From Antedon mediterranea (Eukaryota > Echinodermata > Crinoidea > Comatulida > Antedonidae), in contig NC_092676.1 of NCBI RefSeq assembly GCF_964355755.1, forward strand, positions 17,838,288-17,902,287: a stretch of DNA of 64,000 nucleotides. Reading direction: 5' to 3'. Positions 1-64,000 of the stretch are shown piece by piece. Below the pieces are notes generated by a model, which made no database searches, had not been told where the DNA came from, and saw only the letters and a program-made list of their open reading frames with translations. Both the position numbers and the translations under genes were made by a program. Each line of letters opens with the position of its first letter. Position 1 is the stretch's first letter.

Positions 1-75
1 TAGTGGCGATCAAACCTGTTAGTGGCGGTAATTATCGCTGTTGGTTTCGATTGAATAAAATAAATAAAATAAAAT
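1..75. repeat. dispersed repeat fragment, copy A
   Basis: The segment reads CCTGTTAGTGGCGGTAATTA and continues into ATCGCTGTTGGTT and an AATAAAATAAA tail. The reverse complement of 29150-29210 has the same order of words with few changes, including the AATAAAATAAA tail. The family is not recognised. The window edge cuts this copy. Confidence 0.65.
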
Positions 76-1763
76 AAAATAAATAAAAAAATGTCCGTGT
101 ATTCCGGGAAATAATGTTTGTTATAGAAAATGAATAAAAAAGTCTGTAAATACTTTTTTAAACAAAATTTTAATAATGCTTAAGTTTTTTTTATTTAGTT
201 TTATTTATTTATTGTGCAAACTTTAGGATTATTGTTTTGTTCCAAAAATGAATTAAAAAAGACCTCTTCAATAAATGGGAATATGCAGGTTGATATGCTT
301 GTTTAAGTCTACAGGGGGTTCTACTAGACAGCGTCATACATTTTGTACCGTGGGGTATACTATAAATTCACAATTGTGTAAAACGAAACAATAATTGGAG
401 ACTTGAGTCGAGGCTTGACTCATTCTGACTACTGTATTACAAATTTTGTGCTTTGAAAACAAATTAATTAATATACAGTAGTTTGTATTATTGATTGTCT
501 TGAACAATTTTGAGACTTATTACAGATGAAGGTTTCGGTGTATGCTATCGGCTGTTTAGTAAAATTTATTAAAACACATTAAAACATTGACAATGGAACA
601 ACTGCAGCGTTCCTTTAATTAAGTGTATTAATAATGGCACATTATTTTATTGTAATGCAAATGTTGTCCTGCCATCCCTTTGTTCTCTTTGAAGGATAAC
701 ATGGTATAGATTATTTCTAATATTATTAATTGCTCCAATAATATGACATGTGCAATAGCTTTTGATTGGTTGGCAGATTGAGATTCAATGAATCCAGTGG
801 GCCTAAAACATACAGTCATCTTATTCTATTGTTCTTAATAGTTGAGGATTATTCCATTATTTTGTTTAATTTTTTTAATTTAAAATAATGCTAGTTATTT
901 GAAAAATATTTTATATACTATATAAGTTTAATAATAAATAAAGTATATTAACTCATTTTAAACCAGTTTTGAATAAAAAGGATTAGTGTTTTTGATTTAG
1001 GTGTTTTACTTTTTTCAAAATTTTGCAATTAGGTTTATAATGGTAGATTCCAAACTTTTTGATAATAAATCATCATAATGAACATACACCTAATTATGAA
1101 GATAAAAATGGGAGGAGACACATTGACAAAGAGCAATAGCATTGTTACTGGTAGAGTAGTAACCCATGCGTCATATTAATATCAATACACTATATTTTGG
1201 TGATGCCTGTCTCTATTTTTACTTAAAATCGGTATAATTCTATGGTAAGTGAATTTTTTTTTAAATATTTTATGAAATATTGGAGGAGGGCTGAGGGTAA
1301 AAAAACAAGAGTTGGAATTAACCATTTTATCGGCATCTGTACTATTAGTGAAAAGTTGTAATGTATTTAGCTCGAACCAATCAACAACACACGTAAAGTC
1401 ATTTTGGGACTGTCAACCAACGTTTCTGTATAATGCTGTTATTTTTTACTGTGGTTTAATTTTTGCTAATTTTGCAATTGGGAACTTTACCACTCTCTTT
1501 ATTTACTCACAAGAATTTTGACAAATTTCACATTATGCAGCCACTGCAATACTGGTGCCATGGTCTAGTGAGGCCCATAGAAAAAACATCCACCTATGTT
1601 TCATTTGATTGTCCCTAAACTTGCCGGATCCCGACTTGCCAAACAAAGGGTGTTGTCTATGCTTTATATAATACAAAAAAGATCGTAATTTTAGCCACAT
1701 TAGGCCTAGGCTAGAATTTAACTAAAAGTGGCGTTTGCAAAAATATAAAAATGCGAAAACATC
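1..1763. other. gene-free 5' flank
   Basis: I see no coding exon here. Short open frames on both strands lack any recognisable motif. The first 75 bases are a dispersed repeat, also present in inverted orientation near 29150-29210 (listed separately). The rest is AT-rich sequence without visible structure. Confidence 0.6.
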
Positions 1764-2822
1764 AAGGAACTACGGTGGCCTATAAGTGTCACGGCAACTT
1801 TCAAAAAATATCACGGCAACTTTCAAAAAAAGCTACGGCAATTTGAAAAAAGCCACGGCAAATTAAGAATAAAACATCACGGCAAATTAAAAATAAAACA
1901 TTGCGGCAATTTAACAAAAATACCACGGCAACTTAAAAATGAAACACCACGGCAAATTAGTATTGAAACACCACGGCAAATTAGTAATGAAACACCACGG
2001 CAAATTACAGAATGCCACGGCGGAAGTGAGTTACCACGGCGGAAGTGAAACCTTTGGAATCTTCGATTTTTTCTGAGGTAAGTAATTATTTGTGCATTGA
2101 AGTAAATATTATTATATTAATTTATTATATTTAACTGCTGCATTTACGTGTTTATTGCACTAGGCCTAGCTATGCCTACTACTAGCCGAGGCCTTAGGCC
2201 TACAGTAGTAGCTAGGTCTACTGTAAAAACAACTTGTTATATAAAAAACAGATTACTGTAAATATATTAAAACATTGTAGAATGTTATAGGGCCTAGGCC
2301 TACCTTGTAATAAGGCCTATGGTCTAGCCCGGCCTAGAAAGTTTAAGAAGAGTGCAATAAACACGTAAACTGCTGCAGTTTAATAAATTAATATAATATT
2401 TACATCAATGCACAAACTATTACTTACCTCAGAAAAAATCGAAGATTCCAAAGGTTTCACTTCCGCCGTGGTAACTCACTTCCGCCGTGGCATTCTGTAA
2501 TTTGCCGTGGTGTTTCACTATTAATTTGCCGTGGTGTTTCAATACTAATTTGCCGTGGTGTTTCATTTTTAAGTTGCCGTGGTATTTTTGTTAAATTGCC
2601 GCGATGTTTTATTTTTAATTTGCCGTGATATTTTATTTTTAATTTGCCGTGGCTTTTTTCAAATTGCCGTGGCTTTTTTCAAATTGCCGTGGCTTTTTTC
2701 AAATTGCCGTGGCTTTTTTCAAATTGCCGTGGCTTTTTTCAAATTGCCGTGGCTTTTTTTGAAAAAATTGCCGTGATATTTTTGAAAGTTGCCGTGACAC
2801 TTATAGGCCACCGTAAGGAACT
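1764..2822. mobile_element. foldback DNA transposon with 8-bp target duplication
   Basis: The element runs from 1772 to 2814 and is flanked by the 8-base direct repeat AAGGAACT (1764-1771 and 2815-2822). Its ends are inverted: the left end begins ACGGTGGCCTATAAGTGTCA and the right end is the same sequence in reverse complement. Each arm is built of short tandem units of the type CACGGCAAnTT, about 12 in the left arm and about 16 in the right. The right arm carries an extra run of six nearly identical 20-base units near 2648-2765. Complementarity continues inward to about 2162 and 2349. It has no coding capacity, so it is non-autonomous. An 8-base duplication is usual for hAT- or Merlin-type transposases, but the superfamily is not certain. 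Confidence 0.85.
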
Positions 2823-5148
2823 GGTATATTGTGAACAATTCTGTATATGAAAATGTTATCATATACACTACTGTCTCCCGGATTTATATTGAATTTCTGG
2901 ACTCTAGGATATATATGTATCCCAGGTTGCAAAACACTGTAAACCAAACCTATTAACTCTCCAGTCCAGATGAAATCCTTAAAAACAGTGTTTGCTCAAA
3001 TTAATGCTAAAATACAGTAATGATTGTTGAAATGTTTATTGGCTTGGATTCCTTATCATCTCAGCCTGATCTTTGCCTGGTCAGATGGATAACAGTCAGG
3101 TTGGCAGGAAGTTTGATTTCCTGTCTTACGAATTCCATCTCTTTGTCTTTACTCCTTTTATTTTGGAATTATTAGAAAGGAATAATTTTTATTTGGTTTA
3201 TTGTCTTTGTGTTTTCATATCAAGATGTATGATACTAATACAAGTATTCTTCATTCATATGTCAAACAAAACTGATATTCGAAAAATGACTATTTTGTCT
3301 GCATACTGTACTAATTATTGAAGTAAAGGAAATGTATTATTTTTGCATTACATTAAAATATACTAATAAAATTTATAAATTATTAAATTTATTGTTTACT
3401 ACTACATTAAGGGGACAGGATGTATCCCTAAGTAGGTGGGCTGTATTGTTACCCCTCAATTCTCAACTCAAGAAAGTGTCTCCTGAATACAAGGGTCTTT
3501 CACACCTGAGTGTCTGAAGACAGGCTTGCACGCTGGGTTGTTAATGGAGTGGGAGGTTCTGCTCTGATTTAAAGTTTGCTTAGGAGGACCCTCAGAAAGT
3601 CTCTCCCCCACTTCCCTCCAGGGCACATGTATTACTTTTGTTTGTTTTTAGTTTTAAATATCCTGGACAGTATAACCGAGCCGTTAACTAATTAGCCAAC
3701 AGTTGTACAGTTACTCTGTCAGGTGGTGCAATTATTAATCATGTCTACCTTTGTACTTTCATCACACCAGTTGATAAACGATGTTAACATCAACTTCTGT
3801 ACAGAATATCAACTATCAACTATACTGTAGGACTGCATGAGCTAGCATGCAAATTGGGATGTTACATTAAGTGATAACGAATTTAGTACATACTGTGTGT
3901 ATTTCATTCAAACCGTATACTTAATTCAATTAGGAGTTAAATGAACCAATCAGAAAAGACAAGCCTAATGAGTAGATTGCCACTTGTCTCAAGGCTACAC
4001 TTCATATTCTGTAAACAATAAACTAAAGAGGAAATTTTTTTTTATGTTCTGCGAGTCGTGAGTTTAAGTATTGGTTATTACATTGACGTGATATTTTAGT
4101 GGGATTAAAGCCATTAAAACATCGTAAGGATTATAAGGCATTTAATTAACATGTTACATCATCCATTTTAATTAATTACTACATTTCTTTGAATGAATAC
4201 TTTGAAATTATGCAGCTTTGTGATGGAGAGTGAATGTCTAATATTGTTCAGCCTTCAGTCTGAAATACAATAAAAATTTTGTATGAAAATGAGCTGGTTC
4301 CTCTAAAGGGGCTTTCACACCTGTTCCGGCATGGTTCCATGTTTGTTTTTAAGTGGCTACGCGCATAGCCGCATGGAGCGCCGTAAAGGCGAAACATTTG
4401 AAATTTGCCGGAGCGGAACCATGCGGGATACCATTATATAAAACATGTTAGAAACATTATTAGTACTTGGTACAAAAATAGAGGAAATATTTCCTCTGGG
4501 TTTCCAAAGTGTGATTGTAGGATAATACGTTTATAATTGGCAGATCTATAATTGACTATAAATAGACTGTACTTATTGTCAACTGTCACTCTTTAAGTTA
4601 TGTTTGTTTAATAAGATAAACAGTACTGTTTACTGTTATTTATCCTCCTGTGAGGTAGCATATGTTGTTGATAATAAACAAATAAAGTAGTTCTCTTTTA
4701 TAATTGATTTTGTTTCAAACTTAAAGTAAATTTGCATTGTCTGTTACCATCCGGTAGGACGTTGGATCATTATTTTTTGTTAAAGTCTATTTTGTGCCTA
4801 TAGCTTACCTGATAATAAAAGCATAAGTGATACTCATAGAATACCAACACGACTTTTGTTATGTTTGATTTACAGTATATGAAATGAAAGCATATTTTAA
4901 ATATTATCCAAGTCATTTAAAGTTGGCATTTATTTGTATTGCTTACATATAAACAGATGGTAGATTTATATTTTTATATATTTTCAATTGTATTTTCCAT
5001 ACATGTATGTACATATAGAAATGTGTTTTATACTTTTGTTACTAAACTTAATAATGTAATTGCTTGGAGTATGTTGTTATACTTTCATACTACAAAGGTT
5101 TAACAGTGTATTTTTTTGTTGACATTTATATATTTTATTGTCTTTCAG
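2823..5148. other. intergenic sequence upstream of the ankyrin-kinase gene
   Basis: I see no gene. A CG-rich segment at 4305-4450 begins GGGGCTTTCACACCTGTTCC and contains partly self-complementary words, which resembles one end of a MITE, but no matching right end was found. The 3' end is a good acceptor (TCTTTCAG at 5141-5148), so an upstream untranslated exon of the next gene probably lies somewhere here. Confidence 0.5.
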
Positions 5149-5253
5149 CTCTCTGGACTTGATATTTTTGGACCAGCACCATGGAGGGTCAACCTAGAAA
5201 AACACTTTATAAGCCCTTTGGTTCAATAATACTTGTCTACTTTATATTTAAAA
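5149..5253 (+). other. 5' untranslated part of MAP3K19-like exon
   Basis: A polypyrimidine tract and TTTCAG end at 5148, so the start-codon exon is probably preceded by an intron. An upstream ATG at 5180 opens a 29-codon frame that ends at a TAA in 5267-5269, overlapping the true start. It would be a small upstream ORF if this segment is transcribed. Confidence 0.5.
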
Positions 5254-8200
5254 ATGGAGTCCGACTTTAAGCAGACGGGTAAGTTAGGTTTAGTGATGTT
5301 TTGATTAGTGAGATAGACAGTGCAAAGTTCTTTCGTGCCTATCTTACCTGGATAAACCAACATTGGCCTATTTTTCTTAAAGAGAGAATTATGAGACTGA
5401 TTTCCCATTGGTTTTTTAATGGACAAATTGAAATGGTATTACTTTATTTAGATTGGTCTTTGCACTTGCATCACTGCATATAGCGTATAGCGCAGTAGAA
5501 AGCTACCAAAACACAGTCTAAGATTTTAGTCTATATTAGAATGTGCCTACAGTAGATGCTTACCAGGATGAATGATGACGATGGTACAGTACGTGCGATG
5601 GTTCCCACTAGAGGCCGTGGTTTGGAATAATATCATTATTATTTGAGTTTTCTTATTTCCTTAAATTTAATCCTCTTTTTAAAGAGAAAGGCTATCGTCA
5701 GTTTATCATGTAAGCAACCACCTACACCACTGTTGGTTTGTGTATTATAAACATTTTTCCAAGTATTTACTCAGTTTATTTATTTTTTTTTGCAGACCAA
5801 CAAGAGTCAGTATATATAGGAAAACCATTATCAAACCTATCTGGTAAATCTTCAGAAAGCCCCAGTTCCGCTGGCTCCCATAAAAACCGAAATCTACTTC
5901 GCTGTTACCACGATCTCACTATGCACCTCTTCAACACTGGTCATGAACGGGAAGTGGAAAACCTTTTCATTGCCGCAGCACGTGATGGTCAATATGACCG
6001 TGTTGAGAACTTTCTTCAACGACGAACTCATGAGGTAATTTCTCCTTCATACGCTATTATTTTTAAATATTTGACCTTGTTAATTTGTGTTTTCAATTTA
6101 ATAAAAAGTCATTTCTTATTTGAATAATATTTTGTAAAATTGTTGTGCTCAAAAGAACATCAGTGTTAAGTACTTATGTTTAATTTTGTTTAATTGTTCA
6201 TACTAATAACATCATAAATTTGTGCTCTTTTGGTACATTCATTTCATCAACAGTTTTTAAATATTCTTTCTCAACTTTTTCATTTTTAGATTGTGAATAT
6301 TGATGTTAAAGATTCAATAACCGGTAACACACCACTAATATGGGCTGCAAAACATGGCCATGAGAAGATTGTGCATTTGCTACTCAAATATGGTGCAGAT
6401 GTCACTCTGAGTAATTTTGAACACCAAACCGCTATAGAGGTTGCGCCGGCTAATCTTCGTAAACTCCTCATAGGTTCAGTTGATCGAACAGGAAGTTCTC
6501 CACGTCACTTGCTGCAAGCAGCATGGCAGGGAAATCTAAAAGCCGTTCAGAAACTATTGGTAGGGTGATCTGTATAATAATAATTATAATGGTAGTCTTA
6601 TATAGCACCTAATACAATGTTTTTAAGTGCTTTACACACAAAAATGATCCATTAAATATCCTAATATATCCAAAGACTGAAGAACAAGCAGAGGAAACAT
6701 TTACACCGCTCCATTCTCCAACACTTTTGAAGCTCCCATATGAGAGCTCGCCGGGACAGAATTCACAGGAGCTTGATTTTAAAAAAGCATCTGTCTCTCC
6801 TATTCTACCAAAAGAAGTAAAAAGTTGCAAACAATGAGGTTTGAGATGAAACACATTGCAACTCTATAAATACTTTATTCCAAAATCTATACCACTACGA
6901 TGTACCTCCTACTTCTTGCATCCTCTATCTGGAATGCTTTTTGAAGTATGCTTGATAAATGGCTGTGAATTTTGTCTATAATTCTAACATGCAGAGATGT
7001 ACAAATTGACATAAACTTTGTAATTTGTTTATTTTTTCCAGAGTGAAAGTAGGGTATTGGACATCAACTGTCGAAATGCTGATAGCCTTACACCGTTGTT
7101 ACTAGTAACGAGAGATGTTGATCTTTTTTTTAAATGTAAGTAAATAAGGCATCTCATGTCCTATTTAAAAAAATGTGTCCTCAATGATAGATTCTTACTG
7201 TACCTCACATTGGACAAGCCGTTTCTATTATTACAATTAAAGAATATCTAGATGATTTGAGACAGACAGAGGTGAGTATTACTGGTCTCCCAGACTAAAG
7301 CTCTCTCCGAGCCTAAGCAAGGCCTTCTACACAGTCCAATATTATTTTTTCTTAATTTTTTAAAATTATTTCTCTATACTGGGTGACCTCTTTAGTTAAA
7401 GACTGATCTACCAGAGTGCCCAATTACGATGATTTGCTATGTGTGACAGTGGCCTTGTGTGTACTAGTACACCGGCATAGTCCTTATCCTCAAACCCTTG
7501 CCCATGTTATGGCTACGTATTATGGTTCCACTGTCTTAGTCACTCGGCCACTCACTCACTCACTGTGAGTGTATTTATTCACAGTTTGGAAAACTTGGAT
7601 ACAGTAGAAATTAAATCATCATTACTTTTTGTCACAGCCTTTTATTACTGTTGTCATTGCCATCAGGTAAACCCTTTCTACGGTCTTATATAGTACTATT
7701 CAATGTTGCCATGACGTAAGCTATTGTAGAGATATGGTTGGTAGGATGTATTGAAGTAGCTTCTAGGGATACTGACTATTTTTCTTTTGCTGCTATTATT
7801 GAAGTCAATTGTTATTGAACTGTTTGTCATAGACATAAATTAGGTCAACTTTTTGTACTGTGTGTACTGCATATGTCATTTTATTTCTTGTTTATTGTAA
7901 CCATATTAAAATAAGCTATTTGTACAAGATGTATATTAACAGCCTTATCCAATTTGTGTACAGTATATTGAAAATCTACAGTACCTCTGATGTGTCTTAC
8001 TGTTCCTTGTTGTTGTAATAAGACTGTTTATACACTATTTAGTATTACTTACTTATTTAGTCCGGGACATCCCAAACTTACATAATTTTGAATCTGCCAT
8101 TGTGTGACAGCCTGTTCATCCGTGTCTAGTACATTGATGTATGTGAGGGCTGGTCTTTCTTGTTTTGCAAGCCCATGCTTTGGCTAGCACAGCAGAACAT

Positions 8201-11200
8201 CTGAAATAATTTCTTCTTTATTGCAAAGACAGTGTCCTGGTGGTGTCCTGCAAATGTCAGTCTTTTTCTTCTCATACACTATTATAACATTTGTGTTACC
8301 ATGATATTCTGTGCATCTGTATATTAACAGCTGTATATTACTTGCTGCTATTATGTATCTTTTACAGTTTGTATATTTCTAGTTGTCATTTTATATTTAA
8401 ATTTATAACAGTTTCTATCTTACTCACCAATGACCAATGTTACCATAATATCATACACTTTGATACATATAAACCGCATGAATGTCATTGTTTTGTTTTT
8501 CTGCAGTATTACAATTGAAAAGGTTCTCAAAGATCTTTGTAACATTATTTAAAAATTAAATTGTGTTAACTAAATCTTTAAAGCTATATGTAAAAGAAAT
8601 GATGTCTAGTTATGGAGTCTTATATTGAGTCTTCACATAGAGCAATTTCTTATGATCTTCATAATAAATTCATTTGTACATTCATGTGTACATTTGTTTG
8701 TTTTTTTTACAGTGGGAGATGCAATGAAAAACTACAATCCTGAAGCTGTTATTGTGGAACTACTTTTAAACCGTGCAGATGCCAATGCATCAGACAATGA
8801 AGGACGCACTGCTTTGCACTATGCTGCATCTTTGAAATGTAACCTAGCAGAGAAGGTCACACTGTCTCTCTTACAGGACGGCTCATTGGTGGAAGCGAGA
8901 GACAATCGTTGCATAACACCAATGCACTCTGCATCCCAAAATGGACAAGTTGAGGTTCTATTGGCCTTGCTGGCTAATGGTGCAGATGTTAATACTCGTG
9001 GATATGCTGGTACCACACCGTTACATGTTTCTGTAAGATATTTTGCAATATTTAATTATTAATGATAGCGCTCATAAGTGTTTTATATCTACACTACTGG
9101 ATTTCATATAAAATTATCTATACAATTTTTGTACTCAAACATTTTGGTTCTCAAGTATAAGCCCACCCTTCAATCTTGATAATATACAGTACCAGATTCA
9201 TGGATGTATGTATGTAAGTAATGTATGTAATATGTAAGGGTAGATCCTTGTCTCTTGGGTTACTATTCAAGAATGTGACAATACAGGGGGTGGGGGTGTA
9301 TCTCATGCAATCAAAAATTGTTATTTCTGGATTCACTGTTTATGCAAACATAGTGCTTGTAGCAAAGAAAGACCGAACCAAACGATTTTGTTTATTTTAT
9401 CGAGAATTGAATGACCCTGCATCGATAATCGATGCTTTGGCGGAAGCTGCCTGTTTTTCTACCCTTTATCTAACATAAGAATACTTGCAGTGCAAAGAAA
9501 AAGTGCATAGTATCAAGTAATCATTAAGAGACAATCAAATTAATCATCAAAATTATACCATTACTGCATTTATGCATTATCCTTATTTACATTAAGATGT
9601 TTCTTTGTCCTGGTTTTTTAGGCTCAAGCCAACCAATTGCAATCGGTAAACACTTTACTGAATCGAGGTGCAGATGTGACCCTGGTTGATGACAGAGGTT
9701 TCACTCCAGTTGATGTTGCTCGCAACAAGAAAATGAAGTCCACTTTAAAAGGTAAAGACAAGATTTGTTATAGGGAATATTAAAACTTATATCGAGACAG
9801 TTTTTTCTAACTAACAGCTAGACTTTGTCAGTTGTTATGTTGTTAAGTCGGACTCTTTGCTGCTACTGCATGGTTTTGCTGTATAGTCTAGGAGACCAGT
9901 CGTTGTGTGACAGTTTATGCACATCTTGTCGGAAGACTCATTTGAACACAGCCTTTACCAATGACAACGTTTAATAAGAAGTTTTTACTGTAAAATGTTG
10001 TAATTTAGATGCATGGATGGAAGCCACTTCAAACAAACCAGAGATGACAGTATTGAGTCCTGTAAAACCACCCTCACGAGCCTCTCTTAATCATATGTCT
10101 ATTGATGACAGGACACCTAGACTGCTGTCAATAGATGGTACTACCCATGGCTCTGAACGTAAGTACTGTTTTATTTACATATGCATAGCATCTATAACCC
10201 CTACTAGAGATAAGATCTACTTGTATTTTGTAGATATTTGATTTTAGGTATGTATTTAATTCATTACAATGTTTATGAACTTGAATGATAACTTTACTAC
10301 TATACTTTACAGCCACAAAAAACATGGATTAAATATGTGTCGAAAGAAGAAGCCATTACCCTCCATTAACCGCTTAACTTAACATTTTCTCTACGCAATA
10401 TACTCTATGGGAATCAATGTGAGCCAATGAATAAAAATAATACTAATGATTTTTATCTTTCTCCAGGAGTTAATATTCTGCAAAAGATGACAGAAGCCCA
10501 TAAAGCATTAAAGGTTGAAGAACAGATATTGAAGGACCTTGATGCTGGTTTATTCTCTCCTGAGTAAGTATTGTCTTAGACTAAAGTTAAAATGCTTGCT
10601 AGAATTGAGTTTACATATGTTTATAACATACAGTATGTATTACATTAAGTAAACTTCAAGATATGATATATGACACTACAGCACACATGGTAAAATTAAA
10701 ATCATTGACAGGGACAACAAAAAATTTGCATTTCGTATGGTCAATATACTATTTGTGAAGTCAATTTCATTTCCTCACCCAACCTAACTGTCTGTGAAAT
10801 ATTGAACCATCTTCTGTTAATAAAATCACTATTTTGCAGATTAACAAGCAAAAAACTGAAGACACCAATCCCACCAAGAACACCAAGGTCAGATAAAACA
10901 TCATCACCTAACAATCCAACTTCCTTGCTAGAAAGGCCTAAAGTAAAGCGAACACTAGTGCTTGATGGTAAAGTTAAAGCAGAGACAGAGAGAGGGAACA
11001 GTGCCGGCAGCACAAAAGGTCACCAAAAGCTTGCACAGCGACTTTGTAAGTTAACTTTTCCTATAATACTTGCACAAAGATGAATATTAATGTTATATGC
11101 ACCCATTATCAATACATGATTGTGGCAATTCTAGAAATGACACAGTGTATCTCTGGCTTCACATAAAATTCATTTACCATTGACTCTTTTACCAATTTTA

Positions 11201-14200
11201 ATTTAATACAGCTTTAAACTTCTTCCTCTGTCATCTCTTTTTTTTTGTAAATTGGCAAGGAGCTCTACTCTTGAATATTATTACGCCTACATATACTAGA
11301 CATAACAATTTTATTTTCAGCTGATCCAGCAAGGCGCACTGACATGGTGGATTACAGTCAAATACCTGTTACAGTAGTTGGATTAGATTTAGATGACAAC
11401 ATTGAGGACATTAGGTAAGAAAAGTATAAAATGAAATAGAAGTAACATGCCAATAGGATGTTTAATAACAGATTTTTTCTCTAGTTAATCATTCTTTATA
11501 ATAAATAAAGTTATGGAAACAATTATGTACATACAGTACTACTGAATCATATTGTAATAAATTATAATTATAAAAACAATATAATTATAGTGATAGTATG
11601 AACAATTCGTTAATTTCTTTTGTGATACTAGCTATAAAGTATTAATTTTATTTGATGAAATTAAACATCAACATAAATATCGTTTTCTACTATAAAATAA
11701 ACGTTTTTACATTTTCATTACATTATTAAGATAAGCATTATTACTTACCATAACTCTGCACTGAAGGACATTAAGTTCATATTTTCAGTAATTTTCTTCA
11801 GATTTCATAGACTTCTACACTGTCCAATCAATGGCATAATTGAACGACAAAAGAAGAGATGCTCTTTACCTGAAGTGACTCCGCTGCCATACAGAAGCAA
11901 CGTGACACGACGTAAGTCTACACCAAACAAGCCAATCGTATCTGAAGTGTTAGATGCTGTAGATGAACTCCCAAGACAAGGTAGATGCTTTTTATTAAAT
12001 GAATAAGAAATGCATATTCAATACAAATTCATACATTTATACATAAAGTGTCATATTTGAGATATATATATATATATATATATAGACTTGCACTGATGAA
12101 GGACTAGTGTTGCCCGAAAGCTCTGCTAACTTTTCTGGCTGTTTCCTTTATCGTTTTGATTTAGCTTTTTGCTTTTTTATTTGTATCTCCATTGAGATCC
12201 AGCCACTGATACCCACAGCATTGTCATTTTTTTTCCAGTAATTTGCCTTTGGATTTATATATATATATATATAATTTGAAATATTATAACAGTTGTGTTT
12301 ATTAAAGTATATTAACTAAATTTGATTTTTAATTAATTGTATCTTTTTTTCTAAACCAACAAGGTTGTATTACCGCTGCAAGTCCATTGCACGATGTTGG
12401 TAAGCAATACCCATTGTCTAGAACTGTGCTGCCACCATCACCAAATATACATTTGGATACGCAGAATATTCGACAAGAAACGATATTTGAATACGATAGC
12501 GGAAACGAAGAATGTATATCTGAGAGAATAAACAATTCAAAGCCAAGTTCAGGAAATCATTTGACAATTACAAGAGCTGGAGGCTTGATGCATCATAAAC
12601 GAACATTCAATATCGAGATGTCCCGAGTTAAAAGTAGTGCAGACTCTGATCATTGTTCTTCTCAATCTAGCATGAGCTGTTCTAGTATTTCTAGTTTTTC
12701 AACATCAAGCCCTCATGATAGCCCAAGAGGTGAATCGAAAACTAAAGATTGTCCAAGTACTACTAATAGAATGGGTGCTAAAATGACCCCAGCTGCCACT
12801 GTAACTCAGAATATGTCATGCAACTCTGAAAGTATTGAGATAACAGACGTTGAAAAAGCAGGTGAATGTTTAACTGAGTCTGATCAAGACTCTGGTGTTG
12901 TCAGCTCATCATCTTCACCACCAGTAAAACGAAGCAACACAACAAAAGCACCAAAGGTTCTTCTAAGAGAGGTTTCAGAGGATTTTACAGCTAAAGTTTT
13001 TCCTGTCAACTTTGACACAAATCCAAATAAGGAAGCTATTGAAAAACCATTAAATGATGTTGTTCGCGTAAATTTTATCACATCATCTCAACCTCTTAAA
13101 ACTCTGACAGAAAAAGATTCTTCTACTATCAACCGTAATAATTTGAAAAATAGTGAAAAGGCAGTATTAGTGGACAAAGTAGATAAGACTAAACCATCCA
13201 AACAATCAAAACCACCTTCTAGAGTTTCAACCTCTGCTAAACCGAGCTTACTATTACCAAGTTCAGACAAAGACTGCCCAAAAATCTGTACAAGAACTTT
13301 CAAATCTGCTGGAACTGGAAAACAACCTGCAACCAAAAATGTTGTGGAGAATAAACTCGAGACACTGAAAAATGGGAAAGTAAATACAACTCAAAATTCT
13401 GCTGCTGAATTGATTAGTACTGATAAAGAGAAATTAAGTGCAACAAGTACATCTGAAAATGTAGTCAAAGATAATCATTTATCTACGCAACAAAATTCAT
13501 ATAGAGTTACACAATCTGCAAAACCAAATTTAGGTCAAAATTTAGAAAAAGATTCTATAAAAAATAGAACATTTTCAAAGTCAGCAGATGTTGTAAAACA
13601 GGTTGGAAATAGTAACAACATTAATAATAAGCTTGAGACTCTAAATCCAGTACCAGTTATGTCAAAAACATCACCAATAACAAAGACATCATCATCTATG
13701 AATTCATCACCAAAACTTTCAAATGGAACACCAAGTGTGTCAAAGAGCTTTTCCAGATCAGCCAAACAAATTCCACCATCTGTTAAGATTAAAGAGGATT
13801 CAGAAAGTCCAATTGAATCTAAGGAAAAGAATAAACCGGAATTAGGTGGTTTAATAAGTGCCACAACTGCACCACTCAAAGATAATATAAAACATGCAAC
13901 TTCATTAAAAGAAAAGACTGATAAGCAAGACAAACTAAATTATACTTTGAAAGATAATAAGGAAAATGTAAATAAGGAGCTTACTAACACTAGTGAGATC
14001 TCTGAAATAATGCAAGGAAGGGCCATTAAAGCCAATGTAAAGTTAACAATTGCACATTCTACAAATGATGCTGAAAAGAACAATGTCAAACAACAAAATG
14101 ATAGTAACATTACAAATAAAGAAGTTAGTATTGAGACATTAGAAAATCAGAAAACATTGGATTCTAATATAACTAAGCAGTCAGTAATTAATTCCTCAGT

Positions 14201-17200
14201 GAAAAGTGTCATTCAAAAAGAAGCTACTCCAAAACCTCATATTATGGGTAAGAAAGTAAAAATGCAGGATAAACCTTGTGAAAAATTGAGAACCGATAAT
14301 ACTGCTACTAACGGCAAACTAACACCAAGAATTCCGTCTGCACCAAAACCTACTGGTCCAGGGAGACCAAAGTATCACTACAAATCGCCAGACACATCAC
14401 CTCGTGTAAAGGATGAAAAATCAGAAAATGATAAAGAGAAACAAAATGCTGATAAATCTGGGAAGAATATTAAAGTCCATAACACTCCAGTGATCTGTGA
14501 TATGTTTGAAACTTTGAAGAGAGTTGAACAACCGAAAGGTGTTAAGATTATTCCTCAAAATACAGATAGAAAGAAAGCAACTATTAAACAGAATGTTCGC
14601 AACAATTCTGGAAACCAAAAGCGAAAATCACAAAGTGCAACAAAAGAAAAATCACTGAAGGAATCTGGTAAAGTTTTAATTAAAAGCAACTCTACCGTTT
14701 CTAAGAAAAAGAAAATTACAAAAGAGAAACCTGATAATGCTGCAAAGAATAAAGGAAAATCAAAGACTACTGTAAAGTACGAGAAAAAAGAAACAAAGAA
14801 GCCATTGAAGAAAGTTAAAAAGAAAAGTGATGACACAATGATAGTTAAAGATAGTGATATTGATACTACAGCATTTATATCTGGAAAAGGTTGGCATATA
14901 AAGACCAAAAAAAATGAGTCGGATAATGTAATAATCCACAACCATTCCTTGAAAGACGATTTATCAGATTCTGATGATGGTGTGAAATTGAGCCCTCATA
15001 GCACTCTAAAACTTCAGGAGATGGTAAAAATGCGTTCTATGACACAGGAACAAGTCTCGAATCTTGTAAATGTTATGAGTCCATTTGAGGCAAATACACC
15101 CAGATATATACCTAATACAATGGGAACAATTAAGCAGTTTTTTGTGAATGCTTGCAAAGACAACAATGGTACAGAATACTATGTTGACGACAATGAGCTG
15201 CCAAATACAAGGCAGTTTAGCTTTGAAGAAAAAGAAATGAAAACTATTTGTGAAGTGAAAGAAAGAGAGATTCTTATGAGAAAAAGAGGAAATAAAGATA
15301 TTGTAGAAGGTCCCGTAAATGAATTAAGTTCTAACAATTTACCAAGTTCTGAAGTAGAGAATTTAAGTATTGTTAGCGAATCAACATACGAGACTAATCC
15401 TGAATTTCTAAAAGTCTTTAAAATCCCTGACCATGTTGATAATGAAGAAGAAGAAGAACCAAATGCTTCTGATGTTGAAGAAATTGAAGTTGAACCTGTT
15501 ACTTTTATTGAAGAAGTAGTTAAAGAGAATGCAGATAATTCCATTGATGAAGGTAGTGATAGAAAATGTAATCAAGTTGATGATAAAATTCCTGATTCTA
15601 GAACTTCTTCAGCTAAAAGCAATGGAAAATCTGCAGTCAAAAACAATTTTGAAGATAATCTTGCCAATTTACCTCCTCTTCCGTCATATCAGCCAAAGAA
15701 ATTGCCAAAAAGTGCATTCAAGAAACGTCACAGTGAACCGGTAATGAACCCTTCACAAGAGAATTATGATGAACTTAATCAAGAATATTTTGATGAACGA
15801 GTTAAAACAAATTCAAATCGAGGACAAAGTGCCAAGTGCAATGAATCGAAAAAAGAAACAAATTGTAATTCTCATCTAGAAAATGACTTTACCAATAAAA
15901 CAGACATTGACAAAAGAAGCAAATTTTCAATACTTGATAAAAGAAATGAGGACAAAAATCTAGGTGATAGCAATGTTGTAAGAAACCTGTCAGAGTCTGT
16001 CTTTGAAGATGAAAGACATTCAAATGTTCAACAACCACCAAATGACCGTTACTTAAATGTCGTCGAGGGCACAGATTCTTCACCACCAGTTAAGTTGCAG
16101 CGACCATCTGAAGATACTGATTCTCTATCAGATGAAGATGACTTGTTAGGTGAAAGTCTTGCTCAGTCTGTTATGAGTGACATTTTAGAGAAGACATTCA
16201 GTGAAGCATCGAGGGCAGGATCATCCTGGTCTGCAGATAGTGTGGTTAGTATACTTTATTGTCTATCCATTTTAGACTCACAAGTATGTTTGTTACGCTC
16301 TCAAATTTAGAGATTTAAATTTCTGCTGTCAACTTGCTTATTGCCACATTCATTTTACATTTATATTGGTATTGGCATAAACCTCTTTGTGTCTTTTCTT
16401 GGAAGTGGAGCTGTAGATGCTTATTAGTTCAATTCCTCTCAGATGTCAGGATTTTTTTTCATGACAAAATAACTCCACTCTCAAGAACTTTTAAGCTTAT
16501 TCTGTGAATAGATTGTCAACAGCAGTATTTCAGGACAATGAAAACATTGAACAAATTTGGACTGCTTTGTGTATTTTTATACTCTTTTGATGATATACCT
16601 ATGTGAAATTTCAAGCCTTTCAATTTGTTGTGTGGATTTTTTTTGCAGACAAGAACAAGTATTCTTGGTAAAGGAAGGTCTCACTCAAGTCGAGTGAGTA
16701 GCAGTGACCGCAGTCAAAGTTCAAGTACTACTGTATCGGAACCAGAAGAAGAACTTTTACACTGGAAGAAAGGTAACATCCTTGGAAAAGGAGCATTTGG
16801 AAAGGTAAGTTTAATGTTTAAGTAGTCCGATAATATACATTATTTTAAACATCATGGGATTTTTCTTGTTCAGTAATGCCTAATCAATGATCTTAACACT
16901 GTAAATTACCAATTATATTTATATAATTTTTAAAAATAAGCAGTTTAACCAAGTCATTCTTAAGTCACTTGTATTTATTTTTTGCTTTAGGTGTATTGTG
17001 GTTTAACAAACACTGGTCAATTAATCGCTGTCAAACAAGTTGAACTAAGTGAGAGGGATAAAGTAAAATCTGAGAATCAGTATGAGAAACTTCAGGAGGA
17101 AGTTGAGCTTCTGAAAAACCTCAGGCATAAGCACATTGTTGGGTTAGTGGCCTAGTTTGTTCAAAATAGGAGTTTGTCTGAACTTTATTGCCATCCCCTC

Positions 17201-19095
17201 TCAAATTGCCACTCTTAATTATTACTATGTTATGATTATTTGTGTCTTACTGTACATTGTTTCGACTACTGTAGTAATTTCTCTTTCATTTGTTTTTTAC
17301 TAATTATTTGCTGTCAAAACTACAAGACAAATCTCTCTGATAATTGCACACAGGTTTCTAGGAGTATCACTAGAGGATGACACTGTTAACATATTTATGC
17401 AGTTCATACCAGGAGGATCAATAGCATCCCTTCTTGCAAGGTTTGGAGCTCTAGATGAACCTGTGTTTTGTCGATATACTAAGCAAATACTTGAAGGTAT
17501 TGAGTACTTACATACCAACAACGTTATTCATAGGTATGTTAAATTATAATTTCTTCAGTCAGTGTATAGTATGTAGAAGAGTTACCCTCTAGCTTTAAGG
17601 CATTAAGTGTAGAAACACTGTATTAACTACCTCGTACAAATTGTGAATGTTAAATGAACCAGTTGATAGCACAGGAATGTTTTTTAAACCATGTTTTCTT
17701 TAACATATGCAGATTGACATAAATAATCTTTTTAATTGGGAGTGAATTAAAAAAATGTTTGTTTTTGTTTTAGGGATATAAAAGGTGCTAATATCATGTT
17801 GATGTCAAACGGTGTAATTAAGTTGATTGACTTTGGGTGTGCCAAACGTCTTTGCATTAATCTAAGTCAAAGCCAAAGTTTGCTGACATCAATGCGAGGA
17901 ACCCCTTACTGGATGGCTCCAGAGGTAATCATGGAAACTGGTTATGGAACCAAATCTGATATATGGTATGAAATGTTTAAGTTGGTTTATGTTTTATGTT
18001 TATTTTACTTGACTTTTTTACCTGAATTGGGTACATTCAAATTAGGACTTCTACTCAAGGCAACCACAGTGCAGTGCATACCATGAACAACAGTGACTGA
18101 GATGGACCAGTACACCAAGGTAACCCCCTAATCTTCTGAAAGATGCACTGATTAAAGTTCAGACATGCCAGATGTGTACACTGAACCTCCAGTTTTATGT
18201 CCTTATCCAAAAATCTGCCACCAGAACATTGGTTAAGGGAACATTGAACCTGTGCCGATTCTATGGCTAATTGGTTTAACTACTCCACTACTTTTCACAT
18301 TTAAGAATTTAATGGTACTAAATTTGTTTTTGATTCCAGGAGCATAGGGTGTACTGTATTTGAAATGGCCACTCGAAAGCCACCTTGGGCAGAGATGCCC
18401 CCTATGACAGCAATATATTACATAGGTTCTGGTTCAGGTGCTGTGCCTCAGCTTCCTGATCAGTTCTCAAAGGAAGCAAGAAGTTTTGTTAGAATTTGTC
18501 TTTCAAGGTCAGTTGAACAAATTCTTTTGTTCTTATATCTTCTCTTTTCAAAAGCCAGACAGCTATTTATGTTAATACACCTTTATTCATGGTTTAAACA
18601 AACTTGAATTCTTGTGATCTTTCTGGATACATAAAATAGTCTAATATGAAAAATAAATGCAATTGTAGAAATCAGATTGGCATGTGGTAGGAAGCATTAA
18701 AGTTTGAGGTCTGGAAAAGTGTTTCTGTGCCATAATAGGCAAGATTCATTTACCCTTTCAATATGCTGCTGCACAATAAGGACATCACACTTTCGGGATG
18801 CCATACAATTGTGTTGCAGGATTGTTTAAGTGCTACATTTTAAAATTCCTAAAAAAAACTGTGTGAATAATTGTGATTACATTTTGTATATAGAGATCAA
18901 CATGAAAGACCAACTGCCAGCAGTTTATTGAAGCATGCTTTCATCAGAAGACGTAAAGAGCGAGGGCGTGATAGATTCAGTACACGAATATCATCGTCTA
19001 CTTTTGAAGAGGGTAACATCAACTTCAAAGAGAAACCAAAATCTGATGGTGCGACAGACAAGAATGCCAAAAAACCTATTTATGATTTTAGTTAA
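5254..19095 (+). CDS. MAP3K19: ankyrin-repeat MAP3K19/YSK4-like serine/threonine kinase
   Basis: Eighteen exons join in phase: 5254-5278, 5796-6034, 6290-6559, 7042-7135, 8713-9032, 9622-9751, 10009-10158, 10467-10563, 10840-11045, 11321-11414, 11802-11980, 12364-16244, 16649-16804, 16991-17142, 17354-17533, 17774-17965, 18340-18507, 18894-19095. They total 6,735 nt, or 2,244 residues. The start ATG (AAAATGG) follows an in-frame TAA at 5227. Residues about 60-360 are ankyrin repeats, about 400-1930 are Ser/Lys-rich and disordered, and 1934-2205 form the kinase. The kinase has GKGAFGKV, ATP-site Lys1962, HRDIKGAN (Asp2059), DFG (Asp2077) and GTPYWMAPE. Insertions and motifs such as VYCGLTNTGQLIAVKQV and RDQHERP match vertebrate MAP3K19, an activator of the JNK/ERK pathways, as I remember it. 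Human MAP3K19 is about 1,330 residues and, to my knowledge, has no ankyrin repeats. The kinase call is firm. Joining the N-terminal exons to it is inferred from phase. Confidence 0.88.
6575..6640 (-). mobile_element. SINE/LINE 3' tail fragment
   Basis: On the minus strand this reads TGTAAAGCACTT, then about 15 bases, then GGTGCTATATAAGA, followed by an AT-rich stretch. This is the typical 3' tail of SINEs mobilised by L2/CR1-type LINEs. It lies in an intron just after the exon ending at 6559. The body is not identifiable. Confidence 0.5.
7375..7564 (-). mobile_element. tRNA-derived SINE, internally deleted copy
   Basis: This copy matches the SINE at 33733-34032, with a deletion in the middle. 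The right end, read on the minus strand, contains GTGGCCGAGTGACTAAGACA, a degraded A box, next to the CACTCACTCACT repeat. It lies in an intron of the MAP3K19-like gene. Confidence 0.7.
9343..9478 (+). mobile_element. Ty3/gypsy reverse transcriptase remnant
   Basis: A short open frame encodes VLVAKKDRTKRFCLFYRELN and then ACFSTLYL. These are the first conserved blocks of a gypsy-type reverse transcriptase, with the usual linker between them shortened. The remnant is inside the intron between exons ending 9032 and starting 9622, on the gene's strand. No other pol domain or LTR is visible nearby, so it is a dead fragment. Confidence 0.75.
12060..12272 (+). repeat. (TA)n-flanked dispersed repeat, copy 1
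   Basis: About 170 bases starting GCACTGATGAAGGACTAGTG and ending near AATTTGCCTTTGGATTTA sit between two (TA)n tracts. The same unit occurs twice at 57139-57470, again bounded by (TA)n. This copy is in the intron before the giant exon. The GATGAAGG and CCGAAAGC words resemble 3' termini of Penelope-like retroelements, but the assignment is open. Confidence 0.75.
12364..16244 (+). other. giant 3.9-kb disordered exon of the MAP3K19-like gene
   Basis: A single 3,881-nt exon encodes about 1,293 residues of low-complexity Ser/Thr/Lys/Asn-rich sequence with acidic patches and no folded domain. Three short islands look constrained: PVICDMFETLKR (near 14485), an FISGKGWHIK block (near 14873) and FEANTPRYIPNTMGTIKQFF (near 15084). 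The first two recall short motifs N-terminal to the kinase in vertebrate MAP3K19. The donor is GTTAGT after 16244 and joins in phase 0 to 16649. Confidence 0.85.
16649..18977 (+). other. protein kinase domain exons
   Basis: Six exons encode a complete STE-group catalytic domain from WKKGNILGKGAFGKVYCG to LLKHAFIRRR. All catalytic residues are present: the glycine loop, the VAIK-type lysine in LIAVKQVE, HRD, DFG and the APE motif. The domain is therefore predicted to be active. Intron phases within the kinase are mostly 2. The remaining C-terminal tail is about 40 residues and basic. Confidence 0.92.
18020..18290 (-). mobile_element. diverged copy of the tRNA-derived SINE
   Basis: Words in the same order as the 33733-34032 SINE are present: CCAGTACACC, GGTAACCCCCTAATC, AGATGTGTACACTG and GTCCTTATCC. 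The tRNA-like end is degraded. The copy sits in the kinase intron between 17965 and 18340. Confidence 0.6.
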
Positions 19096-19884
19096 AATCA
19101 TCTTTTATGATGTGTTGGGTGGATGTGGGTAGGTTGGGGTAGAGTTTACGTGTATGCGTTGGGTGGGCTGGTGGCTTGGGATGGGGAGCAAGTTGTGATA
19201 ATCAGAACTGTGTTGGATACTGAACAGTTGATATGTAAAACTTCATGTTCATGTAATATGTATAAAAGTTTATACATAATTATTTTTATTTAATTTAATA
19301 TGCTCACAAGGAATGTGAGTGAAGGGATATATCATTTAATATATAGTTTTATAGAATTTTATGTATATAATAATAATGATAATAATAAGAAAGTGAGCTA
19401 GATTACACTCGTCCCTGGGGTGACTAAACATTTTTTAATTTGAGGAAACTTCCCATTATCTTGGTTAAATATTTGGTATTTGAATCCTGTTAATTTAATC
19501 GGTTCAAGTTTGGCTCAACATTGCTTTGGTACAGGACTTTTGTATCAAATATTTAGTTTCCAAGCACGTTTGGTGCTAATGTACATTTTACAGTATGTTG
19601 CAGAATTAGAATATTGCTTTCAACTAATTTGATACATTCCATTACAGTTTTAACTTCCAATTTCCATAAACAATTTATATCCGTCCACAAAAATACTAAT
19701 AGTGTTTATATATATATATATATATATATATAAAGATGCTCAAACACTTCAATTTGAATTTGTTTTGTTAAATTTTGACGTTCTTTCTTCTTTTTACTGT
19801 GTCATAAAAACTGCAATGAATACTGTAGTTTTTGAAATGTAAAAAGTGTCAATCATTCTTAAAGCAAAACAGAATCAGCAAAAT

Positions 19885-19890
19885 AATAAA
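19885..19890 (+). promoter_or_regulatory. candidate polyadenylation signal of the MAP3K19-like gene
   Basis: This is the first AATAAA I find downstream of the stop at 19093-19095, which implies a 3' untranslated region of roughly 800 bases. It directly precedes a small MITE. Confidence 0.4.
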
Positions 19891-19894
19891 GTAC

Positions 19895-20064
19895 TAAAGG
19901 CGAATTTACATAGATGAGTGGTAAAGGTAATAAATCTATGTTATTCCATAGAACCATTTACACACAATGTGGTGCGGATGGGCGGTTTCTACTCAGGATA
20001 GATACAGATTCAAGCAACGAGGTTTCCACTATCGTTACCGCTCGTCCATGTAAATTGGCCTTAA
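19895..20064. mobile_element. MITE with TAA target duplication (PIF/Harbinger-like)
   Basis: The element spans 19898-20061 and is flanked by TAA on both sides. The left end AGGCGAATTTACATAGATGA is matched by the reverse complement of the right end, AGGCCAATTTACATGGACGA, and similarity continues for about 30 bases. Its small size and 3-base TWA-type duplication fit PIF/Harbinger. The open frame that runs through it is not a gene. Confidence 0.8.
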
Positions 20065-21170
20065 TAATGGGCCAACAATCTTATACAACGGAAACTTAAT
20101 AAATTAAATATCTTTTTCTTGAAATGTTTCTGGCGAAAAAAAAAATTAAACTGTTAATAATGTGGATAACATTCCAGCAAGTGTTTCATCGCTGACTACT
20201 GTACTACATCCGTCCATTAGCAAGGCCTAAGTCAGTGTAATGTATATATTTTGCAAACTTTATTTATGTACATGACATGTCAAGACCAATTTTAAAATTC
20301 ATATCGCAATGTTTCTGTAGACATACTACAATTATATTGTAAGTGTACATCATCACATCTGAGGATTTAGGATAAACAATTTCAAACTTTTCCTCCATTT
20401 TTAAGTTGTGCAAGTATGTGTATGGTGGGTAAAAAATGTCATCCATTATATTTTTTTTATAGGTGCTGTTTTTTTTATCTCTTTGTTGTTTTATAAACTA
20501 CCCTAACATATCATTTGATTACAACCAATTGTTTGATTGTATATGTTTATAATTGATATTGTCATATTACAGTACTGTATTTGTATTTTGAAAACAAACA
20601 TAGGCCTAGAGTCTAAAATAAAAAGTAGGATGACTTGAAATAATTAAAAAAAAAGTAATTTGACCAATCACACTCAACAAATCATTTTAAATATAATACC
20701 TGTGATTGGTCAAATGACTACATGTGTACTTCATGTGTTATCCTGATTAGGCCCACCCAAAGATAAAATAGCTGTTAAGTTTTTAATTTTGAATGCCAGA
20801 GTGGATTAACAATTCAGTATGTCCAATATCAACATGGACAGACATTTAAATTAAGCATTGTACATTTTTTTGTTATAAATATAATTTAATTTTAGTAGGA
20901 TATATTTATGTATCTTCCATTATTACTTGATAATGTGTTGTAATATTGTATTTTATTTATCATGGAATTGTACAAAATTATTAATTGCAACTGTACAGGT
21001 TCTTGAAGTTAGACATAGTTCTTTAAATTTGAAAAATACAGAAAATGAATGGATAACTTGATATTAAATGTAGTTTCATTTTCTACATCACTATGAATTA
21101 TTTGTTTTGTTTTAATACATGGTAACAACAATGTGTGTGATACGTTTTGTTAACCCATACATATACTGTA
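20065..21170. other. intergenic sequence, no gene seen
   Basis: This is AT-rich non-coding sequence. An imperfect hairpin is visible around 20655-20720, where the words TTTGACCAATCACA and TGTGATTGGTCAAAT face each other. No exon or RNA gene is evident. Confidence 0.5.
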
Positions 21171-21351
21171 AAGCTTGGTTCCCATTAGCGACGCAACGCA
21201 AGGACGTAACGCAACACAAGTAAATTGACCAATGACAAGCGAAGTTATAGACAGTTAGCAATCACAAGCGAATAAGCCATCGCTTGTGATTGGTCAATTC
21301 ACTTGCGTTGCGTTACGTCCTTGTGTTGCGTCACTAGTGGGAACCACGCTT
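21171..21351. mobile_element. palindromic MITE (family A), copy 1
   Basis: The left end AAGCTTGGTTCCCATTAGCG faces a right end that reads, in reverse complement, AAGCGTGGTTCCCACTAGTG. TA flanks both sides. The arms are rich in ACGCAACGCAAGGACGTAAC, and the interior carries TTGACCAAT and CACAAGCGA words that are also self-complementary. The whole unit can fold into one hairpin of about 180 bases. Confidence 0.88.
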
Positions 21352-21388
21352 TAGCTGTAACGAACGTACTAACAATTTGTGTGTAAAA

Positions 21389-21658
21389 AAGCTTGGTTCT
21401 CACTAGAGACGTAACGCAACGTAAGCGAGTGACTAATGACAAGCGACAGTTGGAATATTTCATTGCTTGTCAAATCAGTAATGCTTGGTTCATACTAGGA
21501 CGCAACACAAGGACGTAAACATAACGCAAGGAAGCGTGTAGACCAATGACAAGCAACAATTCAAATAATCCATCGCTTATGATTGGTCAATTCACTTACG
21601 TTGCGTCATGTCCTTGTGTTGCATCTCTAGTAGGAACCACGCTTTAGTGAGAACCAAG
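21389..21658. mobile_element. two nested family-A MITEs (copies 2 and 3)
   Basis: Copy 2 starts at about 21389 (AAGCTTGGTTCTCACTAGAG). Its far end, GTGAGAACCAAGC, appears only after copy 3 at about 21645-21658. Copy 3 occupies about 21482-21644 and is bounded by TA. Copy 3 therefore appears to have inserted into copy 2, with loss of much of copy 2's right half. Confidence 0.75.
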
Positions 21659-21726
21659 CGAACGTACTAACAATTTGTGTGTTACGTTACGTCAACCCAT
21701 ACAGATTTGCTGTAACGAACGTACTA

Positions 21727-21886
21727 AAGCGTGGTTTCCACTAGCGATGCAACGCAAGGACGTAACGCAACGCAAGTGAATTGACCAATCACAAGCTAAC
21801 TGTCTATAACTTCGCTTGTAATTGGTTAAAACGCTTGCGTTGCGTTTATGTCCTTGCGTAATTACGTTCTAGTGGGAACCAATCTT
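21727..21886. mobile_element. palindromic MITE (family A), copy 4
   Basis: The left end is AAGCGTGGTTTCCACTAGCG. The right end in reverse complement begins AAGATTGGTTCCCACTAG. TA dinucleotides flank it. The interior keeps the GACCAATCACAAGC palindrome words. Confidence 0.85.
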
Positions 21887-22054
21887 TACAATTAACGAAG
21901 TACTGTAACGTACTAACAATTTGTGTGTTACATTACATCAACCCATACATATTTATCGTCTATATGCTGTAACGAACATACTAACAATTTTTGTGTTAAC
22001 CCGACAGCTGATATGCATTACGTCAACCCATACAGATATGCTGTAACGAACGTA

Positions 22055-22221
22055 AAGCTAAGGTTCCCACTAGAACGCATGGCAAGGATGTAAGCCTCAA
22101 CCCAAAGCGAATTGACCAATCATGAGGAACGGCTCGAATAATCCATCGCTTGGATTGGTCAATTGGATTGCGTTGCGACTTACGTCCTTGCGTTACGTTG
22201 CGTTCTAGTGAGAACCAAACA
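22055..22221. mobile_element. palindromic MITE (family A), copy 5
   Basis: The left end is AAGCTAAGGTTCCCACTAGA. The right end finishes CGTTCTAGTGAGAACCAAAC. The interior has ATTGACCAATCATGAGG facing GATTGGTCAATTGGATTGCG. The right terminus has decayed, so the exact edge is uncertain. Confidence 0.75.
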
Positions 22222-22261
22222 GCTGATATGCTGTGAATGAACGTAACAATTTGTGTTTAAT

Positions 22262-23150
22262 ACCTCCAGAGTGTTATCAGCTATTCTTATCTGTAGTAAA
22301 CTAACAAATAACAATTTATGATACATAATTTTAGTCGTGTGCAAACGCAACTCTACAGCTCACTATGTCGGTCGGTTGGTCGGTAAACACTAATTCAAAT
22401 TTGAGCACGCGACTGCAGCAATGTATATGGCCTTGTTATATTAAAATCAACTGTTATTTCCTAGCAAACGTAACAATATTACATATCTGTTAGTTACATC
22501 GATCCTATAGGCTACAGATATTTTGTCAGCGAATTGAATGATACATTTTTTATCAAATCAAATAAAAACATTTATTTCTTTCATTTAGAATCAATTGAAG
22601 ATTCAACCTTTTTGTTTCAGAGAAATATTATTATAAATAATGTATAATGGTAATTAAAACTATTAAATAAAGCCCAGTATAACACTGCCCTGGTAATGGT
22701 ATCGCAACCATATCCCGTTCGACACAAAATGGCTTCTAATATTTTATTGTCGTACGTTTGCCCTTTACTGACACGTACGTATACGTACATATAGACAGTT
22801 CCATGCCGGATCCGTGTGTATAGCTGCTGTTTATTTTTTTCAGATTAAATTCCACAATATCGTCGTCGAAAAGAGAAACGTCCACGTACGTACGACGTAT
22901 TTTTGTCGATAAAAAAACAAAAATAGGATAATAATATAGTATGTAATAGCTGTTTAGTTTAATGTAGGCATAGGCCAAGTTTTTAAAAAGTTTTTTAAAT
23001 GTTTGTCTTAGGTCTAGTTAGAGTAGCTCTACCCTAAAGAGTCTAGCCTAGCCTCTTACCGTTAGCAAGGCTAGGCGGTGAACAGACATTCGGGGCCAAG
23101 AACGATCGGGGCCATCACAGAGACGATCGGGCCCATTTTTTTATGTGGTG
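22262..23150. other. intergenic sequence, no gene seen
   Basis: This is mostly AT-rich. A patch at about 22748-22900 is rich in CGTACGTA words. Near 23090-23140 a short motif of the form ACGATCGGGGCC is repeated two or three times. No exon or RNA gene is recognisable. Confidence 0.45.
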
Positions 23151-23151
23151 T

Positions 23152-23400
23152 TGTAAAATGGCCGAGAGTATAAACCAACTAGCAGAAACAAGTGTAGTGT
23201 AGCTTACCTTTTGAACTGGGCTTGCCTCTTTCATTTTCTAATTCATTGCCCAATCTTTCGGTATCTCGTATAAACATTGTAAACACACAGACCATGCCTA
23301 TTCCGATGTCTATTGTCCGTGCGTACGGTACGTTATCCGTTCAAAACCTCAAGAGACCGCTGATCTCTTCAGGACGACACACATGACCTTGGGTCACTCG
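23152..23400. repeat. direct repeat, left copy, flanking the TatD-like relic
   Basis: This segment shares long ordered matches with 24085-24350, such as GAGTATAAACCAACTAG, TTTTGAACTGGGCTTGCCTC, CAATCTTTCGGTATCTCGTA and TTATCCGTTCAAAA, but with indels. The two copies are in the same orientation and about 930 bases apart. They could be old LTRs or a duplicated exon block. No TG...CA ends were identified. Confidence 0.7.
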
Positions 23401-23589
23401 GTAGACTGAACCATTTTGCGGAGGGGTATTTCACTACACTTTCCCCGATTTTATAAGGCCAGGGCCGGTGCTTGGGTGGTCATTCTGGAACCTCTGGTTA
23501 ACGCTAATGATAACTGAACCAAGTGCATCTTCTAGCACCACACAAAAATAACCTAATAACAACTTAAAACTTCTAGTAGGCCGCCAGAA

Positions 23590-24084
23590 TAGTCGCCTCT
23601 ACACCATCAGGGAGAGATCCCTGCCATTCTTCCGGGTCAAGTCTAAAGACTTGCTCGGCGTCCTGGTTCAAGATTCTCTCGACTCAGACTGCCTCTGCGG
23701 TTGGATAAAGCAGATGTGGTGCACTCACTCGTTGCCCCGGAGGAGCGAAGTGGGGCCCATCTGACTCCAGCAACAGACGGCAGTCATCAGTGCGGAAGAT
23801 GTGTGTGCACGCGTCCCTCTGCTCGGCGTTGAAATGCTCCACCGACCGTGTAAAGCTGAAGTAGGTTAGGGGAAAACACTCCTGAACCTACCAACCACTA
23901 ACACAGTCGAAGAGAAGTTGTGGAGCAGAATGCGTACACTTCTTGGAATTTGTGCTAGCTGCATGCAAGATGTTCAGGCAGTTCTGGTAGCACGTCTCTG
24001 CCATTGGGTCATTGCGACTGCCTCTCGGGTGCATACAGATCGCTAGATGGTGTCGCGGTGAAAAACCCTGCTCGCAGTGCCAAT
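23590..24084 (-). pseudogene. broken TatD-family (TATDN2-like) metal-dependent hydrolase
   Basis: Read on the minus strand, successive fragments match a TatD-type nuclease in the right order: MHPRGSRNDPMAETCYQNCL, then TYFSFTRSVEHFNAEQRD, then CRLLLESDGPHFAPPGQR, then VERILNQDAEQVFRL near the C-terminus. TatD proteins are metal-dependent DNases, and the last blocks are the ETDxPxxxPPG-like metal-binding loop and the C-terminal helix. The usual HCF-type motif region is out of frame (near 23905-23940), and the frame shifts again before the TYFSF block. A possible donor (GTGAGT) follows the PPGQR block, so part of the discontinuity could be an intron. The N-terminal half with the first metal ligands is missing. 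I call it a pseudogene. It lies between two direct repeats and beside a gypsy fragment. Confidence 0.7.
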
Positions 24085-24350
24085 GTTGTAAAACGGCCAA
24101 GAGTATAAACCAACTAGTAGCAGAAAGAAGTGTGGCTTACCTTTTGAACTGGGCTTGCCTCTTTCGAATTCATTGCCCAGTGGCCAATACTACAATCTTT
24201 CGGTATCTCGTATAAAACACGGTTTAAACACACAGTGCCTATTCCGGTGAGTGGTGTCTATTTTATCCGTGCGTAGGTTATCCGTTCAAAATCGCAAGAG
24301 GCGCTGATTTCTTCAGGACGATACACATGCCCTCGGGTCACTTCACAGGT
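24085..24350. repeat. direct repeat, right copy
   Basis: This is the partner of 23152-23400. It has the same order of words, with small insertions such as AGTGGCCAATACTA. It lies between the TatD-like relic and the gypsy integrase fragment. Confidence 0.7.
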
Positions 24351-24362
24351 TGATACATATCT

Positions 24363-24660
24363 TTAGATATCCCTGGACATACCATACCAAAAGAATTGTC
24401 CTTGAGACAAAGGGAGGTCATGTTGTATTCGCAGGGCGACTAACTGTAATTCCCTTGGAAGTACCAAGAGGCGTTCGACAGAATTTTCGTGTTTCACAAA
24501 CAGAATGCCATCGTCGGACAAATGAAGACGGTCTCGATTCAACCAAAAGAACTTTGTCGTAAATAGGAACAACTCATTAGTTGCGGGGTCGTTGATGCTT
24601 TCTAACCACCACAGGATAGACTGGAGATCAGCATCCTTGCATGCGGGTTGGTCTCCGCTA
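24363..24660 (-). mobile_element. Ty3/gypsy integrase N-terminal fragment
   Basis: On the minus strand the sequence encodes LESINDPATNE, then RLHLSDDGILFVKHENS, then RLLVLPRELQLVALRIQHDL and FFWYGMSRDI before a stop. This layout, with a short read-out strand, an LPREL-type block, an HD position and an FFWYGM block, is the region around the zinc-binding domain of gypsy integrases. The catalytic core does not follow, so it is a fragment. Confidence 0.75.
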
Positions 24661-25039
24661 CCTGGAAGCTGGTCCGGTTGCAGTCTCTGAAAAATTGCTC
24701 ATAACAGAATACAGAATTTTATTGGTCCAAAAAAGGAAATTCGTTTTGTTGACAAGCGCAAACAATTATAAATATAAAAGGTGGTGTGATTCTGGTGTAG
24801 GATATACTGACAGCCTCAGCATCGAGATAGCCCACACAGAATGTCATGACCACTCCCCTATTTATCCAAGGTTAATGAAATAATCAGCTGTGATGCCTGT
24901 AAATAACGCACCACTGAAAAGCATCGCGCATCCCTGTCACTGAGGCCATATTCTTCAGCCTAATTGAGGAACCGCTGCTTGAATAAAATCCAATTATCCC
25001 TCCCACTAAACGACAGATTTTTTTTTTTAAACAGCAATT
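24661..25039. other. sequence upstream of nucleobindin start
   Basis: No gene is visible. TTTTTTTTAAACAG ends at 25034, just before the start codon. The first coding exon is therefore probably preceded by an intron and a distant untranslated exon. Confidence 0.45.
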
Positions 25040-28000
25040 ATGAGGTTAGCTTGTCTACTTGCGTTGTGTGCCATTGTTAATGTGGTATACATGAAACCAG
25101 TTGTTAAAGAGGAAGATTTGAGTGAAGAAGAGGATGAAGATTTGGTAAGTTAAAGAGATGGACTATATACAGTAATGATATTACAATGTTGTAAATAACT
25201 TTAAAATTATAGTAACCATTCTTGATGTGTGATTATAAAACATAAAAAAACATTCATTGTTACTATATATTGATACTGTAGACTTTTTAAAGTATATACA
25301 TTATTTAAAATAACCTTATGACATTGAATTAGTGTATCCATGTTTTATAAAAAAATGAAACATGCTACTGGCACCAGAGCACCTTAAATATTCTCAGCCA
25401 TTCATAACAACCAAATGGCACTAGATAACAATTTTAATATAATTTACATAAATCCTTGTTTATATCTGAAATGTCCGATTACACAGTCCCAAATGACCAG
25501 TGTGTACGCTGCAAATTTGTTGGGTCAATCTGGTTCAACAAACCACCTCTGAATTAAGACAGAGAATTTAAAACTGATGATGAATGCTTATTAACAAAGT
25601 TTTTCAAAACAAATCCTTATAATAGAAATCACAATAGTTGGGAATAATGTACTGTGAGCTCACTTTTCCTGTACCCAAGAAGACTTTTAAGATCAAACAG
25701 CATGGATTTATAGATTATATTGTCCATGCTTCCTTTAGTGAATTAATGTCAACTGGTGAAAGAAAATTAAATGTTCTCATTGCTGACTGATTGTCATCTT
25801 ATCTTCAGCTGTTTTTGTATTTCTTTTATCTACAGGATACTGGACTGGAATATGACAAATATTTGCGTCAAGTTATTAACATTTTAGAAAAAGACCCTGA
25901 GATGCGGAAGAAAATGGAATCTAGTAATTTAGAAGATTTAAAAGTAATTCTTTTATTATTTTTATGGTTTATCTAGATCTTATATTTTTATCTAATCACA
26001 AACAAAAGCCCTCATGCTTAATGCTTACAGACCAATCGTTGTTTTGATTAACATCCAATCAAACATAAAAGTGATATTTTAAGTGATCTTCCATCTCGCT
26101 CTACAGATTCAATTTCTTATAATTGTGCAGAGATGTTTGTAAGTTAGTGTACTCTATGATTTGTTCATGCTTTTATAATGTTATTAAATTTGTTCAAGCT
26201 GGGACCTCTGATTACATTATTTTGCAAATGTGTACAGAACAGTTATTAGTTATCCGCTTGGTATACCAAGCGGATAACTCCTTGTGATTGTATGAGATCA
26301 ACAGTTTTTTTCTGTATTATTCTTCTTTCCATCCTTCCTTTTTGTGGATCGCGTTTCTCTAAAATGTGTAAACATAACATTTCTTAACTTTGACAACATA
26401 TGGGCATTTACGTGAAGTTGTGCACCTCCTATTTTTGAATGACGTCATAGTTACGCAACGTGACTTACGCGCAATTTTATGAACTAGATGGTCGTGCCCA
26501 CAGATGGTTCTCGAATACACAGTAATTTCAGCGTAACAAAACTGGCGATTTCAAATGTACGTACCGCAGGACTATAGGCCTATACATTGTCGTTTACAGA
26601 AACGAATAAATTGACACGATGATTTATGTAGTCAACTAAAATTAGCACCCTGGGAATTACTTCCGAAGGAGAAACTTATCACAAAATGAGTCCAAGTTTT
26701 TGATTTGGACTCATTTAAAGAAACCCAATTTGTGTTTTGTATGTAACATTAGGGTTGAGGGATGGGAAAGCGGATAGGTACAAAGAGGAACAATTTTTAA
26801 ATATATTCTTTATCCACTCAGTAACGAAATATTTTTTTCATGTTTTATAGGCCTATAAATAATATACCTCTAAATACAGTAAAACATTTGCGATTTAATA
26901 CTTTTTTTATTTTATTTATTTATTTATTTATTTTAAATATTCATTGTACACTAATTTTCCCCGTGTATGGCAAGAGATTCCTAATTATATTAGAGAACAT
27001 TCTTTATTTAGTTTAGTTAAAACTGTCACTGTCATAATCGATTGAAATATTAAAGTACCATGTCACGATACACCACTACGACGTTTATATTTGGTAATTA
27101 TTAATTAATACAAACGTTGAGAAAGAACTGTCAGTATAAAGTTTATTTGTATATAATAATGTGTTTATATATCTAACAGTAGAGCCTATCCACAATCTCG
27201 CAAGTTTATTCTCAAAGGGCCCATATATTTACCTACCGTATGTGTTAAACCAAGGGCTCATAAATTTACCTACAGTACTTGTGTTAAACCAAACTCTGGC
27301 AGACTGAGAGATTGGGATGTTCCATTCATCGCAAATCAATAGATTTGTATAATCGTATATTAAATCTATCAAAATAGTATTTTTTAAAGAAAATCGGCCT
27401 GTCTTCAACATTATGATGGTGTACTCTAGCTGTTCAACCGGTTTTCAGCTATTAAAAACAATTATCGTAGGAGGAGATAGGAAAATGCGAAGCCTCCTCG
27501 CATTTTTGTGGCGGGTATTTTTCAAGACGGACATCCATTATACAGTGTATACCACGGTTGGAAAACACCCCTATTTGGGGCAAATCTTGGAACCTAAATT
27601 CGTTTTAACCGTCAATAACTTATTATCTAACTTAATTTAATTAGTAAACAGGGTTACATCAGGTGGTTAAAATCAGTACCGAAAGTACGAACCAACTTTA
27701 TATACCATCGAGTAAAAATTATAGAAGTAAGGCACGATTTACCGAATTTTGCCCTTACGTAAATTTATATATAGATTTCAATGATTGATCATAGATTAAA
27801 AACTAAAAGTCATTTAGTATTGACACTTTGACAAAATTTAAGTCATATCAGGGGCAAACTTTCTACGGATTAAAAATGGCATGTTTCACAAGAAGTTACG
27901 CGCGCACGCGCATTTAAAATTTCAAAATGCGCAAAATTAATTTCTAATCAACTTTTTATGCGTTTCTTGTCATTTTGAGCATGTCAAAAATTCCCACGGG

Positions 28001-31000
28001 CGCGCAATTTTTTACGCACGCGGTGCGCACGTAGCGTTAAAAACATATTTTTTTCTCTTGAATTATATTTTTCAAGCCTTTCCTAGTAATTTTGAAAACA
28101 ATTTAGACCTTTTCCAATTTAAATAACGCCATACGAACACGTTGAATTAAACATTTCATGCGCGTTTTTTATGAAAAAGCTTAAAAAATCATCAAAATTT
28201 TGTCTTTTTTTAAACAGTCATAGTTTCTAAAGTAAACCGTGAACCGTTTATTTTTATTACAAAATCTAGAAGTTGATGAGTTGTAGATAACGGATCATGC
28301 ATCGATAAGGCTAAAAAAACATTGTGACGTCATCGTATGGCCACACGAATGTAAAATATAGGATTTTTGTCTCTTTCGTTATTGCTCATCACATTCAATG
28401 GAGCGCATCACGCTTATCTGTATTCCTTTTTCTCCTACATTTATATATTGTGTAGGTCAATCAACTTTCTTTAGCATGAGATAAAAATATTTTAATTTTT
28501 ATGACGTCATCATGCCTAAAAATTTCAATTACGTGGGTCATTAATTTCATCTTTACAGTAAATTTTATTCTGTAATAGCTCGTAAGAATAAAATGTGATA
28601 ATCACGATTAAAACGTTTTCTGGAAGCTATTGGATTGTAGATACGAATTCATGTAAACATTTTGCCAATCGGATGTTGTGACGTCATCATATGGCCAGTT
28701 GAATAAAAAAAGTCGTATTTTCATATTTTGCGTAATAGTTCATCACATTTAAAAGGGTGCGCATCTATATTTTACGTATTCAAATTTCTTCTACACGTTA
28801 ATATGTTGTTCCCAAGATAATTTCCTTCTGAAATTGCTATCTAAGTGTTTCATTTTGATACCGTCGCCATGTTAAAAATTGGAATAAATGGCGGGTCCCG
28901 TAATTTCACCTATTCTCTACACTGTATGTAATATGTATACAGATTATACTGTAGTGTTTGCATGTATATACTATATGACATAAAATTGACAGAATTCAGC
29001 ACTAACAGCATATCATATTCTTCAGTTCTTGTCATAATGCCATAATCTTTATCTGTGTGCAATATTCCAACGTATGACGTGCACGTGGCGTTTATCGTGG
29101 TGCGGATAACTAACTCGTCAAACTGACGAGTTTCATGTCTAGTTAATTTATTTTATTCAGTTCACAACCAACAGCGATAAAACCGCCACTAACAGGTTGA
29201 ATCTAAACATAATAAACTATAATAATTAATTCAAATAAGCAACAATAACATAAACAAAGATTGAAACATTATAGAAATTTATCAATTTTACCCTTAAATA
29301 CATTTAAACTATCATAAAATAAATCAATATCCAAACAAGTAACAAGCAGACTATTAAATGTGTTAGGTAATCGCTGAAAAGTACCTCGTTTTGTTGTCAC
29401 GTCAAGGAATTGGTGCAATGCTTGTACAGTAGGTATAGGTTATAATGATGTGTTAAGCACTACATTTTCTACCATGCTATACAATTACGTTTAGCTAAGG
29501 TACATCATACATTGTGTTATTTATTATTGTACAGAGTGGCAAGCTTTCTTTAGAGTTAGATCAAATGCCAGGTCACTTCCGCAGTAAACTTGATGAACTT
29601 AAACGTATGGAAGTACAGCGACTAAGACTCGTTGCTAAGCAAATGATGGATCAAAAACAAGGTATGTTCTATTCTCTCCTGTGTTACAATTCAGGTTGAC
29701 AAATCTCAGGTCTGTACACTGGTTGAGATGAGATATGGGGCGGGGGGTTACAAGACTCATTCTCTTTCAGTAATTCCATTTACTGTATTTCTTTTTCTAT
29801 GAAAACTTTCATTTCTGACCCAGTATAAAGTCCGGTATGCAGGATGCAACCTTTACAGCCTCGAAATTGCTGGTTTTACAATTAAATAGAATTTTGTGAC
29901 GTGTAGTGTTATTGTTAAGCTACAAAAGAAAACAAGCACATGAGAAATAACATTATCTAATATTAATAACTATCCATTATATTGGTATTGGTCTAGTGCA
30001 ATTCTGAGAAATGGTGTGTCCCATGGATTGGTTAAACCAAATAGGAGGTACATTACACCTTCTCTGTCAATTCTTTGGTCAGGCCAAAAAGTGTATTAAA
30101 CCCATTTCAGTATGTTTAAACAATTATATTTATTTGTTCATTACTTATTTATTTGTTTATTATTTGTTTGCTTTATTCATGCGGTACAGTATTGTTAGTC
30201 ATTTTACCAGATTTACTTACTTTATGCAATTATTAATTTATGTTTTTTATAATTTTAAGTTAAAGGATTCATAGATATTTTAAAAAAAGGTTTGTCATAC
30301 GATATTACTGTACATTAGTTCTCCCCGATCCTTTTCTGTTTATTTCCTTTAAAATATTCTTTACCATATATTGGTATTTTAATTTTGGTGAATTTGATTT
30401 TATAACTTATATTAGAAAATTTTATTTTTAATTTTCTAACTCTTTTTTAAATACTATATATATATATATATTATCTTTTCTACTTTTTTCATATAAAATT
30501 GACGAACAATGGCATTTTTTAAAGCACAGACTTTCAAATATGTTTTTTCAATCAATTTAATATTTTCTTTCTATGGAACTTATAAAACTTAATTTTTTAT
30601 TTATTAAATTATTTATTATTATTTCATACAACATGCACAAAGGACGCCCTGTTGGCAACATTCAAAACCTAATCGGCCATGTGGATATTAACGCCCGTGA
30701 TAATTTTAGTATACAAGACTTCCAAAAATTGATTTTAAAGGTATCGGTGTAAACTGTGTGGTACCAGATTGCACACATATATCATCATTAATGTGACCAT
30801 TGATAGTACAGAACACTCTCTATAATTCAAGATTAGTCATTCAATTAGAAAATTTAAATTATTTTTTGTTAAACATCATTTGTTGGTTAGGCACATATTC
30901 CCTGTTTTTTTGCACAGTACTGTACACACAAAGCAAGTTACGAACCCTTCAGTTATATATTCTTATCCAGGAAAAGGTTGAGGAGTGCCTTGAACTTGTG

Positions 31001-34000
31001 CTGATATAATATGGCTATGGTTTGCGGCATCTCTTTGGCAGCTACAGTAGTACCTAGGAAATCAGGTCATCATAAATCCTAGATAGATCATATCTTAAAC
31101 CAACAAACACATAACAAACACATTATTAATTTTGTAATTGAAAAAGATATGGCCATATGTAGTACTGCTATATCTCCATCTTTCGACTTAGTCTTTTTAG
31201 TCAAGCTTCTTTGCATGCTCTCAACATGACGTCACCTGATCATTGAAAAATTAAAACGACCTTGTAAACATTTAAATTTAATTAATAAATTGAAGTAAGA
31301 AGTTCAATTACCTTCCATATTTAAGCTGACCTTGAATTGAGAAGTGTCCTGTACTATTTAGTTGTAACTACCATGCTAGTTGTTTTTTAATTGTTGAATG
31401 CATTTAAACACATTTCCATTTAAATTTTCTATAAAATTCAGAAAACTTTATTTATATTTTTCAAATTTTTTTACAAGTCCTTCTTTACTATTTCACTTAA
31501 AGAAATAAAACTCACAATTTATGCTGTGAATCAGAATAGCTGTTTTTAAAATTAATAAAGTAAGGTTTGTGGTACACCATGTGATCAAGTAAAGATGAGA
31601 ATGTCCTTTAGAGTGAAAGTTGAGGCAAATATAAGCAACCACATTGTTCATTACTAAACATAGACTGGCAGGTGTGAACTGATCGATTTTACTTTTAGCT
31701 AATTTTTTTATAACTATTTTGTACTTTTTGGTCTAGTATGAATTAACAAGCCTGGTTTGCCTTGGTTCACACAATGCCAGCCTAGCAATGACCAATACAT
31801 TGGGTTATGCTTGCTTACACTTGCCTCAAATTTACTTTCTAGTATTATATTCCAGAAGTGTAACAATTGTGTAAAATTCTCTATTTTAAAAGCCACGGTA
31901 TACCATAAGTCTTACTTTACTAGTTTTCTTCACCATGCAAACCTTTAATTTTTTTAGAAAAATAAACAAAATGTCATCAAAATTGTATTATAATCATCTG
32001 TGGATCGTTCATTCACACTGTGTTGTATTTGATATTTGCATGCATGTGTTATGTTCTTGTTAATGTAGGCATCCCAGGATCCAATCCTAAAGAACTTTTT
32101 GAGAATCTTGTTGGACATGTAGACCCTAAAAGTCCTGACACTTTCAACGAAAAAGATCTTACAAATTTACTACGAAAGGTAAACATTTTTGCAAAAATGC
32201 ATCATATATTATTTGTTTCACAAAGATTTCTGCCAAATAATTAACATTGTAGACCCGGTTAGATCAAGACACAACTTTGCTCCGATTACTAGCTGCATTA
32301 TGAGATTGAGAGTTTGATCCAAAAAAACAAATGACAGGGTAATAATGTGAAGCGCTTAGAAGAATTGTGCAGTAAGCGCTATATAAAAACGAATATTATT
32401 ATTTAACAAATTCCCTGAAGCATTAATTGTGACAAAAAGGAATGTAACGATATATTTTGTGGTTTCCCTGTTATACTGTACTGTATGCATGAAATTCATA
32501 CATATTGTGTTTATCATTGAATGTGATATAATTTATAAGTTTTAACTGAGACAAAATTTGGACTTAAGAATGCAGGCATCACTTTTGAAAGATGTACTTT
32601 GACCTTTGACCTGCATAGGCATTCAAAGGATTTCCATTTTACAAGAGGCATGTTCGAACAAAGTGCTCTCATTTACATCATAATGTGTTTTGGGAATTTA
32701 AAGTTAATTTTCTGTTTTATAATAATAATTTTGTATTCAGGCAACGAAAGATTTAGATGCTGCAGATAAGAAAAGACGAGAAGAATTTAAAAACTATGAA
32801 ATGGAAAAAGAAATTCAGAGACGAGAACAACTAAAGAAATTAGACGAACAGCAACGTGAGGCTGCTGAAAAGGAATTCCAAGAAAAGAAGAAGAAAGCCA
32901 AAGAACATGACAAAATTAAGCATCCAGTAAAATACTTTTATTTTTGATAAATTCTTCCATTAAGACCACTAAAGGCCCATTTACACGAGGACAATAACGA
33001 TCGACAAAATTGTAATTATTTGTAACTACTGTGGAGTAGTTTTCTTCCATTAAGACCACTAAAGGCCCATTTACACGAGGACAATAACGATCGACAAAAT
33101 TGTAATTATTTGTAACTACTGTGGAGTAGTTTTCTTCCATTAAGACCACTAAAGGCCCATTTACACGAGGACAATAACGATCGACAAAATTGTAATTATT
33201 TGTAACTACTGTGGAGCAGCTTTCTTCCATTAAGACCACTAAAGGCCCATTTACACGAGGACAATAACGATCGACAAAATTGTAATTATTTGTAACTACT
33301 GTGGAGTAGCTTTCTTCCATTAAGACCACTAAAGGCCCATTTACACGAGGACAATAACGATCGACAAAATTGTAATTGTTTGTAACTACTGTGGAGTAGC
33401 TTTGTGTCAGGGTGTTGAGTAAATTGTCAGATGTTTTGCCCTACTCTGACGTAATTTGTACTTCAAACGATCGACAATAAATAGATGAAAAAAAATGCGT
33501 TTTTCTTACATAAAACAAAAGAAATCTAAACATTGTTCATCCTAGAACTATAGCATAACCATCTATGCTGCCTTTGGTGGAAATAATGTTTGAACACGTC
33601 CAATCAAGTGACGTCATGTGATACAATGATTTTATTGTTCTTATTGATCATGATGTAATTTGATTGGATTTTCAAAGATATTAATTCCTTCAAAGACACA
33701 GTAAATGGTTGAATTGAATTGAAATTTATATTTATACTGGGTAACCTCTTCAGTCTAAGACTGGTCTCCCAGAGGGCCCAGTTGGTGATCAGTGGCTGTG
33801 ATGTACTAATACACCGGGGTAACCCCCTACTCGTCTCGAAAGATGTACTAGGTTCTTTAAAGTGCACACGAGCTAGATGTGTACACTGGACCTACGGTTT
33901 ATAGTCCTTATCCGAGAAGACTCGTTCTACCACCAGAACCATGGAGTGAGTGAGCCTCGAACCCCTGCCGATGTTTTGGCTACGTAATTACGGTTCCACT

Positions 34001-37000
34001 GTCTTAACCGCTCGGCCACTCACTCACTCACTATCCTGAAAACTTTTCTAATTACTTTTATTTTTTGTAAGAAAAATGTATGTTTAACTATTTATCGTCA
34101 GTCGTTAAATGGCCCTTGACTGATTACAGCTCACTTGAATGATCTTGGTGTTGATGTAAATATGCTCAAATTAAGGACTTGTAAAAACCACATCCTGATC
34201 TTTTACCACACACAGACTGTATTTAACGTTTAATAAAGGACTACAATATATTGTACTACACTAATATAGCCTCTGTTTTCTCTTGGTCAATGCTATTAAT
34301 GGCGTGGGCTTAACATCATACAGTACCACTACTTCAGGAAATTACCAATAGTATGTAAATTAGATATTGTAAATTTATTTGTAGGTATAACAAACACTGA
34401 AGCATTTTAAACAATTATCTTCAACTGAATAAATTTAATTAAAAATAAATGTGGTATATAGTAATTTTTTTCTTTGTACTAGGTACACCAACACAGGTGT
34501 TGTTAACAATGAATTGTTTTAAATTGTGTTTTCAGGGTAGCAAGGCGCAACTTGAAGAAGTATGGGAGGAAACAGATCACCTTGACAAGGAAGATTTTAA
34601 CCCAAAGACGTTTTTTGCCTTGCATGATACTAATGGTGACGGCAACCTTGATCCATTTGAATTAGAAGCCTTATTTATTAAAGAGGTAGAGTAGAATGTA
34701 TAACAAATCTATTGCTTGTTTAATTTTTAAATGTATCCATTCCTTTTTATGTGATGCAATTGTCGTTCACAACAAGCCCGCAGTATTCTAGTACTAGTGA
34801 TGTTAATTGTTAAGCTAACAATCCCACAAACTAAACAAAAGACATTTGCGAACCGCTCGTTTTCGTTGCTGAAACAAGAATCTACAACAATTTGCCAAGT
34901 TACACTAAACATTTGAATGACTATCATTAGTTTAAAGACTTTTTATTGTAACCAATGTTATGACAGTAAAGAGTATCACGGTGCTGACGTCACGACGGTA
35001 GGTGGCGCTGCGTGGTTGCTAGCGCAACCAAAAATGCGTTCAGCCTGCCTGAGTGACGCCAAGATCACCAATGGTTTGGAATAGGCTTATTGAAGTAGTC
35101 ATTTAAAACTTCATAATTTTCAATAAAAACAAACTAAAATTTTAAAAGATCACTAAATATTTGTTTTTAATAATCTATTCTTCAGCTACAGTTTAAGTTT
35201 AAAAAAATCAAGCTAAGATACATAATTTGATAGAAATACAGATCTTTACTGTTTATCATCATAGTAGCGCTGATCGCATTTTTTGGTTGGCTAGCAACCA
35301 TGCAGCGCCCTTTATTGTTGTGATGTCACACCGTGATACTCTATGTGAAGTGCCGCTGATTAAGCTTACCATAGAAATGGGTGCTATATAAGTTTTAATG
35401 TATAATGAAAAAATTATTTTAAAAAATAATAATTTAAAAAAATAAAAGATATGTACATATTACATACATTAAAGGAATTTGTTGACTATTTATCGAAACA
35501 AAAACAATTACATTTGTTTAGGTTGAAAAAATATACCAAGAATCGAATGCTGATCCTAAAGAGAAGTTTGAGGAACTGGCCAGGATGAGGGAACATGTTC
35601 TGCGTGAGGTACAGTAATTCCTCTTACTCTCAAGCCTAATCATTGTTTATTCAAAAAACCTCTAACAATCGAGAGAAAAAAAACAAATACATTTAATATT
35701 AAGAGTAGCTCCTAGTTTATTTTTATTGTACTTATATAATAAACTGTATTTGAACATGGTTATGAAGTATGTTGACCATATTCTTTTCAGATTGACACGG
35801 ATAAAAATAAATTGGTGAGCAGGGAAGAGTTCATGAAAGCTACTGATGAGAGCGAGTTTGACAATGACGATGGATGGGAGGTAAGCAGTTGATAAATTGT
35901 TGTCGATTATGTAGAAGTATATGTATATATATGTTTATTTGATTATTTTTATACATACCCAGCTGCTACATATTCTGTACTGTATTTCCACATATAGCAT
36001 TTTATGTACAGTATCATAGACTTCTGTAAAACAGTGTCATTTATGTATTACATGTTACGCATGTATCTTAGGCCATAAGCCTACCATTTTACAGCTGCCA
36101 CATGTGATACATATGTGACACAGTACTGCAACATTTGCCTATGATATTGAACACATAGATTCAATACCAACTTATTTTGGACAAGTGTTTAATTATCATA
36201 AACTATCTCCTCCCCGTAACTTTTTTGTTTGGGGAGGGGTGTTCTGGAATGACATGCTAAAAAATTGTATGGTGTCTCTAGATTAATTCACTTTATGTGA
36301 AAATGGAAACAAAAAATAATAATTGTTTTAAAGTTTTGTTTTAAGTTTTTATTATTTTTTATTTGATATTAAATTCAAGGATGTGTTACAGGTAAGAAAT
36401 TATAGAATAAAATATTAAATCTGAAATTCAATTTATAATTTTATTTCTTCAATGACTTTTTTAACCTTTATTCCCATCTACAATTTTTTTTAATATTTTT
36501 TTTTTTACTTTATATGCTTTTGGTTCTAGTATTTTATTAGTTGGGTATAGAATTTAAATACATTTTTTTTTATATTTCCAAACATAAAGTCTTACAAGAA
36601 TTCCTAATTGCTTACTAGACCTATTAGTTAAAATTAACTTTTTTGGAGAGGTTAACATTTATTTATAATGCTTTTTAATCATGATAAGTCTTACAAGAAT
36701 TGCTTCCTAGGCCTATATTAGTTTACCTTAACTATTTTAACACCTACTCAGTCAAATGTGTATTGAACTTCTTTGGGGAGGTTAAAATTTAGTTATAATG
36801 TGTGAGTTTTAAAGTTTTTAAGTATCTAGGGACAAACAAGAGGAACTATATGTTTTAACCCAGCCAACCCCTATTCAGAGAAAATATTTCTATTTATTGT
36901 TTTAGGATTTTATTTATAATACACACTGTATTTTTTTTTTTCGTTTGGCTAATAAATGATGGTTTAGTTTAGATTGTTTAGAAATTATTGATTGATGGAT

Positions 37001-40000
37001 TTTATTTTGTAGGACCTACAACAGGAGGATATGTTTGAGGAGGAAGAATTGGAAGGTTATGAAAAGAAAATGCAGGAACGTGAATTAAAGCGACAACAGC
37101 AACGAGAAGAGTTTGAAGCGCACAAAGATAAAATAAGAGAGGAACAGGAAAACTTAGCAAAAAATAATCAAGTAAATGAACCAGTTGCTATGGACCAGGT
37201 AAATAACAATACATCGCTTTGTTTATAAAGATTAACATAGCTAGTATTCTACTCAGTACTCTAGGGTTCATAATTATCATGGAAATTTGTTGCAATCGAA
37301 AATTGAGATCAATAATAGGAAAACCCATACAGAGAAATACAAAGTGGTCCTCATAGTAAGCCAGGGGTGTACCTAAAAAAGTGTGAGGATACGAGGGTGT
37401 AGACAAGTTAATAATGGATGGGGAAAACCCAGAGGTTTCTTGAGTTGATGCTGTGCTTAAACTAAGCTGGTTGGAAGGTTTAAAATATTAAGGTCTAGGC
37501 TTGATAGAAGATGGTGAAGGTCAGTGTTTGCACCCACCTACATCCACTTATGTTGTCAAATTTTGAGAAATTATTTCTGAAATGTATATTGACAAGTTGA
37601 AAACCTATCGCATTCATACATAAGGATAGATCCAAAACTGATTTAGTGATTAGGGTGGGTGACCATTGATTTACAAAATAGACACAATCTTTGAATATGA
37701 CACTAGGTAAAACAAGTCAATTGGATACACTAGCCATGTCTATGAATGACTAAGACACAGTATTGTTGGAAAAGACTCATGAAATAGTTTTTCCAGCATA
37801 TACACTTACTATTTTGTATTGATCTATTTTTTATGTAGGCAGCTGCAGAGAAGAAACTAACAGACATTCAACAAGGCAGTGATAAACTTCAATTTGACCC
37901 AGCTGCTAATCAGGTTGAAAAAAATCAGGTATTATACATTTATTTTTTTAGCTTAGTGCTACTGAGCACTGAACTGTAATGTCTTGAAAAACAACAACCA
38001 AAGATTTGTTTATGACTTTATTTTAATGTAGATCATCTAATTGTGATCGTATTTGTCTTTTTACTTTCACTGTGATATTATTGCTATAACCTCATAAATG
38101 TTTACATAATCAATTAGAATGCTGTTTATAAATTGGAGTTCGTATTATACAGATATTGACTGCTTAGAGGTTAAATATAAGATTTGACATCCCCGAGGGA
38201 ATGATATTAAGTTCGAGGGAATATATATTTCCGCCACGATATAAAAGGCAATATCTGTTATATTATATAGCCAAGAACAAGTCTGCTTGGTTGGGTGAAG
38301 CTAGGTTAGGCCTCCTATAGTATTTGTATTGTATTTAAACAAGCCTGCCTAGACACCTTACCTTGCGAAGAATAATATACAGATAATTACTAATTAATGA
38401 TTCCTTGGCAATAAAATATTCACTTAGGCCTAGGTCGTTTAAATTAACAGAAGAATTTCCATCAATAAGCCTATTAAAAATAATAATATTATAATCAGGT
38501 AGGCCGAATAAACAATTCGTCTTCTTTTCTCGATCTTCGAGGAGCCGCGAATCACCGGATGTTCAGCGCGTACTAGGTTACTACCGTGAGTATTGACCAA
38601 TCACAAACGGTGTTTCATCACATTTAGGGTGGACTTATAACAAATGAGGGCGCTATGTATGCATAGTTTAAATAGTTTAGATGATTAATTTCTTCAAGCA
38701 ACTTCCGTGGCGCAGCGGTTGAAGCGTTGTCTTGCGATGGAGTGACAATTCCACCCGAGTTCAAGATCGAGTAGATGACTTTTGTTTATTTATCGGCAAC
38801 GCGAGTGTTGGCACACGAAAATTACACAGTCAATATCATCGTACTCGAGAATCTATATGTTTAATGACAGGGGACACGATAATTACGCGAAAATTACACA
38901 GTCAATATCATCGTTCTCGAGGATATATACGATTTACGATCCTTGCAGCGGTAGTCATGTGATGCAGTTTCAACCAATCACGTTAGCGTATTTACATAGG
39001 CTATGTAATATAAGCACATACTACAGAAGCGTATAGTAAACCAACCATTCATGTTGAGTCTGGCCCACACTACCATTTTGGTTCCCGATTATATCACTCA
39101 ATTGATCTGTATATTCATTGAAATATTATACAGTAGTATAATCTCTAAAGTATTTTTCGTGCGCATTAAACTTTCACGAATTTTGTGAATGATTTAAATA
39201 CACAAACGTTTCATGCCGTAGATCATTTTCAGGAATTGAGTACGCAAAATATAGTACTACTACTATATATCTACTACTAATAAAGTGATCTTTTCTTTAT
39301 CGCGTTCTTTTTTCACAAAGGACGTCACATTATTTTGCTAAGTGAGAATATGTGCTCTTGTTTCTTTACTGTATTTACTACTGCCTCCAGTATCGTCTTT
39401 ATAACACGAAGATCTTGTATACAATGGTTGACGCAATCTTTACTACAATGGATTACTGTATTAGTGCAGACTACATGCATTGAATTGAAACACCATGGTT
39501 ACGTACATGATTGATTGACACGATGTTGTTACATTATTTACTTGTAATTTATTTTTAAAAATTTTTTCCTGTCGCTAAAGTGACTGATGAAACCGTTTCG
39601 TGAAAGTTTCATATCACAAAATTGTTGGTTTTGCAGTATATTGAAGATTTTACTAATTGTGATATTTCCGCCACTTAGTGATTCATGTGGAGTCTCGCCC
39701 AACAACCATTTTGTTCCTCTGCTAAACCAAGGCTATCAAACAACACAACACAAAGTGTCACTGTTATTTGATAGCATGGCTAAACACTAAATTTTGTATG
39801 TGTATTCAAAGATTATACAATAATAATAGGTAATATCTCTATGGTATCATTTTAAGTAATTTTACTAATTGAGATCATAAAGCTAATCATGCTTTTATTG
39901 TTGTCTTTGTTAATAGTAAACAATCAAGAACAATCAATAGGTATATGCTTTGTTTATAGTTGTTTATTTTCTTTTATATATACTGTTTGTTTTGTGTACA

Positions 40001-42530
40001 TTTTATCCTGCTTGCACCCTATAGCACTTACATAATAGGCATTTCATCTTAATGGTTTATTTTTCATGTTGAATAAAAACCTACCTACGTGTTACAAGGG
40101 TTTAATGTTAAAAACATTAACCTCTTAAAATTACATTATTATGATGACATTTCTGAACATAAACCCACAGTTGTTTAAAAAGTATGTACAATTATTGGAA
40201 TTTACCATTTTTGCATGTTGACATCTATGGCTATGTTCAAACTAATAGAGTTATATACTTGACGTACACATATTTGAAACTGACATTACAGATTAGCATT
40301 AAATATATTTAGATGATCTAGACCAAAAAAGAAGTTATCATACACCTTTTTTTAGATTACTACTTTTTTCACATGTGCATAAATTGTAACCAGGTTTGAT
40401 TTCCTGATTTATTACACATTTTATACACATACATGTTAATACCAGGGCAATGCACGCGCACGCAGTAAGAACTCGGAACATCTTGGAACAAACCATAACA
40501 AACACAGGATCTCTCATCAGTGTGTCACAAAAGATTTTCCACAAAATTGTATTCATATAGGTTACATGGTTACAACTTCTTACATTTTGCAATGTGAAAA
40601 GGAACGCAGTGAGTTTGAACATAGCCTAAAATCAGCTTTATTGCGCTCCAGATACGCCACAGTTGATGATGCAATATTACTGTAACATTTTTTTCTTAAA
40701 TTTGGTTGCACTCACACTATCTTATATTTATACATCCATTAATATACTCATTTATTTTACAGTTTACTTGAATATTAAAATGAAGATTCACTGAATATTT
40801 CAGTGACATAACCTGTTTATTAATCAAAGACCGTTTTAAAGTTATTTATTTATTTGAGTTGAATAAATGACATATTAATTGATTTACCATTTATTTCATC
40901 TTATACCTTACTTCATACTTCATTCTATTGTTGCATGGATGCGAGTGGGAAATTGTTGTTATGTGTGTGATTTGTTTTAATCGTTTAGTATTTTGAAATA
41001 TTTCCTTACAATTTCCTTATATTTGAAATGACCTGTTCATAAAAACATCCTGCAACTGTGACTGTAAAATAAATAACGGGTAGTTAAGACTATCAGTATA
41101 CATTGCTTGGGGGGCAGAACATAAACAATCTATTTGCTCCTTTTGAAAATTAGAAACTTTTACTACACAATCATTGTTAGGTCCTTATTGGTGGAATTTG
41201 GTGGCAAAATATAACATTGAATATCGAAATGATACTAATTTAAATCTGATCTTAAAATCGTAATTTGTTTAAAAAATATTATTCCATTGTCATTCTCGAT
41301 ATTATAGTTAATCTAAATATTTACATTTCAACTACAGTATTAATGTTTGTTTTTCTGTACAAAATACTATCAATTATTATTAATGTGAAAAAAGAACATA
41401 TTTCAAGATGTTTGCAATGTATTGCCACGACACTGTCTGAATGTGTGTCTAAATAATAATTAAACATATTCAATGCTTTAAAATTAGGTTTCATCAAAAC
41501 AAACCGTTTATACTAAACAGATATTTTGTAGTTTTAGCATTAATATATTTCTTGCAGTGTTTTTTAATAAGCTAATTAGATATAACTAAGTATTACAATA
41601 GTAGTTTATTTATAGTTAAAAATACTTGGTTTTACGCATGTTGTGTATAAAATATTTCTGTTTAAAAATGCATGAATTATACTATAAAATGTATGAATAT
41701 GTAAGTGATTATTCCGCATACCATAACAAATGGAACTCCTTTGTATACACATTTAAACTTGGAATATCAAATCAAACTGATACAAGCAATACAGCAACCA
41801 TTCATTAGTTATTTGCGTATTTTTAATTATTGGGACCACGATATTTTACAAAAACAATCTAGCATACTTGGTTTGGTAGACAAGTACCGTAATAGAAAAT
41901 ATAGATGGTACTGTATGATAATGGGTCTATAAATTAAAATGTATAGATCCATGGTATGATACTGAATGTTGGTTAACAAATAATTTTAACTGTTTTTAAT
42001 TTTTGTTTATATTAAAGGCTCAACCGATAGTTAACCACGAAGCTGTCAAATTACACCAACAAGCTAAAGTAAATGAGGGGCAACCAATTCAGAACGATGA
42101 TAATTCAATACAAAACAATCAAATCCCACAAGTGATAGAAAAACAACCACCACCACAGGCAGGACAACCACAAGCAGGGGAACCACAGGCAGGGCAACCA
42201 CCAGCTGGACAACCACAGGCAGGACAACCACAGGCAGGACAACAACAAGCTGGACAACCACAGGCAGGACAACAACCACAGGCAGGACAACAACCACAGG
42301 CAGGGCAACCACAGGCAGGGCAACCACAAGCAGGACAACCACAAGCTGGACAACCACAGGCAGGGCAACCACAAGCAGGACAACCACAGGCTGGACAACC
42401 ACAGGCAGGACAACCACAGGCAGGGCAACCACAGGCAGGACAACCACCAGCTGGACAACCACCAGCTGGACAACCACAGGCAGGACAACCACAGGCAGGA
42501 CAACCACAGGCAGGACAACCAGTCCCGTAA
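25040..42530 (+). CDS. NUCB2: nucleobindin (NUCB1/NUCB2 family)
   Basis: Eleven exons join in phase: 25040-25144, 25836-25943, 29535-29661, 32069-32178, 32741-32926, 34536-34685, 35522-35608, 35791-35880, 37013-37198, 37839-37928, 42018-42530. They total 1,752 nt, or 583 residues. A signal peptide ([16 protein letters not shown]) opens the protein. Then come the nesfatin-like region ([33 protein letters not shown]) and a basic helix. Two EF-hands follow: [12 protein letters not shown] at 243-254 and [12 protein letters not shown] at 293-304. A Glu/Arg-rich coiled coil precedes a Q/P-rich tail. Nucleobindins are Golgi/ER-lumenal and secreted calcium-binding proteins that also bind G-alpha subunits. 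Both EF loops keep their calcium ligands. The protein is longer than the human one (about 420-460) because of the QAGQP array in the last exon. One pro-ortholog for NUCB1 and NUCB2 is expected in an invertebrate, so the symbol is approximate. Confidence 0.94.
26248..29142 (+). mobile_element. Helitron-like non-autonomous element in nucleobindin intron 2
   Basis: The right end has the layout of a Helitron 3' terminus: hairpin AACTCGTC-AAACT-GACGAGTT (29112-29132), six bases, then CTAG (29139-29142) followed by T. Just before the hairpin is GCGGATAACT (29102-29111). Its complement forms a perfect 32-base palindrome at 26248-26279 (halves AGTTATCCGCTTGGTA and TACCAAGCGGATAACT), so this probably marks the left end. 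I find no Rep/helicase coding. The exact 5' end is not proven. Confidence 0.6.
28318..28930 (+). repeat. degenerate long-period tandem repeat inside the Helitron-like element
   Basis: Two diverged units begin GTGACGTCATCGTATGGCCA (about 28323) and GTGACGTCATCATATGGCCA (about 28678). Each is followed by a CATCACATT word and a GCGCATC word at similar spacing. A third TGACGTCATCATG word lies between them at 28501. The period is about 355 bases. Confidence 0.55.
29150..29210. repeat. dispersed repeat fragment, copy B
   Basis: It contains CCAACAGCGATAAAACCGCC and ACTAACAGGTTGA. The reverse complement matches the first 75 bases of the window. It lies immediately downstream of the Helitron-like 3' end. 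Confidence 0.65.
30643..30740 (+). CDS. candidate alternative exon 4 of nucleobindin
   Basis: A 98-nt open segment between AAAG and GTATCG encodes [20 protein letters not shown] and then [12 protein letters not shown]. It resembles annotated exon 4 ([20 protein letters not shown], then KDLTNLLRK). Both begin in phase 1 after exon 3 and both end in phase 0, so either one can splice between exons 3 and 5 without a frame change. No stop or frameshift is present. The acceptor lacks a strong pyrimidine tract. It may be a mutually exclusive exon, or a duplicated exon no longer used. Confidence 0.6.
32255..32403 (+). mobile_element. short SINE with L2/CR1-type tail
   Basis: The body contains a degraded B-box-like GAGAGTTTGATCC at about 32309. 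The 3' end reads GTGAAGCGCTTAGAAG, then AAGCGCTATATAAAAACGAA and an ATTATTATT tail. This tail is typical of SINEs mobilised by L2-type LINEs. It sits in a nucleobindin intron. Confidence 0.65.
32952..33401. repeat. 90-bp minisatellite, five units
   Basis: Five head-to-tail units of exactly 90 bases start at 32952, 33042, 33132, 33222 and 33312, with very few differences. Each contains CCATTTACACGAGGACAATA and ACGATCGACAAAATTG. The array begins 25 bases after the splice donor of nucleobindin exon 5. Since 90 is divisible by three, the minus strand has a long false reading frame. Confidence 0.95.
33733..34032 (-). mobile_element. tRNA-derived SINE, most complete copy
   Basis: Read on the minus strand, the 5' end is AGTGAGTGAGTGAGTGGCCG, continuing AGCGGTTAAGAC (A box) and, about 40 bases on, GGGGTTCGAGGCTC (B box). 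This resembles a Ser/Leu-type tRNA head. The body of about 200 bases follows and ends with a CCCAGTATA word. Other copies or relics are at 7375-7564, 18020-18290 and 49571-49800. Confidence 0.82.
34970..35342. mobile_element. MITE with long terminal inverted repeats in nucleobindin intron 6
   Basis: The left end reads AGAGTATCACGGTGCTGACG. The right end in reverse complement reads AGAGTATCACGGTGTGACAT. Similarity continues for about 70 bases through GGCGCTGC(G/A)TGGTTGCTAGC. The interior is AT-rich and non-coding. The target duplication is not clear. Confidence 0.82.
38703..38965 (+). mobile_element. tRNA-like SINE candidate
   Basis: The head carries TCCGTGGCGCAGCGGTTGAA (A-box-like) and CCGAGTTCAAGATCGA (B-box-like), about 70 bases overall, as in a tRNA-derived promoter. 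Behind it, the block CGAAAATTACACAGTCAATA with TCATCG(T/A)(A/T)CTCGAG occurs twice, 71 bases apart (38817 and 38888). It lies in the long last intron of nucleobindin. Confidence 0.6.
42157..42525 (+). repeat. QAGQP coding minisatellite in the nucleobindin tail
   Basis: About 24 units of the 15-base repeat CAGGCAGGACAACCA (with variants CAAGCTGGA and CCAGCTGGA) encode QAGQP, with rare [16 protein letters not shown] and QAGQQ forms. It occupies the last 120 residues. Unit variants recur in patches, as expected from slippage or unequal exchange. Confidence 0.95.
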
Positions 42531-42535
42531 ATAAA
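42530..42535 (+). promoter_or_regulatory. AATAAA overlapping the nucleobindin stop codon
   Basis: The stop TAA (42528-42530) is followed at once by ATAAA, which makes an AATAAA hexamer overlapping the stop. Use of this site would give an almost absent 3' untranslated region. A later signal is also possible. Confidence 0.35.
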
Positions 42536-44064
42536 ATTACTAACATAACATTTTGTTTGTTTTAGGGCATTCTCAAAGTTTATTTTTAATACAATTACAC
42601 CGGAAATACATTGAATTAACTTTTGTATAAAATTTTTAAAAGTAGAAAATAATGATTTAATTTATGAATGAATAATTTATCCTTTTGCTGTCTGTCACTT
42701 TCATATTAAAACTTGTTAGTTTATTTAAATAACAAAAGCTATGAGAGTCAAATATTGCTAAACTTCCTTTATTTAGTATTTCTTAGTTCATAATTTATCA
42801 ATCTTTTAATATGTTCTATGCTTCTGGAATTCATTTCATGATTTAGTTTTTTAGGCCTTGAATGGTCAGTTATTTTATTCTCAAAAACGTCTACTATTAA
42901 CAAGTACAGGACAGTGATAAAGATAAATATATTCGTGGATTTCTTTCTGTATGTAGGGATCTGAATGGATCTTTGTTTAGTATATTAGTTACTTGTTGTT
43001 TGCTCTAATTTGTGAGTGTAAAATCTTTTGAAGCACTTTTCATTTCTTAGAAAGCATTAAATACTTTAGGACACTTGTTAACAGATTATTCTGGAAATAA
43101 ATGTACACGTTAATTTCATTCTAGGAAAAAATGTGTTTAAATTGTTAATGTATTGTGTAGTATCGCTCGTACAGTACTTCTGTAGACATGATTTTTTACA
43201 CTGGGGTTCATTTTTCAATATAAAGGGAAAACATGAACTTGGGTAGTTAGGCCTATTAATCACTTTCGATAAGGGTCTCTTGTTTGATGAGGGCACTTGA
43301 GGAAAAGGGGGTTTTGTTAACTGTGTCAGTCCAAAGGGGTCTGGTTAAGTTAACTTTACGCTACAGTACTTGAAAATGAATAACAATTTAAAAGCAAGAA
43401 AATGCTCATTTTTATTTTAGAAAATGTCAGAAAACTTATTAACAATACAGGCATTACCTGTTTATTCATTATATTTTTATTTAATTCCTGGGAAATTTCT
43501 AATTACATGTAAAAACATAAGACAAAATTAGCCAGGTCAGAGGGGATTCCTCATACATATTCTTTGCCAACAATTTTATTATCAACTATTGTACATAAGT
43601 AACATTTTAAATATCCTAGCTCAACTTGAACTGGTTATGTGCGGAAGATCAGATTTAATATTAACATTTCAAAACTGTATCACCTTTACCTTTATGCCTT
43701 GTAATACACTACTACATTTATATATAGATGCCAAGCATTGTAATCATGTATAACATTAACATTTGTGCTATATTACACAAAAAATGCACCTAAAAAAATT
43801 GTGTTCACTTTCAGTATTTGCAATTATGAGCCATTAGTTGGGAAACTAATAAACAAAATGCAAAATGTTTGTCCATTATAGCTTACTGTATTATGGGCCT
43901 CTCTTTTTTTTAAGTTAAAGAAAACTTTTTTTCTTTTATATACACAGTAATACAATAGTATGAACCTCTGTCTGTGAACAAGACCACTTCAGTATTATAG
44001 TACTGTTACTAACAGATAACTGTACACTTCAAAGATCTCGTCATGTAACTAATAATCTTTGAAT
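42531..44064. other. region between convergent nucleobindin and ETFRF1
   Basis: No coding sequence is recognised. The left part is likely nucleobindin 3' untranslated sequence. The rest is AT-rich spacer. Confidence 0.5.
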
Positions 44065-44070
44065 TTTATT
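44065..44070 (-). promoter_or_regulatory. polyadenylation signal of ETFRF1
   Basis: TTTATT on the plus strand is AATAAA on the minus strand. It lies 43 bases beyond the ETFRF1 stop codon. Confidence 0.55.
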
Positions 44071-44112
44071 GGGTGGATCAAAACTGTAATTAATGCACCA
44101 TTTAGCAATCCA

Positions 44113-44980
44113 CTATTGCACATGATGGCTATCATAGTAACGTTTCTTTAACGTCCTGTATTTTCTTAGCATATACAAAGCTTCTAATTCTTTACACACA
44201 TACTCCCCTCTGGCTATAAGTTCTTCGATTTTCTCAACATCATTGACATCTTTGTTCTTCATGAAAGCAGAATGGCAGCGGGTTCTGAAATATTCTTCCC
44301 CCTTTGGATAATCTTTACCTAGATGAATCAACTGTGGAAACAAAGTTAAACATTTATATTTTGTTAGCTCATAGACAAATCTTGGTTAGAATAGTTATCT
44401 TGGTGGGTAAGAAAAATCCCAACACACAAAAATCAACAAGTCTGTTTTCCAGTCAATGTTGAGTTGTGTTGAATTGACCGGATTCAACAGGAAAACGGGG
44501 TAAAAATCAACATTTAAAATCGTTGCAAATCTGCAATCATTGAAGTTGAACCAAGTTCAAAAACATTTTTATTCTTTCATGTAAGATATCTGGGAAAACA
44601 TGTCCTAGGCTGGGTTGAAGCATAAAAACCTGTAAAAAAATGTTCCCGCCTTTGTTTAACAAGTCCCTGGTTTTGCAAACACTTACGTCTGGGTGTCCCA
44701 CCAACATACTCGAAAATAAAATAAAGAAAACCATGAACAATCGCATAAAAATGTTTCCGGCTTGATCATTATTATTCAACGCAACTCACTGTAACGTTCT
44801 GTTGATTGGAAAACAGGCTTTAAGCTAAGGCCAAGAAAAATATAACCATCTCTGAGAACTTTTATCTTCAATCATTTGATTGGCATAGGTTCATAAAGTG
44901 CTTTGGTATTTTAATACTCTTTCACTTACATTTCTATACAACTGTTTAACAGCATATCTTAGTTGAGTAGTGCTTGCCAT
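44113..44980 (-). CDS. ETFRF1: electron transfer flavoprotein regulatory factor 1 (LYRM5)
   Basis: Two exons, 44930-44980 and 44113-44331 read on the minus strand, join in phase 0 and encode 89 residues; the human protein is about 90. The first exon gives [17 protein letters not shown] with the LYR motif at residues 14-16. The second gives [20 protein letters not shown], an F-x-KNKDV block, [20 protein letters not shown] and [12 protein letters not shown]. This matches ETFRF1/LYRM5 closely along its length. The family member acts in the mitochondrial matrix, where it binds electron transfer flavoprotein and displaces its FAD, damping electron flow. The LYR motif and conserved Phe are the usual contacts of the LYRM family with acyl carrier protein. 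It converges with nucleobindin and diverges from PIK3C2. Its intron holds a small inverted-repeat element. Confidence 0.93.
44442..44816. mobile_element. inverted-repeat element in the ETFRF1 intron
   Basis: CTGTTTTCCAGTCAA at 44442 is matched by TTGATTGGAAAACAG at 44802-44816. The inner words GTTGAGTTGTGTTGAAT and ATTCAACGCAACTCAC also pair. The interior is non-coding. It looks like a MITE of about 375 bases; the target duplication is not clear. Confidence 0.6.
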
Positions 44981-45312
44981 GTTCTATTAATGCACTCTAA
45001 TTACAATATTTATTAATTATTATGCTACTGTGTGCCTTTCTTGTGTTCATATATTGTCCATTCAGTGTTACTATCCTACAAGTTGTGTACACATCTGCTG
45101 AAAAAAACAAAAAAACTCTACAGTTAGACACAGTATGTGAAATTTAGGAAAGCAGGGATTATCTACAAAGTCAACTACATTAGATAGAACAGATTTAACC
45201 TTTCTTGTTCCAACATTAACAAAACATCAATTTATAAGCAAAGTTAAAAAATTGACAAAGGTTTTGACATGGTCGACTGGGAGTGTTTATTGGCATGGTT
45301 AAAGAACAACTT

Positions 45313-46286
45313 GACCGAGGACCATATTTTTTTAATGTATTAGGGATGTACATATGATTTCAGAAAAATCGCGAGATTAAGGATATCGCCGCACGCGCTG
45401 GTCGTACAGCCGTCGCCGTAAATTGCTGTGACGTCACAGGTGCATCGCAAAATCTATTTAATGAGTCCAGATATAAGCAAAAGAAACAATAAAAAAAATC
45501 AACATTTTTATTTTTTACGATTTATTTACAAAGTGTGTTTACTAGAAATGTTTGCAATTGTATTTGTTCAATATATATACTTCTATACTACTATAATATG
45601 TTATACCGTAAATACAAATTGTAAGTAGTAGTTGTACTAAGATGACATCGGGTATGAAGCATCTCACATACACACAGAGCCAAAATTGCATCTTGGACTT
45701 GCACCGTGTATGGACTCTAACCTTACGGTTTCCATTAAATATACCATTTCATGCTATCATTCTAAATAACTAACTTTCAACCTACTGCATTCCTCTTTTT
45801 TTCATACCATCCATCTTATCTTGGTGAAAAGGGAGGATACTACATTTTCCTCCCCTGAGTTTATAGCCTCTTTACTCGAACACAAACTCGAACACAAATA
45901 AGATCACAAATAAGATAGTTTAACAAGACAATTTTAATCATGTATTTTACCGCCATTTTTCATTTCTACATTTTAATTAACATCGTATCTAAAATTTTAA
46001 ATGAGAAAATATATGGTTAATATAATGAATTCTGGCATCTTATTATGTAAATATACCGGTATTTTAACTACTCTAAACACTTACTTTTAATTTTCACAAA
46101 TGTACTTATATGTATATAATATATTCATCAATGAGAATTTAAATAAACGTGAGAAGAACTCACACAAGACAAAAAAAGAAATGTTTGCAATTTGCCAGAC
46201 TTTGCCAGAAAACTCATGACGTAAATTTTGCGATGCACCTGTCATATGTACATCCCTAAAATGTTGTTAACATATGGTCCTCGGTC
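45313..46286. mobile_element. DNA transposon, about 974 bp, between ETFRF1 and PIK3C2
   Basis: The left end reads GACCGAGGACCATAT, then AGGGATGTACATATGA, then CAGGTGCATCGCAAAAT. The right end has the same three blocks in reverse complement and in mirrored order. The interior has no transposase frame. An inner segment (about 45725-45905) is related to 50660-50870. I cannot define a target duplication with confidence. Confidence 0.78.
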
Positions 46287-47748
46287 GATCTATTTAACGA
46301 TACTGATAGCCTTAATATTTTACTTGTAATGTAACTTAAAAGTCTTTTAATTGTTCCACAAAATGGGGCAGTTGCCATAAATAAATGTCAACAAAACATC
46401 TTTTTAAACTGCCACACAACTTTATTATTTCACTATATGCGCTGTGGATTGTTGTGGGGTTTTATATTCCCTATTGTGTTGATCCCTCCGTACTTCTCCT
46501 TGCTAGCTAGGCCTATAATCCGTTCCTTACTGAACTTGTAGCAGAGCCAGGCACACAGACCAATTTAGAACGTGGTGGCAGATGCGGACAATGTCAATGA
46601 CATCATCTCTGGAGTCTCTACTAGGCCTAGGCTGGGTATAATAACAGATGATGATTGGGTAAATATAACCCTTTACACGTCTAGCTAGGGCCAAATTTCT
46701 AAACTTAAATTCCTACAAAATAAGAAATTTACCTAGGCCTAGGCTATATCAATTCTTTACACCAAGATCAACAGCTGTGTTTTTGTGCGGAAGAAGAAGG
46801 TCACCTTTTCTTTTCCTTTTTAAACATCGATAGAGATCACGTAGACACAAAATTCAATTCAACAACATTTTTTGTTTACGTTTTTTATGACATTACAAAA
46901 ATAGGAACTTTACGGTCCAGTACGGTAAATTGTGGTTATTATGCACAGTGCACACGCACAGCAAAATCTATTCTGATCGTATGAGAGTATGAGAGGGGTG
47001 TTTTCACATTTTCAGAATTGTATGTTAAAAAAACGTCAAAAAAGTCTTGTTTTTGTTGATGTTGGCGCACAGTAATGTGAGTATTGAATGGTGTTAACGT
47101 TTTATTTGTTTTAAACAAGCGTAGGTATATTATTATGTACTATATTATAAACGTGTATAGGCCTATAATTATTAAATTTTCCAACATAACTATCCTAGGC
47201 TGGCTAGGCCTACCATACCTACACTACAGTGGACTGGGACTACTGCTGTACTGTCGAGCTAGGCCTAAGTGGGCCCATGAGGGGCTACCCCCATGAGGCA
47301 TACATAGCTAAGCTAGCCTTTGGTTGTAGTTGTTGACATTATTGTGTAATATTATTAATTATGAAAGGCTGTGCTTATTTAATATTATGATATGATCAAT
47401 TATAAATTCTTTTAATTTTTAGTTCCACATAAATTTTTTCGGTTGGAACATCTGATTCTGCGACCCAGGGCACAAATGTTTCTTGTAAAAAAAAAATTTA
47501 GAACATTGTAGTGCCAGCTATGGCGATGGCAAGTATGCACTTCTGGTGTGTTATTGATAATTTAATTAGTGACTGTTTGTTTAAGGTAATTTATTTATCT
47601 ATTGTTAATGTTTAACAGGACAATGACTAATTTCATTCTACATATTTTATTTTAACAGGTTACAGATGGCTGTTTTTCAGTATTTTAAGGAGGAACTAAA
47701 ATAAGAGGAATATTAGAAATTCATGATCTGAAAATATAAGAAAATAAA
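46287..47748. other. upstream region and 5' untranslated exon of PIK3C2
   Basis: TTTTAACAG ends at 47658, so 47659-47748 is probably the untranslated front of the first coding exon. A GTGAGT donor at 47077 could end an earlier untranslated exon. TAGGCCTAGG-type words are frequent. An in-frame TAA at 47737 blocks any earlier start. No other gene is seen. Confidence 0.5.
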
Positions 47749-50700
47749 ATGGCACAGCAATCAGAGGAAGAATATGAAGCACAGATTCAAAGGGCTATGA
47801 CTTTAAGTATACAAACAGCCAAGGTGGAGGCTCTGTCAAGGAAATCCTCAAAAGGTCAAGTGATTCACCAGCCAGCCAAAAGCCAACCTTCTACCAAGCA
47901 ACCCACACTCTCTACAGAATCTGCCCACCAGCAGCCTGACTTAATTTCTTTTAACTTTCAACATGTTTTAGGATTACCCCGTCAAAATGAACATAAAACA
48001 TCGTCTACACTTCAGGATACAAGTGATACTTTTGAGCCAGTTTTGTCTTCTAGTTTGCCGTCTCCACAAAAAACAAATTTGGAATATTTGGAAGATGTTT
48101 TTATGCCGAATGCACAACAAGGAATGGACAGCAAAATGAGTGGTTCTTCCTCTACTATTGCTCCAATAACTAATGATCCCTTTGCAAGTGCAGTCAAAAC
48201 AACATCTTCAGGAACCACGACCATTATAAATAATTTTGAAGATTCTTTTCTCGATACAAATAATTGGGTTAACTTTTCAGACGATCCAGTACAAAAGAGT
48301 CGATCACTTCCAGTTAGTCCGGACACCTTAAGAAGATCATCTAACAGTAACCAGCATACTTACTCAACTATGAAACCTGAAGGTAAAACTAAGTCTACTA
48401 TCGGTTCCATTTCTAAAAAGCCAGATTTGGTTGACTGTAAAGAAGAATCTGCATCAACACAGCCACAGATCAGTTTTGGCTCTCCATCCTTTGTTAGCTA
48501 TGTTAGTGATAGTCAAACTTTACCAACTGAAAGAAAAGGATTTGCTGATGTTCACAAGGCTTTGAGACCATCCAATACTCGATACACTAAAAACCCTTTT
48601 TTAACAACAAGCATTGACCCTACAATGCGAAGAATTAATAGCCAGCCAAATTTCCAGGCCTACAAAACCACTTCTAACGGCCAGCCACCTGTACCACCAA
48701 AAAACATGTTTCAACAAAGCAACAACCTTGCCTTTACAGACAATCAATCAAAAGCCAAAACACTACCAACAAAGAGTGACTCAAAGCGTAATGGAACAGA
48801 TTTGATGCATTTCAGACCAGACTTTTCAATGGTTGTGGAGGATTTATCTATCAGTGATTTTGATCCACTCATCCCTAAAAAATCGACAAAAAAAGAAGTA
48901 GTCGAAGTTGATGATCTTCCTTCTGACGGAAGTGGCACTAAAATGCGAAAAGGAAAGGTATCCAAGCCACCAAAATCCGACACAAATCGCGCTAAATCAT
49001 ACCATGCTAATGATTCTGAGACACCTGTCTTACCTGAACGACCACGGACTGTGTACAAGGAGTCTTCAGTTCTGCCAGAGCAACCAGCTGCTCCTAAATG
49101 GCAACCCCGTTCTGTAATCACATTTGAGTCATCGCAAAAAACACAGGTCTCTTTTTTTTACATATTTATAAAATGTAATACCCCATAAATAAATCTATTC
49201 CCCAAAAAACTCCACCCCCTTCCTGGATCCACCTATGGAATTGAAGAAGCTCTGCTCTGAACAGACCACTTTTAATACTTTCCCATGACAGATATGCATT
49301 AATGTAGCATAAATGTGTACTGAAAATGCTGTTTTACATCTTGCGAATTGTTGTACAGAAATGTTGTTACAATTCATTATGTTTAGTCATTTGGCATATT
49401 CAAGTAGATCTGAATTTTTGTTACTATTAATAGAAAGTTTTTAAATATTCTGTTAATTTCAGGCAGAAAATGTATTTTTTGGTGATGGATTGTTTGACAT
49501 CACAGAGGAAAGAGATGAAGAAGGAGCAAGTTTCTGTGAAGGCATTATGAGGTAAAGAATTTTTTATTAGGGCCAAGCGGTTAAGGCAGGGGCATACTGT
49601 ATGTGTACTGTACCTAAAGAGCCAACAATATCGGCATGCTAAGGGCCGACTTGCTCCTAGTTCTGGTGGTGGAACAAGTCTTCTCAGATTAGGACCATGT
49701 ACACAGTGTCCGGTGTATATAGTTTTTCTGCACTTTAAATAACCCAGTTTACCATTCCAGGCGATTATGGGGTGAACTGGTTCACAAAATAACCACCTAT
49801 CTGATCGGACAGTAATTAATTTACTATTGGTAATCCTTGGGCCTAAATGTATAAAATAAAAAAATTAATATCAAGAATTGTTAGGTGTGAACCTTTGGAT
49901 TTCAGAAAATGCCATCCTATTGAATATTGCACTTACAGTAGTTAAATGTTCAATTTTTTAATAAATATGATTCAAATAAAACAAATGTTGGTCCGTGTGG
50001 TTGTTTGCAAACCCTGCTATAACTATATTATCAGCATCTAATTTTGAGTGATGAAAGCGATTCAGTTGGTTTAAATAATCTGCCTGTGTAGTACAGTATC
50101 TACCAAAGGTCTGACTAGCTTGCTGGGGTTAGTTAGTATATAATAGATAGACACGCCCTTTGGCGATACTTGTCTTTGACAGCTCAGTGCTGCCTTTTTT
50201 ATGTATCATCACTGAAAGGAATAAATGAAGATAAAAATAAATTAGTTTTGATTTATTTGTTATATTTTTATTCAGCTTACGAAAACAATTCAAATCCAAT
50301 GATAAGGAAAGTAATCCTGGATTTGTGTATAGCCCAGTGTTCCAGAGACGAGTTACAAGTGGACCAGAGGCTAGTATTAAGCTACATATGACAACAGCAG
50401 TCAGCCAGCCCATTACATTCACATGTGATGGTAAGACTCTTTTAATTTTAACTGTGTTAAGCTCTGTCTACACTATCTAAAATCATGTGACAAAAATGTG
50501 ATGTGCCCAAATATGATATAATTTTTCTACTTTTAAATATAAAATTAAAGATCTACATTTCATCAACAATAATTTGTGGTTTATTAAAAATAAAGAAATA
50601 CAAATTAATAAGAATTTTATAACTTTATGGCCTTTTGTGACCATTGAATACCAACATTAAAGAAATAAACAAAGTACCCCTCCGTGATAAGAACATAACG

Positions 50701-53700
50701 CACAAATTAAATATATCATTCCAAGCTATCATCCTTAATATCTAATTTTCAAACCTTTGCATTCTTTTTTTTTTATCTCATCCATTTTGTCTTTGTGAAA
50801 AAGGATGATATTTTATATTCCTACTCTGAGTTTACTGCCTCTCTACACGAACAAGATAGTGACTTTTATAAGTAAATATTTGTAATATACTGTACAATCG
50901 AAAGAAAAAAATATGCTTGCAAATTTTTTATTGCCGCAAATGTAGATATATATATATATATATATACATATAGAACAGATAATTATAATACAGTAAAAAT
51001 GGGATTAACAAGACAAAAAAAAAACATAATGCACACAATAAAATTTTCCTGTTTTATCATAATTTGAGTACATACAATATAACATTTACTTTACCCATAC
51101 CTCCACCCTCCCAGCCGTCAAGTCACAGAAAAAATACCTTTTTTATCTAGATAAAGTTAAAAAGGTTTCAAGGTAATAAGTTATTTACACATGCTTAACA
51201 TTACTGCATGTAGTATAGGGTTTGATGACCTTACAATACAAAAAACATATACCAGCATAAAATATTTATGTTTCCGAAAAATTATCATCAGATTACTGAT
51301 TTCATATTTCCTTTTATTGAACCACTGAAATGATGTATACACAAATTAATACTACCATTTTATCCTTGAATATTTGTATTTTGGTTTGTTTTTGATATTA
51401 TTGACCTTTGATACCAACTTGAAAACTCACTGTATGGTATGATAATTGTTGACACAAAAGGCTCCCTGTTATGTGGACATACTGTACAGTTACAATATGT
51501 ATATAGCAGCTGTATGACTACAGTGGAGTTATCATGAATGAAAATATTTAACAACATTTGAAAAACATGGGTTAAAGAATGTTGTTATTACATGGAAACC
51601 TACATATTTGAGATAGCTAGTCTTTCCTATAATTTTTTCAAAAAGTAATTAAAAATTTTAAAAATTCTCAAAACTTAAATTTCACATCCGAATAACACTA
51701 AACTTAATCATAAACATACTTCTACTAGTATTTATTTAGAAGTTCATTTAAAAACATGTTTACATTTCGATTTAGAAAATAATAACTGTGTGTGAACACC
51801 TTTATTACTTGATATTTCATTGTAATTATATTGATTACTTTTTTAACCTGTACTGAACTAAAGGAGATCTTATCCATTGTCCTTACCTTGAAATCTTTAA
51901 ACTTTCTTTTAGTTTCAATGCTCCTTCTTTCTTTAATTCTCTGCCTTTAAGCATTCGTAACTCTTACAATTTCTTCTCCTTTAAATCTCTTTTGAAATAA
52001 ATATATCTTTCTCTCTCTCTAATAATAATATTATTTCTTAATTATCCTTTTTACATTGTAGGCCTACTGTATATTTATATATATTTACTGTTCGTATTGT
52101 TGGAGGGTCCCTAAAGATCAGCTTAAGCTGGATGGATCACTCTCTTTAAATATTGTTGAAATGAAAAATAAAATAAAAAATTTACATTTTTATTTTAAAA
52201 AAATCAAATTAAAAAATATATATTTTCGGATTTACTGAGTTTACCATAATTAAATTATTAGGACCATGGTTTATGCAGCTCTACTACAAATTCTAAAGTC
52301 CCAGGTGCCAACAAAATCTCTAATGGGACCATTATAAGTCATTCCTTATTTTCAAATTCTACTTTTTATAATTTTTATATTCATTTCTACATCTTAAACT
52401 ACTCTAATTCATAATATTCCAAAAAACCTACTTCGATCTATGTATTGTACGATGTACACTGAAAATCATAATAGCACTTGACATGCACACTTTAACTTAA
52501 CCACAATTCAAATTAAAACCACAGCACACCCACCGATTCTAATCAAATCAGTTTGCGGTAAATATAATATTTATTTCCTCTCCAAAAAAATTGTAATGTA
52601 ATAATATTAAAATTCATTATAACAATTAATTTTAAATATTTATTGAACTGTATAATTCATCTCATCATCATATGCCTACAAAAAGCTCTGTCTACACAAT
52701 CAAACTAGCACATCACATTTTTTTGTCACATAAAATTTGATGTAGATAAGATAAATTTATTGAACAAACGCTTTTGTATCAGCAGCACACGTTTACAAGG
52801 CAATATAAAAACAAAAAGAAAAGTATCAAAAATAACATTTAAGTCTTAAATAAGAAGCGAATTATACAAGTAAAATAAAATAGTAAAAACAAGCTAATTT
52901 TACAGATCGAACAATACTTAACCTATATGATAGAGTTAATGGATTTTCTATCTGTAGACAGAGCTTAAATATTTAAAGAAAAACAGTACGGTTACATACG
53001 GTAATACCGTGGCTTTTTATTTCATATTCTTTAATTCTCTTTTTGCAGTGAATACCTCTGTACAACATGTTATCAGCCAAGGGCTGTGCTATTTACCAGA
53101 ACCCTTAGCTACTCTTCCATCGGAGCAGTTTATGCTTAAAGTACAAGGACAAGCTGAATATCTTCATCAGTAAGATTTTCTTCTTTTTTTTTATTATTAT
53201 TTTTTATTTTATTATGATTTCTATCCTATATGTGGCATGGGTATGTATTTTGGGATAGATGATGTCAAAGAGATAATTAGGTGCCTAAACAGTGGCAAAA
53301 GGCTCTGGTTTAGCATTAGAGCTTTCCAATGCTGAGTAGTTGCATGCTTATGCTCTGGCTCCTTAAGCTCTGGAGCCCCTGGGTTTAGCCAGTGAGGACT
53401 CACTGTTACGCCACTGTTTCTTAGCACAGAGCGGGAGATGAAATGATCCTGTGAAAAGGCTGTTTAAGAGTATTGCACAAAATAATCACGATAATCTATT
53501 GCACTGATTTTTAAAATGTAAAAGACAAAATGAAATTTTGTCTTCATTGACCCCACATTCATACGTTATCTTATTATATCAAATATTTGATAATTTTAAA
53601 CATTAATGATTTTCAGTGATGCTATGCTGGGAGATTTTGAATATGTTCAACGTTGCCGAAAGTTTGATAAAGATGTTTATTTACAGTTGCTGAAGGAGAA

Positions 53701-56505
53701 CGATGCGATCAGAGATCTCGCACGATCGGTAGGTTTAACAACATGATGTATTACCAAGTGTTCTGCATGAAACGATTACCGTATATCCTCAGGTATAATC
53801 CCACTCCGGGTCTAATCCCACCCTCCTACTTTATGTCTGATTTCACAAACATGCATATCTTTAGGTATAGTCCCTGTATTGAATTTAGGTTTCGATGTAG
53901 GCCTCTCTCTAGCCAGTTCAGAATGATGCTTACCAATCATTTTTTTTCTGAACCAGGGTTTCTCCGAGTATGGTGCCACCCACCCCCCAAAGTTGGCCTA
54001 ATTTTGTGTTCTACAGGGATGGGATTATACCAGAGGATGTTCGGTAATGATAATCATGTTTTCAGTAATTATTTAATAAATATACAAATATGTTTGGAAC
54101 ATCAACATGAAGGTAAGAGCATACTATATAGCTCATATGTAGATACACTATGTCCATTCCTCATATAAGCCAAACTTCTAAATTTGATTTAATATTCATA
54201 AAAAATAAATAGTAACTCAAATTTGTAATTGATTTTTGGTTTCAGACATGATGCTTTATCCGAGTATAAGTACAGCAATATCAATAACCCCCACCCCTTA
54301 ATTTGTGCAAAATGTACTTTTTTCATCATTTCTATTTTGCAGATGGAAGATGACAAGCAAGATGTTAATGTAAAGCGTTTTTCCAATTTATTTGATAGAC
54401 CAGTTACAACCTCTGTTTCAAAGTGAGTTCTTATAGTTATACTACCATTTAGTGACCTATCATTCAACTTTTAGTATTACAGTACAGTAGGAAAGTAGTA
54501 TCATCCGCAAGCTTAGGCACTCTACGGACCCACGGCAACCAACAATGCAGCACGTGCTACTTAGATCGGCATTCCAACACTATCCCATGCTTGTTTTGAA
54601 TAGTGCTCCAAGTTCTTTAAGGTGCAGTGTGTGTGTGTGTCTCATATAATGCTTGCATTATAGACCATAAACCCTTAACCTAATTTTCCATGATATCAGC
54701 ATGTGTTTCACATGATGCAGGACAAATGTTGTCATGTGTGGAGATACAGCACTGAGAATCGTGTAAATGATTTAATTTTAATTTTATTTGAATTCACACT
54801 CTACAGCGGGGGAGCACGCCACTTGCAGAATGGAATACATACAACACAAGAAAACAAGAGCATTGATAAAACAAAGCCTACTACAAATATTGTTCTTATA
54901 ATATAACTGCTATACAAGTATATATACTGCTATATTATGAAGATCAGATCACTTAAAGTGGAATAGATAAAGAACACTTTTAATAATAATCTCCCTCTCA
55001 TATAGGTGGCTTAGCTATAGTTTCTATCCATTTGACTACAGAAACAGGGCAATTTAGTACACCGGGTTAATTGCATATTTTTAATGTAACAATATTTCTT
55101 TTATTGAATTTAGTGAGAGTTATATCTTGAGTTATTTTGCATTTTTAGATTTCCATAGAATCCCAACCGTTCATTATGAAAAGAAGAATCTATTATTCAA
55201 AAGAAGCGTTCAAGTTTAACATAATGGTGAAATAAATAAAATTATATATATATATATATATATATGTGTAATATTGTGTATTCCATATAATACTTTAGGC
55301 ATGGTCTGTCTGTTTTAATGGATATGTTCTCCAATGAAGTTGAAAAGCTCAGAAACTCTATCAAGGTATCTTATTCACTATTTTTTCTTATTCTTTTTTA
55401 AAAAACAAACAAAAATGTATTTGAGTAGTGTAGTAGTTTTTAATATGAAGCTATTAATTGAAAGTCTAAACTGTGTATCAGTAAGGAAATCTAACAAGAA
55501 GACCTGAGCTCACCTTGCTAATGTAGGAACTCGTATTAACAGTCCTTTGATCTTATGTCTGGCTGCGACAAATACCAACAGTACTGTATGTACATATTCT
55601 CCATGGCGCGCGGTATCTGTTAAGGGCGTGATGGACAAATAAGCACAAGAATTGGCAGCACTGACATGACGTGACCCTTAAGCGTGGTTCCCACTAGCGA
55701 CGCAACACAAGGGCGTAACGCAACGCAAGTGAATTGACCAATCACAAGCGATGGCTTATTCGCTTGTGATTGCTAACTGTCTATAACTTCGCTTGTCATT
55801 GGTTAAAACGCTTGCGTTGAGTTTACGTCCTTGCGTTACGTTCTAGTGGGAACCAAGCTTTAGAGAAGAATGTACTGTGGTTGAAAAGTGTATCAAAGGA
55901 ATGGTGCTATATAAATCAAAAATATTATATTATAAATATTATTATTATCTTATTATTTAGACTGGTGGTAAACAGCATACTCTTCCTGTCACCCAGGCAG
56001 CAAATGCTATTTGTCACACGTTGGCAAATGTGGAAACAAGTGAGATCAGCAAATTTGTCATGTTACTGAGAGGTGGTTTTGCAGGTGAAACATTTCTAGA
56101 TCGTTTGACTATAGCTGTCTTCAAGCTAATAGACATGTATTGTAAAGCATTTGACACAACATTCAGTGCCTGGACGAAAGACCCATGTGTCGGGATGGAG
56201 AGTGTTGAAACTATTCATAAGCCATTGCAATTCAAAGTTTCTGCGGCTCATAGGGTACCAATTGAGTGGAAAAGGTATATTTTTAATACCATATTTTTGT
56301 ATATTGAATATGTAGCTGTATTACAAACTTGGTGGTTAACGGAAAAATGGATAAATAATATGTGTATATTTCATGCGCATATATTCATCTAAGAGGGAAG
56401 TATGCGATGAAAGGGTATATGTATGTGTATATATCCTTGTATATATAAATCCAAAGGAAAATTACTGAAAAAAATTACAATGCTGTGGGTATCAAAAATA
56501 TAAAC

Positions 56506-56575
<70 letters not shown>

Positions 56576-59500
56576 CATACTGTAAATTATAGAAACAGTG
56601 CTCATATTCGGAACATGATCTCATAATCGCGTCGAGCATAGCTCATTGGCGGAAGTTCCATATTTTTTAGTTGTATGAAAAAATGTCTCTGGCTGGATTC
56701 GAACCTGCAACCTCTCGCTTACAGGGCGAGTATCATACCACTAGACCACAGAGCCATGTATGGTATTATCACAGATTTTCACCCACCAGATACATTCTCT
56801 CATACAACAAACGCCCTCGCAATCAGTGGAGGCTTAACAAGTCAGAATAAATTCCAACTTTAATTCGCAACGGTTTTTTAAATAATATTGTGTATATGTA
56901 AATCAATGATGTTGCGTAGCACTGTGTAAATTATATATAAATCATACTGTAAATTATAGAAACAGTGCTCATATTCGGAACATGATCTCATAATCGCGTC
57001 GAGCATAGCTCATTGGCGAAAGTTCCATATTTTTTAGTTGTATGAAAAAATGTCTCTGGCTGGATTCGAACCTGCAACCTCTCGCTTACAGGGCGAGTAT
57101 CATACCACTAGACCACAGAGCCATATATATATATATATAAGCTCTGCTAACTTTTCTGGCTGTTTAATTTATCGTTTTGATTTAGCTTTTCGCTTTTTAT
57201 TTTTGTATCTCCATTGAGATCCAGCCACTGATACCCACAGCATTGTCATTTTTTTCAGTAATTTGCCTTTTGATTTATATATATATATATATTGCACTGA
57301 TGAAGGACTAGTGTTGCCCAAAAGCTCTGCTAACTTTTCTGGCTGTTTTACTTCTCGTTTTGATTTAGCTTTTCGCTTTTATTTTGTATCTCCATTGGGA
57401 TCCACCCACTGATACCCACAGCATTGTCATTTTCAGTAATTTGCCTTTGGATTTATATATATATATACACTTTTTAAGGCTGTTGTGAACATGAATAATC
57501 TTATTAATTCATGGTTTGGCTAGTTTCTTGCTGTAATTTTCTGAAGAAAAAGTCATATGGGATTATAGAGTGTTAGATTTTGATCAGGTAGTCAACAAAC
57601 TTATAGGCAAACATAGAGCAGATGAGAATTATTGATGGAAGCTAGGTCATTAAAAAAGGCAGTGCTCCAACTTTGGAGGCGGAGTAGAACAGTTATAGAA
57701 GACGTGCATAAACAAGTTGATTTTCAAACGCGATTAGTCAACAATCGCATAGAAATTAATTCTCAAAATTGTTATAAAAGCTTAACATGCATTAGAGCAT
57801 GTTAATTATCACCATTATATCACTTTTCTGTTAGCTAATTCCAAGTCAAGTAAATTTATTTGTAAACATATAAACACTTTACATTGAAATGAACGATTTC
57901 GACTAACAACAAATAAATAGGACTTGAACTACATGTAATGGTGAAACTATCCCTGCCGGACACAATCCCGATATTTTTAGAACTGGTTTCAGGGTTGGTG
58001 AAACTATCCCCGCCGGACACCATCCCGATATTTTTAGAACTGGTTTCAGGGTTGGTGAAACTATCCCCGCCGGACACAATCCCGATATTTTTAGAACTGG
58101 TTTCAGGGTTGGTGAAACTATCCCCGCCGGACACCATCCCGATATTTTTAGAACTGGTTTCGGGGTTGGTGAAACTATCCCCGCCGGACACCATCCCGAT
58201 ATTTTTAGAACAGGTTTCGGGGTTGGTGAAACTATCCCCGCCGGACACCATCCCGATATTTTTAGAACTGGTTTCGGGGTTGGTGAAACTATCCCCGCCG
58301 GACACCATCCCGATATTTTTAGAACAGGTTTCGGGGTTGGTGAAAAACTAAACCCAGCCGTACACCATTCTGTTATTTCAAGGTTTCGGGGTTGGTGAAA
58401 AACTAAACCCAGCTGGACACCATTCTGGTATTTCAAGGTTTTGGGGTTGGTGAAAAACTAAACCCAGCCGGACACCATTCTGGTATTTCAAGGTTTTGGG
58501 GTTGGTGAAAAACTAAACCCAGCCGGACACCATTCTGGTATTTCAAGGTTTTGGGGTTGGTGAAAAACTAAACCCAGCCGGACACCATTCTGGTATTTCA
58601 AGGTTTTGGGGTTGGTGAAAAAACTAAACCCAGCCGGACACCATTCCAGTATTTCAAGTTTTTGCGGAAAATGATGCATAATCAACCAATCAAATTACAA
58701 GAATACAATCAGATGTGTTAATATAATAAAATACACAAATAGAATCTTCTAATTTGATTGAACAATACACCTGTACTATTTTTGTTAATTTATTTATTCT
58801 TCATTACAGACATTATGACCATATAATTGTGTCCTGTCAAATATTTTACGGCGGAAGGGCACTGTGCAATCCTGTAGAGACGATGCAAGCACCTGTTGTT
58901 ATTCGTTTCTTTGAAACAGTCAAATGGGACGATGAGTAAGTTAATTTCACTAGCCTGGATGAAGAATGGCATCCTAGTGATAGGACGTAGATTTTACTCG
59001 TCGACAGTTTAGATTAAGTGGACATTTACGTTGAAATGCCAGTGAATGTATGACGTAATGACCTTGGATCATCTGACCTTGTAATGTCTAGTAGCGCTAG
59101 TCCATGGACCTCCATCACACTGGGCCGGTGAAAGTACACAGTCTTAGGCCTATTGTGTAGCTTAGGCCTAGCCTATATCCTTATTTTTCAGAACTAAGGC
59201 TGGCGTCTTAGAGATGACCCTGTATATCATAAAAATGACGTAATAGGGTAGCAGTCAACAAAGTCGACATAAAATATAAATGTCCCTATTATTAAACCAC
59301 TAAACAATCAATAATTCACAGTTTGTAAATATACAGTATTATAGGAAAATAACGCTTAGAAGAGAACGACGTTTCGACGACTTTGTGGGGTCTTTATCAA
59401 TTCTAAAAAGCAACTAATTATATAACATAAATCATAACAAAAGACCTATTGTCTAACATCCTGTTAAATGAAAAGCTTAGCTTTTACAGAGTCACATTGT

Positions 59501-59841
59501 TAATTCAGATAGGTCTGTCTGATGTACAGCATTTCATAAATAAGACATTATTATTTTTATTTCAAGTATATGCCAAAATATGAACTATTTCTACTTGGAT
59601 TAACAATCACATTATTATCCTTTAAATGCTGTTCTGTTATGTTTAAACATCAGTCAATTGGACGTGAAAATTAAAAAGTTCCAAATATTTACTGTTTGTC
59701 TTTCAGCATTGAAATACCTATTCCTGTATGTAACCTTCCTAGAGAGTCTAGGCTATGTCTGACAGTTCACGGTTGTCATTATGACAAGGTGGAAAGAACG
59801 ACGCTAGGCTGGGTTGCTGTACCACTGTTTAACTACAAAAG
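47749..59841 (+). CDS. PIK3C2A: class II phosphoinositide 3-kinase, N-terminal part (PIK3C2 family)
   Basis: Ten exons join in phase: 47749-49146, 49463-49551, 50276-50430, 53049-53169, 53617-53728, 54343-54422, 55299-55365, 55961-56274, 58810-58935, 59707-59841. They give 865 residues before the window edge. The N-terminus has a UIM-like helix (EEEYEAQIQRAMTLSIQ), DPF and NPF motifs and PPVPPK, fitting a clathrin/endocytic adaptor-binding region. Residues from about 500 form the PI3K Ras-binding region (QPITFTCDVNTSVQHVISQG, LQLLKENDAIRDLAR). Residues from about 765 begin the PI3K-type C2 domain (AAHRVPIEWKR, then YDHIIVSCQIFYGGRAL, then LGWVAVPLFNYKR). The order and spacing match human PIK3C2A/B. 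Class II enzymes make PI(3)P and PI(3,4)P2 on endocytic membranes. The helical, catalytic, PX and C-terminal C2 parts must lie beyond 64000. A single pro-ortholog is likely, so A versus B is not decided. Confidence 0.92.
49571..49800 (+). mobile_element. tRNA-derived SINE relic in PIK3C2 intron
   Basis: GGCCAAGCGGTTAAGGCAGG gives the tRNA-like A box, opposite in orientation to the copy at 33733-34032. Family words follow in order: TCTTCTCAGATTAGGACCA, GTACACAGTGTCCGG and CACTTTAAA. The B box is degraded. Confidence 0.65.
50459..52970. repeat. AAGCTCTGTCTACAC inverted-terminal family, three ends
   Basis: AAGCTCTGTCTACACTATC occurs at about 50460, a similar sequence (AAGCTCTGTCTACACAATC) at about 52684, and the inverted form GTAGACAGAGCTTA at about 52956. 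Both outer ends abut TTAA. The simplest reading is a MITE of about 285 bases at 52684-52970 plus a solo or partner end at 50460. A single 2.5-kb element is also possible. Confidence 0.5.
50660..50870. repeat. degraded relative of the 45313-46286 element interior
   Basis: Blocks appear in the same order as at 45725-45905: TTAAATATA-CATT, AAGCTATCAT, CATCCATTTTGTC, GTGAAAAAGGATGATA and GAGTTTACTGCCTC. The terminal repeats are not recognisable at this copy. Confidence 0.6.
53787..54036. mobile_element. small inverted-repeat element in PIK3C2 intron
   Basis: CCTCAGGTATAATCCCACTC at 53787 pairs with GGGATTATACCAGAGG at 54021-54036. The element of about 250 bases is non-coding. It resembles a MITE; no target duplication longer than AT is seen. 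Confidence 0.55.
54664..54720. repeat. isolated relative of the right-hand satellite monomer
   Basis: The order CCATAAACCCTTAACCTAAT, TTCCATGATATCAGCATGTG and TTTCACATG is that of the satellite unit at 63300-64000 with modest divergence. One unit only is present here. Confidence 0.55.
55681..55860. mobile_element. palindromic MITE (family A), remote copy
   Basis: The left end is AGCGTGGTTCCCACTAGCGA and the right end finishes CTAGTGGGAACCAAGCTT. It is flanked by TA, or TTA if one base is shifted. It carries the same GCAACGCAAG arms as the cluster at 21171-22221, 34 kb away, and looks the least decayed of the set. It is followed at once by an L2-type tail (GGTGCTATATAAATC near 55902). Confidence 0.88.
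55885..55950 (+). mobile_element. SINE/LINE 3' tail fragment
   Basis: ATGGTGCTATATAAATCAAA is followed by ATTATTATT-like sequence. This is the tail type shared by L2-mobilised SINEs. It ends ten bases before an acceptor of PIK3C2. Confidence 0.5.
56513..56571. repeat. (TA)n microsatellite
   Basis: Almost 60 bases of uninterrupted TA dinucleotides lie at the left edge of the first tRNA-like repeat. Confidence 0.97.
56572..56757 (-). mobile_element. tRNA-like repeat, copy 1
   Basis: A 186-base unit is repeated at 56939-57124 with a single base difference (GGCGGAAG versus GGCGAAAG). Its right part, read on the minus strand, is tRNA-shaped (56685-56755). Confidence 0.9.
56685..56755 (-). tRNA. 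tRNA-like sequence, anticodon TGT (Thr), probably part of a repeat
   Basis: Minus strand: GGCTCTG acceptor arm, TGGTCTAGTGGTATGATA D-arm region, anticodon stem CTCGC/GCGAG around loop CCTGTAA (anticodon TGT), then GGTTCGAATCC in the T arm and CAGAGAC. The acceptor has one mismatch (G2 against A) and the T stem has one A-A mismatch. The D arm and anticodon stem resemble tRNA-Pro. Two copies in a repeat and these mismatches favour a tRNA-derived repeat over a working gene. Confidence 0.5.
56939..57124 (-). mobile_element. tRNA-like repeat, copy 2
   Basis: This is a near-identical partner of 56572-56757 in direct orientation, 367 bases away. It is bordered on the right by (TA)n. Confidence 0.9.
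57052..57122 (-). tRNA. second tRNA-like sequence, anticodon TGT (Thr)
   Basis: It is identical over its 71 bases to 56685-56755, with the same two mismatches. Confidence 0.5.
57125..57470 (+). repeat. (TA)n-flanked dispersed repeat, copies 2 and 3
   Basis: Two units at about 57139-57277 and 57292-57457 match the intron repeat at 12084-12255. The shared words are AGCTCTGCTAACTTTTCTGG, TTTGATTTAGCTTTT, CTGATACCCACAGCATTGTC and AGTAATTTGCCTTT. Copy 2 lacks the GATGAAGGACTAGTG front. Each unit is bounded by (TA)n. Confidence 0.85.
57938..58660. repeat. composite minisatellite, 57-bp and 55-bp units
   Basis: Seven units of 57 bases (GTGAAACTATCCCCGCCGGA, with AATCCCGATATTTTTAGAAC) run to about 58340. 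They change to about six related units of 55 bases (GTGAAAAACTAAACCCAGCC, with ATTCTGGTATTTCAAGG). Both share GCCGGACACCAT and GGGGTTG. Since 57 is divisible by three, several frames stay open on both strands, but they are not genes. The array is in a PIK3C2 intron. Confidence 0.93.
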
Positions 59842-62514
59842 GTACAGTACTATTGTGTGGCCATGTTTTATTTTTATATTGACGATATATTGTCTCCATA
59901 AAAAAATAGTTTTTTTTTTCAATTTGCCATTTTAACGTCACATAAACACTTCATAAAAAAAAGCTGGATCAAAAACAAATTATTTACCTGAAAAGAAATA
60001 TAATTTCAAGCAAAAAATACTTCAATTGTCTGTCAGAAAATGGTTTCTTGTGAAATAATTATTTTTATGGTTTTTTTTCTATTGAAGTGAATAACTTCAT
60101 TAAAACTACAAAATGAGGCTAAATAAAAGTCTGCTTTTATAAATCTTTATTTTTTGGAACAATACTTCTTTAAATTTTTATTTTATACTTTATATATAAA
60201 TATATGTCATCAAGTTATAAACAATATTATATATATTTATTTATTCATTTCAATCATTAAATTCATTCAATAAATTATTCATTCAAAAATGTATTTTCAA
60301 ACATTTACATTTATTTGACATATTCCAACTTCTTTTTCAAAATGTTTTTTTTTTTGTGCATAAACCAAATTTAATTTAGATACTAAAATGTTGTTTTAAA
60401 AGTGGTTTTAATTTGATTACTGTTTTACTTACCATGTTATGAAATGTGGTTGCATAATCAATCAATTGGTGCCAAGTAAATTTATTTAACATTTAACAAA
60501 TTTTGAATAATACTAAACTTTGGCAAGAGTGAGTACTATTGAAACATTTTGTGCTCAGAAAAGGGTTGCTTTCAAGAATATTATCATTATTAAACAGACT
60601 TGTAGAGTTGGATCCAGCAAGGTAGCACTTGCGGTGCATGCTTCCCCTTTAACAGATACAATGAAGTTATGAACTAATTTTTGATGTCTGTATTTGACCT
60701 GTTTTAAAAATCCTGGATCCTAAAAGATAAAAAAAGGAGCCAGAAAAATTACTATACGAGTCACAATTTGGAAGAGTTAACCTTTGTGTTACATATTTTG
60801 TAAAACCATTTATCTGCCGCGATGATCAATGTGACATTCAGCAACAAAGTGTGTATTTATTAACAAAATGCTAAACAATGTGATAATTAATACCAGGAAC
60901 TTTCCACTGCAGTGTATATTATGATTATTAATTTTTTCTTCTACACGATGTGTCTAGAATTAAATTGGATAGTTCACACAAATCTGTGTTGTTCAGGTCA
61001 GTGTGTTTGTTGGATATTTGTGCATGTTAGTTTAATTCAACAATGTATTACTTTGGGTTTTTTTTAGTATTTTGCACTTATTTTTTGTTGAACTCTGACT
61101 CTGTATGCAATTCTGAAGAAAAAACAAACAATATTGCATTTCAAAATAGGTGTATTAAATGATACAGTCAACTCTCTCCTGGACTACTGTAAGGAAAAAA
61201 ATCTTTCCTTTTAACAAATTAAATTAAGCTTATGGCGACTTGGAACTGAAAGCTATTAAACTCAACTGAGAACTAGTTGCGCTAGAGCACTAAGAATAAC
61301 TCATGTTGACTTTTAAGAGCAAATTAACAGAACTGAACTGAATGTAACTGGAAAAATCCAGTGTATGATCAGTGCTTATGTCGACATGCAAGATTTTAAC
61401 CTGTTTGTTTAGCCATACATTGCATGTAGCACAATTCGTAATTGAAAGAGGGCGTTGTGCACGAGCTCTTATGTCGGCATCTAGCTGATCACAACTTTCA
61501 GTTCTGGAAATGTTCAAATTACTTGAGTTACTGTACTTGAGGTTCTAAAGACAATTCTGGTTTTCAAAAAGTTTCATAAGAGTTGACTATTGGCTATTAA
61601 TTGCCCTATTGTGAAATGTTTATTACCATTACCACTTTTACATCGTCTAGCAAATTTAAACATGCAGTACTGGGGCGTACACGATACAAAACAGGTGACG
61701 CCCCTAAAGTCAGGGTTTCTAAGCGATGTGAAAGTTGTATATCATTATCAATGTGCATGAGTTGTTACCCCGTATTTTTTAACACTTTAAATGTCGGTTT
61801 GTTTTTTTTTACACATTTGAATGCACGTTTCTGCTTTTATTTCTAATTGCTTGTCTTGTGTTTTTTAGTTATTAGTACGTTACGTTATGATTTAGATAAG
61901 AAAATAAAGCACAACATAACATACTAATTATAACCTTTTACCATAGGTAAACAAACTTTTGAAACTTCCACCCTAATTTCAAGCAAATAGATGAACATTC
62001 AACATTATCTGAACTGGGCATTCTGTAGATGTTGTCTAAAATATTTCAGCTTGCCAATTTATTTGGGATTTCCCCTAATCCCTTTTCTTATTTTAACTTG
62101 TTACCCATTCTAATATAGAACCTTGGGTTATTAGCCAAAACAATGTTCATAGACAGTACTATGTTGTTGTTGTAGTCTTACTAGAACTTGTATGTATTCG
62201 TAATTTTGTTATTCTAATATAACAGTGTTTCTGGTAGGTATACTTTTTATCATAAAATAGAATTAAGATGTTCTTAAATGTGTATTTTCCTTTTTTGTTG
62301 ATTTAGATACATTTGAAATATTAGATACAACTGAAGTTACAATGTTCATTTTAAACCTATTCTTTTTACACTAATTTGTCTAAATTCGATAAGATACATC
62401 AAGACATTTTCTAAGAGGAAAAAATCTTTTCCTAAATTTACATTAAATTTACCATTAGAGGTTTTCTTGAATGTTTGCATTATCTTCTAAATAGTTAACT
62501 TTTGATTTGTGACA
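59842..62514. other. PIK3C2 intron, no further exon seen
   Basis: After the donor at 59842 I find no segment matching the rest of the C2 domain or the helical domain. The region is AT-rich with no clear repeat. Confidence 0.5.
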
Positions 62515-63165
62515 AAACCTAGAAACTATCTCCGTCAAGTAAATTAATTGTGCTCATGTGGGGACATTTAGGGGATGTTAGGATACTCAAACTAGTTACA
62601 TCAAGTTAATTAATTGTGCTCATGTGGGGACATTTAGGGGATGTTAGGATACTCAAACTAGTTACATCAAGTTAATTCATTGTGCTCATGTGGAGGATGT
62701 TAGGGGACTCAAACTAGCTCCGTCAAGTTAATTCAATCATTGTGCTCATGTGGGGACATTTAGGGTATGTTAGGATACTCAAACTAGTTACATCAAGTTA
62801 ATTCATTGTGCTCATGTGGGGACATTTAAGGGATGTTAGGGGACTCAAACTAGTTACATCAAGTTAATTAATTGTGCTCATGTGGGGACATTTAGGGGAT
62901 GTTATTGAACTCAAACTAGTTACATCAAGTTAATTCATTGTGTTCATATGGGGACATTTAGGGGATGTTAGGGGACTCAAACTAGCTCCGTCAAGTTAAT
63001 TCAATCATTGCGCTCATGTGGGGACATTTGGGGATGTTAGGGGACTCAAACTAGTTACATCAAGTTAATTCATTGTGCTCATTTGGGGACATTTAGGGGA
63101 TGTTAGGGGACTCAAACTAGTTACATCAAGTTAATTAATTGTGCTCATGTGGGGATGTGCTTCCT
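62515..63165. repeat. 66-bp tandem repeat array
   Basis: About ten units contain CAAACTAGTTACATCAAGTT, AATTGTGCTCATGTGGGGAC and ATTTAGGGGATGTTAGG. A variant with CTAGCTCCGTCAAGTTAATT and a four-base insertion (CAATCATTG) recurs about every fourth unit. The first unit is diverged. Confidence 0.93.
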
Positions 63166-63299
63166 CACTTGATTTTTGTACACACTTTTGGTGGATACTA
63201 CATCCAATGATAAAATGTGCTAGGTTTTCACAAATCGGAAGCTCCCTATTATCATTCAATTCTCGGTACTGTATCCAGATTTCTTCAATTTCATAAGAA

Positions 63300-64000
63300 A
63301 ATTTAGTGATACAGCATCACATGTGTATCGCCTAGTTTTATAAACCATAACCTAACCCTTAACGTAACCTTCCATGATACAGCATCTCATGTGTTACACA
63401 TGTATCGCCTAGTTTCATAAACCTTAACGTAACCTTCCATGATACAGCATCTCATGTGTTGCACATGTATCGCCTAGTTTCATAAACCATAACCTAACCC
63501 TTAACGTAACCTTCCATGATACAGCATCTCATGTGTTACACATGTATCGCCTAGTTTCATAAACCTTAACGTAACCTTCCATGATACAGCATCTCATGTG
63601 TTGCACATGTATCGCCTAGTTTCATAAACCTTAACGTAACCTTCCATGATACAGCATCTCATGTGTTGCACATGTATCGCCTAGTTTTATAAACCATAAC
63701 CTAACCCTTAACGTAACCTTCCATGATACAGCATCTCATGTGTTACACATGTATCGCCTAGTTTCATAAACCTTAACGTAACCTTCCATGATACAGCATC
63801 TCATGTGTTGCACATGTATCGCCTAGTTTTATAAACCATAACCTAACCCTTAACGTAACCTTCCATGATACAGCATCTCATGTGTTACACATGTATCGCC
63901 TAGTTTCATAAACCTTAACGTAACCTTCCATGATACAGCATCTCATGTGTTGCACATGTATCGCCTAGTTTTATAAACCATAACCTAACCCTTAACGTAA
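63300..64000. repeat. satellite array with alternating 77- and 65-bp units
   Basis: Units contain CCTTCCATGATACAGCATCT, CATGTGTTACACATGTATCG and CCTAGTTT. Long units (77) have an extra ATAACCTAACCC and carry TTACAC. Short units (65) lack it and carry TTGCAC. The order is L S L S S L S L S L, then the window ends. Neighbouring units are nearly identical, so the array is young or homogenised. Confidence 0.93.

Follow-up and report, generated by a model that had tools for sequence, protein, structure and literature searches.

A putative pair of mutually exclusive exons 4 in the nucleobindin gene of the crinoid Antedon mediterranea

The nucleobindin (NUCB) gene of Antedon mediterranea probably carries two versions of its fourth coding exon, 4a and 4b, that would be used one at a time. 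Exon 4b is the exon 4 of the first-pass annotation. Exon 4a, located upstream of it, is best viewed as a used mutually exclusive exon (MXE) that belongs with 4b to an old tandem-duplicated pair, and a probability of about 0.78 can be given to this reading. The expression of the gene might then be described as follows: exon 3 would be spliced to one of the two versions, itself joined to exon 5, whereas mRNAs that contain both versions or none of them would be removed by nonsense-mediated decay. The swap would concern a segment of 33–37 residues that directly follows the KR of the presumed nesfatin-1 boundary and precedes the basic helix. The features are listed in Table 1, where positions are those of the window, i.e., the whole stretch of 64,000 nucleotides that was analysed.

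Table 1. Location of the two versions of exon 4 and of the related features of the NUCB gene in the window.
Feature	Positions	Strand	Remarks
NUCB coding span, ATG to stop	25040..42530	+	manual gene model
Exon 3	29535..29661	+	ends in phase 1; carries KLDELKR
AG-free zone before the 4a acceptor	30531..30640	+	111 nt (script count)
Exon 4a, candidate alternative exon	30643..30740	+	98 nt, 33 residues including the split Gly
4a-4b intron	30741..32068	+	1,328 nt
AG-free zone before the 4b acceptor	31958..32066	+	109 nt (script count)
Exon 4b, exon 4 of the first-pass annotation	32069..32178	+	110 nt, 37 residues including the split Gly
Exon 5, acceptor exon common to both forms	32741..32926	+	basic helix

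The host gene is a nucleobindin. It includes 11 coding exons if a single exon 4 is considered (12 if 4a and 4b are both counted), and either version leads to a single open frame, of 579 aa with 4a or 583 aa with 4b. The protein encoded by exons 1–9 harbors both the NUCB1_N domain of Pfam (118.4 bits with 4a and 117.9 bits with 4b, for a cut-off of 27) and EF-hands (EF-hand_7, 33.1 bits for a cut-off of 30), and the N-terminus of the protein, read by eye, is hydrophobic. The first two introns of the gene are in phase 0, in agreement with the two phase-0 introns found in the nesfatin-1 region across bilaterians (PMC9004410). A search of the genome (354-Mb assembly of 18 contigs, the window being located on contig C7) using the NUCB1_N profile retrieved two exons of this locus above the cut-off and, elsewhere, one match of 18.3 bits that is below the cut-off of 27; neither 4a nor 4b was among the matches listed. 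As only one locus is above the cut-off, NUCB is taken as a single-copy gene, within the limits of this search.

Two tandem repeats were observed within the gene. In the last exon, a QAGQP-type tail is encoded by ~24 copies of a 15-bp repeat (42152–42521), and its length possibly differs among individuals. In the intron located 3' of exon 5, five nearly identical copies (98%) of a 90-bp sequence are found in tandem (32952–33403).

In the window, NUCB is preceded by ankyrin and kinase reading frames (6290–18086) and followed by a frame that bears a PI3K_C2 domain (59675–59935); four of the nine frames that were scanned had no match. The ankyrin and kinase frames are MAP3K19-like. Human NUCB2 likewise adjoins PIK3C2A, and the linkage between NUCB and PI3K_C2 may be old. 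Long tandem-repeat arrays made of units of 55–57 bp and 65–77 bp are located toward the end of the window (57939–58664 and 62523–64000). Elsewhere in the genome, 19 of the 80 myosin-head matches listed correspond to the same stretch of the profile (from 342/343 to 407–409) and lie at separate places within ~5.5 Mb of contig C3 (~19.6–25.1 Mb). Although restricted to the best-scoring candidates, this observation suggests that muscle-type myosin heavy chain genes have undergone a large expansion on this contig. A search of the assembly for COX1 retrieved no match.

The first-pass annotation had described an open 98-nt segment located 1.3 kb upstream of exon 4, with the same splice phases at both ends and encoding a diverged copy of the exon 4 peptide, and this description was borne out. 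The segment lies exactly at 30643–30740, between an ag followed by GAC and a gt preceded by AAG, and the measured distance to 4b is 1,328 nt. Both versions are flanked by AG and GT, begin in phase 1 and end in phase 0. Their lengths differ slightly (98 versus 110 nt, i.e., 4 aa apart), and their peptides can be aligned over a gap-free block of 26 residues, 11 of which are identical.

The fit of the two versions to the nucleobindin family is very similar. For the stretch encoded by exons 3–6, the NUCB1_N profile gives 60.5 bits with 4a, 59 bits with 4b and 36 bits with neither. Ten decoys put in the place of exon 4 (intronic open segments drawn at random from 30 non-overlapping ones) only lead to 32.9–42.3 bits, the score obtained with 4a being 18 bits above that of the best decoy. 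When each exon is considered alone, the scores are 15.4 bits (E=0.023) for 4a and 14.9 bits (E=0.031) for 4b. As 4a matches the score of 4b while the decoys score lower, 4a appears to bear the family signal of the exon 4 position as fully as 4b does.

Among the 26 aligned codons of the two versions, 16, 18 and 9 agree at the first, second and third positions, respectively, and nine of the 11 identical residues are encoded by different codons. The value of pN is 0.30 whereas pS is saturated, the protein being partly conserved; such a saturated synonymous divergence predicts that 4a is present in relatives. Neutral drift was simulated from 4b with all change on one branch and indels ignored, so that the results are a guide rather than a likelihood: none of the 4,000 copies retained the frame, the splice dinucleotides and the score at 0.75, 1.0 or 1.5 substitutions per site (0/4,000 each), and 1.6% retained all of them at 0.5 substitutions per site.

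The rival explanation that survives best, although improbable, is that 4a, after a long period as a working alternative exon, has recently gone out of use and persists as an unspliced relic. A recent loss could leave few traces, as 46% of the simulated copies of 4a still look intact (frame and splice sites retained) at 0.1 substitutions per site and 21% at 0.2. It would also agree with the weakness of the 4a acceptor, whose proximal tract contains fewer T than that of any other NUCB acceptor (4 of 16 bases), and with a codon usage that gives no clear coding signal, 15% of 670 overlapping open non-coding segments scoring at least as high as 4a. However, the frame, the AG and the GT of 4a are all retained, and its family fit, as high as that of 4b, is uneroded. 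A working exon 4a appears preferable to a relic.

Each of the two versions has a length of 2 mod 3 nt. Joining 4a to 4b leads to a stop inside 4b and skipping both leads to a stop early in exon 5. Since both the inclusion and the exclusion of the two exons shift the frame, the full-length protein would only be obtained from one-at-a-time inclusion. The mutually exclusive use of exon 4 proposed by the first-pass annotation is thus favored by the matching phases, the equal family fit and the frame logic, all deduced from the sequence; the location that it attributed to the swapped segment within the nesfatin part has to be revised (see below). The early stop caused by the joint inclusion of 4a and 4b would also suit a poison or cassette exon that is included beside 4b, the resulting frameshift serving to reduce NUCB expression. 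This is less probable still, as a poison exon does not need a family-like peptide, yet 4a has retained one.

Several scans indicate that the similarity between 4a and 4b stands apart. Among 1,561 open same-phase AG..GT candidates of 70–140 nt from both strands, 4a has a score of 60 against 4b; the six rows above it all overlap 4b, and the next unrelated row only reaches 31. According to PMC3228551, MXE candidates are defined by a length difference of at most 20 aa, compatible splice sites and reading frame, and a relative global score of at least 15%. Exons 4a and 4b differ by 4 aa, their splice sites and reading frame are compatible, and the score of 4a amounts to 28.8% of the self score with the split Gly or 26.6% without it. 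Among 2,814 same-phase open AG..GT candidates from both strands of the window, 4a (two rows that differ in their 3' end) is the sole place outside of 4b that reaches 0.15.

The introns that flank the nine internal NUCB exons were surveyed in the same way (18 intron scans and 239 candidates, six scans having none), and no other row exceeded 0.007 among the best two rows of each scan. In the intron upstream of 4b, the best two rows both correspond to 4a, and the scan of 2,814 candidates bounds the rest of this kind at 4.5%. At the genome level, a search with 4a as a query only retrieved its own place, and 4a was not among the matches listed for a search with the 4b peptide. No relatives were found in one scan each of genome-contig and viral-contig collections. 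A chance intronic similarity or an assembly artefact, which might be suspected from the short peptide and from the Pfam E-value of only 0.023 for 4a alone, can hardly be envisaged, as 4a ranks first among the candidates that do not overlap 4b with a wide gap, exceeds the best of the ten decoys by 18 bits in context and is too diverged from 4b for a misplaced haplotype copy, while 4b alone does no better (E=0.031).

The mutually exclusive use of 4a and 4b would imply a choice between two acceptors, both of which are preceded by long AG-free zones (111 nt for 4a and 109 nt for 4b versus 21–69 nt at the nine other NUCB acceptors). Only nine of the 687 AG-AG gaps found in the NUCB introns are at least 100 nt long, these two zones included. 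When the neighbouring intron is modelled as a first-order Markov chain, the probability of such a zone is 0.009 for 4a (0.046 with the nearest 300 nt) and 0.002 for 4b (0.004 with the nearest 300 nt), both zones having been examined post hoc, in a sequence already seen. In human genes, long AG-free zones point to candidate distant branch points and are associated with more frequent cassette-type alternative splicing (PMC1431707). Distant branch points enforce exclusion in alpha-actinin and OGDH, often across short introns (PMC9177970, PMC7969005).

Since the intron between 4a and 4b is 1,328 nt long, simple steric exclusion is unlikely here, unless the branch point is close to 30740. The choice would more likely depend on regulators combined with the frame filter, and the long AG-free zones found at both acceptors, as at some regulated exons, might participate in it. 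A selection by RNA pairing between introns was not supported: in a crude whole-intron test, 40/40, 40/40 and 33/40 shuffles had a duplex stability at least equal to the real one.

The other features of the splice sites are shared with further exons of the gene. The 4a acceptor has an A at position -3 (AAG), as does that of exon 11, and a G at +5 is absent from the donors of 4a and 4b and from six of the nine other NUCB donors; splice-site strength was compared within the NUCB gene. A strong acceptor-like sequence, cctttaatttttttag, was read by eye at 31941–31958; it extends to 109 nt before the 4b acceptor, where it forms the start of the 4b AG-free zone.

The KR of the KLDELKR sequence encoded by exon 3 is taken to be the nesfatin-1 boundary. 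As exon 4 follows this KR, the swapped part would be the start of the nesfatin-2-like region; it does precede the basic helix, as stated by the first-pass annotation, which had however placed it in the nesfatin-like part. When compared with solved structures, the 4a form joined to exon 5 aligns with EF-hand 2 of calmodulin, with one chain at an E-value of 0.0023 (0.092 for its best single stretch) and most other calmodulins at 0.12–0.68; a designed ankyrin protein comes second at 0.056 (best 60 of 99 rows). For the 4b form joined to exon 5, the alignment with calmodulin has the same register (E 0.087–0.9), the unrelated structure 3e0z coming first at 0.048. With a profile of both forms, an ankyrin protein is first (E 0.011) and calmodulin next (0.02).

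The peptides encoded by exons 4 and 5 did not match any EF-hand model of Pfam, and NUCB1_N was their only match at E≤10, in a search where few matches above E ~0.1 pass the HMMER filters. When the loops are read by eye using the EF-loop ligand rule, acceptable ligands are found at positions 1, 3, 9 and 12 in 4a and at positions 1, 9 and 12 in 4b. The membership of this segment in the EF-hand family was not accepted, and only a resemblance was retained: both versions of exon 4 appear to weakly resemble a degenerate EF-hand. It can be hypothesized that the likeliest effect of the swap would be to alter the binding of a metal or of a partner by the exon 4 segment.

MXEs are already known in Ca2+-binding proteins, i.e., alpha-actinin (PMC9177970), OGDH and calumenin (CALU; PMC7969005). 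As proposed here for NUCB, the MXEs of chick alpha-actinin are duplicated exons, one of which is chosen, in a Ca2+-binding EF-hand protein (PMC9177970). However, they encode the Ca2+-binding domain itself, whereas the NUCB segment is EF-hand-like, and they involve short introns and distant branch points, whereas 1,328 nt separate 4a from 4b in NUCB. Exons 4a and 4b of OGDH are likewise a two-exon MXE pair, whose swap alters an EF-loop-like Ca2+ site, and a long AG-free zone likewise precedes an acceptor (PMC7969005). In contrast with NUCB, OGDH is a mitochondrial enzyme, the pair is found in vertebrates, and the exclusion is enforced by distant branch points that have been mapped close to the 5' splice site. 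CALU provides an MXE pair in an EF-hand protein of the secretory pathway, like NUCB, but belongs to the CREC family and has an intron of only 73 nt between the two exons (PMC7969005).

Vertebrate NUCB1 and NUCB2 and the single-copy NUCB of invertebrates belong to the same family and share their domains and the two phase-0 introns of the nesfatin-1 region, but vertebrates have two NUCB genes rather than an exon pair (PMC5627052, PMC9004410). As a single NUCB gene is found here, and as NUCB is single copy in invertebrates and present in two copies in vertebrates (PMC5627052), the comparison with vertebrate genes made by the first-pass annotation may not apply. A literature search, whose coverage excluded most subscription papers, retrieved no mutually exclusive exon pair in NUCB, and none is described in the available parts of PMC9177970, PMC9031102, PMC5627052, PMC9004410, PMC11521371 and PMC11506743. 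The splicing event of mouse NUCB2 mentioned in PMC9031102 is a skipped coding exon, whose effect is given as unknown. Exons 4a and 4b of NUCB are a strong candidate for an addition to the known MXE pairs.

Nesfatin-1 has no identified receptor (PMC9004410), and nesfatin-2 and nesfatin-3 have no assigned role (PMC5627052). A natural alternative that has been kept for a long time for a precursor segment of 33–37 residues would hint at the function of this segment, and 4a and 4b would supply a ready-made pair for assay. More tentatively, and with a rather low likelihood, this single-copy NUCB might swap a degenerate EF-hand module right behind nesfatin-1, giving two secreted forms that would differ in the binding of Ca2+ or partners or in the way the nesfatin-1/2 boundary is processed. 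If true, the exon swap would be the exon-level counterpart of the gene duplication that led to NUCB1 and NUCB2 in vertebrates. If 4a is used, nucleobindin would join the Ca2+-binding proteins that are tuned through exon swapping.
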